Source of the DNA: Oscillatoria sp. FACHB-1407
Lineage (GTDB): Bacteria > Cyanobacteriota > Cyanobacteriia > Elainellales > Elainellaceae
Direction: 5' to 3'
Assembly (NCBI RefSeq): GCF_014697545.1
Contig: NZ_JACJSA010000013.1
Location: forward strand, 1-64,000
Length of the DNA: 64,000 nt
Shown: positions 1 to 64,000 of the stretch, in pieces
Layout: each line of letters starts with the position of its first letter
Numbering within the stretch: position 1 is the stretch's first letter
Notes under the pieces: generated by a model
Database searches by the model: none
What the model was told of the DNA's origin: nothing
What the model saw: only the letters and a program-made list of their open reading frames with translations
Position numbers and translations under genes: made by a program

Positions 1-29
1 AAGTTTACGATATATTTCTTCTGGCTCAT
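1..29 (-). CDS. Start of a third gene in the recombinase operon (partial)
   Basis: Reading leftward after the TnpB-like recombinase, a GGAGGG ribosome binding site (complement of 33-38) precedes an ATG at 29-27, and the frame stays open to the window edge, giving MSQKKYIVN. In Tn554-type elements a small tnpC follows tnpA and tnpB, so this may be a TnpC counterpart; nine residues are too few to say. The gene lies 42 nt beyond the preceding stop codon, consistent with one transcript. Confidence 0.45.
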
Positions 30-71
30 ACACCCTCCAGTCTTTGAGTCAGTTTATCAGTACCCGCTAAA

Positions 72-1865
72 CTAGGCAAAGTTCCTTTGGTGGACTACTA
101 GTTGTAGAAGTCGAGCTAAAGTGTTTGCGTCCAGAACGATTATGGAATTGGAACATGTGAAACAGCCAAGCCATGCTGAACATACTTTTCCTTTAGGCTG
201 CTCTGGTTGTGGAGAATCTAGAGGATCCTTGCAAATGAATCCGGTGGTAGTAACATGCTGCCCAGAAGCTATTAATTCGACCTGTTCTGGTGACAAATCT
301 TTTATATCTTTTGATACTACTCTGGGATCAAGACTGCCTTTCGATCTGATCCAATTAACATATTCACCTTGTAAAGTGGCGATGCGTTCTGAATTGCGTT
401 GCCGTATACCATCTGATGTATAAAAGTCTTGAGTAGTTTGCACATGTTCGTGATTTAAAGCAGTTTTACGGGCGTAGATATCACCATGTGTCAGTTCGTC
501 AACGCGATCAGAACCAGTTACGCGCAATTGACTTGGATTGATCTTGGGTAGATTATGTTTATGAAAAAAATCGCTTAGAGCATTTGAGAGAGTGCCACAG
601 CTAGAGCCATTCTCAAATGAATTTGCTTCTCCTGTACGAGTGTAATAAATGAATAGCCTTTTCTTCTGTTCAGCAGTTTTAACTGCATCTACAAGCACTT
701 CAGTCATCGCTAGAACTCGTTCGACAATAACTAGCACCGAGTCATTTCGTCTGCTACGAGCAGAATAACTGCGCTTATTGTATTGATTCGCTCGTGGTTT
801 GTACCACTTAAGAATTTTCCGGTTAGGGAATATGGGATGATCATAGATGCAATTCCGCCCCATAAGAAGAATTGAGTCAATATTGCCAAATGTGCGTGAT
901 GTAATGAAAAGAATGAAAGGAACGAGTCGTCTAACTGTAGGACAAAGATAACGATTAATTTTTTCTGCTCCTCCATGCTGCCTTACAATTGCTCTAAAAA
1001 GCTTGTAATCGTTATGTTTCAAATTATGCTCTAAAGAAGGAGTCAGTCCGTTGTAGTAACGCTTGATGTAAGCAAGACAGTCTGCTAAATCATCTAAATT
1101 AGCTACTTGTTCCTTGGATGGTAGTTGAGGCAGCGCCTGTTCAATTAACTTCAGACCGTGTTCAAACTCGCCCCAAATTTCATCGATTTCTTCTAGACAT
1201 GCCCGTTCTAGCAACTGTTGAGTAGACTTGGGCAGGACTGATTTTGCAATTGTTCGCCTTGCACGACCGGGCCAGGGATTGTAAGGTATCTCACAATCTG
1301 ATGCCATCTTTGCAGAACGGTTCTGTTTCAACCATGTTATTACGCCTCTTACTGGAGTAAGGCGATTTGATTTAGTATTATCAGAAGAAGGATGTCCTTT
1401 GTTTTTCCCTAGGCTACACTTACGGTTATTCAGCCATTCAACAAAAGCATTCAAAAGCGATGTTGTAATTTGCTTAAGGCTGGCGATAGGGGCTAGTTCT
1501 GAATTTGCCCGCTCGAAATCATCAATGAAATTGAAGAAATGCTTTAATCCCTTTATTATATTTTGCCTTGTGTTTTGTCTTTGTTGAATTCCACAAGCAT
1601 AGAAAGCCTCAGCAAAACCAATGGCGATTTCACCCCTGTGTAGGTATTTAGTGAAATCAAAGGTTGAGATAGTATCTTGGTTTGTAAATGTTATTATTAA
1701 GAGTATGCCAGACTCAGATTTGTACAGCATCACACCAGCTTGCATCATTTGATCTGAGCTAGATTCTGAATTTGAGTTATCAACGACTACTGTTTCCAAC
1801 CCTATTTCAAGGGTTGTTAAAGGCACCATACCGCTACTACGATCGATCTTCTGTTTCCTAGCCAT
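72..1865 (-). CDS. Tyrosine recombinase, large TnpB-like type
   Basis: About 597 residues from the ATG at 1865, which overlaps the stop of the upstream recombinase by 8 nt (ATGGCTAG) and so suggests coupling. A TTG at 1892 could add nine residues. The C-terminal third carries the probable catalytic region: an Arg-rich segment (LRVTGSDRV), then TTQDFYTS with the candidate nucleophilic Tyr. The last 60 residues hold a Cys-rich segment (CSAWLGCFTCSN) that probably binds zinc. Size and position after a 395-aa recombinase match TnpB following TnpA in Tn554-type elements. It would act with its partners in strand exchange for a mobile element. The family call is from motifs and layout and no alignment was run. 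Confidence 0.75.
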   Translation of the reverse strand: MARKQKIDRSSGMVPLTTLEIGLETVVVDNSNSESSSDQMMQAGVMLYKSESGILLIITFTNQDTISTFDFTKYLHRGEIAIGFAEAFYACGIQQRQNTRQNIIKGLKHFFNFIDDFERANSELAPIASLKQITTSLLNAFVEWLNNRKCSLGKNKGHPSSDNTKSNRLTPVRGVITWLKQNRSAKMASDCEIPYNPWPGRARRTIAKSVLPKSTQQLLERACLEEIDEIWGEFEHGLKLIEQALPQLPSKEQVANLDDLADCLAYIKRYYNGLTPSLEHNLKHNDYKLFRAIVRQHGGAEKINRYLCPTVRRLVPFILFITSRTFGNIDSILLMGRNCIYDHPIFPNRKILKWYKPRANQYNKRSYSARSRRNDSVLVIVERVLAMTEVLVDAVKTAEQKKRLFIYYTRTGEANSFENGSSCGTLSNALSDFFHKHNLPKINPSQLRVTGSDRVDELTHGDIYARKTALNHEHVQTTQDFYTSDGIRQRNSERIATLQGEYVNWIRSKGSLDPRVVSKDIKDLSPEQVELIASGQHVTTTGFICKDPLDSPQPEQPKGKVCSAWLGCFTCSNSIIVLDANTLARLLQLVVHQRNFA

Positions 1866-3045
1866 AAAGAATCTCGTTGTAGTAATCTTCAATAGCGTCT
1901 GAAATTGCTGCCTCGTCTACCTCAACTGCCTTCAGATACGTTCTCAAAGTAACGCCGAGGTCAGCATGCCCAAGCAGAATCTGTATAGTTTTCCAAGGCG
2001 CTGGATCACTACGCTTCAAGATTTTGTAGAGATTGATTGCATAGGTGTGACGTAAACCGTGAAAATCAGCGTTGGGAACTCCTGCCGCTTCTGCTGCATC
2101 TGCAAAAATTCGAGTAATGCGTTCTCTGGTAATTGGAGAACCATCTTGAGTCAGGAATAACGCATCTGGTTCTTCGTATGTGAAACCACTCTGTCTAGCT
2201 TTTCTTCTCGCTTTAGCAACAGTCTTCGCTCGCTCAAGCTTAATGTACCAATTGATCCGGGATATAAACTCCTGTGGCAAATAAACGTCTCTTGGGTTTC
2301 CGCCCTTGGTGATCTTTAAACCAATTTGCCGAAATGGCTCATTACTAACACCTGATTCAGGAATTTGGCTCACACTAAGATTTGCGATTTCTATTCGGCG
2401 CATACCTGATAACAGAGACGCTTCCGCTACTATTCGATCTCTGCTTGGTCGTGGATCGCTTGAATCTCTTATTTTCGCTGGTCCTAACTTTTGAAGAATA
2501 CGCTGCAACTCAGGGATTGGAATAGCTCGGATATCAGGCTTAGGACTTTTTAATAGAAGAGTATTAACTTCCCTGAGACCTGAGTTGCGGTTTAAATGGG
2601 TTAGGGCAGCTGAATCGTGGCTACGTGGAACACGTAAGTTCTCATAGGAAAACGGAAGCTCGTCAATGAGTTTTGCTTTATGTGCCCAACTGTAATACCG
2701 ACAAATTGTGCCCAAGCGCCCATTTATTGTGTTTCGCTTGTACGAACGACCTGTATGGGGGCTGGCAATTGTTAACATTCGATTGCGATACATCGCAAGC
2801 TCATGCTCTGTAATGTCCTGCCACTCCCAGCCCATGTCCTCGCAGGTTTGAAACCAGTCGTAAAGCGCCTCAGCGTAAGTTTTCTGGGTATCCAGACTCT
2901 CAACCCGCCCACTGATCACACAAGTTTTATAGAGAAATAAATTTGCAGGTTCAAATAAACGCATGTCGTTTGCAACCAGAAACCTGAATCCTTCTGGCAA
3001 GCCCTCAGCTTCTGCTTTATCTGTAGCTTTAATAAGCTGAACCAC
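1858..3045 (-). CDS. Tyrosine recombinase, TnpA-like
   Basis: A 395-aa phage-integrase-family site-specific recombinase. The N-terminal ~150 residues look like a SAM-like core-binding domain. The catalytic domain shows Arg in LLSGMRRIEIANL, the HGLRHTYA box (HxxR), LLGHADLGVTLRTYLKAV with the GH and the nucleophilic Tyr near the end. It starts with GTG at 3045, preceded by GGAGAG at good spacing. It is the first gene of a minus-strand unit that continues into the larger recombinase and a third gene. Two recombinases in tandem on one transcript are typical of Tn554-like or RIT-like elements. No cargo boundary is visible on the left because the window ends. Confidence 0.9.
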   Translation of the reverse strand: MVQLIKATDKAEAEGLPEGFRFLVANDMRLFEPANLFLYKTCVISGRVESLDTQKTYAEALYDWFQTCEDMGWEWQDITEHELAMYRNRMLTIASPHTGRSYKRNTINGRLGTICRYYSWAHKAKLIDELPFSYENLRVPRSHDSAALTHLNRNSGLREVNTLLLKSPKPDIRAIPIPELQRILQKLGPAKIRDSSDPRPSRDRIVAEASLLSGMRRIEIANLSVSQIPESGVSNEPFRQIGLKITKGGNPRDVYLPQEFISRINWYIKLERAKTVAKARRKARQSGFTYEEPDALFLTQDGSPITRERITRIFADAAEAAGVPNADFHGLRHTYAINLYKILKRSDPAPWKTIQILLGHADLGVTLRTYLKAVEVDEAAISDAIEDYYNEILYG

Positions 3046-3218
3046 GCAAGGCTCTCCTAACCAAGGCTAATAAAGGATTTTGGATGTTTACCTTCGGAAT
3101 AGATTGACTGGTAGTCCCCCCGCCAGGTAATACAATCTCTCTAATAATATAAGAGAAATTAAAAAATGTCAAAAATAGCTTGAATTCCCTGGAGTGTCAA
3201 AAAAGCAGGGCTTACTCT

Positions 3219-3260
3219 AGTTGTAGTTACAAGGAATTATTACCCCTTGCAACTACAACT
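3219..3260. repeat. 16-bp inverted repeat before the plus-strand recombinase
   Basis: Arms 3219-3234 and 3245-3260 are complementary at 15 of 16 positions around a 10-nt loop, and end 6 nt before the ATG at 3267. In RNA this would form a strong hairpin directly at the start codon; in DNA it could be a recombinase or regulator binding site in the divergent intergenic region (3046-3266). Both readings are inference. Confidence 0.7.
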
Positions 3261-3266
3261 TGTAAA

Positions 3267-5045
3267 ATGCAGCAGCAAGAGAATAAGCCTCGTTCGTTAT
3301 ACGAGGCTTTCGACCTCTATGCCATATTTCTTCGCGCTTCTGAGTCAGAAAAGAGGGCTAACGCCACGATCGCTCAGTTGCAGACTATGCTGCTGCGTTA
3401 CTTGCTACCAGGTTGGGGATTCCCAAAGCTCAAAGGAAGTAAAATTACAGATTTTGAAAAACAGGTTGGTCTGGATAATCTCAAAAGCATAGAGCTAAAG
3501 CGACTTCAAGAAGCCCCTGAAATTTTGCAACAACAGCTTAAACAATCAAATGTATCGGGGGGAAGCGAGCGTACTCAGCGTTATATACTCAATCGATTTT
3601 TAGCCTGGTGCGAGTCTCAGGAATGGTTAACATGGATTAGCTCTGAGCAAGCTGAGGTCAAACCTGCAAAACTATCTGGCTCTGACAAAAGTATCCGTAC
3701 TACTAATCGAAAAGCTTTAACAAAATACAGCCTGAGGGCAACTCAAAAATCTCAGATACCTAGCCATCTTCAGCAAGAACTGGACGAGTTTTACCAATTT
3801 AGAATTAGTCCTGCTACTGGTTTAGGAGATCTTCCTGTCAAACCAATTACAGCAAAAAACGATTTAACAAACATTCAACTCATATTAGGATGGTTGCATC
3901 ACTACAAGGCTGTTCCTCTTGAGGACCTAAGTTTGCAACAGCTTGTCCCATTTGTTCCGCTTAGATCCCAAGCTGATAAGAAGGGAAGAGAACAGATACA
4001 AGCTACCGTTGAATATACAATCCAACTAGTACGGGCATACATCGAGTGGTTGCAGGCTAGTAGTAGTTCGGGTGGAAGAGAGAGCCAAAGCTCTCGCACA
4101 GCAATTAATATTGTGCAAACTTGGATTGCGGTTGCTAAGTTCGTGTATCGATTTGAGATGGGCAATCTTCAGGGAAGTAGCTTCTCAGATATTCCGGTTG
4201 TGAAAGCGTTACGCCACGTAAGACGAACCCAAAGACTTATCGAGGAAAAACCTACTGTTACTACCAATGAGGAATTAAGCTGGGTTGAATTTCTTCAAAT
4301 GGTAGAGGTTCTCAGGGCTGAGTGTGAAGTAAGCCAGCCTTCTCGAACCTTGACGGCGATCGCTCAAAGTTATCAACGATTTTTAATCTTTGCGTTTCTT
4401 GCGTATCTGCCACCTCAACAACAAATTGTATATCGAGAACTACAATTCATACCCTTTCACGAAAACCAGGATAACTTCCAGCGAAAACAGCAAGAGAACA
4501 GTTGTCTGTATCAGGAGAATGAAACTTGGTGGATCAGTTTAGCTGTAAATAAACACAAAAGTAAGCGATTTGGAGGTTCAATAACTTTGAAAGTACCCAA
4601 TCTTACTTATCCAGGCGATCGCACGTTTTATGAATATCTTGAGGCATGGCTGATTGGGAATATTGCAAAGGAAAGTTTAAAGTCAATACCAGGGGGATTA
4701 CGCTCATCCTTTCATCCAAGCCACTCATGTGTTTTTACAAAACACAATGGACAGCCTTATCAGAATTCCACTGAGTTTAGAAATATCATAAAAAATGCTT
4801 CGCTCAGAATTACAGGAAAGGTTTTAACCCCTCACACAGTAAGAAGAATGTTTGTGAGTTATGTTTTGCAACAAGGATATTCTGAACCATTGATTGAGAG
4901 CTTAGCAGAACTGATGGGGTATAGCAGTGAGAGCCTGCGTAGGATATACGCTTGCCCAAGATTCGATAAAACAATAAAAAACGAGGTGTCTTCCCTTATC
5001 GAGGATTGGGTTCAAGCAAGCTTAAAGCCGACGAACAAAGAATAA
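3267..5045 (+). CDS. Tyrosine recombinase family protein, divergent third recombinase
   Basis: 592 residues from the ATG at 3267; the open frame extends upstream to a TTG at 3180 but that region is taken up by an inverted repeat, so I prefer the ATG. The C-terminus carries the recombinase signature TPHTVRRMFVSYVLQQGY, then LAELMGYSSESLRRIYACPRF, where the Tyr of RRIYACP is the expected nucleophile. The usual HxxR box reads HTVRR. The N-terminal 400 residues are long for a simple integrase and match no domain I know. It is divergent from the TnpA/TnpB-like pair. It may be part of the same element or a separate insertion. Confidence 0.75.
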   Translation: MQQQENKPRSLYEAFDLYAIFLRASESEKRANATIAQLQTMLLRYLLPGWGFPKLKGSKITDFEKQVGLDNLKSIELKRLQEAPEILQQQLKQSNVSGGSERTQRYILNRFLAWCESQEWLTWISSEQAEVKPAKLSGSDKSIRTTNRKALTKYSLRATQKSQIPSHLQQELDEFYQFRISPATGLGDLPVKPITAKNDLTNIQLILGWLHHYKAVPLEDLSLQQLVPFVPLRSQADKKGREQIQATVEYTIQLVRAYIEWLQASSSSGGRESQSSRTAINIVQTWIAVAKFVYRFEMGNLQGSSFSDIPVVKALRHVRRTQRLIEEKPTVTTNEELSWVEFLQMVEVLRAECEVSQPSRTLTAIAQSYQRFLIFAFLAYLPPQQQIVYRELQFIPFHENQDNFQRKQQENSCLYQENETWWISLAVNKHKSKRFGGSITLKVPNLTYPGDRTFYEYLEAWLIGNIAKESLKSIPGGLRSSFHPSHSCVFTKHNGQPYQNSTEFRNIIKNASLRITGKVLTPHTVRRMFVSYVLQQGYSEPLIESLAELMGYSSESLRRIYACPRFDKTIKNEVSSLIEDWVQASLKPTNKE

Positions 5046-5182
5046 GGCAATAATTAGGAACCGTACTCTAACTAGGACAGAATAATTGTGTTACAAAAAC
5101 AGGTCAAGTGCAGGATTTTGATAGACGATAAGGAACGGAATCGGGGAATTTCCAAGCAGCGAGTTGAGATTGAAAGAATAAA

Positions 5183-8014
5183 TTACTTGACTAGCAAAGC
5201 ATAATCACTGGCTTGCCGAGCCAAGTTGAGCATGATTGGATAAACCAAATTGTCGTTATAAGCCAGTGAATACGATCGCAGTTGATGCGCTAGAAATGCC
5301 CAATGACTTGGCTCATCATTAGGTTGAAGGTGCGCCATCGTAAGTTCAACTGCTTGAGGGCTAGACCAACTCGTTTCAGGGCGGTCTAATTTGCTGTAGC
5401 CGCCTCTAAGAGCAGGCATTGTAGACGCTTTTTGAGCAATGCTCAGGAAAACGCGATCGTTCGTACCGCTCCAAAATAAACCCTGCACCATTTCAGATGC
5501 TTTAGGAAACTCTTTTGTTTGATCAAAAATCGGAATTAAATCTTTTGCTTTGCTATGCATTCCATACCAGTCAGGAGTTTCCTCTCCTTCACGAATCCTG
5601 ACAATGCGTAATTTATCTGGTGTTTTCGGAGGTGCATCACCCATTTGAAGAGCATCTTTAATTAAATTTCTGTCTTGTAGCCAGGGTAGAGCCTGCCGGA
5701 AATTGCAGGCATCAAATGTAATGAGACTTTGGTTTCGACGAATTTCTTTGCTTTGTAAAACATTAGCAAGAAAATCTGTGACAGATTTCTGTAGTGCTTT
5801 CCGTTTTTCTGGGGCTGTTTCCGCTGCAATGGGCGTGATTCCTGATGCAATCTCTAATTGCCCAGTACTGTAGGGAAGCCAGATTGAGCCGTTCTGCATC
5901 GCTCCTGGATAAGTAATCCAGACTTGGTTTGAGTCAGAACGCAGCATAACTGCGATCGGTAACTGTAATCCTTTTCCGTTGATGGTGGTTTCTGAGGTGC
6001 GGTTTACAAGCCAAACGCCAACATAAACCAATGGGTCGGGAAGTGTGGCTCCTTTTAATACGATTTTGGGTGGTACAGCTTGAACTCCTAGCGCCCGCAG
6101 TACGTCTTGTACGGATGATGTGGCTCTGGAATTTAGTGTTTCCTTTGCCCGCGCGATCCCAATTTTGTCGCCCTCATTTTTCGGAACCCTTTCATGCTCC
6201 TGAGTAATGTATTGCAGCAGCCTCCCTTCAGATGCGAACGCTGCTCGGCAAATTCTATAGGGGTCAAGCCATGATTTTTCCCACTGGTCTTGCCCTGCGA
6301 TTTCTAAAATTGCACCTCTTTCAGAGATTTTTGGAACCTCTGGAAGTTCCCGAATTCTTTGAGAAATGTCTTCCTGCCGCCTTTTGAATGCTGCTAAGAT
6401 TTCACGTTCGTTTGGCTTCTTGTCTGATTTTAGGGCAAGAGCAGATGGAATCCCTCTGGCTTCAATTTTAAGTAGGGTGACAGTTAAATCCTCCTCCCGG
6501 AAATAGCAAGTGTCTACAACCACGCCATCGGGATAATTCTGACTCGTATCCGCCTCCAATAATTCCTGTCCCAAATTAAACCAAACTGCTTGGGTACAGG
6601 CATCTCGACTAGAGGTATTTTGATACCAAATCTCTAAAACTAAATGCTTGCCGACGCAGGCGACAATCCCCTCCCGCAAGCGTTTAGCCTCAATCAAGCG
6701 TTTATGGTACTTCTGCTTTCCAACTTTTTCTGCCCGCTTTTGATATGCGGCATCGTCTTCATCCTTTCGTCGTTTTGGTGGAGTCGCATCCCAAGAATTT
6801 TTGCTTGGTCTCGGCGACTGATAAGGCGTAGCAGAGGATTTGGCGATTTTAGGGACAGCGACACGGAGGTAATTAATCGGTGCCCAATCGTCCTGTAAAA
6901 GCTCAATAATTTGCTCGGTAATTTGCCGACAGTCTTCAGTAAACCAGCCTTTACCAACGCGGTGGGCTGGATAAATCCCGTCAGCGTGAGTCAGGGCAAT
7001 ATTGCGATCGCCTTTTAGATTAAGAGCTTTGACCGGATCAGCACAAATTTCGGCAGGTTTTAGGGACAGAGGATTAAACTGCTCTAGCAGGGGCAGCAAA
7101 TTACTATCCCAATGGTAGTCTCCTCGCCAGATGAGCGGTGCGACTTGAAAATAGCCAGTATTTTTGCCGGAATCGATCGCCTTGCCCCAAGCGAGTGGAT
7201 TGCGGAAATAAACCGACACAGCGTGATTTCCGACGATTTTTTTGACTTCACTGCTTACCCAACGCCGTACACTAATGTTGAATCTAGCTTCTGGCTCAGC
7301 CTGAAAAGGCACAGTTTCAACCTCAATAGTGATCGCCATTGAATAATAAAAATCAGCTTCTTGCTTGCCTAATGATGTTTTGAGGGGAGGAAACGAAATT
7401 AATTCCGCCTGCCCCTCCTTTGAGCTACAACGGTAGAATCTGATCCACTCGCCTTGTAGTTTAAATCGCAAACCAGGAGCCGTTAGTTGCGTTGCTAGGA
7501 AATCAGGCAAAAGGTTAAAAGTCAGCGAATCGAGCTTTGCTGTACCGTTTTCCCATTGTCCCCATTGGGCTGCATCTAAGATGACCTCGCCCGTCAATTT
7601 TTCCAGAGCATCCGGAGTAAATGCTGCGATCGCTCCATTTTTTAATTGTTCTTCTCGACAATCGCCTCGCAAGTTCTCGGATGGATATTCCACATTCAAC
7701 CAGTGCCGGAAAAATACCGAAAAATAAGGGGTTGAAATGGGAGCAGATGAAAAAATCCAGCCATCTGAATTTCTACCGCCCGTTAAGCCAAGTCCAGGCA
7801 GAATACTTGCGATATCTGGAATACAAGCCCGGACTGCATGAACTAAAGAAGTACTCGGAAGGTTAACCGTATTTTCTGTTCGATTATCACGAATCGCGCT
7901 GAGTGTCTTGAGATTGGCTACTGCATCTTTAGGAAATTTGAGGCAGGAGTAGGTCTGCTGCACCGCAGACGGATTTTTGAGGCGTAATGAAAGCAGCCGG
8001 ATTTCGTTGTACAT
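5183..8014 (-). CDS. pPIWI-RE family PIWI/Argonaute-like protein
   Basis: 943 aa, last gene of the three-gene pPIWI-RE module. The N-terminal half should hold the pPIWI_RE_X (MID-like) region. The C-terminal ~180 residues are the RNase H-like PIWI domain: ITFDACNFRQALPWLQ with a candidate metal-binding Asp near 768, LFWSGTNDRVFLSIAQ near 850, the conserved Arg in PALRGGYSK near 870, the Glu in AVELTMAH near 890 and HQLRSYSLAY near the end. The family is named for its conserved Arg and Glu. It is predicted to use a nucleic-acid guide against invading DNA or R-loops, with the helicase and nuclease genes upstream. A 3-nt gap separates it from the helicase gene. Recognition rests on the neighbours as much as on the sequence. 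Confidence 0.85.
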   Translation of the reverse strand: MYNEIRLLSLRLKNPSAVQQTYSCLKFPKDAVANLKTLSAIRDNRTENTVNLPSTSLVHAVRACIPDIASILPGLGLTGGRNSDGWIFSSAPISTPYFSVFFRHWLNVEYPSENLRGDCREEQLKNGAIAAFTPDALEKLTGEVILDAAQWGQWENGTAKLDSLTFNLLPDFLATQLTAPGLRFKLQGEWIRFYRCSSKEGQAELISFPPLKTSLGKQEADFYYSMAITIEVETVPFQAEPEARFNISVRRWVSSEVKKIVGNHAVSVYFRNPLAWGKAIDSGKNTGYFQVAPLIWRGDYHWDSNLLPLLEQFNPLSLKPAEICADPVKALNLKGDRNIALTHADGIYPAHRVGKGWFTEDCRQITEQIIELLQDDWAPINYLRVAVPKIAKSSATPYQSPRPSKNSWDATPPKRRKDEDDAAYQKRAEKVGKQKYHKRLIEAKRLREGIVACVGKHLVLEIWYQNTSSRDACTQAVWFNLGQELLEADTSQNYPDGVVVDTCYFREEDLTVTLLKIEARGIPSALALKSDKKPNEREILAAFKRRQEDISQRIRELPEVPKISERGAILEIAGQDQWEKSWLDPYRICRAAFASEGRLLQYITQEHERVPKNEGDKIGIARAKETLNSRATSSVQDVLRALGVQAVPPKIVLKGATLPDPLVYVGVWLVNRTSETTINGKGLQLPIAVMLRSDSNQVWITYPGAMQNGSIWLPYSTGQLEIASGITPIAAETAPEKRKALQKSVTDFLANVLQSKEIRRNQSLITFDACNFRQALPWLQDRNLIKDALQMGDAPPKTPDKLRIVRIREGEETPDWYGMHSKAKDLIPIFDQTKEFPKASEMVQGLFWSGTNDRVFLSIAQKASTMPALRGGYSKLDRPETSWSSPQAVELTMAHLQPNDEPSHWAFLAHQLRSYSLAYNDNLVYPIMLNLARQASDYALLVK

Positions 8015-8017
8015 AAA

Positions 8018-11000
8018 TCAGAGCCGTGAGGTATTTTTGAGGGCGAGGTAAAACGGTTCATAAAGGGCTTGAGCAATCTGGCGATCGCGCTTTGTCGCTT
8101 TTGAGGTAGGGTCAAAATAAAAGCTCAGACTCTGCGTGATTAATTCCAGTAATTGAACTGGATTTTCCTCAGTGAATTTTGCATCGCACCAATAGATCCA
8201 GGCAGGATTGCAGTTTCTCGTGGCTCTAGACATTGCCTGCCACTGTTGAATTGCTATATCCCAAGCCTGTTGAGCCAAAGCTTTAGGGCTTAACTGCCGC
8301 AGAATTATGGGCTGCCGCAGCAGAGAGAGCCATTCTGAAAATGCGCGATCGCTAAATTCCTGTCCGATGTTAACAACGGTGTCAGCGGATATTGTTTTGT
8401 AGTGATCCATTGCCCACCGACACATTAAATGCACGGGATGGCTGAAATCATCGGGCACTGGATGCGGAAAAACCAGCATAAAAATGGCACCAATGGCAGC
8501 ATTTCCCTGGCTATCAGTAATATTATGACCTCGCTCCATTGCAGATATGGGTGCGATTAAAATATCCCGATCTAAAAAAGTAGCAAACTGCTCAACCTGC
8601 CCTCTAGGCAATCGCAAAATTTTACCCAAATTACTCTGTCCAGAATCGTCCCGTACCAGAAGCACAGCACGATCTGCATATTGGCTTTCATTTACAACAT
8701 CTGCTGCCCATACTCCTTGTTCGTAGCTGGGGACATAAAGAACGATTTTTCGAGTGCCAATTAAATCAAAGGCATCCTCCAAATACTCATCCTCGATCAA
8801 CCGTCGAACAATCGTTTTCAGATTATTTTCCTTCTTAGCCCCAGTACCAGATACCGAAATTGCTGCACCTGTTCGCAGATCGCGCATCGGCAGAATCTTT
8901 GAGTGAATTTCTACTGGTGCATCCATTGCCTGAGAAACAAGGACACCTTCGATCGGAATATCAACATGGTAGGTCGGAGAATCAGGTGCCCAACTCGTGC
9001 CTGAAAGTAGCAAAGCGTGAGGTGCTGCAAGGTTGTCGGCTCGAAAAATATCCTTGAAGCCTGTAATCAACCATCTACCCAAGCCCATGCAACGGAAAAA
9101 CCGCAAGCTTCCCATTTCCTCATTCAGCATTTTGGTGTACTGGAAAGCTAATTGATTACCCATTGGAAATACAGGGAGAAGGGTACTGTAATCCAATGGC
9201 GGGGATTGGAACCATTTTGAGTCACCACCTAAATTCAAATCATCCTGAACATCAAACCAACGAGTAACGACCGTATTAAGCTTGTTCTGCAAAGTACAGA
9301 CCAGTAGCGCAAATTCTAATTTAATGGCTGCTTGCTGAATTCGAGCTTGACTGAGATGCGGAATTTGTTGCCGAATCCATTCCTGCAAATCGGTGTTAAC
9401 ATCGCGATCAAGTGCTTCGTTAGCTAGATCTCGTAACCACGGATCTGTCTGAAAATCAGAATTCAGAAAAGGCTGGAAGTGTTTTAGCATGAACTCGTCG
9501 GCTGCCTGCTCATCTTCAGTGAGGTCTTTGGCAATTCGATTGAAGATCATCCAGTCTGTAAAATACTCCCCCCGCTCCTGCCACTCGCTTAATTCCGGGT
9601 AGGCTAGACGATAAATACGATCCTTCGCAATATCTGCTTTTTGCAATGCCGCCCACCAGTCAGAAATCTTTTGATTTCGGAGTGGTTTACGTTCCTGACG
9701 ATCTAATTCTGCCTGTACAGTGCGGAAAAGCTGATCAAACCAGGCACTTCCGCCAGGGCGATAAAAAGTTTCATGGGGGCAGAATTGGGTGTCTAAGTTC
9801 TTCTGAACCTGATCCACCTCATCAATAATTACCAAGTCGCAGCATCGGTGAATTAATTCATAGTAAGTCAGGCTCTCTGAATTAATTTGAGCAGGAACTC
9901 GGCTATAGACTAAGCCACCAGGTGTCGTAATCCAAATTTGAGCGTCAACTAAAGCTATATCTTTGTGGTGGTAGGGACAGACTGAGTAGAGAGAGCAAGC
10001 GTGTTTTTCTTCAGCTTTACTGTTAAGGGGTTTGAGGAAACGACACGGCTGTTCTCCAGGAGCAAAAGGCACCTCCATTTCCTGAATGAGTGCAGATAGA
10101 GGACAGGTTGTACTTACCCAATCAAAAACTGGATTGCTGTAATGGTCTAATATTTCCTGGGGTGTTTGTCCTTTAGTCGCTTTGAGGAGCCGTTCTAGGT
10201 GATTTTCGCGGTTTGAGTTGCCTAAAATTGGTGCGACTGACAGCCCCAATGCTTGAAAAAAGTTGCAGAGATCAAAGACCTGCATTACATCCGCAACCAC
10301 AATCGCAATTCGCTTGCCACCTCTGGCTTGATGACAGGTTGATATTTTCATGAGGTTGGACTTTCCAACCCCTAGCTGACCACCAATGTGGGTCGGACCA
10401 TCAATTACCAAAACATCATTGACCTCCAAGTTATCACCCACATCAAAGGTCTTCAAGCGTAAACCAGCAAAGCGATTGACCCATTCGGGAGTCTTGCCAA
10501 TTTTTGTAAGCTGGTCGTCCATCCACTGTGCTGTTTCTGACAGTTCATACCAGGGTATTTGAATGGGGTTTCTGGATGGAGTGCCTGCTAAATTATGCGA
10601 TCGTGGCGGTGTCGCAACAAATTCTGCTGGCAAGTGAAGGGTTTGCCTGATTCCGCTCACCTCACACTCATAATCTCCTGCGGTTGCCCAGGTGATGGAA
10701 CGGTTAATAGATGGGATTTCAGCACTGAGCGTTTGCTCGTAAATTTCAAAACGGTCGAGGGCTTCCGAAAAATTCTGCCGCCTTTTATAGACGGTACAAT
10801 CAGGAGATAGATCGTAGCCTCGAACGGATTCTGGGAACGCCTGATAAGTTTTCAACAGTTCTTTCCAGCTATAGGGACGACGGTATCTTACTAGCAAATG
10901 TCTTGCAATAGCGATCGCCCGCTTTTGTGAGTCGGAAAGATTTTTGAAAATAGCATCATGGGGATACCCAGTGAGCAATACCCACACTCCAGTTGCAGGC

Positions 11001-11134
11001 TCTTCCTGGTCAGCTACTTGACTCAGCAGAAATAACCCCAGTTCAGCATCCAGCAATTCTCGTACTTGCGTTTTTTCCGGCAGCGATTGAATTGAGGCTT
11101 TTAAGCGGTCTTGCCACGCTGTAATTCTACGCAT
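8018..11134 (-). CDS. DinG/XPD-like helicase of the pPIWI-RE module (pPIWI_RE_Z)
   Basis: 1038 aa. The N-terminal ~200 residues would be the pPIWI_RE_Z region. The helicase core has a Walker A-like GGQLGVGKSN, four cysteines spaced like a DinG/XPD iron-sulfur cluster (TTCPL, QPCRF, HACSL, SVCPY) and a Walker B box LVIIDEVDQVQ. The late motif MERGHNITD resembles the end of the second RecA domain. It should unwind DNA or RNA-DNA hybrids for the PIWI protein. Its start overlaps the stop of the nuclease gene upstream by 8 nt. The Walker A departs from the canonical GxxxxGKT, with Gly-Val-Gly-Lys-Ser kept. Confidence 0.85.
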   Translation of the reverse strand: MRRITAWQDRLKASIQSLPEKTQVRELLDAELGLFLLSQVADQEEPATGVWVLLTGYPHDAIFKNLSDSQKRAIAIARHLLVRYRRPYSWKELLKTYQAFPESVRGYDLSPDCTVYKRRQNFSEALDRFEIYEQTLSAEIPSINRSITWATAGDYECEVSGIRQTLHLPAEFVATPPRSHNLAGTPSRNPIQIPWYELSETAQWMDDQLTKIGKTPEWVNRFAGLRLKTFDVGDNLEVNDVLVIDGPTHIGGQLGVGKSNLMKISTCHQARGGKRIAIVVADVMQVFDLCNFFQALGLSVAPILGNSNRENHLERLLKATKGQTPQEILDHYSNPVFDWVSTTCPLSALIQEMEVPFAPGEQPCRFLKPLNSKAEEKHACSLYSVCPYHHKDIALVDAQIWITTPGGLVYSRVPAQINSESLTYYELIHRCCDLVIIDEVDQVQKNLDTQFCPHETFYRPGGSAWFDQLFRTVQAELDRQERKPLRNQKISDWWAALQKADIAKDRIYRLAYPELSEWQERGEYFTDWMIFNRIAKDLTEDEQAADEFMLKHFQPFLNSDFQTDPWLRDLANEALDRDVNTDLQEWIRQQIPHLSQARIQQAAIKLEFALLVCTLQNKLNTVVTRWFDVQDDLNLGGDSKWFQSPPLDYSTLLPVFPMGNQLAFQYTKMLNEEMGSLRFFRCMGLGRWLITGFKDIFRADNLAAPHALLLSGTSWAPDSPTYHVDIPIEGVLVSQAMDAPVEIHSKILPMRDLRTGAAISVSGTGAKKENNLKTIVRRLIEDEYLEDAFDLIGTRKIVLYVPSYEQGVWAADVVNESQYADRAVLLVRDDSGQSNLGKILRLPRGQVEQFATFLDRDILIAPISAMERGHNITDSQGNAAIGAIFMLVFPHPVPDDFSHPVHLMCRWAMDHYKTISADTVVNIGQEFSDRAFSEWLSLLRQPIILRQLSPKALAQQAWDIAIQQWQAMSRATRNCNPAWIYWCDAKFTEENPVQLLELITQSLSFYFDPTSKATKRDRQIAQALYEPFYLALKNTSRL

Positions 11135-12239
11135 TGGATTTCCTCTGTTGCTGCCGGACTAACTGGATAAAATCGGACTCAAACTGCACTTGCTCAGGTA
11201 ACAGCTTGACGGAGCAGATATTGAGAAATTCTCGGATGTACGCTGTTCCCTCATGCTTTAGCTCATCGGCAAAAACAAAAAATGATTTTTGGTGAGGTAT
11301 TAACTCGATTTGAGGAATAGGCTGTGTTACTGACTTTGCAAGGTTATAAGCCTTCTTCCAAAACTTGACATCAACTGCCCAACTGGAACCATCGCTAAAT
11401 GTCAGGTGCAAGTCGTAAGCATCGCGATCGGGGTACAAGATTACGTCTACTCCTAGCTGACAGAGTTGCCTTGCAAGTCGTAGCTCAGCCACACCAGGGC
11501 GATGCCAGGAGCGCCGCAAATACCGCTTTAGGCGCAACACCTGGTCTTTTTCATCGCTCTCAAATGGCAAAGGAGGTTTTTGGTATTGAGCACAAAAGGT
11601 ATTTTCACAGCGAAGTGACTCAAGCCCCTTTGCACTAGAAATGCGATGTAGCAGCCCTCCACAGTGCCCGCAGCACCAAAACTTACCCTCATAGCGGTAA
11701 GACTCTGGAGCAGATTCGTAGCTCAATTCTGCGTGTGGAGCAAGTAAATCCTGAAACTCCTCAAGCTCGGTGATGCGCCGAATTTCCAATTCACCCAGCC
11801 GAATCACAGGATTCTCATTAATAAAGCACCGCAGATCACTGTAACGACTGGGTTGAGTAGCCGATCGCGTAAAGACTGCATCGAAAAAAGCCCTTTGGCT
11901 TTGCTCATCCTCACTCAATTCAGGGAGAATTTCGATACAGAAGGGACTGGGTGAACCTTGTTCGAGGAGCGTTTCATTAGCCCAATCATCGGGTAATTCC
12001 AGGGCAACTCCCCATTCAAAAATCGGCTTTTGCGCCCAAGAGTAAAGGAACTGAGGAACGCCAACTACTCCTATTGTCTCTTGAGCAAGACATAGGATCT
12101 GAAGATGCTCAACGGCTCGATGAAGGGAGCGCGGAAATTCCCAATATTTTGATTTTTCAAGATTTCCAAAATGCTGCACTATGCCTGTAGCAAGGTCGCG
12201 AATCAATCGCTCTGAATCGATTTGAAGGGCTTGAACCAT
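11127..12239 (-). CDS. pPIWI-RE module restriction endonuclease (pPIWI_RE_Y/REase)
   Basis: 370 aa, first gene of the pPIWI-RE module. Around residues 190-225 is a zinc ribbon (CCGHCGG ... CENTFCAQ). The C-terminal third is a restriction-endonuclease fold: VDVILYPDRDAYDLHLTF followed by SWAVDVKFWKKA gives the D...DxK active site. In the described pPIWI-RE systems this protein supplies DNA cleavage next to the DinG-like helicase and PIWI protein. Start ATG at 12239. The 97-nt gap to the membrane-protein gene upstream could hold a promoter, though all genes run the same way. Confidence 0.82.
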   Translation of the reverse strand: MVQALQIDSERLIRDLATGIVQHFGNLEKSKYWEFPRSLHRAVEHLQILCLAQETIGVVGVPQFLYSWAQKPIFEWGVALELPDDWANETLLEQGSPSPFCIEILPELSEDEQSQRAFFDAVFTRSATQPSRYSDLRCFINENPVIRLGELEIRRITELEEFQDLLAPHAELSYESAPESYRYEGKFWCCGHCGGLLHRISSAKGLESLRCENTFCAQYQKPPLPFESDEKDQVLRLKRYLRRSWHRPGVAELRLARQLCQLGVDVILYPDRDAYDLHLTFSDGSSWAVDVKFWKKAYNLAKSVTQPIPQIELIPHQKSFFVFADELKHEGTAYIREFLNICSVKLLPEQVQFESDFIQLVRQQQRKSNA

Positions 12240-12336
12240 ATACCTAAATGAGATATGAGACGAATATACAAACTAGACGTAATCGTGGCATAGAAAATAC
12301 TGACAGTGCCTACTAGCAGTGCTGTACCTTAGATAT

Positions 12337-13068
12337 TCATAGGTGTTCACAAGCTTCTAATAACCGCTCTGCATAAGCATCTGCGGCAATCTTGACCCAC
12401 GTTGGAGTAAAGAGAGTTATCCATAGAATCAGTAGAATTAAGCTACCGATTCCACAAGCAATTGCTGACAGAGGAACAGAATTTTTCCAAACTAGAAGTT
12501 TCAGAACGATTACAGTTACGGATGCTGCTAGACCAAATAGCGAGAGCGTGATACCAACTGGCTTCAACCCCCAGAGATTGCGGCGAAATCCGTAGTTACA
12601 ATTCTCCTCAAAAACAAGGTTAAACTTTTCCTTATCACGAGTTTTGTTGCGTAGAAAAGTTGCACATGCCTCATAAACTTCGTCTGCTTTATCTGGAGAA
12701 GCAATCTCTTCCGCTGCTGTTGGCAGTCGTAGGTTTGGCAGCAAAGTCTGTAGTTTGTTATGACGCATCGCTAACAGGCTGGCGTTTACGACATCACGAT
12801 GTCGCAAGCTTCGGGTTGTTGGTTTCCCGTTCCAGAGTTCAAATAAACTCTCCTCCTTTTGCTTGCCCATGTCCCGACCTATTTGGGCTAGTAGCGCTGC
12901 ACCACCACAACCAACTAGCACGCTAACCAAAATTCCCAGAAGAGTTAGTTCACTCGGAAAAAACATTACCACGACTAAAGCAACAGGTAGAACGACAATT
13001 AACGCGGGACCAAGACGTGCTCGCCGTGTGTAAGTGTCAAAATTCTGTTCAATTAAACCCTGAACCAT
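12337..13068 (-). CDS. Membrane protein with four predicted helices
   Basis: 243 aa. Two hydrophobic hairpins are obvious: residues about 20-37 and 42-63, then about 171-193 and 201-220, with a charged cytoplasmic-type stretch of about 105 residues between them. No catalytic motif is visible. It lies between the E2-E1-JAB gene (66 nt upstream) and the pPIWI-RE module (97 nt downstream), all on one strand, so it may belong to either. A membrane protein next to a ubiquitin-like conjugation gene could be its effector or substrate; that is inference. I do not recognise the family. Confidence 0.75.
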   Translation of the reverse strand: MVQGLIEQNFDTYTRRARLGPALIVVLPVALVVVMFFPSELTLLGILVSVLVGCGGAALLAQIGRDMGKQKEESLFELWNGKPTTRSLRHRDVVNASLLAMRHNKLQTLLPNLRLPTAAEEIASPDKADEVYEACATFLRNKTRDKEKFNLVFEENCNYGFRRNLWGLKPVGITLSLFGLAASVTVIVLKLLVWKNSVPLSAIACGIGSLILLILWITLFTPTWVKIAADAYAERLLEACEHL

Positions 13069-13134
13069 TGCATCTATTCCTCAACTCAATCGTGAAAATG
13101 GAACCCGATATTAAACTTGATTCTTTTCAATGCC

Positions 13135-15450
13135 TTATGTAGTGATGGCGTGATAACCTACTGGCGTTCGGATTAATAGGACTGATGTGATAATTCGACT
13201 TTGAGCAATTCGCTGCGCTGTTTGCCAATCTCGTTTAGAGAAATCAGAATCTTGCAAGTGGCTGTGCCAAGTTCCCAGACAATAAAGTGCATAACCGCAC
13301 GATTCGGAGTAATTTTCTAGCATTGCCTTGACTTCAACTGTCCCTAGCACAAATTCAGATCTCGACCGCTGGCTGTCTTGAGATGCGGGCAATACGTCCG
13401 TTACTATAAATGCCTGTTGAATTTGAGATACACGCCCCACTAAAAGACCACCTGTTTCTACACCGGAATAGTTGCTACATTCTTCTAAAATCTTTTGATG
13501 AGCACGAGCGGCAATCCGAATATTCCAAGTCGGATTATTTTGAATTGGTACGATCTGGCTTGGAGAAACGGAAATCGTTGTCCAATTTAATCCCATTCCA
13601 TCATCAGCGATCGCACCCAAAAGTATTCGCCCTTCGTCGGAAAACCCATTTGTTTGTATCTGGGAGATGCTCATTGTCATGGACGCTGCCATTAAGGACA
13701 ACTTCGCATCTGAAATTGCCATTGTCATCGAACCGCAGCCGTGACCGACACTCTGGCGGCGCATTGGTTCATCAGCCTCAAAAAACGCCTTGCGGAGTCG
13801 CTCTTCAACTCGGATTGCTTCGTAAGCTTGAGCAATGAGATCGCTAGAGTTTGGGTTTCTGGCATTGCCTTCAACTGTAACTAACCCAATTAAGCCATTG
13901 GCGTAAAGGGATGTCTCAATAATTCGTTGCGGTAAAATATCGGGTTGGATTGAGGCAAGCGTCTCTCGCACAGCCAATGACGCAGTAGCATTAATAACTC
14001 CCCAGGTTTGATCAGGGAAAAATTGTTTCAATAAGGATGGCTTCTGGACAATCTGCGTTACATCTTCGTGGAAGGGCTGAGAGGATTGCCCAAAGCCTGC
14101 GATCGCCAATGCTAAAGCATCAGCTTTGTAGTTGAACCAGGTAAGCTCTACATCTGTTGATGGAATTAGGGCGTATCGGGCAGCATTATGCGGAGTCAGC
14201 AAACCTTTATCAACGATAATCTTTGGGGCTTTGCCACTGCGAGTTAGATGAAGTGCAATTTTAGAGCCAAGGCTACCACCACCAATGAGGGTAATATCTC
14301 GATTCTCAGGTAGCGGTGACTCACCAGAGAAAGACTTTAGAAGCTTTGGCGTGATGGCATGCTGATGCGCGGCTGGAGTGACAGGAGTGCGATCGCCCTC
14401 TGTTAATAATTGTGGTGCGCCTATATCAAGAATGTAGGGCAATATTTCAATCTCAGAAGACTCCCCAATTAAGTGAAATGGACGGCGAGCACATAGGATG
14501 ACTGCGATCGGGAACTTACGTCCTTTGAATGTCCATTTGCGGATGTGCTGCTTCAAGTTTGATAGAACAGTATCTAAACTGTTTAAGCACCCATACTCCT
14601 TCGCCCGCTGCCGCAAGCTATTGAGATCTGTTACGGTTTCGGGCTGATACTGTTCTGCAATATGAGGTGTACCAGATGGTAATTTACCTGGTGTGACAAC
14701 AATTGCAAGGCTGTACCCGATCTCAGGCTGAATCAAACTGGTTTCGTAAAACAACTGATCGATATTTACTCGATCTACAAGTACCGGAGTCTTACCTACT
14801 TGTCCGTAAATCAATCTTGGCTGAACTAAATCGTCAACCAGTGCTGCTTGCTTGAATTTTACGTAAACAAACGGGAAACAAAAATGCTTCTCTCGCTTTG
14901 GGGAGACAAGGCTACGAATGCGATCACTATCAATTACAACCAGATGTTTCAAGTTGTCACGCCGGACGGGTTCCCAACCCTGTTCTGGATCAATAAGTTG
15001 ACCAAGTGCTGCTTTCTCTAACCAATTAACAGTCTGGTTAATAATTGACCAAAGCCCTTCCGCCTGTAGCAATTCATCGAGATTACCCTCATAAACACAA
15101 GGATAAATAGGTTCTTCAGGTGAACCAGGTTGAATATGAGCTAAGGAACGATCAAAGCTATCTCGAAGTCGGATTTTGGGTGCATGAACTGGGAAATCTG
15201 GAGGAAAGGAGAACACGACAGGCTCCACCGCCAAAACTCCGTTTGGGCTACTGCCTTCTGCCATCCAAGGCAATGGTAAACCCAAGCGAATTGCTACCGT
15301 AACGTGAACACAATCAGGTTGAGCTTGAGCAATACTCTCAATTCGATCAACCGATGGATGGAAAGCTATGAGGTCAACGGCTTGCTGAACAGTAGCTTTA
15401 ATACCGCTAGGTACTGAAAAATTCTCAGGGTCAGAGGGCATCATTAACAT
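13135..15450 (-). CDS. E2-E1-JAB triple fusion, bacterial ubiquitin-like conjugation
   Basis: 771 aa with three domains. Residues about 15-150 look like a UBC (E2) fold: VVFSFPPDFPVHAPKIRLRD and IYPCVYEGNLDELL, with Cys118 the candidate E2 nucleophile. Residues about 380-620 are ThiF/E1-like: ITLIGGGSLGSKIALHL (nucleotide-binding) and a Cys in VGHGCGSMT. The C-terminal ~140 residues are a JAB/JAMM peptidase: GTWHSHLQDSDFSKRDW gives HxH-x7-S-x2-D. Such E2-E1-JAB fusions next to MBL-fold genes belong to the prokaryotic ubiquitin-like systems catalogued by Aravind and colleagues. No ubiquitin-like gene is visible nearby. GGAGG sits best for the third Met (15444). It lies 8 nt after the MBL gene. 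Confidence 0.88.
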   Translation of the reverse strand: MLMMPSDPENFSVPSGIKATVQQAVDLIAFHPSVDRIESIAQAQPDCVHVTVAIRLGLPLPWMAEGSSPNGVLAVEPVVFSFPPDFPVHAPKIRLRDSFDRSLAHIQPGSPEEPIYPCVYEGNLDELLQAEGLWSIINQTVNWLEKAALGQLIDPEQGWEPVRRDNLKHLVVIDSDRIRSLVSPKREKHFCFPFVYVKFKQAALVDDLVQPRLIYGQVGKTPVLVDRVNIDQLFYETSLIQPEIGYSLAIVVTPGKLPSGTPHIAEQYQPETVTDLNSLRQRAKEYGCLNSLDTVLSNLKQHIRKWTFKGRKFPIAVILCARRPFHLIGESSEIEILPYILDIGAPQLLTEGDRTPVTPAAHQHAITPKLLKSFSGESPLPENRDITLIGGGSLGSKIALHLTRSGKAPKIIVDKGLLTPHNAARYALIPSTDVELTWFNYKADALALAIAGFGQSSQPFHEDVTQIVQKPSLLKQFFPDQTWGVINATASLAVRETLASIQPDILPQRIIETSLYANGLIGLVTVEGNARNPNSSDLIAQAYEAIRVEERLRKAFFEADEPMRRQSVGHGCGSMTMAISDAKLSLMAASMTMSISQIQTNGFSDEGRILLGAIADDGMGLNWTTISVSPSQIVPIQNNPTWNIRIAARAHQKILEECSNYSGVETGGLLVGRVSQIQQAFIVTDVLPASQDSQRSRSEFVLGTVEVKAMLENYSESCGYALYCLGTWHSHLQDSDFSKRDWQTAQRIAQSRIITSVLLIRTPVGYHAITT

Positions 15451-15458
15451 CCGCCTCC

Positions 15459-16619
15459 TTAACCATGCGGTAGAGGATCGCGTCCAATCGCGCCCGTCGA
15501 GAGAAAAGCAGGAGTTGATGCCGCAGTACTTTTTAGACGCGCTCCATACTGGGTAATTTCAAACTCCATCTTGCCCGGTGAAGTTTTGCTCGGATATTCA
15601 CCCGTGCACCTGAAAGTTCCATTGACAGCACGAACGATGGCTTCATACTCCCGCTTAGCCCCAATGCATGGTGGATCAGCGTCATTTGCGTCGATTGGCT
15701 TACAACTTGCAATAATCACTGCACCTGCACGAGCCTGGGACAATGCATTGCTAGCGGCTTCACTTACTTCAGCATCCTCACCCAAGTCGCTCCAACTTTC
15801 ATAAGATAAAGAATGCCACGAACAGTGATGGGGCGTTTGCAGCAAGTCGTAGGCGAGCCAATCGGTGTTTTTGTGCTTATCCCAAAGGCGTTCCCAAATT
15901 GCAACCTCTGCATCCCCACCTGTTAGGAAACGGCAGGCATCAACACCACCGACCTTTAGGATGAACTGAATAATGACGCTAGAGCGGTTCTTTGCAAGGG
16001 CTTCCTCTTCTTCTTCTTCGTCAGATTTGGGCAACGGACCTAGCAGCCGGGCGGTGATGCTTGAATCAGAAACACCGTTCACTTTAGGAATCAACTCGTC
16101 AATCTTGACAAGAATGTCTCCCAGTTTATCCGTCTTGCCGTTCTCATCCTCTCCCATAATCAGAACGCGATTGCCATCTCCAACGGCTGCCAACCCATTG
16201 TCTTGGAAATATTTGACCCGCCGTTTAGCCTCAGTTTGAAATGCTTTAGCATCATCACACAGCGTTAAAGTGCTAGAAGCACGACGGAATACGATCGGCG
16301 ACGACCAGATTTCACGGATGAAGATTTTGTTGTCAGCTTTGATGTAAGTTTCTGGTGCGCCCAGATGGAGGTGCTTACTTAGTCCACGGCAGTGGTCTTG
16401 GTCGGGATGACTGAGCAAAAGCACATCCACATACAGACGTTTTTGACTGTCGCGCTTTAGCTCTTTCCGCAGCATAGTCATGACATCGGGCATTTTGTGC
16501 TCAGGGTCATCCGCATCCCCACGAACATTCATATCGATTAGGATCGTCCTGCCGCTCTCCAAGACAATTAGTGTCATGTCCCCGTTATCCACGGGAAAGA
16601 AAATGATTTTTGCGACCAC
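15459..16619 (-). CDS. Metallo-beta-lactamase-fold hydrolase
   Basis: 386 aa. VLLLSHPDQDHCRGL holds the HxDxDH metal site (His71, Asp73, Asp75, His76); LTGGDAEVAIWERL and LQTPHHCSWHSLS supply the later Asp and His ligands. The strand order resembles ComEC/Rec2-type hydrolases. It leads the minus-strand directon and is followed after 8 nt by the E2-E1-JAB fusion, a pairing known for bacterial ubiquitin-like systems, where the MBL may act as a nuclease or peptidase effector. Substrate unknown. The 187-nt region upstream is shared with the divergent XRE regulator. Confidence 0.85.
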   Translation of the reverse strand: MVAKIIFFPVDNGDMTLIVLESGRTILIDMNVRGDADDPEHKMPDVMTMLRKELKRDSQKRLYVDVLLLSHPDQDHCRGLSKHLHLGAPETYIKADNKIFIREIWSSPIVFRRASSTLTLCDDAKAFQTEAKRRVKYFQDNGLAAVGDGNRVLIMGEDENGKTDKLGDILVKIDELIPKVNGVSDSSITARLLGPLPKSDEEEEEEALAKNRSSVIIQFILKVGGVDACRFLTGGDAEVAIWERLWDKHKNTDWLAYDLLQTPHHCSWHSLSYESWSDLGEDAEVSEAASNALSQARAGAVIIASCKPIDANDADPPCIGAKREYEAIVRAVNGTFRCTGEYPSKTSPGKMEFEITQYGARLKSTAASTPAFLSTGAIGRDPLPHG

Positions 16620-16721
16620 AAAGAAATCCTCGAAACGGCGTTTAACTACATCTAGTGTCGAACGCCTTCAGTCTAACCATAGAAAATTCAAAAAGCCAAA
16701 TAGAAAATGTTAAGATTCATG

Positions 16722-16764
16722 AATGTCATTATTGATAACGTTAAATGTTTGTAATAGTGACATT
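16722..16764. promoter_or_regulatory. Inverted-repeat operator candidate between MBL and XRE genes
   Basis: AATGTCATTATT (16722-16733) and AATAGTGACATT (16753-16764) are inverted copies with one mismatch, separated by 19 nt, in the divergent intergenic region. The position, about 45 nt before the XRE start and about 105 nt before the MBL start, suits autoregulation by the XRE protein and possibly control of the whole minus-strand directon. Confidence 0.55.
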
Positions 16765-16806
16765 GTGAAGTAAGATGGCAGGTGAAACTTATAGGAAAAT
16801 AGGCTG

Positions 16807-17124
16807 ATGGCTGATCATCAGACGTTCTACACTGAACTGGGTCGTCGCATACGAGAAGTCAGGCAAAAGAGAAGTTTGACGCAAGAAGCCCTAGCATCGC
16901 TGGTTTCATTAACTCGGACTTCTGTCACCAATATTGAAAAAGGTAGACAACAGGTTCTAGTTCACACCCTTACTGAGATTGCTGCCGCTTTAAAGGTCTC
17001 ACCAGAATCATTACTACCTACAGCCATCCCTTCGACACAGCCGCTTGATAAACTTCTAGAGGGTTACTCTCAAGAAGAACAGGAGTGGGTTAAGACGGTT
17101 GTAGATACAGCAATTGGGGAGTAG
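16807..17124 (+). CDS. XRE-family transcriptional regulator
   Basis: 105 aa. Residues about 8-65 form a Cro/C1-type helix-turn-helix: LGRRIREVRQKRSLTQEALA, then LTRTSVTNIEKGRQQV with the recognition helix. The last 35 residues are acidic and may bind the partner peptidase. It is followed within 3 nt by an ImmA/IrrE metallopeptidase gene, the arrangement of ImmR-ImmA and other repressor-protease switches in mobile elements and stress circuits. It is divergent from the MBL/E2-E1-JAB/pPIWI-RE directon and is the likely regulator of it (inference). Confidence 0.85.
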   Translation: MADHQTFYTELGRRIREVRQKRSLTQEALASLVSLTRTSVTNIEKGRQQVLVHTLTEIAAALKVSPESLLPTAIPSTQPLDKLLEGYSQEEQEWVKTVVDTAIGE

Positions 17125-17127
17125 CAT

Positions 17128-17679
17128 ATGGCACTCCGACGCAAGTATATTCGTAGTTTGGTAGAGAGTTTACTGAGGAAACAAAATATTTACTCTGCTC
17201 CAGTAGATGTTGAGAAATTAGCACTTGCCTCTGGTGTTATCGTTCGTTACGAGCCTGCGGAGGATAGTCTTTGTGGTTTTCTTCTAAGAGATCCGACACA
17301 ACAGAAAGTCATTATTGGAGTAAATAAAAATCATCCTGATAATCGCCAGAGATTTACGATTGGGCATGAGTTAGGTCACTTTCTCTTACATGAAAGTGCT
17401 AAATTTCACGTTGATTACAAGTTCCGACTGAAGATAAGTGACGATGAATTTCAAAAGGGAGACAGCACCGAAGAAAAGGAGGCTAATCTCTTTGCAGCAG
17501 AGTTACTAATGCCAGCAAGCTTTATAAAGCAAGATTTAGAGCAAATTAATCGTCCAGATCTCTTTGAAGCTTTAGATATCTTCGAGGACGAGAAGCTACA
17601 AAGTCTTGCAAAGCATTATCAAGTTAGCGTGCAGGCGCTTACCTTTCGATTGGCTTATCTTAACTATATTCGTCTATAA
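17128..17679 (+). CDS. ImmA/IrrE-family metallopeptidase
   Basis: 183 aa. The zinc site is FTIGHELGHFLLHES (His80, Glu81, His84) with the second Glu in EKEANLFAAELLMP. Members of this family cleave or inactivate a partner XRE repressor (as ImmA does to ImmR), releasing an operon in response to DNA damage or another signal. The gene has its own GGGGAG site overlapping the end of the XRE gene. The gene order XRE-then-peptidase also occurs in toxin-antitoxin-like pairs, which I cannot exclude. Confidence 0.88.
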   Translation: MALRRKYIRSLVESLLRKQNIYSAPVDVEKLALASGVIVRYEPAEDSLCGFLLRDPTQQKVIIGVNKNHPDNRQRFTIGHELGHFLLHESAKFHVDYKFRLKISDDEFQKGDSTEEKEANLFAAELLMPASFIKQDLEQINRPDLFEALDIFEDEKLQSLAKHYQVSVQALTFRLAYLNYIRL

Positions 17680-17743
17680 CCAATAAACTAAGCACTTCAC
17701 CGCCTAGTAATGAGTATTAGATTTTTTGGATTTATATAAGTTT

Positions 17744-18568
17744 TTATCGGCTAAAATCCTCGTTTTTCCAGTCAACTAAATCATTATTGGATATTAGGCT
17801 ATTGATTTGCTCAATTACCTGTTGCGACAAGTTCTGATTATGAATTAAAACTCCCATCTCAATATTAAGTGACATTGCATATTCAGTCAGGTTTGCACTG
17901 GAAATGAACAGGTGTTGACCATCGCAAACTGCACATTTGGCATGAAGGGAACCGTATCGCCCTTGCTCGTCCGTTGGGCGCTTGTCTTTATGCCAGATGT
18001 AGACTTGAGTACGTTCTAGAATTTGGGAACCAAAGGTAATTGCCATTCCATAAGCAATCTTGCCATTGCTTGCTTCTGGTGTTTCAGCAACAATGCGAAC
18101 CTTAACGCCTCGATCGATCGCAGCCATTAATGCCTTCACAATTTCAGGGATGTTGTAAATGGCAAAGCTGACAATCAGGAGATCCCGTTGTGCGGCTCGA
18201 ATCAGTTGCAGCAAAGCTTGATCAGTGCGCCGCAATGGAAGCGACGCAGGATTGGGTCCTGTCCAAACTAACTCCGCCGATAATTCCTGATGCAATTTGG
18301 TTTGGCAATGAGCAGCCGTTGAAAGGGCGATCGCCATTGCCTTCCCGTCCAATTCACCCGCTTCAACCTGCCACACATCAACCAAGTTGCTCACCGCCTG
18401 TCGCCATGATCCTCTGGGCAGGAGTTGCAGGAGTTTTGATTTCATCTGGAATGGTTCACCCTGTTCCGCTGCCATGAGAACTTTAATCAGGGAGTCCAGA
18501 GTTGAAGTGGGCACCTCCTGAGTAACTTGGCGAATGTGGTCTAGCAGCTTGGATGAAAAGGTTGTCAC
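17744..18568 (-). CDS. drmC: DISARM protein DrmC, phospholipase D-like
   Basis: 274 aa from the GTG at 18568, which overlaps the drmB stop by 4 nt (GTGA). The frame is open further upstream to 18685, but that would bury it in drmB. It has one clear HKD motif, SLHAKCAVCDGQHLFISSANL, and a degenerate first copy in the middle (LLIVSFAIYNIPEIVKAL region). DrmC is the PLD-domain protein of all DISARM types; its role is the least certain of the three core genes. It is the last gene of the RelE-UvrD/drmA/drmB/drmC operon and ends 64 nt from the convergent ImmA gene. Confidence 0.88.
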   Translation of the reverse strand: MTTFSSKLLDHIRQVTQEVPTSTLDSLIKVLMAAEQGEPFQMKSKLLQLLPRGSWRQAVSNLVDVWQVEAGELDGKAMAIALSTAAHCQTKLHQELSAELVWTGPNPASLPLRRTDQALLQLIRAAQRDLLIVSFAIYNIPEIVKALMAAIDRGVKVRIVAETPEASNGKIAYGMAITFGSQILERTQVYIWHKDKRPTDEQGRYGSLHAKCAVCDGQHLFISSANLTEYAMSLNIEMGVLIHNQNLSQQVIEQINSLISNNDLVDWKNEDFSR

Positions 18569-20436
18569 ATCAGATCCTTGAAGAAAGCGATCGAGGATAG
18601 TTCGGTCTTGACTGTTGGAATGAGCAGCGTGCGATCGAGATACTTGTTCCCTCGTTCGCAAGAGGTTTCTGGGCTGAAGAGGCAAGCATGGCAGGCAGCC
18701 CAGTGAAGAACATTCGGATTCTGTAAAGGACTATGCTCTGCACATAACGGATCAGAGACACATAGCCGCATTTGATCCAATGCCTGATCAATGTGGCGAC
18801 CCAGGGTAGCAGGTTCACCTAAACTCACCAAGCCACCCAATGTACCCTCACTATCAGGCGCGGCGGTGTAAATCAAAATCCCTGCCATTGGTCCGTTATC
18901 ATCTTGAGGTGATTTCGAGTAGATCCGCTCTCGCAGGCTGGCTGCGGTATAGCCACACTCGATCGCCAACTGTCGCATCAGGGCATGGGCAAAGGAATGC
19001 AGCAGGATGTAGCGGACACCGGGATAATTAGCATTGGGATCAAGGGAACGTGCTGTCCGCCAACGCTGATGTGCCTCTACGCTCTGCTTCTTGTAATCCT
19101 TCAGTTGGGGTAATGCTTCCCATTGGGCGATCGCCTGTTCACTGAACTGAATAAACAACCCTTCACCCCGCACTTCTGTAGCTGGCACCCATTTTGGTTC
19201 CTGACGACTTAACGGTGCCCAGAAATCTTCGGGAATCTCCCCTGTTTCCACAAAGTCTCCAGGAGATTCGATGCGAGTAAATCCGACTAGGGCGCGAACT
19301 TCCCGTAACCGTTCAACCAACACCACCTTATTGAAGTAGGACTCGTAGCCTTTGGGTGGGGCAACGGGTGTGAGCCAAAAATCTGCCGAATTGAGGCTTG
19401 TGTCAGCATTGGAGAACACCTGCCATTCTGGAGTTTTGATATCCTTCGACTCCTCGTCCCCGTCGTCTGAGGTTGCGGATCGCTTTTGTTGCACCTGCGC
19501 CCAAAGCTCTGCATCTGAATACTTGGCAAACTCCTTCAACTGCCCAATCAGCCGAAAAGCTGCTAGAACTTCCAGGCTGACGGCTTTCTCCAACACCGTC
19601 CAATGTTTCTCAACCAGTTGCGCCAGCTTATCCACTGCGGTTGGAATCGAGAGGGCAGAGAGGGTTATCGGAAACCAACTATTGGAAGCACCCAGCAAAA
19701 TACCCACCATCTGCTTGTCACAGCCACCCTCATCAAAATTCCTCAGGTGAACATGGCGACCGCGACACTGAGGCATAAACTTCTTGCCCGGTTCACCAAA
19801 GGCATCGGACATCCGGCGATTTGCCCCGCAACCGTCACACTTCACTTCAATATCTGCCGCAGAACCAGACACACCGTACTCGTTTAGTCGTAATGTACCC
19901 CTTCCACAATCAACTCCTCGATGAACGAAATATCGCCAGGGGAAATCGTCCAAATGCCCGTGCTTACACGCCACTAAAAATCGGGCAGGAATCACGGTGG
20001 GTGGGAACTTTCCTCTAGGACAGTTGGTGTGGATATAGCGGTTTTGGTCGGGGCGGAAGCGATCGGTCTTCAGATCAAACAGTCCGGATTGGAGTGGAGC
20101 CAACAGACGACAGTTTGGACAGAGCATCCAGGTGGGAAAGGGGGATACTGGAATGCCAACACGTTGGCTCTCATCGAGTAAATTAGGAATGCTATCGGAT
20201 TCCGGTGGTAAAGGCGGTGACAGCAGGCGTTTGACTGAATGACTGAGCGATCGCTTCACGGCTGCGAGCAACCGTTCCTCTCCCAGTTCTGTAGCGTGGG
20301 TAATATCCCAATCATCCAGCCCCATCACCATTGTGGAAAGGTTGGGCAGATCGATGACAGAGCCAATGCCAGCCGAAAAGAGAATTTGACTGGGACGCAG
20401 TTCACCGACTTTGTTGCGAGTTTGTGCTTGTGCCAT
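18565..20436 (-). CDS. drmB: DISARM protein DrmB (DUF1998)
   Basis: 623 aa. The start MAQAQTRNKVGELRPSQILF and the segment GIGSVIDLPNLSTMVMGLDDWD are typical of DrmB. Cysteine pairs CPNC and CDGC in the first 230 residues and a C-terminal cluster (CVSDPLCAEH, CHACLFSPETSC) suggest zinc binding. The C-terminal DUF1998 domain carries the YILLHSFAHALMRQLAIECG box. DrmB forms a complex with the helicase DrmA that loads on DNA with 5' overhangs and blocks incoming phage. It lies 8 nt after drmA and overlaps drmC by 4 nt. Confidence 0.93.
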   Translation of the reverse strand: MAQAQTRNKVGELRPSQILFSAGIGSVIDLPNLSTMVMGLDDWDITHATELGEERLLAAVKRSLSHSVKRLLSPPLPPESDSIPNLLDESQRVGIPVSPFPTWMLCPNCRLLAPLQSGLFDLKTDRFRPDQNRYIHTNCPRGKFPPTVIPARFLVACKHGHLDDFPWRYFVHRGVDCGRGTLRLNEYGVSGSAADIEVKCDGCGANRRMSDAFGEPGKKFMPQCRGRHVHLRNFDEGGCDKQMVGILLGASNSWFPITLSALSIPTAVDKLAQLVEKHWTVLEKAVSLEVLAAFRLIGQLKEFAKYSDAELWAQVQQKRSATSDDGDEESKDIKTPEWQVFSNADTSLNSADFWLTPVAPPKGYESYFNKVVLVERLREVRALVGFTRIESPGDFVETGEIPEDFWAPLSRQEPKWVPATEVRGEGLFIQFSEQAIAQWEALPQLKDYKKQSVEAHQRWRTARSLDPNANYPGVRYILLHSFAHALMRQLAIECGYTAASLRERIYSKSPQDDNGPMAGILIYTAAPDSEGTLGGLVSLGEPATLGRHIDQALDQMRLCVSDPLCAEHSPLQNPNVLHWAACHACLFSPETSCERGNKYLDRTLLIPTVKTELSSIAFFKDLM

Positions 20437-20444
20437 AAAACCTC

Positions 20445-23400
20445 TTAAGGTGAACTGGGCATGGGTTGGGGAGAGCGAAAATCGTCGTCGGGAATGCGAT
20501 CGTCAAGAATAAGTCCGATCGTTGGTTCCACATTTCGTAGAGAGTTAAGGCAGGTGAATGGTTGCCAATCCCCCTGCCCTGGCTGTTCCAACAATCCCTG
20601 AGTAATGCCGTCCCTCTGAGGCTGGTAGCCCAATACGGCTCCACCCATGAGGTTGTCTGCTTGCTCTAACCAGTAGTCCAGTTTGGCTTCTAATTCCTGC
20701 TTGACGAGATCTCTGGTTTTAAGTCCATCCACATTGGCAGCACGAGTCACAATCGTTTCAATCGCTTCTTGAATGAAAGGATGGTTGCGATCGATCCGCC
20801 CAGCCTTGTCATTCTTGTTGAGTTCAACGCCCTTCAATCGCACCAATGAGACGAGTAGTGCGGCTAGACCGCGATCGATCGCACGCGGGGCGAAGGGCGT
20901 GACAGACAGAGCTTCGACGTGTTTATAGAACGTGGCGTGGTAATGTTCAAACTGCTCATAGTGGGACAAATCCCTCGGTCGTGCCCAGTTATAGACGGTG
21001 AACACGATGCCAGGAAAGGTTCGTCCGACACGGGAAGTCGCCTGAATGTACTCCGCCGTTGTCTTCGGTTGCCCTGTTACCACCATCGCCCCTAGTCGCC
21101 TTACGTCTACGCCCACCGAAATCATGTTGGTTGCCAGTAGCACGTCGATGGGTTTGCGAGGATCAGTTTTCTTGTCCCGATTTGGATTGAAAGGGACTTC
21201 CAGAGCATCCAGGACAATCGGAATGTCGGTAGAGGCAATACGGGAGGTCAGTTCTTTGACTTCGATGCGCGATCGCCGTGCCAACCCCCGCTGATCCATC
21301 TTGCCCAGGCGCGATTGGATGTCGTCATCCACAAGTCGCCGTGTCCCGCCTAACTCCCGCATGGAGTTGAAGTAGCCTACGGTCGTCATCCAGGGGTCAA
21401 CCGCTTCTCCATATTTCTCATAGAGTGCCTGAGATGCGGCAAGTACAGCGGTATAAACTCGAATCAGTGCAGCTTTGAGCCTGCGTCCTGTAGCGCAGAT
21501 GCCCAGGTAACGCCGTCCGGGGTACTCCTCGCTCGGTTCGCGTTGAAGGGAGAAAAAATTGTCGGTGACATCTAAACCCTGGGGTGGAAAGACCTGCACT
21601 TGCCGCAAGAAAAGGTGATGAATCTGTTCGCGAGCTTGGCGAATGGTTGCGGTTGAAGCAATGACTTTAGGACGCACAGTTTTGCCGTCTACTGTCCAAG
21701 AGCAAAGCTTATCAACGGCAGTTTCATACAGACCGACCAGTGTTCCCAGCGGTCCACTAATCAGGTGTAACTCGTCCTGGATAATCAAATCGGGTGGACG
21801 TAAGGGATTGTGGGGAAGAGTTTTCGCAAGGGGTTGACCATACTTGGCAGGATGACTCGGAGAATCCTCAACTTCAGGCGAGACAAACCCGTGTCGTTGA
21901 CAGTAACCTTCGACCTGTCCAAACAGCATCTGAACTGCCCCATTCCAGGGCATCTGGGCGAACTTATCGACGGTTGCAATCAAGAGCGTTGGCAGACGAC
22001 GATAGATCTCCTCATCCACCACCAGAATCGGTAAACCCTCAGTGGGTGATTGCTTTTGGGTAAACAGACAGCGACCCAGCGCATCACCACAGTAAATTAG
22101 AGTGCGAGCCTGTCCTTTGGCAAACGACTCCACCTTAATGTGCTGCTTACCGGGGTCAATCTTAGACCCACACCACGGGCAATTGGTTAGCTGGTGAGGA
22201 GAACCACTACTGGTGGGTTGGTACTGCCCCAGCTTTTGTTTGAGAAACTCTTCACTCTGCTCCGTGCGGTTGGGTGTGGTTTTCTGACCCACCCATAAAC
22301 CAATACGGAACGGTTCTTTGCCCCACTTGATGGGATTCTCCCGGCGAATCGCTTCACAAGCGCAGATGAGTGCGGTTGCCCGTTGAAACTGCTGGAGGGT
22401 CAAAAGTCGCAGTGTGTAGCGCATCAGAACCGCAACACCTGATTCTCCAGAGCGTCCGGCGACGACTCCCTGTAATCGCCTGAGTCCGATCGTGTAAGCG
22501 GTTAGTCCCAGATAGGCTTCCGTCTTACCGCCGCCTGTTGGGAACCAGAGCAGGTCAGCGATCGCCTCGGTTTCATGGCTGCGATCGGGATGGTTTAGGT
22601 CAGTGATGCTAGGCAGGTTCAGCAGAATAAAGGCAAGCTGGAACGGTCGCCAGGAACGGTTTTTGGGCATATCAACCGTATCTAGTTCAACATCCTCGCC
22701 CCGACGCTTCTGTTCGGAAAGGATTGAATGAACCCGCTGCTGCCACATTGCCCGGTTCATGAATTGGAATGATTCTAAGGCTTGTGGATCAGATTGCAGG
22801 AGGTTTAACCCTGTTCTAATCCGCTCTAACGCACGAGTGCAGTTAGCCAAGGTGTCATGAGCAATCGCCTCATACCCCTGCAACTTAGCAGTCGGATCAG
22901 TGATACGAGCCGCTTGGTGGGTAATCCAGTCAGCATAAGCTGTGACCAAGGGAGTAAGTTTACCAATCAGGTCAGTTGCCGGAGACTTGGCTAACTCCTT
23001 CATATCCAAAACTAGTCCTGTCAGTCCTGGAATTTCATCGGGGGTAGGAGCATCGGTCTTGGGGACTTCGTAGGTCGGTACAACACAGGTCCGAAGATGA
23101 ATTGCCCGGTCGGTACTGCCCTGGGCTAATTCGGCATGAACTCCTGTTCCATGTCCAACGGCAAATTCCACCTGATGCCGATAGAGCATTTCCATCGCTT
23201 GTTCTTCGGCATATTGCACTGGGTCAAGTTTGCCGAGCGATCGCTGTTGAGCTTTGCGAAGGAAAATATCCGGTTGATTGGGGTCGGCGGATTGCACACT
23301 CAATTCAGGTTGAAACAGCCATGCTTGGTCAGGAGAGCGATCGGGTTCCCGCTGTTCGTTTACTAAGAACAAACTGATGATCCAATCATCCCCGCACGGG

Positions 23401-24446
23401 CGAACCTGCCCACGCACACACACGTCTCGATCTGGGTCAACGCGCCAGGGATCAATTCCACCTGTTTCAAGGGGAATCGGAGGGGATTGCCCCACAACTG
23501 GGTACCTGCGCCAAACCGTTTTCGGTGCGCCTGTGGGTGTTTCTAGATATTCACTCTTCGTGCGTTCGTACTGTCCCCATCCCGCTTGGATACGAATGGC
23601 TTTAGCAGTCCCGCTTACACAAAAACTCATGCCGAGCGATGAGGGAAACATGGTTTCGATCGCCGGATTGGTCGTTTCAGTCGCGCCATCGTCGATCGTG
23701 CCTGTTCCACCAATCGCCAGGTCATCCAGTTGTTCGGTCCCTTCCTCAACTGTTCCGGTTTTGGCGGCTGCCAGTTCATCGGTCTGTTCTAGCTGGTCAT
23801 CCGGTTGATCGGGGCGGTTGCGGCGATGTAACGGGGCGAGTAAGCCAACCAGGTAGCGATCGCTCACTCGTGCCTCATCCACTTCTTCGTACTCTCCCCC
23901 CGCTGGACCAAGCAAATCGGCAAGGACTGCCTGTTCTAGCTCGGCTCGAATTTGGTAATAAGAAGGTGGTTTGAGAATGACTGGTTCCGAAGAAGACGGC
24001 GGAGCCTTTTCTCCAGTCTGGGCTGTAGAGGATTGGTCTGCTGAGGGATTAACCGGAACAAACTGGATCTCAACCAATTTGCCCTGTCCTTCGCCCTTGC
24101 TCTGAGAACTTGCAACGTACTGAGATTCTATTAAGTTCGGTTGTTCCCAAACCGCAGGGGTGATCTTGGGTACAGTGGATTTTGATTGGGAGACTTTAGG
24201 CTGTTCTGGTAATGCCTCAAGCACCTGTACCACCTTTGCAGCGATCGTCTCTGACAATGTGCTGTCCCCCAGTACATCGGCATCATTGGAGAGGTCAAGC
24301 CCTGCCAGCAGAATAGCGAGATGATGTTCAGAAGCCGAAACGACGGAACTCCAATCCAACTGAGCGATGCGTTCACGCAATTGCTGGTTGACGGCTGCCA
24401 GGTCTAAGTCACCGGGGAGGATGGGTGGGAGCTTGATGATCTTCAT
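20445..24446 (-). CDS. drmA: DISARM helicase DrmA
   Basis: 1333 aa, large SF2 helicase. Walker A is WFPTGGGKTEAYLGL near residue 640, Walker B is IIQDELHLISGPLG (DELH) near 890, and motif VI is QATSRVGRTFPG near 1140. A CPWC...C zinc-like pair sits between the motor halves. The N-terminal 250 residues are low in conserved features and rich in Thr, Pro and acidic residues. The ATG overlaps the RelE-UvrD stop by 4 nt (ATGA), so these are coupled. DrmA with DrmB forms the DNA-engaging core of DISARM. Confidence 0.93.
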   Translation of the reverse strand: MKIIKLPPILPGDLDLAAVNQQLRERIAQLDWSSVVSASEHHLAILLAGLDLSNDADVLGDSTLSETIAAKVVQVLEALPEQPKVSQSKSTVPKITPAVWEQPNLIESQYVASSQSKGEGQGKLVEIQFVPVNPSADQSSTAQTGEKAPPSSSEPVILKPPSYYQIRAELEQAVLADLLGPAGGEYEEVDEARVSDRYLVGLLAPLHRRNRPDQPDDQLEQTDELAAAKTGTVEEGTEQLDDLAIGGTGTIDDGATETTNPAIETMFPSSLGMSFCVSGTAKAIRIQAGWGQYERTKSEYLETPTGAPKTVWRRYPVVGQSPPIPLETGGIDPWRVDPDRDVCVRGQVRPCGDDWIISLFLVNEQREPDRSPDQAWLFQPELSVQSADPNQPDIFLRKAQQRSLGKLDPVQYAEEQAMEMLYRHQVEFAVGHGTGVHAELAQGSTDRAIHLRTCVVPTYEVPKTDAPTPDEIPGLTGLVLDMKELAKSPATDLIGKLTPLVTAYADWITHQAARITDPTAKLQGYEAIAHDTLANCTRALERIRTGLNLLQSDPQALESFQFMNRAMWQQRVHSILSEQKRRGEDVELDTVDMPKNRSWRPFQLAFILLNLPSITDLNHPDRSHETEAIADLLWFPTGGGKTEAYLGLTAYTIGLRRLQGVVAGRSGESGVAVLMRYTLRLLTLQQFQRATALICACEAIRRENPIKWGKEPFRIGLWVGQKTTPNRTEQSEEFLKQKLGQYQPTSSGSPHQLTNCPWCGSKIDPGKQHIKVESFAKGQARTLIYCGDALGRCLFTQKQSPTEGLPILVVDEEIYRRLPTLLIATVDKFAQMPWNGAVQMLFGQVEGYCQRHGFVSPEVEDSPSHPAKYGQPLAKTLPHNPLRPPDLIIQDELHLISGPLGTLVGLYETAVDKLCSWTVDGKTVRPKVIASTATIRQAREQIHHLFLRQVQVFPPQGLDVTDNFFSLQREPSEEYPGRRYLGICATGRRLKAALIRVYTAVLAASQALYEKYGEAVDPWMTTVGYFNSMRELGGTRRLVDDDIQSRLGKMDQRGLARRSRIEVKELTSRIASTDIPIVLDALEVPFNPNRDKKTDPRKPIDVLLATNMISVGVDVRRLGAMVVTGQPKTTAEYIQATSRVGRTFPGIVFTVYNWARPRDLSHYEQFEHYHATFYKHVEALSVTPFAPRAIDRGLAALLVSLVRLKGVELNKNDKAGRIDRNHPFIQEAIETIVTRAANVDGLKTRDLVKQELEAKLDYWLEQADNLMGGAVLGYQPQRDGITQGLLEQPGQGDWQPFTCLNSLRNVEPTIGLILDDRIPDDDFRSPQPMPSSP

Positions 24447-26533
24447 GAGTTGCCGAGGTTCCAGAGGTGGGGATCAAAGGTTTGGAGAAGGGGAGAAGGC
24501 TTCTTGGCAGGAACAAGAACCAGAAGGGCACGCATGGCTCTGGTCATGGCAACGTATAGAGTGCGTCGTTCCCGATTGAGAATTTCAGTGGCAGCTTCTG
24601 GGGCAGTGCCTTTGGGAATGGTGGGATAGGCACCTTCCAGAAAACCCGCGATCGCCACAATCGGAAATTCCAAGCCTTTTGCGGCTTTGAGGGGCAGCAC
24701 TTTTACGCCTTTGCTGTTCAGGTCTAGATCCTTGCTCGTCATGAACTGAGCCTCAATCCCCAGGTAATTAAGCTGTCCTGTGATATTCTTCCCAACTTTC
24801 TCGGTTGGCACCAGGATGGCACAGGCTCCCAGCCTCAGCCGAAATTCATGGGCAGCCGTGCGGCAAAACTGAGCCAGAAGATTGCCTTCAGAATTACGGT
24901 CGGTAACGGCACGAACCGCAGGCGGTGGTCCTGTGTGGATATAAAGCCGATCTCTGTCGTCTTCGTCCAGTGTTCCTTCTTGCAGGTAGGAGTAAGCAGC
25001 TTCCCCGATCTCCTGAGTGGTGCGATGGTTCACTTTGAGAATGCCAGTGCGCCCTACAAACTTGAGCGACTCATGGACATCACTCCAGCGGAAGCTACTG
25101 CCATAAATAGACTGATTGGCATCAGCGGTGATAAAGAAGCGGTTGGGTTCGGGGCAGAGTTGAATCAGGAATCGTAGGATGGTGGGGCTAAGATCCTGTG
25201 CTTCGTCAATGATGACGGCATCGTAGAGTGGAGGCTGGGACATGGACTGAAGGAGAGCTAAGGCACGGTTTCGCATTTGCGCCCAAGTTTCAATGCCCTG
25301 AGCCGCCAAAAGCTCATTGAAATAATGTCGGAGCTTCCAAATTGCCTGCCGCTGGGTTTTGTTAAGTGGAATGCTGCGACCCGTGCGAGGGGTGGCTTGA
25401 TACTCCTCTAAGGTTTCAATACCTCTAGCGTCAATGACTTCAGTCATTTCCTCCAGGAGATATTCTGGTTGGAGTCGTTGCAGAATTAGTCGTTGGGCTT
25501 GCTGTTGCAGGACGTTTCCCTCTAAGGTGGCGATCGTCTTCGGGACAGCTTGTTGAATGAGCTTGAGCAGTTCCTTAGTCGTTCCGATTTTTGGCTGACC
25601 TGTGGATTGGCGAACCAGTGAGGACATTAGGGCATCGGCAGTCTTCACCTCCACGAATTGAGCCTCTTGCCCCAAAAGCTGTTGCAGCAGTTGCTCAGAA
25701 AAAGTAACCAGGGCGTTGGTATAGGTGGTGAAGAGAATTCGTGGCTGATGAGTGCCGTTCGCCTGAAGCTGTTTCAGAATCTCACGGGTACGGTAAAGCG
25801 CAACAGTGCTTTTGCCAGTGCCCGGACTGCCTTTAAGGAGAGTAGGACCTGTTGCATTGACTGCCCAGGTAACGAATTTTTCTTGTTCGGGATTGAGTTT
25901 GAGTAGGAAGCCAAGTAGGTCTCCTTCTTTGAAGCGTAGTAACTCGTCTGGGCTACCCGTAACAAAGCTGGGTTGACTCAGAACCTGATCGAAGTTAGGA
26001 GCCGTAATGCAGTCAAACAGGCGATCGCGCACACCGTCAGGAACATCGGCTTCCAGCAAGTCATCGAAGGTACGGCAGGCGAGGAGTGTAGGGAAACAAG
26101 CTTTGGGGATGAGCAGGCGATCCAGGAGGTCTTCGGTTAGCTCAACCGGGAGCAGGTTCTCGGTTTGGGACGGTTTGGGGGGAGGGGCGGACGTTTTTTC
26201 AGGGGTCAGGAGGTCATCGAGCTTAGAGAAGGGGGTGACATCAACCTCAGTTTCCTCAGCGATCAATTTATCGCCTTTGTAGACATCCTTACGGGCATCG
26301 ACTCCAAGCAGGGCAACCCACCCGTCACCATAGGTGTAGATAATCCGAAAGTCACCGGAGCGCAGGCGGTAAATGTCGCCCTTGTAGCCGTGTAGCTTTT
26401 TCTTCAGGCTACCGTGGGGCTTGGGGTCATCCCGCAGAACCTCGATCTTCTCCAATATTTGAACGACTCGCTCTTTGGGGATGGCGAGGAGTTGGTTTGT
26501 GAAGGTAGGTTTGTGGATGATCTCGAAGGGCAT
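24443..26533 (-). CDS. RelE/ParE-like domain fused to UvrD/Rep helicase
   Basis: 696 aa. Residues 1-90 resemble a RelE/ParE toxin fold (KPHGSLKKKLHGYKGDIYRL ... GDFRIIYTY). The rest is a UvrD/Rep SF1 helicase: Walker A LLKGSPGTGKSTVALYRT near 239, Walker B DAVIIDEAQDLSPT near 443, FITADANQSIYGSSFRWSDV, LPLKAAKGLEFPIVAIAGF and TLYVAMTRAMRALLVL near 662. No antitoxin-like gene is adjacent. Coupled by ATGA to drmA, so it is co-expressed with DISARM. Whether the RelE-like part cleaves mRNA on ribosomes or only binds is unknown. Not one of the standard DISARM genes. Confidence 0.87.
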   Translation of the reverse strand: MPFEIIHKPTFTNQLLAIPKERVVQILEKIEVLRDDPKPHGSLKKKLHGYKGDIYRLRSGDFRIIYTYGDGWVALLGVDARKDVYKGDKLIAEETEVDVTPFSKLDDLLTPEKTSAPPPKPSQTENLLPVELTEDLLDRLLIPKACFPTLLACRTFDDLLEADVPDGVRDRLFDCITAPNFDQVLSQPSFVTGSPDELLRFKEGDLLGFLLKLNPEQEKFVTWAVNATGPTLLKGSPGTGKSTVALYRTREILKQLQANGTHQPRILFTTYTNALVTFSEQLLQQLLGQEAQFVEVKTADALMSSLVRQSTGQPKIGTTKELLKLIQQAVPKTIATLEGNVLQQQAQRLILQRLQPEYLLEEMTEVIDARGIETLEEYQATPRTGRSIPLNKTQRQAIWKLRHYFNELLAAQGIETWAQMRNRALALLQSMSQPPLYDAVIIDEAQDLSPTILRFLIQLCPEPNRFFITADANQSIYGSSFRWSDVHESLKFVGRTGILKVNHRTTQEIGEAAYSYLQEGTLDEDDRDRLYIHTGPPPAVRAVTDRNSEGNLLAQFCRTAAHEFRLRLGACAILVPTEKVGKNITGQLNYLGIEAQFMTSKDLDLNSKGVKVLPLKAAKGLEFPIVAIAGFLEGAYPTIPKGTAPEAATEILNRERRTLYVAMTRAMRALLVLVPAKKPSPLLQTFDPHLWNLGNS

Positions 26534-26700
26534 AAATGCCTGGCTTTCCCCCTGTTACTTTCTTAGTAAACCCACTGAGACCTGAAAATCTTGCAGCCAC
26601 GCACCCATTTAACGCTTTTCTATAGTGTATTGAGAAAACAAGGGGGTTATCCAAAATCCCTTCTGTTTTAATGAGTTTGGCAGGTTATAGGGAGCATTTC

Positions 26701-28164
26701 ATGAAGATTATTGTGATTGGAAGCGGTTTTGGCGGATTGTCGGCTGCCATCCGGCTACAGGCACAGGGACATCAGGTAACGATGGTAGAAAAACGGGATA
26801 AACCGGGTGGTCGTGCCTATGTGTTTCAGCAGGACGGTTTTACTTTCGATGCAGGTCCAACCATCATCACGGCTCCCTATCTGATTCATGAATTGTTCGA
26901 GGTCAGCGATCGCAAAATCGAAGATTACATCACGCTGGTGCCGCTCGATCCGTTCTACAACGTTCGGTTCGAGGATGGCTCAGTGTTTCGCTACAATGGC
27001 AATCGAGATTATCTGCTGGAGCAAATTCGGCAGTTCAATCCAGCGGATGTGGAGGGTTACGATCGCTTCTACCAAGCATCGGAGCAGGTGTTTGAAAAGG
27101 GGCTGCCCCTAATGACTCAGCCCTTTAGTCGCTTCACTGATATGCTCAAAGTCGCGCCAGATATGCTGCAATTGCAGTCATTCAAATCGGTAGCAGGCTT
27201 TGTGAATCAGTATATTCAGGATGAGCGGCTACGGCAGGTATTCAGTTTTCATCCTTTATTGATTGGAGGCAATCCGTTTCAAAGTACATCCGTCTACGCC
27301 ATGATTCACAAACTAGAGCAGGCGTTTGGGGTTTGGTTTGCAATGGGAGGCACAGGGGCTTTGGTACAAGGCTTGGTGCGTTTGTTTCAAGAGTTAGGGG
27401 GAGAATTGCGGCTTAATAGCGAAGTCTCAGAAATTTTGATTGATGGTAAGAGAAAAAAGGCAACAGGGATTGCTCTGAGAAATGGCGACTTGCTTCAAGC
27501 GGATGCGATCGTCAGTAATGCAGATGTTGCATCAACCTATCTCAATTTAGTTCCTTCTCAGTTTCGTCGCAAATATCGCGATCGCTACATCCAGAACTTG
27601 CGCTATTCGATGTCATTGTTTGTCATCTACGTTGGGACAAACCGCCGCTATGAGCAAATGGCGCATCACGAGATTTTGATGGGTCCGCGTTACCGAGAAT
27701 GGATGGTGGACTTATTCGATCGTAAGCATCTGGCATCAGACTTTTCGCTCTATCTGCACCGTCCTACGGCAACCGATCCAACCCTTGCACCATCGGGGTG
27801 TGACTGCTGGTACGCATTAGCTCCCGTTCCCAATTTGGATGGAGCAACCAATTGGCAGGAAATGACGAAGCCTTTCCGAGATGCCATTATTCAATACCTG
27901 GAGCAGCACTATCTACCAGACCTATCCCAACACATTGTTACGGAGCGTGTTGTTAACCCTCTCTATTTCCGTGATGAGTTGAATAGCTACAAGGGAAGTG
28001 CATTTTCAGTAGAGCCAACGCTATTTCAATCTGCCTGGTTTCGCCCTCATAACCAGAGCGAGGACGTTTCAAATCTTTATTTTGTTGGAGCCGGAACGCA
28101 TCCAGGAGCGGGAATACCAGGGGTGATGAGTTCTGGCAAAATTGTGGCAAATATGCTTAACTAA
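26701..28164 (+). CDS. crtI: Phytoene desaturase, bacterial CrtI type
   Basis: 487 aa from the ATG at 26701, which has AGGGAG 6 nt upstream; the frame opens earlier at 26671. The N-terminus is an FAD-binding Rossmann motif (MKIIVIGSGFGGLSAAIRLQ, EKRDKPGGRAYVF, FDAGPTIITAPYL), and the C-terminus is LYFVGAGTHPGAGIPGVMSS, the CrtI signature. CrtI converts phytoene to lycopene in several steps at the membrane. Most cyanobacteria instead use CrtP, CrtQ and CrtH; Gloeobacter is the known exception with CrtI. The gene is alone, on the opposite strand from all neighbours, with no phytoene synthase next to it, and separates two defence operons. A related diapo- or C30-carotenoid desaturase is possible. 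Confidence 0.85.
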   Translation: MKIIVIGSGFGGLSAAIRLQAQGHQVTMVEKRDKPGGRAYVFQQDGFTFDAGPTIITAPYLIHELFEVSDRKIEDYITLVPLDPFYNVRFEDGSVFRYNGNRDYLLEQIRQFNPADVEGYDRFYQASEQVFEKGLPLMTQPFSRFTDMLKVAPDMLQLQSFKSVAGFVNQYIQDERLRQVFSFHPLLIGGNPFQSTSVYAMIHKLEQAFGVWFAMGGTGALVQGLVRLFQELGGELRLNSEVSEILIDGKRKKATGIALRNGDLLQADAIVSNADVASTYLNLVPSQFRRKYRDRYIQNLRYSMSLFVIYVGTNRRYEQMAHHEILMGPRYREWMVDLFDRKHLASDFSLYLHRPTATDPTLAPSGCDCWYALAPVPNLDGATNWQEMTKPFRDAIIQYLEQHYLPDLSQHIVTERVVNPLYFRDELNSYKGSAFSVEPTLFQSAWFRPHNQSEDVSNLYFVGAGTHPGAGIPGVMSSGKIVANMLN

Positions 28165-28231
28165 GCAGGATAGTACACTATTTCTACTTGATAAGCAGTC
28201 TGCACCACTTCTGCACATTGTGCAAAAAGAT

Positions 28232-28855
28232 TTAATCATCGTCATCGCCCGGTGCCCAACCATAATTGGAGAAGCCATCTAAGCCAATCATGTCCAGATA
28301 GTCCCTGGTTGTGATAGTGCCATCAAAATCCTCGTCTGACTCATGCGCTTCTTCAAACAATTCAACAGCGTCTTGGATGAAGCGATCGCACACCCATCTG
28401 TAAACTCGTTCAAAACTGCGGTTTCCATCCAGGTAAATTACAGCAACTAAAGCCTCGAACATTTCTCCATAAACACCTGGCTCTTCTTCAGGCGGTTTGC
28501 GGTTTGGTCTGTTCCAGGATGAGCAGAAGCCGGGTAATCCTAGCTGAACCGCAAATCTAGTCAAAGATTCTCGACAGGTAACGTCCTGTCTCCAGGCATC
28601 GAGGTCTTGATTGGTCAACTCTGGGTGAGTAGTGAAAAGGTAGTCAGCCAGAATAGCATCGAGCAAGCGATCGCCTAAAAATGCAAGTCGCCGATATTGA
28701 AGCACAATGGTTTGCCGTTCTTGTTCTGAGACAAGAGGCAGTTGCAGCGTTGAGAGATCTGTGAGAGCAAGGCTTAGCAGATCGTCACGGCTGAAGCCAG
28801 AAATAGCGATCGCTTGCTTGGCTTCTAGCAGCTTGATATTGAGCGGGTGAATCAT
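28232..28855 (-). CDS. RNase III-like protein with altered active site
   Basis: 207 aa. The RNase III fold is seen in YRRLAFLGDRLLDAILADYLF and GEMFEALVAVIYLDGN. Compared with the E. coli NERLEFLGD box, the Glu38 and Glu41 positions are Arg and Ala, Asp45 is kept, Asp114 is Glu, and Glu117 is kept, so catalysis may be weak or lost. There is no double-stranded-RNA-binding domain; the C-terminus ends in a run of Asp. It starts 6 nt after the DUF262 gene, as last gene of a four-gene operon, so it likely serves that system rather than rRNA processing. Confidence 0.8.
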   Translation of the reverse strand: MIHPLNIKLLEAKQAIAISGFSRDDLLSLALTDLSTLQLPLVSEQERQTIVLQYRRLAFLGDRLLDAILADYLFTTHPELTNQDLDAWRQDVTCRESLTRFAVQLGLPGFCSSWNRPNRKPPEEEPGVYGEMFEALVAVIYLDGNRSFERVYRWVCDRFIQDAVELFEEAHESDEDFDGTITTRDYLDMIGLDGFSNYGWAPGDDDD

Positions 28856-28861
28856 AGATGA

Positions 28862-30931
28862 TTACGCAGCAGCTAGAGAGTACTTTCTCAGAATGCTGGA
28901 AAACCAAAGAATTGCTGCTTCCCCATCTTTTATAATCACATCGGTTAAATCCCGATTATGTGCGAGCGTATTTCTCAAATTCTGAAGCTGAGTGAAGCGG
29001 CTCTGAACCGCCCCTTTGCTGCCAAAGTATGGTTCAAAATACTGCCAATTGCTACTGCTAATCATTAATTCGCAATATTCAGAGATGTCGAAGAATTGCA
29101 ATTGCTTCTCCAATGATTTGAATTCTTCTGGATCTTCGGAGGGGTTATCTCTCAGGTATTTCTGTGCTCTACCATCAACCTTTGCAACAAAGTGGTGTGG
29201 AATGTAAGATTTCGGCTCAATGTCTTCCTCGTGTTCTGCGGCGACATCTAGGATTAATTGGCGAATCGCAAGTTCTACCTCCTCAAGGCGCTGCCGCCAT
29301 TGGTCTACATCTCGTGAAACATGAATGGTAGATTTGCCTTGATAAAGCTCGTTAAGAAAGCTGTTAATGCCCAGTGCCAACAGTCTTCTACGCTCTTTAA
29401 TGAAAGCCAGGTATCCATCCCGGCTCATTGTCCACAATTCAGGTTCAACCGGAACAAATTGGCATCGCAGTTGATTAGCATCAATATTCGGTAAATAGGC
29501 TGAAGGGTCATTGTTAAAGATGCTGTGATTTGTAGCTGAGGTGATCAGGGCAATATTGGCTAACTCGTTAACGAGACTCTTGTCGTAGGAGGAACTGGAA
29601 CTGAAGATTTTGTAGAGTTTGCTCTTGGGGAAAATATGGTGTCGCTCAATGGAGTAAGTACGCCCTATGATGTTGTTGTACAACGGTAGTGAGGGATCAG
29701 CCCAATCAGCGGCTCCATTACGGCGGACAAGAATATAGAAAATCTGATATAGACGGCTTCTAACACCTTGCAGTTCAAGGTCAGCTTCAGTGACATCAAG
29801 ATTACCCCCTCGAACCAGGGCAACCATCTTGATTAACTCATCGACTGAGTTTGTTTCCTTCAAAATCCGAACATCCCTATCCAGGGCTGACTCAGAACTA
29901 CTGCTATACCGTCCCCACATTAATGCGTTGTAGACCCAGTAGAGAAACTTATCACGAGTCTGGGTGTCTGGGAATTTGAAGTTGTTATTGGAAATGTAAT
30001 AGATCAGTGGAAAGAAGACATACGGTGTACTTAAGAATGTAGTGTCATCAATGTATCCATGCTGTGGGAGGACATTCACCAAATAATCTAAAGACTTCTC
30101 GGTTTTATTCCAGGCATTGATTAAGTCATCTCTGCTTAATGCTGAAACGTTGTCAAAAACCCCGCGAGATGTGGCGATGACAGAAATACAACGAGTAAAA
30201 AAATCTAAATTGAAGTGGAAGTTGACCTTACTATATTTTTCAGCAGCAGCACGCATTTTGTCTTTGCAATCTTCCCATCGTCCTGTTATCAACGCTAATG
30301 CCAAATCTGAATCAGATAGAGGCGTGCCAGCACTGTTAACGAGGTTGAAGATCTCAACCACTTGCATAGGGTCTTGCTGTTCAACTTCCTGAATGTAGTA
30401 TTCGTAATTTTTGATGTTGTCGAGTCGGTTCAAACGCTCTAATTGCGTCACGAGGTATACAGAGAGTTCTGGATTGATAGTGGCTGCGTTGGCAATGTAG
30501 CCACCAGCCCCTTTCTGTAACAAGTCAGCTACAGCGATCCACTCCTTCTTCCCACTCATTAGAGTTTGGGTAAAGTATTGAAACTCCTCAGTGTCTAGAT
30601 TGAAGTAAAGGTCTGTTCTGGGCGGTTTTCCCTCAATCCAGTTGGGAGGAAAGCCTTTGAGTAGGGTGTAAAGGGTCGTGAGGCGCTGTTGCCCATCTAA
30701 AATCAAGCGGGTAAACGTGTTTTCCTCAGAAGGATTAGTGCCTTTAATTTTAGAAGGGATTTCAGCTTTCCAAACTAGGAAAGCCCCTGTAGGATATCCA
30801 CGATAGAGTGATTGAAAATACTTCTTAACCTGCTCTGAATTCCATCGAAAACCCCGCTGAAACTCTGGGAGAAAGTAGCGGTTTTTCTGAATATCGTCAA
30901 TAAGAGAGTGAATTTTCTGGGTGGTTGCCAT
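28862..30931 (-). CDS. DUF262 / HNH (GmrSD-like) protein with C-terminal HEPN-like region
   Basis: 689 aa. Residues about 8-120 are DUF262 (ParB-like NTPase): FLPEFQRGFRWNSEQVKKYF, YPTGAFLVWK and RLILDGQQRLTTLYTLLKG. The middle has a DUF1524 HNH nuclease motif, RHHIFPKSKL, near residue 430 with ITSATNHSIFN after it. This pair defines GmrSD/BrxU-type modification-dependent or nucleotide-driven nucleases. The C-terminal 100 residues end in LRNTLAHNRDLTD, an R-x4-H pattern typical of HEPN RNases (Swt1-like). Gap to the SNF2 gene upstream 136 nt, to the RNase III-like gene downstream 6 nt. The target is not predictable from sequence. Confidence 0.85.
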   Translation of the reverse strand: MATTQKIHSLIDDIQKNRYFLPEFQRGFRWNSEQVKKYFQSLYRGYPTGAFLVWKAEIPSKIKGTNPSEENTFTRLILDGQQRLTTLYTLLKGFPPNWIEGKPPRTDLYFNLDTEEFQYFTQTLMSGKKEWIAVADLLQKGAGGYIANAATINPELSVYLVTQLERLNRLDNIKNYEYYIQEVEQQDPMQVVEIFNLVNSAGTPLSDSDLALALITGRWEDCKDKMRAAAEKYSKVNFHFNLDFFTRCISVIATSRGVFDNVSALSRDDLINAWNKTEKSLDYLVNVLPQHGYIDDTTFLSTPYVFFPLIYYISNNNFKFPDTQTRDKFLYWVYNALMWGRYSSSSESALDRDVRILKETNSVDELIKMVALVRGGNLDVTEADLELQGVRSRLYQIFYILVRRNGAADWADPSLPLYNNIIGRTYSIERHHIFPKSKLYKIFSSSSSYDKSLVNELANIALITSATNHSIFNNDPSAYLPNIDANQLRCQFVPVEPELWTMSRDGYLAFIKERRRLLALGINSFLNELYQGKSTIHVSRDVDQWRQRLEEVELAIRQLILDVAAEHEEDIEPKSYIPHHFVAKVDGRAQKYLRDNPSEDPEEFKSLEKQLQFFDISEYCELMISSSNWQYFEPYFGSKGAVQSRFTQLQNLRNTLAHNRDLTDVIIKDGEAAILWFSSILRKYSLAAA

Positions 30932-31067
30932 AATGTTGTAACTGAATGATTCGGAGTTTTTGAATAGAATTCCTAAAACAAGCTGAATTAGAAGAGTTTG
31001 AGAGGATTCTTTTCTTGTAGTCAGTAAGCTTTTCTTGTTTCTTTATGAGCTTTAAGTAAGGTGAACT

Positions 31068-33767
31068 TCACTGTAATTCCACCAGATCTTTCATAGCTAA
31101 ACTTTCAGGGCAGAGAATTACTAACGCCTTGACATCTGGAACGCGGAATGGCAAGTCTAGCTCAGTGATATTACTGCCAACTAATTGTTCAGCTTTGAGC
31201 AACCAGTTCTTCAATGTTTCTGGTGGAATTGCTGGGTTTCCACCTGGCTCAATTCGTCTCAGTAATGGTTTCATCAACGTATTTAGGAGAGTTAAGACTT
31301 CGTAATCATGGCGCAATATTGGAATATTTGTAAATTCAACACCAACAATAACTGCTCGAATAGAGCCACTACTTTCAGTCACACGATCTGTAACGCTTAG
31401 TAAAACAAGTGGATTAGGTAGAAGCTCAGATGGCAGTAAAGCTGCTGCCTCTTCCAATGATCGTGCTTGCTCAAGCGCTCGATCTAATAAAGGATGTCCT
31501 ATGCCAAGAATACGCTGATTAGCATCACTGCCTCTGAAATCGCGATCAAATACTAAGCCACTATAGTTGGGTTTGATTCCAATTCCGGTCCAAACTTCAG
31601 GCGTACGAAAACTCAAACCGTCTTCTGTAAATTTGGCTTGACGGTGATTATGCATCAACATTCCTGTGAAAAAAGGGCGTAATGCAGGCAGATCTACTTC
31701 TAACAGCTGTCCAGCCAATTCTCTGTAATCAAAGCTCGCACAATGCCCAACTAAATCACGCACAGTTTGCAAAGCATCTTGACCTCCAAAGCGAGTAGTT
31801 TTGCTATCAAACCATGAATTTAAGGTTTCTCTAGGCACTGTTGGGGCTTCAGAAAACAACTCTGTCCAAACTGAAGGAGATGTCATGCCCAATACCACGG
31901 GAAAAAGATCCTCACTTTCCTCCATAACACCACTAAGGGCGAGTTGGATGCGCTGCATCTTCTCTTCAAGTCGCTCCCAGATAGTTGCCTCAATAGTATC
32001 AGGGTTGCGAAGTGTCACTACCTCAACTTTATGAGTTTGACCATAGCGGTACAAGCGCCCAACGCGCTGATGAAGTCGCATTGGGTTCCATGGAATGTCA
32101 ACATGAATTAGCGTGTAACAATTCTGCTGTAAGTCTACCCCTTCACCAGCTGCTTCTGTAGACACCAAGAATCGGGCTTCCCCTTCATTGAATAACTGAA
32201 TGGCCCTTTCCCTTGGACATCGTAAGGTTTTACCATTAACATTGTGAACTTCCTGATCCCCGTTGATGAAGGTTACAGCAGTTCCGCCATAATGCTGAAT
32301 CAAAGCATTTATTAATAAGGATTGGGTTGCCTTATACTCTGTAAAAAACAGTACCGACCGTTCAGCGAAATCTCCCTTGAGTAAATCAAGGATGCGCTGA
32401 ATGCGAGTTTCAAATTTAATAGCGTTGGAGAGATCAACCAGTTTTGTAAGGTACTCTTCCTCATTCTCCATAAGAGATAAAGCAACAGAAAGTTCAACAA
32501 TGCGTTCGTCCAAAGCACTAACATCATCTTCAGACCGATCGCTCGTATCTACTTGAGCAAGGATTGTCTTTAACTGCTGTCGTAAGGCTTTGAGTTGGTC
32601 TAACTCGTTCTGTTGAGATTTAAGACTTTGAAGCCGCTTTTGTAATGCTGACCGTACCGCTGCGACTGAACTTGATGCTAACTTCTGCAAAGCAGAAAGA
32701 ACTAAATTTACGGCACGTCCTTCAAATCCATCAAGTGACGAAGCGTAAGTGTAACCCTCTAAGATGAATTGGGTCAAAGTATCATAGAACTTAGCTTCCT
32801 GATCAGAGTAATGGTATGTTACGACCTGAGTCTTTACACCATTAAATAACAGGCGACCATGTAGGTCAGTGACGTTTTGTTTGTTGTTTCGGATCATCAC
32901 ATCTCGTAACGCCGATAAATATATTTCTAATGGTTGTTTTGGATCTTCGAAAACATCAGGACGTAGCAGCTTTAGTAGTGCCAGAAAACTATAGTCCTTA
33001 CCCCGGTGTGGCGTACCTGTAAAAAATACTATTGACTTAAGCTTTTGAAACTCGTTTAACTTCTGCAATAGTTTGAAGCTGAGAGTGATGCCGTTGACCT
33101 CATCAGCATTGAGATGATGGGCTTCATCAACAATAACTAAATCCCAGGGGGGCGAGGAAAGCAGGCGATCGTGACGCCCGCGTCGATCATCACGGAGAGT
33201 TTGTAATGAAGCTACTACCTGGTTGTGAGTTTCCCAAAAACCATTACGAGGTGTATCAGCTTCAGTTGTGTAGGGTGTGAAGCGTAAATCAAACATCTCG
33301 CGTAAGCGTAAAACCCACTGTTCAACCAATGAAGCTGGAGCAAGTATTAGAACACGTTGGACAATCTTTCGCGAAACAAGGGGCCAAAGAATCAACCCAG
33401 CTTCAATCGTCTTTCCCAAACCTACATCATCCGCAATTAACCAACGGAAGGGCCAACGCTCCAAAACCTTACGGCATACCCAAAGCTGATGGGGAAGTAA
33501 CTTGACACGTGAACGGGAGAAGACGCTCCAGCGATCGTTGAGAGAGTCGATAGTTGCAGCCAAACCACGTAAAATTACAGGAAGAGGAGCTTGCCAATTT
33601 CCTTCTTCAATAACTTGCTGAAGAGTTATTGAACTGCGGATCGAAATGATCTCGCATTCCTCAATACCATGCTCAAATCGAACTATAACAGTTGCACCCC
33701 GATCAAGGATGACTTCACCTGAACCGAGGGTAACATGGTTTACAAAATCACCTGTTTGAAATGTCAT
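31068..33767 (-). CDS. SNF2/RapA-type helicase paired with the sacsin-like protein
   Basis: 899 aa. Helicase motifs: IADDVGLGKTIEAGLIL near residue 117, DLVIVDEAHHL near 215, VFFTGTPHRGKDY, and in the second half VSTEAAGEGVDLQQN and RLHQRVGRLYRYGQ. It resembles DrmD and RapA but lacks the long N-terminal extension of the DrmD encoded at 48185-51331, and the two are clearly different in their C-terminal halves. It starts 12 nt after the sacsin-like gene, so they form one unit. Likely role: ATP-driven translocation on DNA as part of a multi-component defence complex (inference). Confidence 0.87.
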   Translation of the reverse strand: MTFQTGDFVNHVTLGSGEVILDRGATVIVRFEHGIEECEIISIRSSITLQQVIEEGNWQAPLPVILRGLAATIDSLNDRWSVFSRSRVKLLPHQLWVCRKVLERWPFRWLIADDVGLGKTIEAGLILWPLVSRKIVQRVLILAPASLVEQWVLRLREMFDLRFTPYTTEADTPRNGFWETHNQVVASLQTLRDDRRGRHDRLLSSPPWDLVIVDEAHHLNADEVNGITLSFKLLQKLNEFQKLKSIVFFTGTPHRGKDYSFLALLKLLRPDVFEDPKQPLEIYLSALRDVMIRNNKQNVTDLHGRLLFNGVKTQVVTYHYSDQEAKFYDTLTQFILEGYTYASSLDGFEGRAVNLVLSALQKLASSSVAAVRSALQKRLQSLKSQQNELDQLKALRQQLKTILAQVDTSDRSEDDVSALDERIVELSVALSLMENEEEYLTKLVDLSNAIKFETRIQRILDLLKGDFAERSVLFFTEYKATQSLLINALIQHYGGTAVTFINGDQEVHNVNGKTLRCPRERAIQLFNEGEARFLVSTEAAGEGVDLQQNCYTLIHVDIPWNPMRLHQRVGRLYRYGQTHKVEVVTLRNPDTIEATIWERLEEKMQRIQLALSGVMEESEDLFPVVLGMTSPSVWTELFSEAPTVPRETLNSWFDSKTTRFGGQDALQTVRDLVGHCASFDYRELAGQLLEVDLPALRPFFTGMLMHNHRQAKFTEDGLSFRTPEVWTGIGIKPNYSGLVFDRDFRGSDANQRILGIGHPLLDRALEQARSLEEAAALLPSELLPNPLVLLSVTDRVTESSGSIRAVIVGVEFTNIPILRHDYEVLTLLNTLMKPLLRRIEPGGNPAIPPETLKNWLLKAEQLVGSNITELDLPFRVPDVKALVILCPESLAMKDLVELQ

Positions 33768-33779
33768 ACTGAGATTGCC

Positions 33780-36700
33780 TCACCGAACGCGAAACCGCAC
33801 TCCATCCCAACGTGTACGCCATTCTCCTGGGTCACCTTGGTTAGAAAAGTTTACCCAACTGGATACATCATCCTCTGATTCCACAGGTTCTTGCGGCACA
33901 GGGATTCTGCCTAATAACTTCTCTTGAATATCCCCCGGTTCATCCTGAAGCATTAGAAAAGGCAAATCGTAGTCGCCAAAGTAGGTGGCATCCTCTTCAC
34001 CGAGGTGTTCAACTAGAAAATCATGGATACTCATTGAGTTTTCTACAGCCGTTCTTCTGCTGTCACCTCTGACGGCGCTACAACCAATTGCAAACAGCAT
34101 TGCTCGCACCCGTCGAACTGGTACGTAAGCATAAGGGCGCATTCCTGGATTCGACAATATTCCACCGCGTACTAACTCGCGGACTATAAACGTAGAACCA
34201 ATTCCTAAAATACTACCTACTGGTGGTGCTCCTTGCCCTATACCAGTGCCTTGTAGGACTGGATTTTGTTGAGGATTTAGAACTAAATCGATTGGATTAC
34301 GAAGTTGAGTTTGACCGATGCCTAGATATGCATTCAGATTATTAGTTGCTAACAAGCTGTCGCGATATGCATCCAACCATTTAGAAAACGCATAAAAAGC
34401 AGGATAATAGCGCACCCATTGGTAGTACTGAAGGCGATCGCCAACACGTGGAGACGTGAAATACCGATCAAGTAAATTGATCCATCCGACCTCATCTACT
34501 TCGCCAGTAACCATGACATCGATCCATCCCCAATTCTCACAATGCTGCAAAAAGGTACGATGCTGTTCAGGGCTGGTGCGCCCCATTGTATGCAAGGCTC
34601 CTAGCATGAATAAAATTAGCCAACGGTTTCTAGAGAAGCTAGGATTACTGTGGTCGTTGTAATTGTTCTGGTTTAATTTGAGGTCAATGCGTGGATAAAG
34701 GTTCTTTTCATACTTTGGAATTAGACGATTACGTTCTTCTGACCACCATTCTAAAATATTGAATAGAACATCTTCTATACTTGGAGTAGGTAGTAATCCT
34801 TTTCCTTTATCCTCATCAGAAGTGTTTCCTTCGTCAACGGCTATGCCTTCAAAAGCTATATCATTGTCATTTGATGAAGCTAACAACTCCAATTTATCTA
34901 GTAATTCATAAAATGAAGAAGGGGTGACTCCGTATTCCTTCTTTGAGTTATTTCGCTTTGATGGAAGATCTGCTAGCCAGCTATTTTCAAGCCTGTCTTT
35001 GAGCCAATCAATTAGTTCGTCACGGTGTTTACTATTGACCAGGTATTGAACACAAAATTTATGGGTATCGACAGAAGCTTCCAATACCCATTTTCCACGT
35101 ACTTCAACCGGAATAGAGACTAGCGAGAGATCTTCAGATCGACACGCATAGAACAGGTTTAAAGATCCACATTCATAATCTTCAGCTAGTAGGGCTGAAG
35201 CAGGAGCAAATAGAGCAAGCTGGGATTCTTCTGATCCTTCAAGCGAAGATTCGACAACTAGGAGATTTTGTGCAGTAGCCGTATTTTGATCGCGGCTTTG
35301 AAACTGCACGGTTCTCAAAAACTCTTGAATGGTACGTGCCTCCGAGGGAGGTAGTTTGTCTAAAAAAACCTGATTGATTAATAGCTCAACAACCAACGAA
35401 ACTTCTGGAGAAACTATATGGGTAAGCTGCCATTTTAGAACTGTCAGCAAATCTAAATATTTAACCGGATACCCTATTAGCTTCTTCAAAACCTCAGCAA
35501 CTTTATGCGATACAACCTGTCCAGGAAGAATTTGATGCTGTCCTTTTGCTAAGACTGGCCAGTCTAAAACTTGTGTCAACACAGCCTCATCAGAGTTAAG
35601 GATGTCACTCACAGCCCATTGAATACTTCCTAGTCGAGTTAAACAGTTAAATTGACCAGTACTTTTTGGTAATTTCGTTGGTAGAGCATCACAGGTAGTG
35701 TAAAGAAGTGGCATTCCTCTGTTTTCTACCCAAAACATTTGATAGAGTAGCCCAATACCTTGATCACCAGCGTTTTGGCTAGCCAGTTGGTCGCTCAGGA
35801 TATTCCAAATACTTGTCCAAAAAGTTAGTCGTGTTGTACCTGTAGTAAGGTTAAGTGCTTGGCAAAGTTGTACGTCATCAAGCTGATAGAGATTGATGAG
35901 TGCCTGACTAAACTCACGCCCCATTTCTTTCGCAAGCTCTTCGTTAAATTGCTTGCCTCCACCGCTCAAATCTAACTGCGATCGCCCAACATCTAAACGG
36001 AAGGGACCGTTAATCGCAAAGCCAACTTTTAAGTGCATTCTTGTGGGAGCTGTGACCCAAAAAGTTGGATAGTTTGAAGATAGTAGTGTACCTCCAGATG
36101 GATTGAGAGGAATGAGACAACGCCTTCCTGGTTTTCCTAAGAGTAGTGCGTTCAGGGATTTATTGTTCTTAAGCTCTATGCTTCTGCCTAAGTAAACATT
36201 AGGAATACCATCAATAGTTTTCTCATCCCAACTCCAAGTACGCCTACTATCTCTAATTCGCACTTTGAACTCTCGAAGCCACCGGGAGAACGCTCCAAGC
36301 AAAGGTGCATATTCAACAAATTTTTCGACGACAGGACGTGCCTCCGAATCATTAACGTTCAGTTTAACAATTGTTCCTTCTTCGCTATCGCCTAACTGAC
36401 TTGCTATTGTTTTAAACTCGTCATCTGATAGTTCTTTAGGGTAAACACCACCAATAACATCAAAGCCAATACGATCACTAACAACCCGTGGTTTGCTAGT
36501 TAGCAAAAATACGCTTTTGAAGCCCAGCCCAAATTTGCCTGTCACTCCTTCGGATTTATCAGAAAAATTGAGCAAGAGCATCTTCAGGAGATCATCGCTA
36601 TAACCACGAATACTCCAGTCACATCCGTTAAATTGATACTGGTTGATTGCTCGTCCCCAATGTGAAATGCAAAGAGAATTATTTGCCAAACTAATCGTGA

Positions 36701-39700
36701 ACTGGCGTGAAACTTCAGTCTGTCCCATTTCTCGCAATTCCCAACAAGCATCATCAGCATTCTGAAAAAGCTCAAATGGAACTGAATACTTGTCATAGTT
36801 AGCATTTTCAATACGCTGTCTCACACCTACTAAAAATGCCCTCTGTGTTTCCTCATTATTAATGAGATCGTTACGAATCTCCTTTTTATTTTCTTGTAAA
36901 GCTTTCTCATTCTTCTGAAGCTCGGATGTGTACCGTCTACGTTCTGGAAACTTTTCCTGTAAGCTTAGTAAACTTTCACGCTGTTTCTGTAAATCAAAAT
37001 GCTTGTGAATAAGAGATTTTATCTTGCTGTCTTGGTCTAGTCTAAGCTGGCTCCTAATGCTGATGATTGCATCATTCAAAAGAATGTTCTGGGTTTCGCG
37101 AATGTCAGGCGGAGCTTGATCTTGTAATTTCTCCCAAAAACTATCAAGGTCAGTTACGCGGTATCCATAACATTCCTCCAAAATAATTTTGAAGCTCTGT
37201 TTGGCTAATCTTAGTAAAAGAATTTCATCTAGAGATGTGCTCTGGCGTAATGAAAGCTGAATATATGAAATTTTAACTAGGTTAGTTTTCCGAACATCAC
37301 CAACAATTAGGCTTTCTGCTTCTCCTTCACGAAGCAAGTGAACTTTTACCGTCTCTCCGGTTAAGCTTCTGACTCGTATCACATCACTCTGATGCTTGTT
37401 AACAAAGAACTTTGTTCTCTCAATATCGCTTATCAAAAAATGAACTGCATTTTTATGATCATTATTATCATCGGCTTTGCGAATTTCTTCTAAAAAATGA
37501 TCAACTCTTGGAAAATATACTTTAGCGAGTTCCTTTAATTCACCCCGCTCACCTAATAGTCTGAGCAAAAGACCGATCGCATTATTAGTTCGCCGTGGCC
37601 AATCCTTAAAATAGCGTTGAAGTAGCTCATTGCTATTTCTTAGTGCCTCATTTGAAAAGTCCTCATCGAACTCCTCAGCATCATCGCTTATAGATTGAGA
37701 TTCATCATTTTCTGCATTGGCTTGCTTAATTTGGGCACCAATAATCTCAGCAAGGCTAGTGTGTAAAATATCAGACGGATCAACATTAATAGCTCCGTAA
37801 CATAGTTGCTGGGCACTTCTCCACTCTTCCGACTGATTAAGGAGTTGAATCTGTTGCAGTATATCTACCCACTCGACGCTCTCGCTTGCTAGCGCTAAAT
37901 ACTGGCGATATGTTTCAAACAGGGCTAAACGTAGGGCATTGTTGTTCTGGGTGTTGCTATGACGATTAGCAAGAGCGTTCAGAATTTCAATTAATCTCTC
38001 AGAGCCTAATGGTTCTCCAAGAATCTCAAACAGTTGTTTTGTACCACTTGGCGTATGTCCGTTAAGCTTTGCTAGTAAACTTGACGCAGGCATTACATCG
38101 CTTGAAAGTTCACGAAAAGCATCAAACCATTGCTGACGTACTTGCTCGTCTTTGACCAATATCTCTGTTAAAGTTCCAATGCGGTAGCGATCGTTCTCCG
38201 ACAGCAGCAACATTTCTCCCAGCATATCCAAAGCTTCTTTCTGAGATGGGAATAGTTGTCGTAAAAGGCTAAACGCTTTATGTTTCTGCAAATCTTGGGA
38301 AAGGTTCTGAGAAGCAACATACATCTGTTCACATTCTGCACATATTTGTTGTACTTCTTCTTGAATTAGCGAGAGGTGAATAATTTCAATTGGAGCACAA
38401 CAATTTCCTGGTCGCACTCCCGGTCGCAATGGTAACCATTCGACTTCCAATAGGTCATCTAACTTGCCACAGTCTTCAGGTGCATGCTTAAGGGCATCTA
38501 GGACAATCGGCCAATACTCCACTGGATTATCAAGCTTCAGCAAATAGTGTTCAATTAGTGTCCGTGCATCGATAGGTGGTTTGAGTGCTGCTTGTTGTTG
38601 AGCAATCTCAATACGGCTACTACGACGTAGGAGTATAATTCCTAATTTCTGAGCTAAAGAAGGCTCTATCTGAAAGTCATTACCGTCTCCTTGCAGATAA
38701 GTATGTTCATCAATAGCAATTCGTGAAGAGCCGCGTTTTGTGTCTACAGCCTCGTGGATTCTTAACTGACTACTAATTTTGAAAGGTAAGTTGTAAATTA
38801 GTTTTTCACATTCTTCCCAGCTAAACTCATCCCACCTCAAAGAATGAAGAGGCGTGCCAGAAGTAGCAATACGAGTTAACTCTTGCTCTACACCCTTCGC
38901 ATCAACATTGGTAATACCAAGCGCCTGGCATTGTTGAGGAGATAAGACTTCTAGCAATTTATTGTCAATAAATCGCCAATGTTGGCTAGGCTCAATAATA
39001 TGTTTAAGAACTTTAGACCAAAGGGTATTTACGTTAGTTGTTTGATTAGGACTTGCGTAGAGTGGATCACGAATATCGTCAAAATGGCTTGGGTCAGCAT
39101 GTAGCAGATAGCGTAAAGCGCTTCGATCTGTGGAAGGGTTTATGGAGTGTGCGATTTCTTGAACTAATGCCTGACGAAATTCTAGTGATGTTTGTAGTGC
39201 TGGCTTTTGTTTGACTAAGGTAATGACATTACTGGCATTACACTGTGGCAATTTGATGGAATCGTCGAAACTAAGATAAATAGGGTCTTTTAAGGACTGA
39301 GCTAGTATTTTGGCAAGTGGTGCATCTCCTTCCGGGGAGGCGGTATCCTTGAACAGCCTGTAGCTCGCTTTGACCCCTTCTAACCAAGTACAAGAATGGA
39401 ATTCTCGAATTTTTCCGCTACCGCTAATTTTTGTGACTTCAAATAAATCCAATTGGCAAATTTTTTGCCAATACTCAGATTGACGTGAAGCTATCCTAGA
39501 TATGACTGAATTTACAAATGATCTGGCAGCCTGAGAGTTTTTAACCTCACTTTCCAGTTCAACTAAGATCAGATACGTATCGAACTCTGAAAGCTTTGGT
39601 GCTGTTGGTTTTTCAGATCTCAGACTAGTGGGAATAATCAGGCAAGAAGTTTCTAGCTGCAACAGTCTTTGCTTTAATCCTTTAGATAAACCATTTGGTA

Positions 39701-41552
39701 TTCCAAGGACTTGCTCTGCGGGAAGCTTATCAATCAGGGTATGTAGGGTATCGGCAGCTTGAAAGTTGGGTATTGAGAAAGCACTCTTCAGAAATACTCT
39801 TAAAGCGTCAGTAACGGTGGATGTTTCAGGAGTGTTAGATGACCACTGGGGAACCGCATGATCAAGAAAATCGCTTAGAACCTTAACTTGCCTATTGTTT
39901 GCACAAATATCTGATGCACATGAGAACCGCCCTTGCAGAAGTTTAATAATATCAGCGGTTTTCCATACAGCCGTATTATTGCTCTTGGTCAATCTAGGCC
40001 ACTCTTTCAAGGTTACAGTTCTACTTTGGCAAACCTGGCTTAAATTTGGAAAAATCTCGGGCAGTAGTTCGACGGTCGATTCTGGAATGGTTAAGGGTTG
40101 CTCCTGGCTCTGGATAAAACACCAAGTTAATTGGCTGGAATGACCAAAGTTGACTTTGCAAAGCCAAGATCCCTCTGCACAAATATGCTGGCGGTAGCTT
40201 CTCCAAAGCTTTGATTTGAGTAAAGTATGAGTCAATGCTTTGACAGAGTTAGGCGATCGCTCTTGTGCAAAACTCTCTAGCGTTGGCAGAAGAAGGCGCA
40301 AGGTTCCCCGTTCTGCCAGAATTTGGTTCCACTCCTGATAAATATTTTTTTGCTGCTCATTAAGCCAGCTACGAATACGACGGCGATCGCTTTGCAGAAA
40401 AAAGAAACCGTGTAAGGTCAGAACATAATCTTGGTTATTTCCATTTTCAAATTCTAAAGTCAAAGTCTCTGATGGTTCTCCGTCGGGCATTTCAGCTGTA
40501 GGTAGAAAGACAGCCCAACGGATTAATAATTTACCAGCACCTGTTTTAGTTGGTTGTGAACTAATTAGGGCTGCACAGTGAGGCTCTGCTTTCTGCTTTT
40601 CTGGTGGACCTACAATTGGGATATTTCTGGGCCAATCACTGCGATCCTTGAGAGCCTGAAGTGCTGGTTCATTAAGCAGTTGTTGTTGCCCAAAATACGT
40701 GTGGTTTTGCACACCATCGATATTGATTTTGCCATCTAATGAAATGGGTTTAGGAGTAGGTTCAGCTTTGAAGTCTGCTAGGCATTGGGTTGAACCCTCT
40801 TGAACTGCAATTTTGTGCAAATTCAGCCCATCGTATAAGTCAACGGTCTGTACGTGCTTGAGGAGTGGTAATAGATCTGCTAATTCTTTAGCTAAATCTC
40901 CCTGGAACTCTTCTAAGAACCGATGATTTCCGTCACCTGGGTAGTTTTCGATAATTGGAGCAGTATGACCTCCACGTTGGCAATGTTCACGACAACGTAG
41001 TGGCACCCAAAGTGTAAATCCATCTGCTAAACCGATGCGTTGTCTCTCCGCATTAATTTTCGCTTGATCACTCTCAGTGAAGTCTAGTTTGTCCCATTCG
41101 GAAGCTGGAACATCATCCTCGTTTTCTGTAAACCATAAGTTTAGAATTGAACCTGACTCAACACCTGGATCAATCTTAGGTCCAGTTAAGTAGAAGAACG
41201 CCTCACAAATCAAGAAAACTGTCTTCAGTCCTAAGCCAAACTTTCCTACAGCAGAACTATCATTTTCTTTTGAACTTAGACCGATCGCCCGGATACTTTT
41301 AGCATCGCGTTTAGAGAAGGGACCATCATTTACAGCTAAGATAGCAGGACCACGAAGCAGCGGATGCTCAGCTTCTGGTAAACCGCCTGACCAAGCAAGA
41401 CCTAAATGTGCCGCCCTACAATCATCAGCATTTTGTACAATTTCTTTCAAAATGAACATTAAGCTGGTTTGGTGTTGCTGACCTTCCAACAAAGTGTTTC
41501 TGATGTTGTTAATGTCGCCTCGGGCAGTATGTATGGCACCAAAGTTAGGCAT
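33780..41552 (-). CDS. Giant sacsin-like protein with two HSP90-type GHKL ATPase domains
   Basis: 2590 aa, one of the largest genes here. Two GHKL ATPase domains of the sacsin/HSP90 N-terminal type are present. The first, residues about 30-120, has LKEIVQNADDCRA, ILAVNDGPFS and GKFGLGLKTVFLI. The second, about 1595-1690, has FELFQNADDACWE and GVTGKFGLGFKSVFLL, but where the G1 box should read DxG it reads SHWGRA, so its nucleotide site may be impaired. A Lys/Glu-rich probable coiled coil precedes the second domain. The remainder is unknown. First gene of the operon with SNF2, DUF262-HNH and RNase III-like genes, placed inside a DISARM locus. Probable role: sensor or chaperone-like scaffold. 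Function not established. Confidence 0.85.
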   Translation of the reverse strand: MPNFGAIHTARGDINNIRNTLLEGQQHQTSLMFILKEIVQNADDCRAAHLGLAWSGGLPEAEHPLLRGPAILAVNDGPFSKRDAKSIRAIGLSSKENDSSAVGKFGLGLKTVFLICEAFFYLTGPKIDPGVESGSILNLWFTENEDDVPASEWDKLDFTESDQAKINAERQRIGLADGFTLWVPLRCREHCQRGGHTAPIIENYPGDGNHRFLEEFQGDLAKELADLLPLLKHVQTVDLYDGLNLHKIAVQEGSTQCLADFKAEPTPKPISLDGKINIDGVQNHTYFGQQQLLNEPALQALKDRSDWPRNIPIVGPPEKQKAEPHCAALISSQPTKTGAGKLLIRWAVFLPTAEMPDGEPSETLTLEFENGNNQDYVLTLHGFFFLQSDRRRIRSWLNEQQKNIYQEWNQILAERGTLRLLLPTLESFAQERSPNSVKALTHTLLKSKLWRSYRQHICAEGSWLCKVNFGHSSQLTWCFIQSQEQPLTIPESTVELLPEIFPNLSQVCQSRTVTLKEWPRLTKSNNTAVWKTADIIKLLQGRFSCASDICANNRQVKVLSDFLDHAVPQWSSNTPETSTVTDALRVFLKSAFSIPNFQAADTLHTLIDKLPAEQVLGIPNGLSKGLKQRLLQLETSCLIIPTSLRSEKPTAPKLSEFDTYLILVELESEVKNSQAARSFVNSVISRIASRQSEYWQKICQLDLFEVTKISGSGKIREFHSCTWLEGVKASYRLFKDTASPEGDAPLAKILAQSLKDPIYLSFDDSIKLPQCNASNVITLVKQKPALQTSLEFRQALVQEIAHSINPSTDRSALRYLLHADPSHFDDIRDPLYASPNQTTNVNTLWSKVLKHIIEPSQHWRFIDNKLLEVLSPQQCQALGITNVDAKGVEQELTRIATSGTPLHSLRWDEFSWEECEKLIYNLPFKISSQLRIHEAVDTKRGSSRIAIDEHTYLQGDGNDFQIEPSLAQKLGIILLRRSSRIEIAQQQAALKPPIDARTLIEHYLLKLDNPVEYWPIVLDALKHAPEDCGKLDDLLEVEWLPLRPGVRPGNCCAPIEIIHLSLIQEEVQQICAECEQMYVASQNLSQDLQKHKAFSLLRQLFPSQKEALDMLGEMLLLSENDRYRIGTLTEILVKDEQVRQQWFDAFRELSSDVMPASSLLAKLNGHTPSGTKQLFEILGEPLGSERLIEILNALANRHSNTQNNNALRLALFETYRQYLALASESVEWVDILQQIQLLNQSEEWRSAQQLCYGAINVDPSDILHTSLAEIIGAQIKQANAENDESQSISDDAEEFDEDFSNEALRNSNELLQRYFKDWPRRTNNAIGLLLRLLGERGELKELAKVYFPRVDHFLEEIRKADDNNDHKNAVHFLISDIERTKFFVNKHQSDVIRVRSLTGETVKVHLLREGEAESLIVGDVRKTNLVKISYIQLSLRQSTSLDEILLLRLAKQSFKIILEECYGYRVTDLDSFWEKLQDQAPPDIRETQNILLNDAIISIRSQLRLDQDSKIKSLIHKHFDLQKQRESLLSLQEKFPERRRYTSELQKNEKALQENKKEIRNDLINNEETQRAFLVGVRQRIENANYDKYSVPFELFQNADDACWELREMGQTEVSRQFTISLANNSLCISHWGRAINQYQFNGCDWSIRGYSDDLLKMLLLNFSDKSEGVTGKFGLGFKSVFLLTSKPRVVSDRIGFDVIGGVYPKELSDDEFKTIASQLGDSEEGTIVKLNVNDSEARPVVEKFVEYAPLLGAFSRWLREFKVRIRDSRRTWSWDEKTIDGIPNVYLGRSIELKNNKSLNALLLGKPGRRCLIPLNPSGGTLLSSNYPTFWVTAPTRMHLKVGFAINGPFRLDVGRSQLDLSGGGKQFNEELAKEMGREFSQALINLYQLDDVQLCQALNLTTGTTRLTFWTSIWNILSDQLASQNAGDQGIGLLYQMFWVENRGMPLLYTTCDALPTKLPKSTGQFNCLTRLGSIQWAVSDILNSDEAVLTQVLDWPVLAKGQHQILPGQVVSHKVAEVLKKLIGYPVKYLDLLTVLKWQLTHIVSPEVSLVVELLINQVFLDKLPPSEARTIQEFLRTVQFQSRDQNTATAQNLLVVESSLEGSEESQLALFAPASALLAEDYECGSLNLFYACRSEDLSLVSIPVEVRGKWVLEASVDTHKFCVQYLVNSKHRDELIDWLKDRLENSWLADLPSKRNNSKKEYGVTPSSFYELLDKLELLASSNDNDIAFEGIAVDEGNTSDEDKGKGLLPTPSIEDVLFNILEWWSEERNRLIPKYEKNLYPRIDLKLNQNNYNDHSNPSFSRNRWLILFMLGALHTMGRTSPEQHRTFLQHCENWGWIDVMVTGEVDEVGWINLLDRYFTSPRVGDRLQYYQWVRYYPAFYAFSKWLDAYRDSLLATNNLNAYLGIGQTQLRNPIDLVLNPQQNPVLQGTGIGQGAPPVGSILGIGSTFIVRELVRGGILSNPGMRPYAYVPVRRVRAMLFAIGCSAVRGDSRRTAVENSMSIHDFLVEHLGEEDATYFGDYDLPFLMLQDEPGDIQEKLLGRIPVPQEPVESEDDVSSWVNFSNQGDPGEWRTRWDGVRFRVR

Positions 41553-41953
41553 AGCTGGAGTGATTGCAGGAGTAGTGACAGTTAGTTAGGTTTGTGGCAT
41601 ACAAACTAACTAGAAGGTAGAGAATTGATATCGATAAGTTTCATGGTGTAAATGATTTTTATTAAAAGTGTGTTTTGTCTTATGGTGGAAATGGAAATAT
41701 TAGGGTAAAAGAACGTACAAGCTTCTGAGTAAACTCAATCAGCTGAAACCCTCACCACAAACTGTGCTGATCGTTCTAAACTCAGCCTATGGTGCCTCTT
41801 AATTAGTTTTCCCTTTTTTCTCTTATTTTTCGCACCCTGAATTTTGTCTTGTTATAACTCAGGCTCTAGGCATCGTCTATAGTTTTGCTAGCTTTGCTAG
41901 CGGCTAACACTGGCGGTGAGACAGCAGCCCTGCTCGTGCAATAGGTTCTTAAA
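41553..41953. other. 401-nt non-coding gap between drmMI and the sacsin-like gene
   Basis: No convincing gene. The sequence is AT-rich near the sacsin-like start (41580-41720), where a promoter for the four-gene operon is expected. Two GCTAGC palindromes (41887 and 41896) stand close together just after drmMI, perhaps part of its transcription end. This is the only large gap inside the drmD-to-RNase III run of minus-strand genes, so it probably separates two transcripts. Confidence 0.5.
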
Positions 41954-44900
41954 TTAGAACAATTCACCTTGCTGCACGATTGCTGGCTCGATCGCCTTAG
42001 TTTTCTTCCCCTTTGCCTTCTGCCCCTTGCCCTTTGCCTTCTTCTTATCGTGCAAACCCTGAGCAACTTCCTCGGCGTACCGTTGATGATTCAACTCCAA
42101 CAGCCGATCGAGTACTTCGCGTCTTGCGGTTTCGCTGATGGTGAAGCGGATGCCTTGTTTAGTAGTGTGGAAATCGTGCCCTAAGTCGAGGTCTTGCCAA
42201 CCGTAGGCATTTGCTACCTCCCGATCCATCTCAATGTGCAACTCTCGTAATTTCTGAATATCATCCGCTGTCTCATTGGGGTCATGGAAGCGGTTGTAGG
42301 TTTTGGTCAGCCCTTCCTGCCGTTCGCGCATGACTGTCTGACGATGGGTGTAGTAGGTTTCGCCGATCGTGTTGAGGGTTGGGAATTGATTGTTGAGATC
42401 TGAGGGATCGGGTGTAGGGAAAGGGAAGGTTTCAAGACAATCTGATGCTGCATAACGCAGTAACTGCAAATTATACGAACCATATTGCCTAGCCCATATG
42501 TCATGCAAATTGCTACTTAAAACAGCAAATGCATCATAAGTATTGAACACAAGAATTGTTAGAGCATGAGAAAAGACAATTTCTTTAGGAAGAAATGCAA
42601 AAGCTACATATTTAGTTGCTTGGGCTGCAATAGCTAAGACCTTATCTGTTTCCTTAGTTGCATTTTCGAGTGCTTTTGCTATACGCCCATATTGCCACCA
42701 ATACTCTTTTCTCCTTCTTCCATCCGCATTATCATCTTTCAATTTTTCTCTTTCCGGCTTTACTTTTTGCTTCACTATCTCCAAACAGTCAGGATAATCT
42801 GCTGCATATGGAGGACCTTTGGGGTTTTCAGGATCATCATGTTTAGCATCTAAAGCCCAGTCTTTAAAGTTAATTACCCAGCGACTAGGAGATTGACTAA
42901 AGTGAGCATTTAATTCCTGCCCAACCATATAAGGGGAAATAACTTCTCTATTAATAAAGCTTTTTGTCAGTAACGACTGTGCTTGTTCTGGAATTAAAAC
43001 AAATCCTTCTCCATATATTTTATGACCGTTGAAGGATCTTCTAGAATTTGTAGCAAGCTTGAAAGGATTACCTAGATTAGAGGTTTTAGCCGTTAAGGCA
43101 GACGTAATTCCACTAACCTCCTTGTTGTCCAGAACATATTCTGCCAACCACTTTCCTTGATATAACCAAATATTAGAATAGGTTACGCTAGCAGCACCTG
43201 ACCAACGCTGAAAAGAAACAGCTCTAATAATTTCATAACTTTTTTGAAGAAGTTGATCTAGGCAAACTTCACGAGTATCTCCTTCCAAGAGCGCAGTAGT
43301 AGATACAAAACCTAACGCGCTATAATTTTGAATCAGTTTTTGACATCTCAATAGAAAATAGGCGCAAAAGTCTGCATTCCCCCTTTTGCCATCTGCAACA
43401 TGATTAACCAAGTAATCTCGGTAATCTGATCCAAACCTACCTGATATATTTGTTCCTCCCATAAAAGGTGGATTGCCAACGATCGCTGCAAATCCCTTCG
43501 TTTCACCTTCCAAAAACACTTCGGGAAACTCCAGCAACCAATGAAACGGTTTTCGTGGCGGTTGATTTGCTGGATTTCCCAGGTTTAGCATTCGTTCTGC
43601 ACTTGCCTTGAGTGCCGTAATGTCTCGCGTTTGTTCTTCCGTTGCTTTTCCTGCTAACTCCTGTTCAATCCGCTGCGACACCACCATCAAATCTTCAGTC
43701 GTCAAATCAGACGTTTTCCCGGCATCTGCCAACGCTCTACCAATCAAGTAATCCCCCACAAACCGAAGCCGATCGATCGCCCGTTCTGCCTCGTTAAACA
43801 GTCGTTCCTTTTCCTGTAAATCTTCAATGCCATTGACGCTAAAACTTTCCAGCTTGCGGCGTTTGGCGATCGCATCCTGTAAAATCGGTCGCCAAATTTG
43901 AGAGGCGATCGGGTACTGCACCGCTTCATTGTCTGGATTCAGATTCAAATACTCGATCTGTTCCGCACGAGTAATGCCCAACAGCGAATCACCCCACTTC
44001 AGCGCATGATCCAGAAACGTAAACGGTCGCCCCTTTGCCAGCGTCACCAGCCACAGCGATAGCTTCGCCATCTCAACGGCTAATGGGTTTTTGTCTACTC
44101 CATAGAGACAGCGATCGGCTACAATTCGTCGCGCCACCAGCAACCGCTCATCCAAATCTTTTGGAATTGGGCATTCGTCTGGACGTGCCCCCGACAGCGT
44201 TCCCTCTGGCGCAATCACCACCTGCCCCGGATGCTCTGCCTCCGCCTGTTGCCATGCCTCCACCAGCTTTCCAGCCAGATAGCGACAGGTCTGCACCAAA
44301 AACGCCCCACTTCCCATCGCCATATCGCAGATCTTCAGTTGCAGCAATTCCGCCGCCGATCGCAACCGCCACTGTTCCTTTGGCTTGCCCTCTGCCACAC
44401 CCTCAAACACCAACGGCTCCAGCGTGTACTGTACAATCTCCTCCGTTAGATTGCGCGGTGTGTAGTGTGTCCCAGTCTGACGGCGATCGACCCCCTCTGT
44501 CACATACACCGACCCCTCCAGAATCACCACCGGATAGCCCAGCGTATCCTGCCGAATCAACCCCGCAAAGGGAAGGACGCGATCGAATAGTTGCGGGTCA
44601 TTGTTGCAAGCCGTCCGCAATCGCTGCTGGTCGCGTGGCTCAATCTCTGCACTCAACGATTTCTTCAACGCAGAAGGCGATCGCCCCGTCTGCTCCTTCA
44701 ACCAAGTCAGTAATGCTGCTTCGCCCTGCACCTGAAACCGCTCTAGCTCAGGCAATTCAACCTCTGGTTCCTCATAGCGGGTTCCCACTAACCCCAACAC
44801 CGTTGAAGTCGCTCGTACCGCCGTATGATCCAGCAAGCCTTCATAGACGTGCCCAATTTGCTCAATATCCAACGCCCGAAACGACAACCGACGCGGCTCC

Positions 44901-46153
44901 ACACCTGCACCCTGCACCCGAATTTGCAGAATCTGCAACGCTTCTAGCAAGTGCAACACAATTCGGTTATTGATCCGCAGCGGGTCAGCCCCACTCGTCT
45001 GCCACTCTGTCCCCTTGCCTCGCCCCTCTAAAAACGGAAAGCGATCGGGGTCAAACAAACTCCCGCCATAGGCTGGAAGCTGCAACGTATCGTGAAAGAT
45101 ACCGCCATACACTGCCCGAAATGTCGCCAGCAACCGACACCAAGCATCCGATCGCCGCTCCAACACTTCCTCCCCATGCTGATCCGCGTGCGATCGCAAC
45201 TGCTCCCGCAGAGTAGATACGGCATAGTGCTGGTCATAAATCGGATCGCCCAACAGCAGCAGTCCCCGTTCCTCGGCACAAAAGAGAAACACCAGCCGCA
45301 TCATCACCGTCAGTGCCGCCTCATAAAGCTGCGACTCAGCAATGTCCTTCAGCAAGGTTCCGTTTTGGTCTTGATCCAGACGAGCGATCGCCTGCACCAG
45401 CACCTCCACTGCCCGTCGCACCTGATAGCCCAACTGATCGGTGACTTCCTGCTGATCCGTCAAGCTCTGGGTCAGCAGTGCCTCCAGCGTCTCGGAGTCA
45501 TCCACCCCAAAGAACCGCCGCACCCCCAACAAACTCCGAAATGCCCGCAGCGTCAGATGCTCTTCCACCCAAAGCGTGCTGTACCAGGAAATAAACCCGG
45601 TCGTTTCCCCTTTCGGCGCATTCACCAGCATCCAGTGTTCGCCGTTCGTCACCAGTCCCAACCGCACATTGCAAGCGTGCAGCAACTCCATCATCCGCGT
45701 CGCCGGACTCGCTGCCCAACGTGACCCCTTCAACGGTTTCTCTAACCCCTGCTCTGCTGGCACAATCTGCACCAATAACCGAGGCTTCCCTGCATCTGCT
45801 GTCCCTGCTGGATTCACAACCACCCAATCCGAACGCAGGGTTTCGTTTTGCTCGGCGATCGCCACATTCAACCCTGATGGAATCTGCTGCCCACTCCGCA
45901 ACACTTCCTCCGGTAGCTCCAGCGTTTGCTTGAGGACAAATTCCACCCACGCCCGATGAATGGCTGGCTCTGGCTTTAGCCCAAACTGGCTGTCTTGCCA
46001 CTCTTCATACGCCGATCGCAGCAGCTTCAAGTGCTCCGGGTCATGGGCATCCAATCCTGTCGGAAAGGTTTTGAGCAGCACAGGCAGGCTCAAAAATGGA
46101 CCCGATGCTTCAACCAGCGACAACCATTCAGCGTGATGACGTGCAATAGACAT
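41954..46153 (-). CDS. drmMI: DISARM class 1 adenine methylase DrmMI
   Basis: 1399 aa, large Eco57I/type IIG-like N6-adenine DNA methylase. Motif I is CDMAMGSGAFLVQTCRYLAG near residue 611 and motif IV is IVGNPPFMGG near 894. The N-terminal 500 residues would hold the specificity or nuclease-like part. The C-terminus ends in a lysine-rich low-complexity tail (KKAKGKGQKAKGKKTK) encoded by a degenerate short repeat on the DNA. In class 1 DISARM this enzyme marks host DNA so that DrmABD spare it. It lies 14 nt after the ASCH-domain gene, in the drmD operon, not with drmA-C. Confidence 0.9.
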   Translation of the reverse strand: MSIARHHAEWLSLVEASGPFLSLPVLLKTFPTGLDAHDPEHLKLLRSAYEEWQDSQFGLKPEPAIHRAWVEFVLKQTLELPEEVLRSGQQIPSGLNVAIAEQNETLRSDWVVVNPAGTADAGKPRLLVQIVPAEQGLEKPLKGSRWAASPATRMMELLHACNVRLGLVTNGEHWMLVNAPKGETTGFISWYSTLWVEEHLTLRAFRSLLGVRRFFGVDDSETLEALLTQSLTDQQEVTDQLGYQVRRAVEVLVQAIARLDQDQNGTLLKDIAESQLYEAALTVMMRLVFLFCAEERGLLLLGDPIYDQHYAVSTLREQLRSHADQHGEEVLERRSDAWCRLLATFRAVYGGIFHDTLQLPAYGGSLFDPDRFPFLEGRGKGTEWQTSGADPLRINNRIVLHLLEALQILQIRVQGAGVEPRRLSFRALDIEQIGHVYEGLLDHTAVRATSTVLGLVGTRYEEPEVELPELERFQVQGEAALLTWLKEQTGRSPSALKKSLSAEIEPRDQQRLRTACNNDPQLFDRVLPFAGLIRQDTLGYPVVILEGSVYVTEGVDRRQTGTHYTPRNLTEEIVQYTLEPLVFEGVAEGKPKEQWRLRSAAELLQLKICDMAMGSGAFLVQTCRYLAGKLVEAWQQAEAEHPGQVVIAPEGTLSGARPDECPIPKDLDERLLVARRIVADRCLYGVDKNPLAVEMAKLSLWLVTLAKGRPFTFLDHALKWGDSLLGITRAEQIEYLNLNPDNEAVQYPIASQIWRPILQDAIAKRRKLESFSVNGIEDLQEKERLFNEAERAIDRLRFVGDYLIGRALADAGKTSDLTTEDLMVVSQRIEQELAGKATEEQTRDITALKASAERMLNLGNPANQPPRKPFHWLLEFPEVFLEGETKGFAAIVGNPPFMGGTNISGRFGSDYRDYLVNHVADGKRGNADFCAYFLLRCQKLIQNYSALGFVSTTALLEGDTREVCLDQLLQKSYEIIRAVSFQRWSGAASVTYSNIWLYQGKWLAEYVLDNKEVSGITSALTAKTSNLGNPFKLATNSRRSFNGHKIYGEGFVLIPEQAQSLLTKSFINREVISPYMVGQELNAHFSQSPSRWVINFKDWALDAKHDDPENPKGPPYAADYPDCLEIVKQKVKPEREKLKDDNADGRRRKEYWWQYGRIAKALENATKETDKVLAIAAQATKYVAFAFLPKEIVFSHALTILVFNTYDAFAVLSSNLHDIWARQYGSYNLQLLRYAASDCLETFPFPTPDPSDLNNQFPTLNTIGETYYTHRQTVMRERQEGLTKTYNRFHDPNETADDIQKLRELHIEMDREVANAYGWQDLDLGHDFHTTKQGIRFTISETARREVLDRLLELNHQRYAEEVAQGLHDKKKAKGKGQKAKGKKTKAIEPAIVQQGELF

Positions 46154-46167
46154 ATCAGGAGCAGTGA

Positions 46168-46785
46168 TTAAACAAGACGATTACGGTAGAGGTTGGCATA
46201 TTCCAGTTTTGTCAATTCAATCTCTTCACCTTGGATGCGCTGCGCAAGCGTTTGCCAAACTCCATCATCCTTGATCTCAAAGTAATTAGCTGTTCTAGAG
46301 CTTGAGATATTAATGATTCCTTCTTTGTAATGAATTTTGAAAAATGCACGAGGTTGTTGCTGTTGAATCTGTTCCCATGCACGGTTAAATGCCTTTATGT
46401 GTTCTGACGTTTTTGGCAACCAGTAATTGCGTGCTCCTGATACGTTTGGAATGTACTTCTCAAACAGAATTGGATTCTTCATCCAGTGGTCGTAGTATCC
46501 TTCATACTCTGGATCGGGTGTGCAATCATATACTTCTGCTGCACCAATAATGGACGATATCATATCCTTACTTTGCGGTTCCCCATAGTCTTTTCCCGTC
46601 GAGACATGAAGTAAAACAATGCCGCGAAAGTTTGTACGCCAGCTTCGTCCTTCTGAAAGCTTTTCACCTGTTGCAATAAGGTAGGCATAAGGACCTGCAA
46701 TACTCAATGCTCGAAGAGTTTCGGGAAACTTAGGTTGAACTGCCATGATGATTAGTACTTGGTAGACATCTTTTAGGATGCCCAA
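46168..46785 (-). CDS. ASCH (PUA-like) domain protein
   Basis: 205 aa if started at 46785; an ATG at 46746 (MAVQPKF) is possible. The segment RALSIAGPYAYLIATGEK, then RSWRTNFRGIVLLHVSTGK, is an ASCH domain, a PUA-like fold that binds RNA or modified bases. In some ASCH proteins it has ribonuclease or amidohydrolase activity. The C-terminal half has no recognisable motif. It lies between the EEP nuclease gene (18 nt) and drmMI (14 nt), so it is transcribed with DISARM. Reading modified DNA or RNA is a fair guess but only inference. Confidence 0.78.
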   Translation of the reverse strand: MGILKDVYQVLIIMAVQPKFPETLRALSIAGPYAYLIATGEKLSEGRSWRTNFRGIVLLHVSTGKDYGEPQSKDMISSIIGAAEVYDCTPDPEYEGYYDHWMKNPILFEKYIPNVSGARNYWLPKTSEHIKAFNRAWEQIQQQQPRAFFKIHYKEGIINISSSRTANYFEIKDDGVWQTLAQRIQGEEIELTKLEYANLYRNRLV

Positions 46786-46803
46786 AAGCAGATTAAGGGT
46801 ACG

Positions 46804-47610
46804 TTATTGCTTCTCACTTCTGTCAATAGTTGAGGTAGATGCAAAATTTGTGAGGGGAGGGTGAGCTAACACTTCTCCTGTATCAGTGCTAAACGTTGCT
46901 ATTACGGGGTTATGGTCACTCAACTCCTCCCACATTGGAGATGTTAGAACTTCACACTTATCCAGATAGCGATACCAAGCAGCCGGAACGAAGATGCCAT
47001 CACAGTGATAAGGTGTCGCTTTGTCACGGCTCCAGCGCAACGTTTGCACAAGATTACGGTTCGGGTTCGCTGCCTGCCAGCAACTCATCAAGCCAAACTC
47101 TTTCCGCAATCGCTCCAGCAACCATAAATCCTGATCCTGCTGCTGTTCACCCGAATGACGCACCCCAACCGTCAGGTTAAAGTCCCCTCCAATGATTAAA
47201 TCTGCATCATCAGAGAGGGTGGCAAGCCAATCAAGAATTCGATTTACCGAGGGTTTATAAGGGGCGGGTGCATGGATGCTAATCACCCGTAACTTCTTTG
47301 TTCGGGTAGGTGACCACGCAAAGCCTTCCACTTCTACTCCAACCACATTTCCCTCAAACTGAGGAACCTCAATTTTGTTGACCAAACCTGCTCGGACAAA
47401 TACAGCACTCCCCCAAGCATTGTTTCCAACCTTTGCCCACTGCACTTGATTAGAGTGAACCTCCCAAAAACGACTGTTCACATACTGCTGGGGATGACAG
47501 GTCTCCTGCACCAGGAAGATATCAGGATTCGCAACCTCAAAAATTTGAGTCCAGTGGACACGCTGACCTGCCTTTCCACCACATCGAAGATTGTAGGTTG
47601 CAATTTTCAT
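46804..47610 (-). CDS. Endonuclease/exonuclease/phosphatase (EEP) family protein
   Basis: 268 aa from the ATG at 47610; the frame extends to 47664 but that would overlap the upstream gene. All EEP active-site boxes are visible: MKIATYNLR (Asn), FLVQET (Glu), SIHAPA (His), LIIGGDFNLT (Asp and Asn), YHCDGIFVP (Asp) and ELSDHNPVIAT (Asp-His). The family includes exonuclease III, DNase I-like nucleases and phosphodiesterases. No secretion signal is visible, so it is probably cytoplasmic. Encoded in the drmD-drmMI operon between an unknown protein and the ASCH protein; it could provide extra nucleic-acid or nucleotide hydrolysis for the DISARM locus. Confidence 0.85.
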   Translation of the reverse strand: MKIATYNLRCGGKAGQRVHWTQIFEVANPDIFLVQETCHPQQYVNSRFWEVHSNQVQWAKVGNNAWGSAVFVRAGLVNKIEVPQFEGNVVGVEVEGFAWSPTRTKKLRVISIHAPAPYKPSVNRILDWLATLSDDADLIIGGDFNLTVGVRHSGEQQQDQDLWLLERLRKEFGLMSCWQAANPNRNLVQTLRWSRDKATPYHCDGIFVPAAWYRYLDKCEVLTSPMWEELSDHNPVIATFSTDTGEVLAHPPLTNFASTSTIDRSEKQ

Positions 47611-47638
47611 GGTTAGTTCTTCTACTTTGCGAATTCCA

Positions 47639-48142
47639 TCATGACCGGATCGCCGGATATTCAATCAAACCTGGACCTTCTGGAATGAATCGCGCTTGAT
47701 AGTTTGTTTTCTTATTCTTCCCACGCAAGCTACCAATCGGAATGGGCTGCTTCAGCAGTTCTAGCTCCTGTACCTCCCAGAACACTGCCCAGGTTGGCGT
47801 ATCCGTCGCAGTAGATTGAGGGCGATAGATTGATTTACCCGGATAGCGACCGCGACGAGAAGCGACATAACCCACATACAACCCTCGCCAAGTAACCTCT
47901 GGGTTCAAGGGTTGCTCACCTTTGGCATGAGACGCATAAATGAAAACCTCGATCGCCTTTCCACCTCGGAGCTTTTCAACCTCGCCAAACACCTCAAAGT
48001 CCATGCTGCCAAACGCCACCTTGGGCACATGGTCAGACGGCAGATCGTCCGAGTCTAGTTGAGCAGCAATAGCTTCCAATCCTGAGATCAAGTGCATCTC
48101 TGGAACAGGGGCAAGAATGGCAAAGGCATGAGTCTTTTGCAT
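47639..48142 (-). CDS. Unknown protein encoded after drmD
   Basis: 167 aa. I do not recognise the family. The central part reads RGLYVGYVASRRGRYPGKS and the C-terminal part TWAVFWEVQELELL, a beta-rich pattern that might be a PUA/EVE-like barrel, which I cannot support further. It is 42 nt after drmD and 28 nt before the EEP nuclease start, so co-transcribed with DISARM genes. No membrane segment, signal peptide or metal motif is visible. Confidence 0.65.
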   Translation of the reverse strand: MQKTHAFAILAPVPEMHLISGLEAIAAQLDSDDLPSDHVPKVAFGSMDFEVFGEVEKLRGGKAIEVFIYASHAKGEQPLNPEVTWRGLYVGYVASRRGRYPGKSIYRPQSTATDTPTWAVFWEVQELELLKQPIPIGSLRGKNKKTNYQARFIPEGPGLIEYPAIRS

Positions 48143-48184
48143 GAATTAAACGTTTTAAACTCAGAAGTCAGCTTTTCTAGCCTA

Positions 48185-51100
48185 CTAGGGACGGATCAGC
48201 TTTTGGGGAATCAGAAATGTGACTGCCAGAGGGAATAATCGAGCCGATGGGTTTTCAAACCGTTTGCGGATTAGGCTTGTCTCCTGTTCAATTTCCCTGG
48301 GAATTTGCTCTGCCCTGGCTTTTAAGCTGTTTATATTTCGTTCCAACTGTTCCCGTTCAGGATTGGTGAAAAACTCAAGCTGCTTGACCTGCGGCTCCTC
48401 CAACTCCTTCAGAATGCTCTTCTGTAATTCCGTCAGAATAGCAGTGATATCAGTGATCTCCTTTTCCGCCCGATTCTGCAAATCCCGTTGCAAACTCGTG
48501 CTGCGCTCGCTCCTGCGTACCTCTAATGCCTGCATCAATGGGTCGGCATACTTGTCCCACATCTGAGCTAACTTTTGCTGCATCGTGTCGGAAACAGAGC
48601 CAGAGGTAATTGCCCCTAATGCGGCTTGCAATTGCATTACCCCCAAACGGCTAAATCGCCCTTCCTTCAACACCCCACCTGCCGTAATCACCTCTTCGTG
48701 GAGCCGTTGTTGGTCACTCCCTAAAATCACAAGTCGTCCATACGCCACCACTGCTGGGGTTTCTATCCCTGCCTTGGATGTCACAATTCTGGCAGTCACC
48801 CGATGGAGATTCTTCCGGTTCTCAGTAGACCAAACCTCAGCCCGCAAGAGTCGCAGACACATCTGCACCAAGCGATGGTTCAAGTGAGCTAGTACCACAT
48901 CATCTCGTCCATGAGCCGCATCGGGATCAAACACAATCGGACGAAGTTCTTTGGTGTGGGGATGCTCCAGCCCCTCAGCACAAGCTGCCCAACTGCTCTT
49001 TAATTGAGGCAGATGAAAGGCACGCCCCTGCAACCCTTCAACCTCCGTGTCAATTAGTGGAGGCTGATCTGCCAACTCCAGCCCAATTCGTACCACAGAT
49101 TCAATATTGTCAGGTGTCAGTCGTAAATTCTGCCGTGTTTCGTGCAGTTGCTCGCGGAGCTTTTCAATTTGCTCCCGCACCTTACGCTCAAACTTCAGCA
49201 TTCGTCGCACAGGCTCCGATTCCCGCTCTGCCCTGGATGTATCCAGCATCACCCGTCGCCCCAACATTGCTTCTTCCACTTGTGCGGCAATCACCGGACC
49301 CACTTTCCCCAAGTCTTCACGGATGTTGTTCACCTTCAGTGCCGCTCGCATCAGGAACTCTAAATCCCCTTCTAAATCACCGGGACGAGCACTGCTGCTT
49401 GCTTGCTCCTGGTAGTCCTTACCGACGAAGTGGTAAATCTTAACCTCTGGCGATCGCTGTCCATGACGGTCAACCCGTCCGTTCCGCTGCTCCATCCGGT
49501 TGGGGTTCCAAGGAATTTCGTAGTGGATCAGCCTTGAACAAAAGTTTTGCAGGTCTAAACCTTCAGAAGCTGCATCCGTCGCCAGCAGAATTCGGACAGG
49601 CGAAACATCCGGATGTGCCTGAAACGCTGCCTTCACCGCTTCGCGATCGTCCGAATTCATCCCGCCATACAGAGTCATCAAGCGATCGCCCTGCACTAAC
49701 CCCTCTGATGCCAGTAGGTTATAGAGCCACTTCTGGGTTGCTCTATACTCGGTGAAGATAATCACCCGCTCGTTTGACCACTGTCCGTTAGGGCGAATCG
49801 TCTCGTTGATCCAGTTGAGCAGTTGGGTTGCCTTGGCATCGGGTTGCTGGGAAGCAGATTCCGCCCAATCCAGCATCTCCTTCAACAAGCTCTGTTCTTC
49901 AGGAGCCAATGCCCGAAACAGACGGCTGGTGTTACCAACCGACTCATCGGTTGCCGCCTCATACACCTCGTCGTCAGCAAATTCTTCCTCCACCTGCTCC
50001 AGTTGCCGCCGTAAGATGCCTTCGGTCGGTTTAGCGGTCAAACTGCTTGCTTGGCGACGACGAGCTGTGGTGAGTGACTCTTGGTGCTGACTCAATGTGG
50101 TCAAAAAGGCTTGAGGAGAAGAAAATAGCCGTTTCTTCAGTAGCTTCAAGACAAATTCCGTCGCATACTTCTCAACGTTGTCATCAACGCCCTTCGTTCT
50201 CAGTTCCGTATATCGCTTCAGCGTTGCGTGAGCTTGCCGTTCTGCATGAGGATAATCAACAGCGATCGCCTCCAGTTTGCGACCAGGGAACATGGGAGAA
50301 CCATCCCAGTTCTGCATCTCTTGCTTCAACCGCCGCACCATCACGACCTGAAGCTGGTTACGGTCGGGTTCAACCCCTCTTGCAAACCGTTGAGTATCTA
50401 ACAACTCCAGCAATGCTGTAAAGCTCTCTGGATAGCCATTGTGAGGGGTAGCCGTCAGGAATAGCTTGTGTTCAAAATGGGGAACGAGTAAGCGAACAGT
50501 TGCTGTCCGTTGAGAGTCGATCGCGTACTGTCCGCTGCCAGAAGGAGCTACGTTATGGGCTTCATCCACAATCAATAGGTCAAAGCGGCGAGGGTAGAGG
50601 GATTCACCTTCGGCGGGTAGGACTTCCCGAAAGAGGCGGAGGGGGCGATCGCGCTTGAGAAAGTCGATCGAAGTAATTAATCGAGGAAAATGAACCCACG
50701 GATTAACGTGAATCCCGCGCTGCCGACGCAAGTCCTTCATCAAAGCACTATCGACAATGCGAAAATCCAGACCGAACTTGTCCCGCATCTGATCCCGCCA
50801 CTGGATTTGCAAAGCAGATGGGCAAACAATCAGAATTCGGCGACAGCGATGGCGAATAATCAGTTCTTGGGCAACTAATCCAGCCTCGATCGTCTTGCCC
50901 AATCCCACATCATCGGCGATTAGTAGGTTGACGCGGGGCATCTGAATTGCCCGTACAACCGGATCAAGCTGATAGTCTTCAATATCAATGCCACTGCGGA
51001 ATGGAGCCTGAAGTGTGCGAATATCCGCAGAAGAGGCAGCACCCCACCGTACTGCATCCAGAAACGCATCAAGGCGTTCAGGAGAATCAAATCCGGTTGG

Positions 51101-51331
51101 CTTAGGAAGTTCCGTTTTCTCGTGAACGTAAACCCCTGGCTCCAGTTCCCAGATGACCTGCAACTCCTCTCCTAAAGCATCATCCTCAACCGAAGTCAGA
51201 GTGACAAGGTGCTGGGCTGACTGAATTCCCTGAATTAGAGGACTACTCGGTAGAGTTGCCTTCTGGACTCCTGTAACGACATAACGACGCTGCCGGACAT
51301 CAACGAGTTGACCTTGATCGGGAGGAGACAT
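48185..51331 (-). CDS. drmD: DISARM class 1 helicase DrmD
   Basis: 1048 aa SNF2-family helicase. Walker A is IADDVGLGKTIEAGLVAQEL near residue 144, DLLIVDEAHNVAPSG near 257, LFLTATPHNGYPES follows, and the second RecA half has ATDAASEGLDLQNFCSRLIH and RMEQRNGRVDRHGQ. The N-terminal 110 residues (VDVRQRRYVVTGVQ ... VYVHEKTEL) and the coiled-coil-rich C-terminus fit DrmD, the class 1 marker gene. It starts the minus-strand operon that includes drmMI. Immediately upstream lies a histidine kinase remnant on the other strand. Confidence 0.92.
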   Translation of the reverse strand: MSPPDQGQLVDVRQRRYVVTGVQKATLPSSPLIQGIQSAQHLVTLTSVEDDALGEELQVIWELEPGVYVHEKTELPKPTGFDSPERLDAFLDAVRWGAASSADIRTLQAPFRSGIDIEDYQLDPVVRAIQMPRVNLLIADDVGLGKTIEAGLVAQELIIRHRCRRILIVCPSALQIQWRDQMRDKFGLDFRIVDSALMKDLRRQRGIHVNPWVHFPRLITSIDFLKRDRPLRLFREVLPAEGESLYPRRFDLLIVDEAHNVAPSGSGQYAIDSQRTATVRLLVPHFEHKLFLTATPHNGYPESFTALLELLDTQRFARGVEPDRNQLQVVMVRRLKQEMQNWDGSPMFPGRKLEAIAVDYPHAERQAHATLKRYTELRTKGVDDNVEKYATEFVLKLLKKRLFSSPQAFLTTLSQHQESLTTARRRQASSLTAKPTEGILRRQLEQVEEEFADDEVYEAATDESVGNTSRLFRALAPEEQSLLKEMLDWAESASQQPDAKATQLLNWINETIRPNGQWSNERVIIFTEYRATQKWLYNLLASEGLVQGDRLMTLYGGMNSDDREAVKAAFQAHPDVSPVRILLATDAASEGLDLQNFCSRLIHYEIPWNPNRMEQRNGRVDRHGQRSPEVKIYHFVGKDYQEQASSSARPGDLEGDLEFLMRAALKVNNIREDLGKVGPVIAAQVEEAMLGRRVMLDTSRAERESEPVRRMLKFERKVREQIEKLREQLHETRQNLRLTPDNIESVVRIGLELADQPPLIDTEVEGLQGRAFHLPQLKSSWAACAEGLEHPHTKELRPIVFDPDAAHGRDDVVLAHLNHRLVQMCLRLLRAEVWSTENRKNLHRVTARIVTSKAGIETPAVVAYGRLVILGSDQQRLHEEVITAGGVLKEGRFSRLGVMQLQAALGAITSGSVSDTMQQKLAQMWDKYADPLMQALEVRRSERSTSLQRDLQNRAEKEITDITAILTELQKSILKELEEPQVKQLEFFTNPEREQLERNINSLKARAEQIPREIEQETSLIRKRFENPSARLFPLAVTFLIPQKLIRP

Positions 51332-51407
51332 GATACGCCTAATTTTCAGAGTCCTTACCTATAATTCCCACTCCGCGTAAATACTCAGCAAACTTCGTTA
51401 AACCTTA

Positions 51408-52463
51408 ATGAAGCCATTATGGTTGCGCTCTGTACTCGATTTATCAAACCCCATATTTGCTTGGAATATAGCTTCGGGAACAGCCGACTCCAGTAGGGCA
51501 AGAATTATGGAATCACGAGTATTGCCGCTGGCAATCCGAGAGCTACATTCAGTGAGGCTAACGCTCGATAGTGTGGCAAATCGTCTTTAGGGAGCGGAGG
51601 GGCGGCGGCAGACAACGGTCAGCGAAGTGTCCCATGAAATGAGTACTCCTCTGATGATCATGACTGGCTACTTGGAGATGATCGCAGAGGGGAGATTGTC
51701 GTTTGAGGAGGTCGTTGAGACGGCTCAATTATTGCTGACCGACGCAAAACGAATGCAACGCCTCCTTTCTGACATGCGGATGCTGGCAAGGATTGAATTG
51801 AGTTCTCTCCCTTTGAACCTCCAGGTTGTTCAACCTCAACCCTTAATTGCAGAGGTGATTCGCTCCTTAACCATCCAGGAGCGGCAGGAGGTTTGCCGTT
51901 TAACCCTCGATTGCCCTGAGTCGCTTCCCCCAATTTTTGCTGACCCGGATCGCACCCGACAAATTCTGGTCAACCTGGTGGCGAATGCGCTGAACTATAC
52001 GCTGGAGGGTAGTGTCACAGTTTGGGTGAGCTATGACTCGAAGTATCTTTGGGGCAGCATCACGGATACGGGGATTGGAATGTCAGAGGAGGATCTCCCC
52101 CGTGTGTTCGATCGCTTTTGGCGCTCAGAGCGATCGCGAGAACTGCGGCAGGAGGGATCAGGGATTGGATTGGCACTCACCAAACGGTTAGTAGAGGCTC
52201 AGTCTGGTCGAATTGAGGTAGAAAGCGATTTGGGACGGGCACTACATTTCGAGTTTGCCAACCGTTGGCTGAGTATTGATGTACGTAGGAAACCAAAAGA
52301 GGCTCATGAGTTATTGCTCTTAGTAAAGCAGGCTCAGATACATACTGCCAACTTCCTCGTCAATATTAGAATTACTTATATCCGTACTCTGCTAGTTGGC
52401 TTTGATACATTTACCAAGGATAAGATAGTAGGACTAAATTATCAAGGTAGATATTTCAAGTGA
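51408..52463 (+). pseudogene. Broken sensor histidine kinase
   Basis: A frame from 51408 runs to an in-frame TAG at 51588-51590 and continues in the same frame through 52463. Read through the stop it gives a probable linker (VLPLAIRELHSVRLTLDSVANRL), then the H-box TTVSEVSHEMSTPLM, N box NLVANALNYTLEG, G1 ITDTGIGMSEED, F box RVFDRFWRSE and G2 GSGIGLALTKRL. The N-terminal sensor and HAMP parts are missing upstream (TAA at 51399), and the C-terminus departs from the family after GRALHFEF. It looks like a fragment damaged at both ends plus a nonsense mutation. A short product from the GTG at 51627 might still be made. Confidence 0.75.
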
Positions 52464-53932
52464 CAAGTAGAGTTGCAATTGGTAACAAGTTCTTGTTGAT
52501 TGACTTAGATGGGACTTTAACAGATACGGCAGATTTGGCTTTAAAGCCCATGAAAGATGGGCAAGTGCCAACAGATGTGTCACAAATCCGAATCTTTCCT
52601 GAAGCTATATCATTTCTTGCTGAAGCGACACATCTTGGCTTTAATTGTATCGTTGTTTCCGATTCACATCCAAAATACGTAAATCCTATTGTAAATGAGT
52701 ACTTTAAAGAATATTGTATTGCCTCATTTTCACTTGCCGATAAACCAAATACTTTCAAAACATTAGCCTTTCTACAACAGCAGGGCATAGATATTACTAA
52801 AGATGTCTGTTATGTTGTGGGTGATTCTTGGTTAGATATAGAACTTGGTAGAGGGCTAAAAGTGCCAACTGTTCTGACCAATTTTTATGAAGCAAGAGAA
52901 GTGGAAGTTAGAGATGGTATAGGTGACTACATCAAAAACATTAAAAGTGGTTCCACATATTTTGCTTGTAGTTACTCGGAGATTGTCAATATTCTGCAAA
53001 ACCCCTTACAGAATCTTCTCTGTATAGAAGCTAAATTCAGTAATTCCATCAGCATCAAATCGAGAAAACCACGTCTTGATGACATTACAGCAGGAAAATT
53101 GACTGCTCATAGAGTTTTAGCTCGACAATCTCAAGGGGAATGCGACCAGTACCATGCTACAGAAAAATACTTTGAATTCAGTCGAGTAGACAGAAGAAGA
53201 GAAATATTACTGACAATGCGTGATGCTATTGCAGCATACTTGGATTGTGTTTTAGCAGATGTATCTTACTCCTGGCATATTTTTACTTATGTTCCAGATA
53301 AACAAACAACGCAGCCAGCTAACAAAATGGGAGAGTTGTTTAACTTTGTTGCAGAACACTTTCAGCAAAAGCAGTCGAATTTAGATTGCTACAGCATTTT
53401 TGAGTGGAATGAAACAGTTAACTCTTCTACTCGTAAGCAACCAACATCAAGTGATAGAAAAAAGTTTGTTGAAGAGAATCTGAATCTTCGAGGTGATGTT
53501 GATGTCAGAGATAAGAATGTAATAATACTTGACGATCAATACACAACCGGAGCGACAGCAGACGTTCTTGTAAAGAAACTGCGTATCGAAGGAGCAAAGA
53601 GTGTATTATTTGTTGCTCTCTTTCATCTCATAACCAATGTCAGTAGTAACAGATTGTGTCCGGTATGCTCTGCAAGTAGCCTGAACAAGCTGTTACAGCT
53701 TAAAATTAATAAACAAACGGGTGAGAAGTTCTACTCATGCGTATTACCCAAGTATGGTGGTGAGGGATGTGGTTACAGTGACAGTGGTAAGCTTTGTTCT
53801 GTATGTCTTAGTAAAGGCACGAGCAGGTACATGAAAGTAAAAACCAACAGTCAGACGGGTGAGAAGTTCTACTCATGCGTATCACCCAAGTATGGTGGTG
53901 AGGGATGTGGCCACACGGAGAGTATAGAATGA
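52460..53932 (+). CDS. HAD phosphatase - phosphoribosyltransferase - zinc-ribbon fusion
   Basis: 490 aa. Residues about 10-150 are a HAD phosphatase: LLIDLDGTLTDTADLA, IVVSDSHPKY and VGDSWLDIELG. Residues about 230-395 are a phosphoribosyltransferase with the PRPP loop VIILDDQYTTGATADVL, similar to ComF. Two tandem zinc ribbons follow (CPVC...CVLPKYGGEGC and CSVC...CVSPKYGGEGC). The GTG start overlaps the kinase-remnant stop by 4 nt. The stop overlaps the DprA-like ATG by 4 nt, so these two act together. The region is visibly AT-rich and I see no GCGATCGC in it, unlike neighbours, which suggests transfer. HAD plus PRTase suggests nucleotide-like metabolite chemistry; target unknown. Confidence 0.82.
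   Translation: MTSRVAIGNKFLLIDLDGTLTDTADLALKPMKDGQVPTDVSQIRIFPEAISFLAEATHLGFNCIVVSDSHPKYVNPIVNEYFKEYCIASFSLADKPNTFKTLAFLQQQGIDITKDVCYVVGDSWLDIELGRGLKVPTVLTNFYEAREVEVRDGIGDYIKNIKSGSTYFACSYSEIVNILQNPLQNLLCIEAKFSNSISIKSRKPRLDDITAGKLTAHRVLARQSQGECDQYHATEKYFEFSRVDRRREILLTMRDAIAAYLDCVLADVSYSWHIFTYVPDKQTTQPANKMGELFNFVAEHFQQKQSNLDCYSIFEWNETVNSSTRKQPTSSDRKKFVEENLNLRGDVDVRDKNVIILDDQYTTGATADVLVKKLRIEGAKSVLFVALFHLITNVSSNRLCPVCSASSLNKLLQLKINKQTGEKFYSCVLPKYGGEGCGYSDSGKLCSVCLSKGTSRYMKVKTNSQTGEKFYSCVSPKYGGEGCGHTESIE
53717..53910 (+). repeat. Tandem zinc-ribbon coding repeat, 138-nt period
   Basis: 53717-53772 and 53855-53910 are 56-nt copies that differ at one base (T/C in the Ile-codon/third-base area) and encode the two zinc-ribbon ends. 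Near identity at the DNA level, beyond what protein constraint needs, points to a recent duplication or gene conversion. Confidence 0.85.
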
Positions 53933-54951
53933 AAAGCAGCTTTGACTTTAGTTTTACTATACTTTCTCTCTCCCTATTGAAAGGAATAGGGGCTACTTTT
54001 ATTAAAAAAAATCTGGCTGTTATAAAGAAAAGTCATTGCTATTCTGCTAGTGAAAATGCTCCTGAATGTCTTAAAAACCTTTTATCTTTAACAGGCAAAA
54101 AATATACCTTTTTGGAAACTCAGGAAGCTGTTTCTAAAGCTGAAGATATATTAGCTGAATGCGAAGCTCATCAAATTAAGTTTATCTCTCTTGTGGATAA
54201 AGATTATCCACAAAATCTTTTTGGGTTGAATGATCCCCCACCTATACTTTTTTTAGTTGGTAATTCTTCTTTGCTTAAAAGAGATGCAATTACTATCATC
54301 GGTACTAGAAAACCTAATAGGAACGGGCAGGTAATTGCAGAAAGGGTCGGAAGTTACTTTGCATCGAAAGGATGGTCTATCTGCAACGGTCTTGCTGATG
54401 GTATAGATACTTTCGCTATTAAAAGTGAATCAGGTTCTTGTTTAAAAGAAGTTATTGGCGTTGTAGGAAGTGGCTTGGATTCATCATCCTTACGCTCTTT
54501 ACCTAAGCAATCTGTCATAAATATTGAGAGAGTTTTAGAGAGTGAGGGACTTATTGTATCTGAGATACCTCCCTCTAAAAAACAGAATACTTTTTCAGTT
54601 GTAAAATCTTGTCGTATTCAAGCAGGGCTTAGCTCAGGTTTAATTCTTATTCAAAGCTCTATTGAAGGGGGATCGCGTTTTACAGTAAAAGCAGCTATCG
54701 ATTCAGATAGGCCTTTGGGAGTGATATATCCTGTGAAAGCAGACATTCATGAGAATGATTACAGTGCTAATAGGATGATTATTGAAGGTGGACTTCAAGG
54801 TTTAAGTGAGTTCGTAGGACTGAAAAACGGCAAAAATTCTAGACCAAAATTAGTAGTCCTATCAGGAAAGGAGTCTTATCCAGAATTTGAAGAAGTCCTC
54901 AAATCTGTTAATAAATCTGCTATTAACAAATCTTTTGCGCTACTTCCTTAA
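53929..54951 (+). CDS. DprA/Smf-like DNA-processing protein
   Basis: 340 aa from the ATG at 53929, overlapping the HAD-PRTase stop (ATGA). The DprA Rossmann domain is clear: DKDYPQNLFGLNDPPPILFL, ITIIGTRKPNRNGQVIAERV, CNGLADGIDTFAIK, VIGVVGSGLD, IVSEIPPSKK and SGLILIQSSIEGGSRFTVKA. The N-terminal 80 residues may be a HhH or SAM-like part. Housekeeping DprA binds ssDNA and loads RecA in natural transformation; this copy is divergent and partnered with a PRTase-HAD fusion, so a conflict-related DNA- or nucleotide-sensing role is more likely (inference). AT-rich like its partner. Confidence 0.85.
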   Translation: MKSSFDFSFTILSLSLLKGIGATFIKKNLAVIKKSHCYSASENAPECLKNLLSLTGKKYTFLETQEAVSKAEDILAECEAHQIKFISLVDKDYPQNLFGLNDPPPILFLVGNSSLLKRDAITIIGTRKPNRNGQVIAERVGSYFASKGWSICNGLADGIDTFAIKSESGSCLKEVIGVVGSGLDSSSLRSLPKQSVINIERVLESEGLIVSEIPPSKKQNTFSVVKSCRIQAGLSSGLILIQSSIEGGSRFTVKAAIDSDRPLGVIYPVKADIHENDYSANRMIIEGGLQGLSEFVGLKNGKNSRPKLVVLSGKESYPEFEEVLKSVNKSAINKSFALLP

Positions 54952-54986
54952 CGGTTAATTTTATTTCTTCGGTTTCTTGTAGGAGA

Positions 54987-55487
54987 TTAGTATTCTAAGT
55001 CAAAATAACCAAAGGAATAGATTCGTAGAATAGCGTGCCCAATTATATTTTGTTCCGGTACAAGCTCCCAGAGATGACTATCGTAGCTACGGTTCCGGTT
55101 GTCTCCAAGAACAAAATACTGATGCTGAGGAACCGTTATTGGTCCGCAGTTGTAAGCTGGTTTTTCCTTCACATAAGGTTCTACAATAACCTTACCGTTA
55201 ATGAGTATCTGACCATTACGGACTTGCACCACATCTCCTGGTAAACCAACCACACGTTTAATCATGTCATCGTGCAGGTTTTGTACCTGTAGTGCAGGAG
55301 GGGCTTTGAATACCACCAAGTCATTTCGTTGAGGCGGGCGGAAGCGGTAACTCAGTTTCTCAACCAGCAGGCGATCGCGCAGTGTTCCCGTAGGGAGGTC
55401 GCCCACTTTCAGCGTTCGCTCCATTGTCCCAAAGGGATTGTAGCGCAACTCAGCAACGAAGGTATGAATGCTCAATGCCATTAACAA
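54987..55487 (-). CDS. lepB: Signal peptidase I homologue lacking the catalytic serine
   Basis: About 166 aa with TTG start at 55487 or ATG at 55481; an in-frame TAA shortly upstream shows the N-terminus is short, leaving one partial membrane segment (MALSIHTFVAEL). Box B, normally S-M-x-P-T-L, reads GTMERTLKVGD: the nucleophilic Ser is Thr (residue 21) and the Pro is Arg. The general-base Lys region MIKRVVGLPGD and box E GDNRNRSYDSHLW are intact. Type I signal peptidases cleave exported proteins at the membrane. Thr rarely substitutes well, so this may be inactive or altered. The nucleotides (ACA) read Thr clearly. Confidence 0.82.
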   Translation of the reverse strand: MLMALSIHTFVAELRYNPFGTMERTLKVGDLPTGTLRDRLLVEKLSYRFRPPQRNDLVVFKAPPALQVQNLHDDMIKRVVGLPGDVVQVRNGQILINGKVIVEPYVKEKPAYNCGPITVPQHQYFVLGDNRNRSYDSHLWELVPEQNIIGHAILRIYSFGYFDLEY

Positions 55488-55520
55488 AATCGAAAACTCA
55501 GCATGGAGATCGCCAGTTTC

Positions 55521-55799
55521 TTATATTTCCGTTTCAAACCAGGTCAGAATCTCCTCTATCGGCAGGTTTAAGATTTGTGCAATAGTTTCCCTTCTAGTTC
55601 GATTCCACTTTGGAACGCGCTTATTCTTTTCCCAATAACGCACAGTACTTTCTGCTGAATTAATCTTCTGAGCAAATTCAGCTTGTGTGTATCCCATTCT
55701 TATCCTGGCTTGACGAAGTTTAGATCCACCTCTCCACGGTAGTAAATCCGTTGTTAATTCTTGATTTATAACGGATTTTTCTTGAATTTCATCGCACAT
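55521..55799 (-). CDS. XRE-family regulator
   Basis: 92 aa. Helix-turn-helix at about residues 30-75: LRQARIRMGYTQAEFAQKI, then SAESTVRYWEKNKRVP, with conserved Arg-Tyr-Trp-Glu recognition helix. The first 25 residues are polar. It is the last gene of the minus-strand operon that starts at 58165, 14 nt after the primase-like gene, and may autoregulate that operon. Confidence 0.78.
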   Translation of the reverse strand: MCDEIQEKSVINQELTTDLLPWRGGSKLRQARIRMGYTQAEFAQKINSAESTVRYWEKNKRVPKWNRTRRETIAQILNLPIEEILTWFETEI

Positions 55800-55813
55800 T
55801 GATAATCACCTCT

Positions 55814-56749
55814 CTAAGCTAATTCCAAACTCAAATGATTCACATGGCAGTAAGAGTCATGGGTCTGGATTAATGGCTCAAATTCGTGAATAATCTTTTT
55901 GTTTCCAATAATGTCAATTAAATAGCAAACTGCGTAATTGCTTGGCTCTGGAAGAACTAGTCTAGTCACGCGATCGTACACAAATCTTTCTGCATAATCT
56001 TCATCGACTCGCCAAGGCTTAGGAGTCAATCGAGCACGAAAGGTAGATTGAAACTTGCATAACCGAGCATATAGTGGATCGACATAGAAGCTCTGCATTA
56101 ATCGATAAGTCGCAGGATCAAGTGGATCAAAAGGTTGAGTTGTACAAACATGACGCAACCCGTTCCGTGTCCTGTAAACTCTAAACCCTAATTTGGGAAA
56201 CTGTTCTGTAAGGCTTTTCACTGCTGAAATCGCTTGTCGCTGCGTCATAGCAATTTGAGAGCTTTTAGCACAGTCTTGAATTTCATCATTCCAGGGCGAG
56301 CAGATATCTACGTCGATAATTAACATGCGATCGCAGTTAAGCACTTCACAGTTGTACCGATTACGGGTGATAAAACCTTGCAATTGACCTTTGTAATAAA
56401 TTTCCTGTAGAACAGGTTCAGTAACAACGCTATACTCACCTAAATTAAAGGAATACCAGGAATCACCATTGGGGTAGTCTGAAATTGTAATAGGGCTGCG
56501 GCGAACTAATTCAACTCGTTCTTGTGGGGAAAGCACACTAAACCACTTTCGTAGTAGAAGGGTATTGTCTCCATCCTCGTCAGCCTCAACAATCAATTCG
56601 GTCAAATATTCCTGCACCTGTGCTGCCGGATTTTCAACACCGCGTCTACGCGCCCAAAAACAGAGTTTTTTGAAAAGGATAGGATACTTCTGAAGAAATT
56701 GATCTAAGTTGAGGGGCACTTGAGCAATTAACATTTGTCTAGCAATCAA
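55814..56749 (-). CDS. Possible archaeo-eukaryotic primase-like (PrimPol) protein
   Basis: 311 aa. Two motifs suggest an AEP-type catalytic core: RMLIIDVDICSP (hhhDhD) near residue 142 and GFRVYRTRNGLRHVCT (sxxH-like) near 200. A third hydrophobic-Asp motif is possible in YLIDIIG near 280. Archaeo-eukaryotic primases replicate plasmids and phages or serve in repair. I do not recognise a named family and the match is by eye; other folds with DxD remain possible. 14 nt before the XRE gene and 13 nt after the unknown protein at 56763, so operonic. Confidence 0.5.
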   Translation of the reverse strand: MIARQMLIAQVPLNLDQFLQKYPILFKKLCFWARRRGVENPAAQVQEYLTELIVEADEDGDNTLLLRKWFSVLSPQERVELVRRSPITISDYPNGDSWYSFNLGEYSVVTEPVLQEIYYKGQLQGFITRNRYNCEVLNCDRMLIIDVDICSPWNDEIQDCAKSSQIAMTQRQAISAVKSLTEQFPKLGFRVYRTRNGLRHVCTTQPFDPLDPATYRLMQSFYVDPLYARLCKFQSTFRARLTPKPWRVDEDYAERFVYDRVTRLVLPEPSNYAVCYLIDIIGNKKIIHEFEPLIQTHDSYCHVNHLSLELA

Positions 56750-56762
56750 ATATAGAAATGGT

Positions 56763-57422
56763 TTAAGGGAACGTGAACCAAACAGTTGGGGAAATCAATT
56801 CAAATATCGAACCAACAAAACAAATTAAGCATCCGACCTCTTGCACCAGCCGAGCTTCCTGCTCAAAGACATGAAGGCTTGCAGTATCTAACCGGATTTG
56901 AGCGAGAATTTCCGCCCATTGTCTATCGACTCCAAAAAAGTCAAGTTCACTTCCATCAGCAGTTGGGCGGGCGATCGTTACAGCAAATGTCTGTTGCCAA
57001 GTTTCTAATCTCGCCGTCAGTTGAAAAGCATAAAATCTGGGTTGTTGAATCGAGCGGTAGTGGCTTAACTGCAATGGAAACGGGATATGGTTTAAGAGCC
57101 AAGTGGAAGGATTAACCGAAATAATCGGTGGATGATCAGCCACTTTAAGGCTAGAGTTGCAGGTAGCCAAGAATTGCTCTACGAAAAGCTGGAATTCAGG
57201 CAATGGCAGTACAGAGCGTGCATCATCCTCCAAGTAAGGACGAATTTGCTCTAATAACTGCGATCGCTGCTCCAAGTAGGGAGCTTCAATCTGTCGTATT
57301 TGCATGATTTGTTGAGCAATGCGGCTATAAAGTTCCATCAATTGTTCATCAACCACAGCATCACACTGGACCTGCATAGCATGGTGAACCGTAAGGAGAT
57401 GAGCGAAAAAGTCAGACATCAT
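56763..57422 (-). CDS. Unknown protein, distant paralogue of its upstream neighbour
   Basis: About 219 aa from the ATG at 57422 (MMSDFFAHLL). The frame is open up to 57518 but that would run into the upstream gene. It shares scattered positions with the preceding protein: LPLPEFQLFVEQFL against LTMPDFHLFFQTCL, then a Ser-x-x-Pro-x-x-Trp segment, and EVGCLICFVG against EASCIICYAA near the C-terminus. Mixed helical prediction, no catalytic motif. Function unknown; the pair probably forms a complex (inference). Confidence 0.6.
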   Translation of the reverse strand: MMSDFFAHLLTVHHAMQVQCDAVVDEQLMELYSRIAQQIMQIRQIEAPYLEQRSQLLEQIRPYLEDDARSVLPLPEFQLFVEQFLATCNSSLKVADHPPIISVNPSTWLLNHIPFPLQLSHYRSIQQPRFYAFQLTARLETWQQTFAVTIARPTADGSELDFFGVDRQWAEILAQIRLDTASLHVFEQEARLVQEVGCLICFVGSIFELISPTVWFTFP

Positions 57423-57454
57423 TTTGACCAACAGACTAAGAGGCACAATAAGCA

Positions 57455-58165
57455 TCAAGTATGCACTTGGGTAAATGTAGAGAGGAGTTGTTCCAAAGGG
57501 GCATCTTTGTGCTGCCAAAACGCCTCAACTCTTGCTTCTAGAGTAAAAGCAAGTGCAGCGTAGCAAATAATGCAACTAGCTTCCTCCAATAGTTGGGGTA
57601 GAATGTCACCCTGTTGGGAAATTTGAGTTTCTAATTGTCGAGCAATCTCTTCTTGCTGATTCTTAAAGTCTTGGCTGACAAAATTGAATGGGGACTCATA
57701 CAACCGCCCCATCTGAATGGCTTCGAGATCTGCGGTAAACTCATGCAGACGAACGGATAGTGCATAAAAGTAAATCACGCACACCCTGCCACTCCCATCC
57801 ACACTACGCTGGGTCGATAGCTCAAAGTCAAAGAGTTCCATCTGCCCGTTGAAATCGTGAAGACTCCAGTTGTCTGGATCAGGATCAATGGAAAGTAGTT
57901 TGGCTTGAGAGGCTCCACGAAAGTTTTTCAGGCAGGTTTGAAAAAAGAGATGGAAGTCGGGCATCGTGAGCACACGAGTAGTATCCGTTTCAATCACCTC
58001 ATTGCAAAGGGAGAGTTTAGTCACAATGGACGACAGGGGAGGTAATGGGGCATCCTGTAAGTTGTCGTTCAGTTGCCAAAGCAATTCCAATTCAGGATGG
58101 AGGCGAGTAACAGAAGCTCGCAGAAAAGATTGATAAATTCCAAACAGAGGGTGGGACTGCGACAT
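57455..58165 (-). CDS. Unknown protein, first gene of the primase-like operon
   Basis: 236 aa starting MSQSHPLFG. Family not recognised. Contains LTMPDFHLFFQTCL, DPDPDNWSLHDF and EEASCIICYAALAF, all with weaker counterparts in the downstream protein. No transmembrane helix is convincing, though the CIICYAALAF stretch is hydrophobic. It leads a run of four minus-strand genes (unknown, unknown, primase-like, XRE) with short gaps. Confidence 0.65.
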   Translation of the reverse strand: MSQSHPLFGIYQSFLRASVTRLHPELELLWQLNDNLQDAPLPPLSSIVTKLSLCNEVIETDTTRVLTMPDFHLFFQTCLKNFRGASQAKLLSIDPDPDNWSLHDFNGQMELFDFELSTQRSVDGSGRVCVIYFYALSVRLHEFTADLEAIQMGRLYESPFNFVSQDFKNQQEEIARQLETQISQQGDILPQLLEEASCIICYAALAFTLEARVEAFWQHKDAPLEQLLSTFTQVHT

Positions 58166-58468
58166 ATTCTGAACACTACTGTACAGGGCGTGATCAATTC
58201 ATAAGCAGCATTCAGAAGTCTGGCATTTCAGCCTAAAACCGCCTGGATGGAGAAGGGCTAAGAACATTCCTCTATCACAACTGAGGCATAGCCGGGAGTA
58301 ACACCAGTCTGGATACTGCGCTTGATTTAGTTTTAGAGATGGCAGGTGCGATCGCCCTCAAATTGTTGGAGGCATCGCCTGCACTAATGCATTCAGGAGA
58401 ATAAACAAGTCATAGAAGAGATACAAGGGGTTTTAGAGCGACTTACTCACGATCTATGACTAATTTGT
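58166..58468. other. Gap with a possible gene remnant
   Basis: 303 nt between minus-strand genes. A plus-strand stretch of 39 open codons ends at the TAA at 58402-58404 and reads like coding sequence (SLDTALDLVLEMAGAIALK), but it has no upstream start and a TGA at 58282-58284. It may be a degraded gene end. The rest shows nothing I can name. Confidence 0.35.
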
Positions 58469-58774
58469 TTAGTCTCGTAGGGAGTCCTGAGGTATGTTCA
58501 GATGTCCTGCCTGTTCAAGTGCTTTAATTTGGTTCAATAGGTCTGCTTGCCGTAACAGTCGCAGTACGTACTGTGGTCGGCGATGAAAATCAGTTCCCCA
58601 GTTTTTAATGGTCCCAGCACTTAGCCCTGTTGCTTCAGAGAGGACGTTGATGCAAACCTTTAGATAGCCCTTCCCTGGCTCAGCAGTCACCCAACGTTCG
58701 CAATAATCAGTAGGCTCCATTGGAAGGTAGCGTAGCTGATCCAGGCGATGAAAATGGGGTGATATTTCGGACAT
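58469..58774 (-). CDS. Small unknown protein, possibly DNA-binding
   Basis: 101 aa. The central part LSEATGLSAGTIKNWGTDFHRR looks like a helix-turn-helix with a recognition helix GTIKNWGTDF. Arg and Trp content near the C-terminal half (RRPQYVLRLLRQADLL) fits a small DNA-binding or plasmid-maintenance protein. Family unknown. It stands alone, about 300 nt after the operon that starts at 58165. Confidence 0.55.
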   Translation of the reverse strand: MSEISPHFHRLDQLRYLPMEPTDYCERWVTAEPGKGYLKVCINVLSEATGLSAGTIKNWGTDFHRRPQYVLRLLRQADLLNQIKALEQAGHLNIPQDSLRD

Positions 58775-59142
58775 CGAGCCGGGAAGATTCCTCCAGTTGA
58801 TTTGGGTTAATGAGCGATCGCCTCCGCAAAGCGATCAACTATCTAACTTGCTGCACCAAAACCTTCCCTGCATTAAGCAGAGAAAAATTACCTGCTCAAT
58901 AGCAGAGTTAAGCAAGAACTTGTTTTTGTGGTACTTCTACCGTTTTGTTCAGTAGAAAGCATCAGAGCCAAGCTAGAGTCAGCCATCCAACTTAGGCAAA
59001 CAAAACACTACCCAGCGGTTGAACCTTTACCAGAAAGCCTCTTGTGCCGCATGATGGGTAAGAACTCCACCCCAAAAGGGCGGGAGGAATTAAGCCAGTG
59101 TGAGACGGCAAATCTAAACACTGGCTTAAGCAAAATGAACAT
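58775..59142. other. Gap with terminator-like hairpin
   Basis: No well-supported gene. A 91-codon plus-strand frame starts at 58928 and contains some coding-like residues (SVESIRAKLESAIQLRQ), but its latter part runs through the hairpin and operators, so I doubt it. TAAGCCAGTGT at 59091-59101 and ACACTGGCTTA at 59118-59128 form a perfect 11-bp inverted repeat, probably a transcription end or insulator before the ribbon-helix-helix gene. Confidence 0.45.
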
Positions 59143-59219
59143 CCACCTGAATTCCAGGTGGCATATACCACCTTATAAGTCAATTCCCTGGCTCCGTCAA
59201 TAGGTGGCATATGTCACCT
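59143..59219. promoter_or_regulatory. Tandem palindromic operators before the ribbon-helix-helix gene
   Basis: Two 18-bp near-palindromes, AGGTGGCATATACCACCT (59156-59173) and AGGTGGCATATGTCACCT (59202-59219), are 46 nt apart. A further CCACCTG/CAGGTGG inverted pair (59143-59149 and 59155-59161) overlaps the first. They end 25 nt before the ATG of the ribbon-helix-helix protein, the typical setup for autorepression. Confidence 0.7.
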
Positions 59220-59244
59220 GCCATTGACGTTAGCGGACGAAGTT

Positions 59245-59478
59245 ATGGCAAAGAAGGGGCATAAGAGTCGTAAAGGGGTTGGCGAATTTTATGATGAGGT
59301 CAAGGTAGACACTCTGCTGTCCTTGACACCAACAGCAAGAGAAAGTCTGGATCAGCAGGCTAAATCGATCGGTATCAGCCGCAGCGAAGTTGTGGAACGT
59401 CTTGCTCGTGGATTGATTGCGCCTCCCGGAACAGTACCTTTATCTAAAGAGGAGCGACTTAGCCTGGGAAAATTCTGA
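59245..59478 (+). CDS. Ribbon-helix-helix (CopG-like) DNA-binding protein
   Basis: 77 aa from the ATG at 59245; a TTG at 59224 is possible but lies at the operators. The domain is VDTLLSLTPTARESLDQQAK, then GISRSEVVERLARGL: a beta strand followed by two helices as in CopG/MetJ-type repressors. The N-terminal 12 residues are basic. It most likely represses its own gene through the palindromes upstream. The zero frame ends at TGA 59476-59478, but a coding-like frame continues at -1 (see the next entry). Next to integrase and unknown genes, so it may be a mobile-element regulator. Confidence 0.7.
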   Translation: MAKKGHKSRKGVGEFYDEVKVDTLLSLTPTARESLDQQAKSIGISRSEVVERLARGLIAPPGTVPLSKEERLSLGKF

Positions 59479-59648
59479 CGCAGGCGATCGCTCAAGCCGA
59501 AGCTGAGTTGGCTGAATCAACTGAAGCAGGTTTGTTGGAAGACCAATCAGCAGAGGGCGATTCTCCTGCATACCCCCCTAACGAGCGTGCCATTGGGTTA
59601 CGACGGCAAATCGAGCAATGGCAGCAAATCCTACAAAAGCTGGAATAG
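59466..59648 (+). other. Frame -1 extension of the ribbon-helix-helix gene at a GGGAAAA heptamer
   Basis: GGGAAAA at 59466-59472 lies in phase as G-GGA-AAA in the zero frame, the classic X-XXY-YYZ slippery pattern. After a -1 slip the frame continues as ILTQAIAQAEAELAES and ends QWQQILQKLE at TAG 59646-59648, for a total of 134 aa. The extension has coding character and acidic then helical composition. It is either programmed frameshifting or a one-base deletion that broke a single gene. Confidence 0.5.
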
Positions 59649-59832
59649 TGGATAGCTCAACTGATTCACCTTACAGGCAGCTAAAGGTGTAAGTTGTGCC
59701 ATTTAGTAATGGCTAGTTCAGCACAAATGTTCGATTCCGAAAATGCTAACCTTCAAAAGCACCTACAGGTAATTGCCTGAAACATCAGTGAAGACAATCG
59801 CCCTTGGAAAAACTGTCCTCCTACCAGGAGAG

Positions 59833-60354
59833 TTATGAGTAGAGTGGGCAGGGGCGAATTGGGCAGTGGAGCTTGTCACGGTAAATAGCTTCTGTGAAAA
59901 CCTTAAATTCTTTATCATTCCCATAATGATCTGAGAATGCCTTTAGAATTTGCCGTGCCAACGAGTTGAATTCCTTTACGGATAGCGAAAAACAGTGAAT
60001 CGGCTCAATCCTAACCTGCGGCTCTTCGTCTATCCAAAGTTCTGCACCGACAGCATGGACGTTGGTGAGCTTTCGCCCTTGGTGAGGGTCATCCACATAG
60101 AGAGTCACGAAAGGGGCAACTTGGGTGAAACCTGTTGGTAGCCGAATAATTTCTGGCAGGTCTGATTCGCTCTTGCTTTGACGGGAGATTACCCGCTTAA
60201 GATTACGCTCACTTCGATTTCGGTAGTGCGATCGCCGTTTGTGGCACTTCAGGTCATCCCAACATTGATCCCCATCAAGACCATGCAGTTGTCGTGCTTC
60301 CTCAGCGGTCAAATGGCTGCATATCAAGCACTTAGAACTGATGTGGCGGCTCAT
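59833..60354 (-). CDS. Unknown protein with N-terminal Cys/His motif
   Basis: 173 aa from the ATG at 60354 (MSRHISSK), which has GGGAGGA about nine nt upstream; the frame opens 18 nt earlier. The N-terminus CLICSHL ... CWDDLKCHKRRSHYR could bind zinc. The rest, with TGFTQVAPFVTLYVDDPHQG, resembles no family I know. Convergent or divergent neighbours are a ribbon-helix-helix gene and an integrase, so it probably belongs to the same mobile element. Confidence 0.6.
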   Translation of the reverse strand: MSRHISSKCLICSHLTAEEARQLHGLDGDQCWDDLKCHKRRSHYRNRSERNLKRVISRQSKSESDLPEIIRLPTGFTQVAPFVTLYVDDPHQGRKLTNVHAVGAELWIDEEPQVRIEPIHCFSLSVKEFNSLARQILKAFSDHYGNDKEFKVFTEAIYRDKLHCPIRPCPLYS

Positions 60355-60475
60355 GGATGGCGTTCCTCCCACGTCAAGGGCAGTTTAGCATGAAATTAGT
60401 TAGACATAGATATTAACCCGGTATCTTATACGAGTCTATGCTACTTTTGTCTGTAACGCTTGGGATTAACCAGTT

Positions 60476-61489
60476 ATGACAGCCGAGCAGCAAGCACTCC
60501 CCCCTATTCGTCTGATTCCTGTCCAATCTGCCCCAGAGACGAGCGTGGAAGTCACAGATCTGCGCTTGGAGCGAATTCAGGAGTTTCTGCAAGCCAGCAA
60601 TTTTGCCTCCAACACAGAGAAGGCTTATCGTTTTGAGTTGGAACGCTTCATTGAGTGGAGTAACAAGGCTTGGCACGGGATTACTCCGCGCGACCTTGCC
60701 CAGTTCAAGCAGTATCTAAAGGATGAGTGTCAAACCCGCAAGGGAAAATCGCTATCCCCTGCGGCAATCAATCAGGCACTCACTGCCCTCAAGAGTTTTT
60801 ATCGATGGTTTCAGCAGGCAGGTTATATGAGCTTGTCTGAGGTCCTGCCAACCGCTGCGGTCAAATTTGAGAAATTGGGCGATCCTCTTCCCCGCCACCT
60901 GAACCCCGATCAGATGGTGGCAATCTTTCAGGCAGTTACAGGGGAGGACGATATCGATCTGCGCGATCGCGCTTTGCTGGCAGTCTTAACTCACGGCTTG
61001 CGGGCTGAGGATGTTTCCAACTTAAACGTTGGCAATTATGATGGCGTTCGCCTCAGCTTCCTTCGCAAGAAGGATAAGAGTGACGCACTTGTTCCCCTGC
61101 GGCAGGTAGCCAGGGAGCAGATTGAGGCTTATTTGGAGCGGCGGCGAGCAGGGCAAAGCCCTGTGCCAAAGGCATCGCAGCAGGAAGAATTAACGGACGA
61201 TAGCCCATTGTTCTTGTCCTATGATTTTCGCAGTGGAGGACAAAGACTGGGTTATCAGGGAATTTATTACTTCACCAAAGTGCGACTGGGCACAGCGACG
61301 GGAATTCCAGACTTAACACCTCATCGCTTCCGGCACACCTATGCCAGCGAGCTTGTAGAGTTGGGGATTGATAGCTTGCTTGCCCGTAGTTTGACCGGGC
61401 ACAAATCGGAGAAAGTGTTTGAGCGGTATATCAAGGGTAAACGTCTTGCAGCCGCCGAAGATGCATTCTTTAGAGCGATTGGTGAGTGA
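60476..61489 (+). CDS. Tyrosine recombinase, XerC/XerD type integrase
   Basis: 337 aa. N-terminal core-binding domain at about 30-120 (LERIQEFLQASNFASNTEKA, SFYRWFQQAGYM). The catalytic domain has Arg in LTHGLRAEDVSNLNV, RKKDKSDALVPL (Lys), HRFRHTYASEL, SLTGHKSEKVFERYIKG with the nucleophilic Tyr. It could integrate an element at a nearby tRNA or resolve dimers. It lies about 600 nt before a tRNA array whose nearest gene is disrupted, a setting in which an attachment site might be sought. It does not pair with a second Xer gene here. Confidence 0.9.
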   Translation: MTAEQQALPPIRLIPVQSAPETSVEVTDLRLERIQEFLQASNFASNTEKAYRFELERFIEWSNKAWHGITPRDLAQFKQYLKDECQTRKGKSLSPAAINQALTALKSFYRWFQQAGYMSLSEVLPTAAVKFEKLGDPLPRHLNPDQMVAIFQAVTGEDDIDLRDRALLAVLTHGLRAEDVSNLNVGNYDGVRLSFLRKKDKSDALVPLRQVAREQIEAYLERRRAGQSPVPKASQQEELTDDSPLFLSYDFRSGGQRLGYQGIYYFTKVRLGTATGIPDLTPHRFRHTYASELVELGIDSLLARSLTGHKSEKVFERYIKGKRLAAAEDAFFRAIGE

Positions 61490-62087
61490 TGCAATCCAAT
61501 CCAGTGTGATAGGCAGAATACATCTACTATTCTGTCATTTCTCAATGCTGAACATCTTCACTTCATATTCTCTGATCCTGCTTCTCTCATTTGAGAATCA
61601 GCCAGATTTTTGTTTCACAGCCTAATGCGTTTGATGCTGAATCTTCGCTCACGTACTTGCTACGTTTGATCACCTCAACTTGCTACGTTGTTATACTCTG
61701 CTATTTATTAGGATGCAGTGGATAACTGACTGCTAACTTCCGTATAAGTATCACGAGAGCTAGAACTATTGATCTAATTACTCACAAGCTTAATTAGAAT
61801 CAGAGCAATATGCACAACTAGATTCAGTGTTACGTGTCCAGTGATCTACATGCATTTGTCCAACTTTAGAACGCAGTAACTGAGTTGCTGCGTTTGATCT
61901 TCATTCATTCGTCTCTTTAAGAAATTGTCAATAAGCTGTAACTAGCTTGGAGTAAGCAGTTAGAATTTTTGACTATAAGATGCATGATCCTAAAGTATTT
62001 GTCACTCTACATTGGTCAAGGAACAAGAACCTTACACACTGTATCGACCAATATTTAGTTAATAGAATAAATTGAGTATGTAGGACA
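61490..62087. other. AT-rich non-coding gap between integrase and tRNA array
   Basis: No gene is supported. ACTTGCTACGTT occurs twice 23 nt apart (61655-61666 and 61678-61689). AACGCAGTAA (61870-61879) and TTGCTGCGTT (61885-61894) form a hairpin with one mismatch, a plausible transcription end for one of the neighbours. No tRNA-like fold is seen before 62088. Confidence 0.5.
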
Positions 62088-62165
62088 AATTTTTGCAGGG
62101 GAACATAATGAACCTGCAACCTTTCGCTTACAAGGCGATTGCTCTACCGTTGAGCTACACCAGCG
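62088..62165 (-). pseudogene. tRNA-Thr(TGT), disrupted 3' end
   Basis: The D arm and anticodon arm are normal (loop CTTGTAA, anticodon TGT). The T stem is present (62095-62099 with 62113-62117) but encloses 13 nt instead of 7, and the 3' acceptor strand that should pair with CGCTGGT is missing. Probably not functional. It is the array gene nearest the integrase. Confidence 0.65.
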
Positions 62166-62167
62166 TT

Positions 62168-62243
62168 TGGTGACGGAGGTGAGAATTGCACTCACTGATG
62201 TGAAGGGTATGAACCTTCCGAGCCACTGTTGCTCCATCTCCGC
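62168..62243 (-). tRNA. tRNA-Met(CAT)
   Basis: Anticodon arm GAAGG-TTCATAC-CCTTC, D stem GAGC/GCTC, T arm GTGAG/CTCAC, CCA encoded at 62168-62170. The acceptor ends are imperfect, and depending on register a 1:72 mismatch like an initiator is possible. It could be initiator, elongator or Ile2 type. Confidence 0.75.
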
Positions 62244-62245
62244 AT

Positions 62246-62318
62246 ACCCCTGGCAGGATTTGAACCTGCACCCATCCCGGTTTAAGCGGGCTACGTCTGC
62301 CAGTTGCGTCACAGGGGT
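62246..62318 (-). tRNA. tRNA-Leu(TAA), short variable loop
   Basis: Perfect acceptor ACCCCTG/CAGGGGT; leucine-type D region (AACTGGCAGACGT); anticodon loop CTTAAAC; variable loop only 5 nt; T arm GCAGG/CCTGC; A73. Normal bacterial tRNA-Leu has a long variable arm. Confidence 0.75.
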
Positions 62319-62323
62319 ATGTT

Positions 62324-62398
62324 TGGTGGGCTATGTAGGATTTGAACCTACGCTCTTCCGCTTAAGAGGCGGCTGCTTTACCACTTAGCTAATAGCCC
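62324..62398 (-). tRNA. tRNA-Lys(CTT)
   Basis: Acceptor GGGCTAT/ATAGCCC, anticodon loop CTCTTAA, T arm GTAGG/CCTAC, encoded ACCA. Confidence 0.85.
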
Positions 62399-62411
62399 AT
62401 TGATGAGTTGC

Positions 62412-62426
62412 TCAACTTAAAGTTGA
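62412..62426. repeat. Spacer hairpin, 7-bp arms
   Basis: TCAACTT and AAGTTGA around one base, in the 31-nt gap between the two lysine tRNA genes. Confidence 0.5.
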
Positions 62427-62429
62427 ACA

Positions 62430-62501
62430 TGGGTCGCCCAGGGGTTGAACCTGGATCTCTCCGCTTAAAAGGCGGCTGCATATCCGCTCTGCCAACGACC
62501 C
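62430..62501 (-). tRNA. tRNA-Lys(TTT)
   Basis: Acceptor GGGTCGT/GCGACCC, anticodon loop CTTTTAA, T arm CCAGG/CCTGG, A73; CCA not encoded. Confidence 0.87.
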
Positions 62502-62513
62502 GAATCAAGTTAA

Positions 62514-62544
62514 TTTTTTGTGTGAGCTTTGCTCACACAAAAAA
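62514..62544. repeat. Spacer hairpin, perfect 14-bp arms
   Basis: TTTTTTGTGTGAGC and GCTCACACAAAAAA around TTT, between tRNA-Lys(TTT) and tRNA-Ile(GAT). Read on the minus strand it also ends in a U tract, like an intrinsic terminator, but more tRNA genes follow. Confidence 0.8.
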
Positions 62545-62554
62545 TTATTCATTT

Positions 62555-62632
62555 TGGTACACCGAGCAGGAGTCGAACCTGCTAATAACACGCTTATCGG
62601 GCGTGCGCTTCCACCACTTCCGCCTTCGGTGC
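62555..62632 (-). tRNA. tRNA-Ile(GAT), C33, leucine-like D arm
   Basis: Acceptor GCACCGA/TCGGTGT, encoded ACCA, anticodon stem CACGC/GCGTG with loop CCGATAA, so the nearly universal T33 is C. The D arm (GGCGGAAGTGG) resembles that of tRNA-Leu(GAG) in this array rather than a normal tRNA-Ile. T arm GCAGG/CCTGC. Confidence 0.65.
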
Positions 62633-62633
62633 T

Positions 62634-62709
62634 TGGTACTCCCGGTGGGAATCGAACCCACAAAATCTAGATCCTCGGTCTAGAGCGTCTTCCCTTCCGC
62701 CACAGGAGC
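62634..62709 (-). tRNA. tRNA-Leu(GAG), short variable loop, C33
   Basis: Anticodon stem CTAGA/TCTAG is that of a normal cyanobacterial tRNA-Leu(GAG), but the loop is CCGAGGA (C33), and the long variable arm is reduced to about 5 nt. Acceptor GCTCCTG/CGGGAGT, encoded ACCA, T arm GTGGG/CCCAC. Confidence 0.72.
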
Positions 62710-62714
62710 ATCAG

Positions 62715-62788
62715 TACCCTTGGTGGGAGTCGAACCCACAAAATCTGGTCTCTGAAGCCAGCACGTCTGCCAGTTCCGTCACAAGGGC
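62715..62788 (-). tRNA. tRNA-Leu(CAG), short variable loop
   Basis: Acceptor GCCCTTG/CAAGGGT, leucine-type D arm, anticodon loop TTCAGAG in CTGGC/ACCAG, 5-nt variable loop, T arm GTGGG/CCCAC, A73, no encoded CCA. Confidence 0.72.
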
Positions 62789-62804
62789 AAACTTTCTTTC
62801 TGTA

Positions 62805-62831
62805 TGCTGTGAGAACAGTGTTCTCACAGCA
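62805..62831. repeat. Spacer hairpin, 12-bp arms
   Basis: TGCTGTGAGAAC and GTTCTCACAGCA around AGT, between tRNA-Leu(CAG) and tRNA-Pro(TGG). Confidence 0.78.
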
Positions 62832-62843
62832 CACGATACTTAT

Positions 62844-62922
62844 TGGTCGGGATGGTAGGATTTGAACCTACGACCTTCCGCTTCCAAAGCGGTAACTCTC
62901 AACCAAGCTGAGCTACATCCCG
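62844..62922 (-). tRNA. tRNA-Pro(TGG)
   Basis: Acceptor CGGGATG/CATCCCG, encoded ACCA, anticodon loop TTTGGAA, T arm GTAGG/CCTAC; matches the normal tRNA-Pro pattern. Confidence 0.85.
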
Positions 62923-62927
62923 ATAGT

Positions 62928-63004
<77 letters not shown>

Positions 63005-63006
63005 AC

Positions 63007-63028
63007 AAATTTTGGACACCCAAAATTT
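63007..63028. repeat. Spacer hairpin, perfect 9-bp arms
   Basis: AAATTTTGG and CCAAAATTT around ACAC, between tRNA-Leu(TAG) and tRNA-Leu(CAA). Confidence 0.7.
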
Positions 63029-63040
63029 TTAATAAACAAG

Positions 63041-63117
63041 TGGTACTCCTGGCGGGAGTCGAACCCACACGTGACTGGTTTTGAGACAGCCGCCTCTTCC
63101 AATTGGGCTACAGGAGT
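63041..63117 (-). tRNA. tRNA-Leu(CAA), short variable loop
   Basis: Acceptor ACTCCTG/CAGGAGT perfect, encoded ACCA, anticodon loop CTCAAAA in a weak stem (GCTGT/CCAGT), variable loop short, T arm GTGGG/CCCGC. Confidence 0.7.
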
Positions 63118-63132
63118 GAGTGTGTTTAAGAA

Positions 63133-63169
63133 ATTTATTTTTCGTGCGCTAAGCGCACGAAAAATAAAT
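63133..63169. repeat. Spacer hairpin, perfect 17-bp arms
   Basis: ATTTATTTTTCGTGCGC and its exact inverse 63153-63169 around TAA, between tRNA-Leu(CAA) and the tRNA-like element. Confidence 0.85.
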
Positions 63170-63186
63170 CCTTATCCTTTAGAAAT

Positions 63187-63276
63187 GGGAGGAATACAGG
63201 GGATTGACCCAGGCGACTGTTCCCAAAGCATTTCAGAATTCTGCAAGCTCGTGACTTCTGAAATGCTTTGCCTCCC
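63187..63276 (-). ncRNA. tRNA-like structured element with a 15-bp hairpin
   Basis: On the minus strand GGGAGG (63276-63271) pairs with CCTCCC (63192-63187) like an acceptor stem. Directly inside lies a perfect 15-bp hairpin (63224-63238 with 63256-63270), then a smaller nested hairpin (ACAG...CTGT with GGG/CCC). No D arm, anticodon arm or normal T loop is recognisable. It occupies a tRNA slot in the array. It may be a tRNA invaded by a hairpin, or a new small RNA. Confidence 0.5.
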
Positions 63277-63278
63277 AA

Positions 63279-63351
63279 CTGCCCCGCCAGGATTTGAACC
63301 TGGAATCTTCGCTTTCAAAGAGCGGGATGTTGCCAGTTACACCACAGGGCA
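63279..63351 (-). tRNA. tRNA-Gln(TTG)
   Basis: Acceptor TGCCCTG/CGGGGCA, glutamine-type D arm (GTGTAACTGGCAACAT), anticodon loop CTTTGAA, T arm CCAGG/CCTGG, G73, no encoded CCA. Confidence 0.85.
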
Positions 63352-63352
63352 T

Positions 63353-63428
63353 TGGATGCAGGAGTTGGGGTCGAACCAACCTCTCTCTGATTCAGAGTCA
63401 GAGCGACTTGCCAATCGTCCATCCTGCA
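63353..63428 (-). tRNA. tRNA-Gln(CTG)
   Basis: Acceptor TGCAGGA/TCCTGCA, anticodon arm TCTGA-CTCTGAA-TCAGA, T arm GTTGG/CCAAC, encoded CCA; discriminator is T rather than the usual G. Confidence 0.8.
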
Positions 63429-63433
63429 ATAAA

Positions 63434-63508
63434 TGGCTGCCCCAATAGGATTCGAACCTATAACCTTCCCGTTAACAGCGGGCTGCTCAACCGTTGAGCT
63501 ATAGGGCA
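63434..63508 (-). tRNA. tRNA-Asn(GTT)
   Basis: Acceptor TGCCCTA/TGGGGCA, G73 and encoded CCA, anticodon loop CTGTTAA, T arm ATAGG/CCTAT. Confidence 0.85.
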
Positions 63509-63513
63509 ATGAG

Positions 63514-63586
63514 TGGGAAGTGACAGGATCGAACTGCCTTCTCGCCGTCTTCAGCGGCACGTGAGCACCAGCTTCACCAACTTCCC
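63514..63586 (-). tRNA. tRNA-Phe(GAA)
   Basis: Acceptor GGGAAGT/ACTTCCC perfect, anticodon loop CTGAAGA, A73, T arm GGCAG/CTGTC, no encoded CCA. Confidence 0.82.
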
Positions 63587-63601
63587 AAACAGTTCAAATT
63601 T

Positions 63602-63692
63602 TGGCGGAGGCTAAGAGAATCGAACTCTTGACGGTGTATTTCACCCGCAGGCGTTTTCAAAACGCTTTCCTCGTCCGTGCCGGACAACCTCC
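63602..63692 (-). tRNA. tRNA-Ser(TGA)
   Basis: Class II tRNA with a long variable arm, acceptor GGAGGTT/AGCCTCC, anticodon loop TTTGAAA, G73 and encoded CCA, T arm AAGAG/CTCTT. Confidence 0.85.
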
Positions 63693-63697
63693 ATGAT

Positions 63698-63775
63698 TGG
63701 CGAGAACGGAAGGAGTTGAACCTTCACTCTTCGGTTTCGTAGACCGATGTGTTCATCCAGTTACACCACGTCCTC
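63698..63775 (-). tRNA. tRNA-Arg(ACG)
   Basis: Acceptor GAGGACG/CGTTCTC with one G-T, anticodon arm TCGGT-CTACGAA-ACCGA, G73 and encoded CCA. Confidence 0.85.
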
Positions 63776-63781
63776 ACGCAG

Positions 63782-63862
63782 CGGAGAGCAGTGGAGTCGA
63801 ACCACAATTGTTCATCCATCTGTTTAGCAAACAGCGCCAATCTCCTAATTGGTTTACTCTCC
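63782..63862 (-). tRNA. tRNA-Ser(GCT)
   Basis: Acceptor GGAGAGT/GCTCTCC, anticodon loop TTGCTAA, extended variable arm, G73; the T stem has 4 good pairs. No encoded CCA. Confidence 0.78.
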
Positions 63863-63875
63863 ATTCAGATTCAGG

Positions 63876-63958
63876 TGGGCAGGGAGGGACTCGAACCCCC
63901 AACGGTCGGGGACAACTGATTTACAGTCAGTCTGCTTCAGCCATTTGCATACCTACCC
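63876..63958 (-). tRNA. tRNA-Tyr(GTA)
   Basis: Acceptor GGGTAGG/CCTGCCC, anticodon arm ACTGA-CTGTAAA-TCAGT, long variable arm typical of tyrosine, A73, no encoded CCA. Confidence 0.87.
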
Positions 63959-63961
63959 ATT

Positions 63962-64000
63962 TGGCAGTGCCGACGGGAGTTGAACCCGCAAGCATCGACT
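63962..64000 (-). tRNA. Partial tRNA at the window end
   Basis: Encoded GCCA, acceptor 3' strand CGGCACT and T arm GCGGG-TTCAACT-CCCGT are present; the anticodon lies beyond the edge. What follows the T arm looks like a long variable region, so serine or leucine is possible. Confidence 0.6.

Follow-up and report, generated by a model that had tools for sequence, protein, structure and literature searches.

The conserved unit in this region is a two-gene operon, in which the gene of a double-headed GHKL protein of the sacsin/Hsp90 kind (hereafter the giant) is followed by the gene of an SNF2 motor, and judging from its context the pair looks like an undescribed anti-phage defence system. The operon lies within the window (the whole stretch of 64,000 nucleotides analysed here) as part of a run of four minus-strand genes which an earlier note had taken for one complete system. 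The four open reading frames and the gaps of 12, 136 and 6 nt between them had been read correctly (Table 1), and the four genes do sit inside a class 1 DISARM locus, with drmD and drmMI on one side, 401 nt separating the giant from drmMI, and drmA, drmB and drmC on the other.

Table 1. Features of the four-gene run and of the surrounding DISARM locus in the window
Feature	Position	Strand	Remarks
Giant, 2590 aa	33780..41552	-	double-GHKL (sacsin/Hsp90-like); SACS x2, P_loop_sacsin x2
C-terminal domain of the giant, residues 2250-2590	33783..34805	-	among double-headed relatives, tracks the SNF2 partner
SNF2/RapA-like motor, 899 aa	31068..33767	-	partner of the giant; SNF2-rel_dom + Helicase_C
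DUF262-HNH protein, 689 aa	28862..30931	-	GmrSD/BrxU-like, HEPN-like end; accessory, outside the conserved core
RNase III-like protein, 207 aa	28232..28855	-	altered catalytic motif, conserved tail; accessory, outside the conserved core
drmMI of class 1 DISARM	41954..46153	-	DrmMI match, 1807 bits
Genuine drmD of DISARM	48185..51331	-	1387.8 bits against a cut-off of 610
UvrD/GajB-like helicase beside drmA	24443..26533	-	weak N-terminal ParE/RelE-like match
drmA	20445-24446	-	profile match
drmB	18565-20436	-	profile match
drmC	17744-18685	-	profile match

The genome loci stem from a single pattern scan that started from GHKL motifs, with the best 80 of 135 relatives retained, and the counts describe that set. 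Tabulating the genes around the giant, as the earlier note had suggested, revealed one conserved neighbour: an SNF2 gene lies directly downstream in 58 of the 66 testable loci, on the same strand in 57, whereas the second-commonest neighbour family occurs in 7 of all 86 loci, those being testable whose contig runs at least 1.5 kb beyond the giant. The genes of the same-strand pairs overlap in 34 cases (17 of them by exactly 4 nt), the remaining gaps measuring 0-49 nt (17 pairs), 50-199 nt (3) and 677-819 nt (3). Each locus entered the counts separately even where loci are related (L077 and L078 resemble each other), and open reading frames were called mechanically, the giant appearing split over two frames in 15 loci and SNF2 in L039, whose second SNF2-labelled frame was excluded from the spacing and drm tallies of the 57 pairs. 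The two proteins have also diverged together, as the pairwise distances of giant and SNF2 correlate with r = 0.77 (n = 49) and the highest value among 2000 permutations, which ignore phylogeny, was 0.20. The converse holds as well: a search of 146 related genomes, that of the window among them, gave three matches to the SNF2 subfamily, each next to a giant, the same arrangement is seen in all five plasmid records, and in 16 genomes picked for holding a giant, 17 of 17 SNF2 matches fall at loci with an adjoining giant.

The presence of the partner is predicted by the undescribed C-terminal domain of the giant. Among double-headed relatives SNF2 is found at 57 of 57 loci with this domain and at none of the five without it; as the domain profile was built solely from SNF2-bearing relatives, 'absent' may here mean strongly diverged. 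Two of the five domain-negative giants are shorter (L046, 2265 aa; L059, 2299 aa) and the other three, L030, L057 and L058, total 2485-2590 aa over two frames. L057 was scored as partnerless, carrying an SNF2-type piece of 150 aa (71 bits) about 9 kb away, on the opposite strand and cut by the end of the locus. When the domain was checked for a hidden nuclease, Pfam gave zero matches for the window copy and, among 28 members, scattered weak matches in single members, the best being Dynein_heavy in one (2.9e-4). Two PDB sequence matches with E values of 0.11 and 0.27 were judged to be noise, and the fold matches of the giant obtained with Foldseek and VIA covered mainly the heads, the C-terminal domain being barely represented. 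The domain itself could be an unrecognised effector. We infer that the giant and the SNF2 protein form a physical complex.

The giant begins with a first GHKL head (about residues 10-432), continues with a mixed, partly helical middle and a second head with an Hsp90-like middle domain (about 1572-2040) and ends with the C-terminal domain. That it carries two ATPase domains of the HSP90/sacsin type is borne out by two SACS stretches in Pfam, and each head has the ExxQNADD N box, the G1 and G2 boxes and an SR1-like fold that place it among GHKL ATPases. The catalytic residues E37, N41 and D44 of the first head are kept in 50 of 51 relatives (the exception is a gap), and E1594, N1598 and D1601 of the second in all 51. 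As position 76 of the first head is N rather than D in 10 of the 51 relatives and the G1 box of the second head reads H-x-G and not D-x-G, nucleotide handling may differ. In fold searches with AF2 models, sacsin SR1 came first for both heads, at Z 18.0 for one (197 aa, 2.7 A), which also matched MORC4 at Z 12.3 (274 aa), and at Z 15.1 for the other (161 aa, 2.7 A), which also matched TRAP1 at Z 13.3 (367 aa, 5.5 A). A search of BFVD matched viral GHKL-type proteins, RIIA-like proteins included, at E values of about 3e-4.

The partner is an SNF2-class SF2 protein, its GKT Walker A motif (lysine K119), DEAH box and arginine fingers each being kept in 48-49 of 49 sequences. PADLOC model PDLC02634, labelled 'DrmD', matches it almost over its full length (2.3e-283), and its motor region matches DrmD PDLC02621 (1.7e-82) and BrxH (8.1e-78). 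We nevertheless rejected a second DrmD, as the protein stays below the NCBIfam cut-offs (NF038317/NF038318: 295 bits against 610 and 151.5 against 950), whereas the drmD of the window exceeds that of 610. PDLC02634 is thus an annotation trap, and DISARM assignments based on it could be mistaken.

The same label is one ground for regarding giant and SNF2 as extra components of DISARM, that is, as a DISARM subtype, a reading we consider very improbable. L003, L016 and L081 have both drmA and drmB close to the pair, L004 and L068 each have a short drmB-like piece (of 136 aa and 85 bits in L004, of 176 aa and 24 bits in L068), drmD- or drmMI-like matches (39-674 bits) are present in 13 of 57 pair loci, and drmA is otherwise rare, with a match in 7 of 299 sampled Pseudomonadota genomes. 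However, three loci with both genes and two more with short drmB-like pieces do not amount to regular co-occurrence; in 52 of the 57 pair loci the sequence read, on contigs some of which end early, has no match to drmA, drmB or drmC, and the giant recurs outside DISARM. Of the 13 loci with drmD- or drmMI-like matches, 10 have no drmA, drmB or drmC match, and the weaker of these matches may be helicases and methylases of the BREX or ARMADA type, which match the same models. In addition, the window holds a genuine drmD besides the SNF2 gene, and the pair has a GC content of 0.42, the DISARM genes one of 0.50-0.53.

The DUF262 and RNase III genes are local extras and not part of the conserved core. 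The earlier note had described the former as a GmrSD-like nuclease with a HEPN-like end, and this stands for its DUF262 domain (GmrSD_N/DUF262, 3e-30, 106.3 bits against a cut-off of 33.2), whereas the rest is indicated by motifs, 'HHIFPK' and the Rx4H sequence 'RNTLAH' as in HEPN, with profile matches below cut-off (GmrSD_C/HNH, E 0.014, 15.8 bits against 23; HEPN_Swt1, weak, 2e-4). The protein resembles the type IV restriction enzymes GmrSD and BrxU in its DUF262 domain with DGQQR and in its HNH-type motifs, and phmmer matched it to the DUF262 protein of PDB entry 7p9k (1.3e-16), which we take to be BrxU; unlike these enzymes it has the extra HEPN-like end, which does not align with any of the five DUF262 relatives compared. 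The RNase III fold of the last gene is confirmed by Pfam (Ribonuclease_3, 3.2e-17, 63.6 bits against 27). A canonical RNase III it is not, since its acidic set is altered, LEFLGD reading LAFLGD with Ala for the first Glu and a later Asp being replaced by Glu, and TIGR02191 gives 62.1 bits, under the cut-off of 166.25. Both catalytic changes are common to two plasmid relatives.

The claim of a complete four-gene system combining DNA and RNA cleavage did not survive the neighbour tables, which lack recurrent DUF262 and RNase III genes, and we regard it as scarcely probable. It had in its favour one strand, small gaps, the nuclease and HEPN-like motifs of the DUF262 protein and the RNase III fold, to which L081 adds a DUF262 relative placed between the pair and drmB/drmA, on the opposite strand and aligned over its first 540 residues. 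Yet in profile searches of the open reading frames at the loci (best 80 of 135 genome relatives) L081 is the one other giant locus with a DUF262 relative, RNase III relatives occur at none, and SNF2 alone recurs. The 136-nt gap parts the run into two cassettes, giant-SNF2 and DUF262-RNase III; the relatives of the DUF262 and RNase III genes inspected on other plasmids (6 loci) stand alone or beside other genes, away from giants, and the HEPN end is peculiar to the window protein among the relatives compared. The viral contigs searched held no relative of either gene. We found no close relative holding all four genes, the nearest contigs, L009 and L011, stopping right after SNF2; these and several other contigs end soon past SNF2, where accessory genes cannot show.

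The pair itself is patchy and found in distant phyla, its cultured hosts including Pseudomonas sp. GM18 (L017) and Deinococcus sp. QL22 (L004). Genes near it elsewhere match defence models for BrxH, pAgo, DruE, IetA/IetS, E1-E2 and type I and type IV restriction (PADLOC matches, taken without a random-gene control). The giant family is rare, being absent from the 397 other Pseudomonadota genomes searched, and it has no match in the phage records searched; among viral contigs the pair occurs at one locus (L091), with two distant loci besides (L092, L093), and the SNF2 gene of L091 has no match in E. coli genomes in a search at the DNA level. As the giant has a conserved neighbour, recurs outside DISARM and is frequently accompanied by defence genes, the poorly described defence system of the earlier note is likely for the pair, though not for the four-gene set. 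A literature search, mainly of open-access papers, returned no report in which a giant of the sacsin kind is partnered by SNF2. Proteins of the SNF2/RapA and GHKL families have roles in repair and chromosome handling too, and five records of the pair are plasmids, which would suit a module of DNA repair or plasmid maintenance instead of immunity. The patchy spread, the varied defence-model matches at different loci and the rarity of this accessory-type gene argue against such a role, to which we assign little probability.

The closest precedents known to us combine similar parts differently. Prokaryotic MORC and paraMORC proteins, with a GHKL and S5-type ATPase, are described as lying beside an SF-II helicase (Rad25 or SWI2/SNF2) in mobile restriction-like neighbourhoods and as proposed agents of ATP-driven DNA handling (PMC2292703). 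The pair resembles these operons in its GHKL gene beside an SNF2 gene; in that account they have one GHKL module and commonly nucleases and methylases, whereas in the pair a single chain of 2590 aa bears two heads of the sacsin type together with the C-terminal domain, itself undescribed, the SNF2 protein belongs to a separate subfamily and no nuclease is recognised (PMC2292703). The MORC-specific S5 motif is given there as GhXhhpXXRhl (PMC2292703), and the likeness of the giant to MORC is structural only, judged from the modelled fold and its MORC4 match. Shedu type I-D VcSduA/paraMORC3 likewise has a GHKL domain, for which control over an anti-phage effector has been proposed, and a predicted clamp-like middle domain, but it has one head and its own PD-(D/E)xK nuclease, the pair having an SNF2 motor and no recognised nuclease (PMC12137116). 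The SNF2 protein shares the broad RapA-like class with DISARM DrmD, BREX BrxHI/II and ARMADA ArmA, and unlike these it forms its own subfamily and is partnered by the giant, not by a methylase or YprA helicase (PMC12458937). Human sacsin also repeats SR1-type GHKL heads along a giant chain, three such modules being accompanied there by ubiquitin-like, DnaJ and HEPN domains (PMC3710099), whereas the Pfam scan of the giant gave SACS alone.

Tiamat is a one-gene system. Its protein is presumably the TmtA of PADLOC, which like the giant is large and has a sacsin-like HATPase domain. In the match of the giant to TmtA (5.3e-26) the best stretch is confined to a head (residues 33-115 against profile positions 33-106 of 1370); the TmtA profiles are 1302-1782 positions long, and the giant adds a second head and the SNF2 partner. 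We therefore do not place the giant in Tiamat.

We propose, at about even chances, that the pair is a two-component ATP-driven defence complex, in which a DNA translocase works with a twin-headed GHKL clamp or switch, the clamp being hypothetical and drawn by analogy. The SNF2 protein would load onto incoming DNA and translocate along it, and the giant would dock on it through the C-terminal domain. With ATP bound, the heads of one chain might close together, like the two subunits of Hsp90, MORC or MutL, and trap DNA or a protein-DNA complex, thereby stalling the replication or transcription of the phage. ATP hydrolysis at both heads would reset the clamp. No nuclease is recognised in the pair; any cleavage would be the work of separate systems nearby, in this case perhaps DISARM or the DUF262-HNH-HEPN gene. 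That the pair represents nuclease-free two-motor immunity, with a single-chain Hsp90-like pseudo-dimer loaded by SNF2 via a new docking domain and acting by topological entrapment or by stalling rather than by cleavage or cell death, is a more specific idea which we hold to be doubtful.

The giant might instead be an infection sensor or chaperone-like gatekeeper, whose heads detect a product of the phage or a perturbed replication complex and whose SNF2 partner is the effector, the released or activated motor stripping RNA polymerase or replisomes or translocating toxically; taken together, this has a modest chance of being right. The pairing and the C-terminal domain suit it as well, the SNF2 protein matches the RNA-polymerase-associated RapA (7.6e-50, at 170 bits below the cut-off of 576), and sacsin, the best fold match of both heads, is a chaperone-type protein. 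Sequence does not separate sensor from clamp, and yet the size of the giant and its two conserved ATPase heads would suggest large coupled motions over a simple switch.

With two genes and obvious catalytic mutants, the pair is an easy experimental target. It could show whether heads of the sacsin/Hsp90 type act as immune clamps or switches together with an SNF2 motor, and it is relevant to the relatives that sacsin and MORC have in prokaryotes.

The four ORFs that the earlier note took for a complete defence system are present in the window with gaps of 6, 136 and 12 nt, and they are nested, as it had proposed, in DISARM; the locus is of class 1, and the four genes are between drmD and drmMI on one side and a UvrD helicase, drmA, drmB and drmC on the other. 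The GC content of the stretch coding for the double-GHKL protein (the giant) and the SNF2 motor is 0.424 and that of the DUF262-RNase III stretch is 0.445. As both are below those of the flanking DISARM genes (drmMI, 0.505; 46168-51331 on the drmD side, 0.499; drmC-B-A and UvrD, 0.521-0.526), a later insertion of the four genes between the DISARM halves fits. The inserted block is separated from UvrD and drmA by an opposite-strand gene, a surprising find in a defence island, which reads like a CrtI-type enzyme. The UvrD/GajB-like helicase, though within the DISARM locus, is similar to ArmD of ARMADA type II (PMC12458937).

Features of the window and their positions
Feature	Position	Strand	Remarks
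Integrase-type gene	1858-3045
Integrase-type gene	3180-5045		weak
pPIWI-RE island	5183-12239		three genes: pPIWI, DinG-type helicase with domain Z, REase with domain Y
Prok-E2_A/ThiF/JAB-like fusion and adjoining gene	13135-16619		fusion 771 aa; adjoining gene with weak metallo-beta-lactamase-fold match
UvrD/GajB-like helicase	24443-26533		beside drmA; weak N-terminal ParE-like match (E 0.023)
Opposite-strand gene	26671-28164		presumably, from its sequence, a phytoene-desaturase-type (CrtI) FAD oxidoreductase
RNase III gene	28232-28855	-
DUF262 gene	28862-30931	-
SNF2 motor	31068-33767	-	RapA-like, 899 aa
Giant	33780-41552	-	2590 aa
drmMI	41954-46153
drmD	48185-51331
Histidine kinase, HAD-like protein, DprA-like gene	51627-54951	+	consecutive; kinase HisKA-HATPase; HAD-like protein with weak phosphoribosyltransferase match
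Integrase-type gene	60476-61489
tRNA array	62172-63958	-	16 genes, close to window end

The conserved unit is the giant-SNF2 pair. Scanning 84,980 species, one genome each, with an alignment of the giant and three Deinococcus relatives yielded 135 relatives, the best 80 of which were kept and, together with one viral contig (L091) and five plasmid loci, make up 86 loci. At least 1.5 kb is present downstream of the giant in 66 of these 86, and in 58 of the 66 an SNF2 gene starts within 1.5 kb, on the same strand in 57 (the exception is L050). The start of SNF2 overlaps the end of the giant in 34 of the 57 same-strand loci, by exactly 4 nt in 17, and the remaining gaps are of 0-49 nt (17 loci), 50-199 nt (3) and 677-819 nt (3). 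When neighbours of all 86 loci were clustered, the giant was found in 86, the SNF2 cluster, which also includes seven drmD-like ORFs, in 58, and the third-ranking family in 7. Genes flanking the pair are co-directional and within 100 nt in 14/56 loci upstream and 12/54 downstream, and the gene beyond SNF2 is on the opposite strand in 30 of 54. Among the hosts, judged by record titles, are cyanobacteria, Deinococcus, alpha-, beta- and gammaproteobacteria, Desulfobacterales, Planctomycetota, Chloroflexota, Vicinamibacteria, Bryobacterales, Gemmatimonadetes, Opitutales, Bacteroidales, Bacillota and Treponema, individual assignments being possibly wrong because many records are metagenome-assembled.

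The converse holds as well. Among 146 related genomes, three (one of them the window's own) have relatives of the window's SNF2 (E <= 1e-100), and a giant adjoins each. Plasmid SNF2 relatives of 46-51% identity and at least 84% coverage have a giant adjoining in five of five records (for the T. variabilis 0441 plasmid the adjacency is read from match coordinates only), the following record reaching only 32%. The 16 giant-bearing genomes searched gave 17 SNF2 matches (E <= 1e-120), all of which are by their coordinates the SNF2 genes adjoining known giants, the one genome with two matches being the host of both L013 and L031. The subfamily is rare, with no member in the 397 other Pseudomonadota genomes searched. 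Pairwise distances of giant and SNF2 are correlated (r = 0.77, n = 49), the highest value in 2000 permutations being 0.20.

The DUF262 and RNase III genes are extras to this pair. The claim that they are fixed parts of a four-gene system fell in profile searches of the giant loci, where a DUF262 relative was found in L081 (Roseomonas) only, on the opposite strand and adjoining drmB and drmA, and the RNase III family profile had no match. DUF262 relatives (E <= 1e-50) occur in 2/386 cyanobacterial genomes, the window's own included; the window's genome codes for a second DUF262 protein (G000:C51:9736-11310, locus L096) with 36% identity to the first. All four of the plasmid relatives examined are away from giants, and the HEPN-like end of the window's protein does not align to the five relatives compared. 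For the RNase III, the closest relatives on plasmids come from two Calothrix plasmids, where neither a giant nor a DUF262 gene is annotated or matched alongside. The window's gene, L105:8830-9486 and L106:8830-9474 constitute a small RNase III family of cyanobacterial plasmids, in which LA(F/H)LGD replaces LEFLGD and the C-terminal tails are very similar (TTRxYLDMIG...NYGWAPGDDD in two members, a variant in the third).

Nor does the pair seem dependent on DISARM. Both drmA and drmB are near it in L003, L016 and L081 among 57 pair loci, short drmB-like pieces are found in L004 (136 aa, 85 bits) and L068 (176 aa, 24 bits), and drmD- or drmMI-like matches occur in 13, ten of which have no drmA/B/C match. 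Among 299 sampled Pseudomonadota genomes a drmA match occurs in only 7, and so, like defence genes in general, the pair lies close to DISARM more often than a randomly chosen gene would. Yet most pair loci show none of drmA/B/C, so that the pair is seemingly independent. The SNF2 itself was considered as DrmD and rejected, as it scores 295 against the NCBIfam DrmD cut-off of 610 and the true drmD scores 1387.8; PADLOC-DB 2.0.0 profile PDLC02634 ('DrmD') matches it at 2.3e-283 near full length (2-888 to 4-896 of 900), and may therefore yield false DISARM calls. A PADLOC scan of the genes adjoining the pair (97 and 91 genes; first 25 families; raw tallies with no random-gene baseline) listed families of 1-3 members each, namely PDC-S68, RecD-like, BrxH, pAgo, DrmD, DruE, SoFic, IetA/IetS, E1-E2, PglZ and type I, IIG and IV restriction, systems unrelated to one another.

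Both heads of the giant keep their catalytic residues: E37, N41 and D44 of GHKL1 in 50 of 51 giants (one gap), and E1594, N1598 and D1601 of GHKL2 in 51/51. At position 76, 40 giants have D and 10 have N; H1631 is shared by 49 and W1632 by 41. Of 49 SNF2 proteins, 48-49 retain GKT, DEAH and the arginine fingers. AlphaFold2 models of residues 1-1180 (pLDDT 86.3) and 1500-2590 (88.2) both matched sacsin SR1 best (Z 18.0, 197 aa, 2.7 A, and Z 15.1, 161 aa, 2.7 A), followed by MORC4 for head 1 (Z 12.3, 274 aa, 4.7 A) and TRAP1-type Hsp90 for head 2 (e.g. 7kcl, Z 13.3, 367 aa, 5.5 A); these matches cover mainly the GHKL heads.

When profiles of five giant stretches were searched against all ORFs of the loci, the C-terminal domain (residues 2250-2590) followed the partner. 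Among both-head loci with enough downstream sequence, SNF2 accompanies the domain in 57/57 and its absence in 0/5, where "absence" may represent divergence, as only SNF2-bearing loci went into the profile. In L061 the match is weak (27 bits) and SNF2 divergent; in the three other testable loci (L060, L073, L076) the protein has a single head or is partial, and there is no SNF2. L030, L046, L057, L058 and L059 are double-GHKL giants with no detectable C-terminal domain and no adjoining SNF2. The window's copy of the domain matched no Pfam family and nothing convincing among PDB sequences, and we regard it as a putative docking domain for SNF2.

The pair is a two-gene unit of correlated divergence, with two catalytically conserved GHKL heads, a conserved motor and a partner-linked C-terminal domain, and we infer that its two products assemble into a complex with a role in phage defence. 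Hypothetically, the SNF2 motor would carry the giant to foreign DNA, the twin heads would close in the ATP state, trapping DNA or a protein-DNA complex, and the phage would be stalled by trapping with no cleavage. Alternatively, the giant may be an infection sensor that releases the SNF2 motor. The published idea nearest to the motor-plus-clamp mechanism is the DNA looping proposed for MORC/paraMORC GHKL ATPases with SFII helicases in restriction-like operons (PMC2292703). No description of the giant-SNF2 pair was found in a literature search of mainly open-access papers, and the giant's matches in PADLOC-DB (2023), NCBIfam and Pfam were confined to ATPase-domain and TmtA models and a single weak HtpG model. 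We file the pair with the conflict systems of GHKL ATPase and SF2 helicase, an already known kind, of which the giant-SNF2 form is new.
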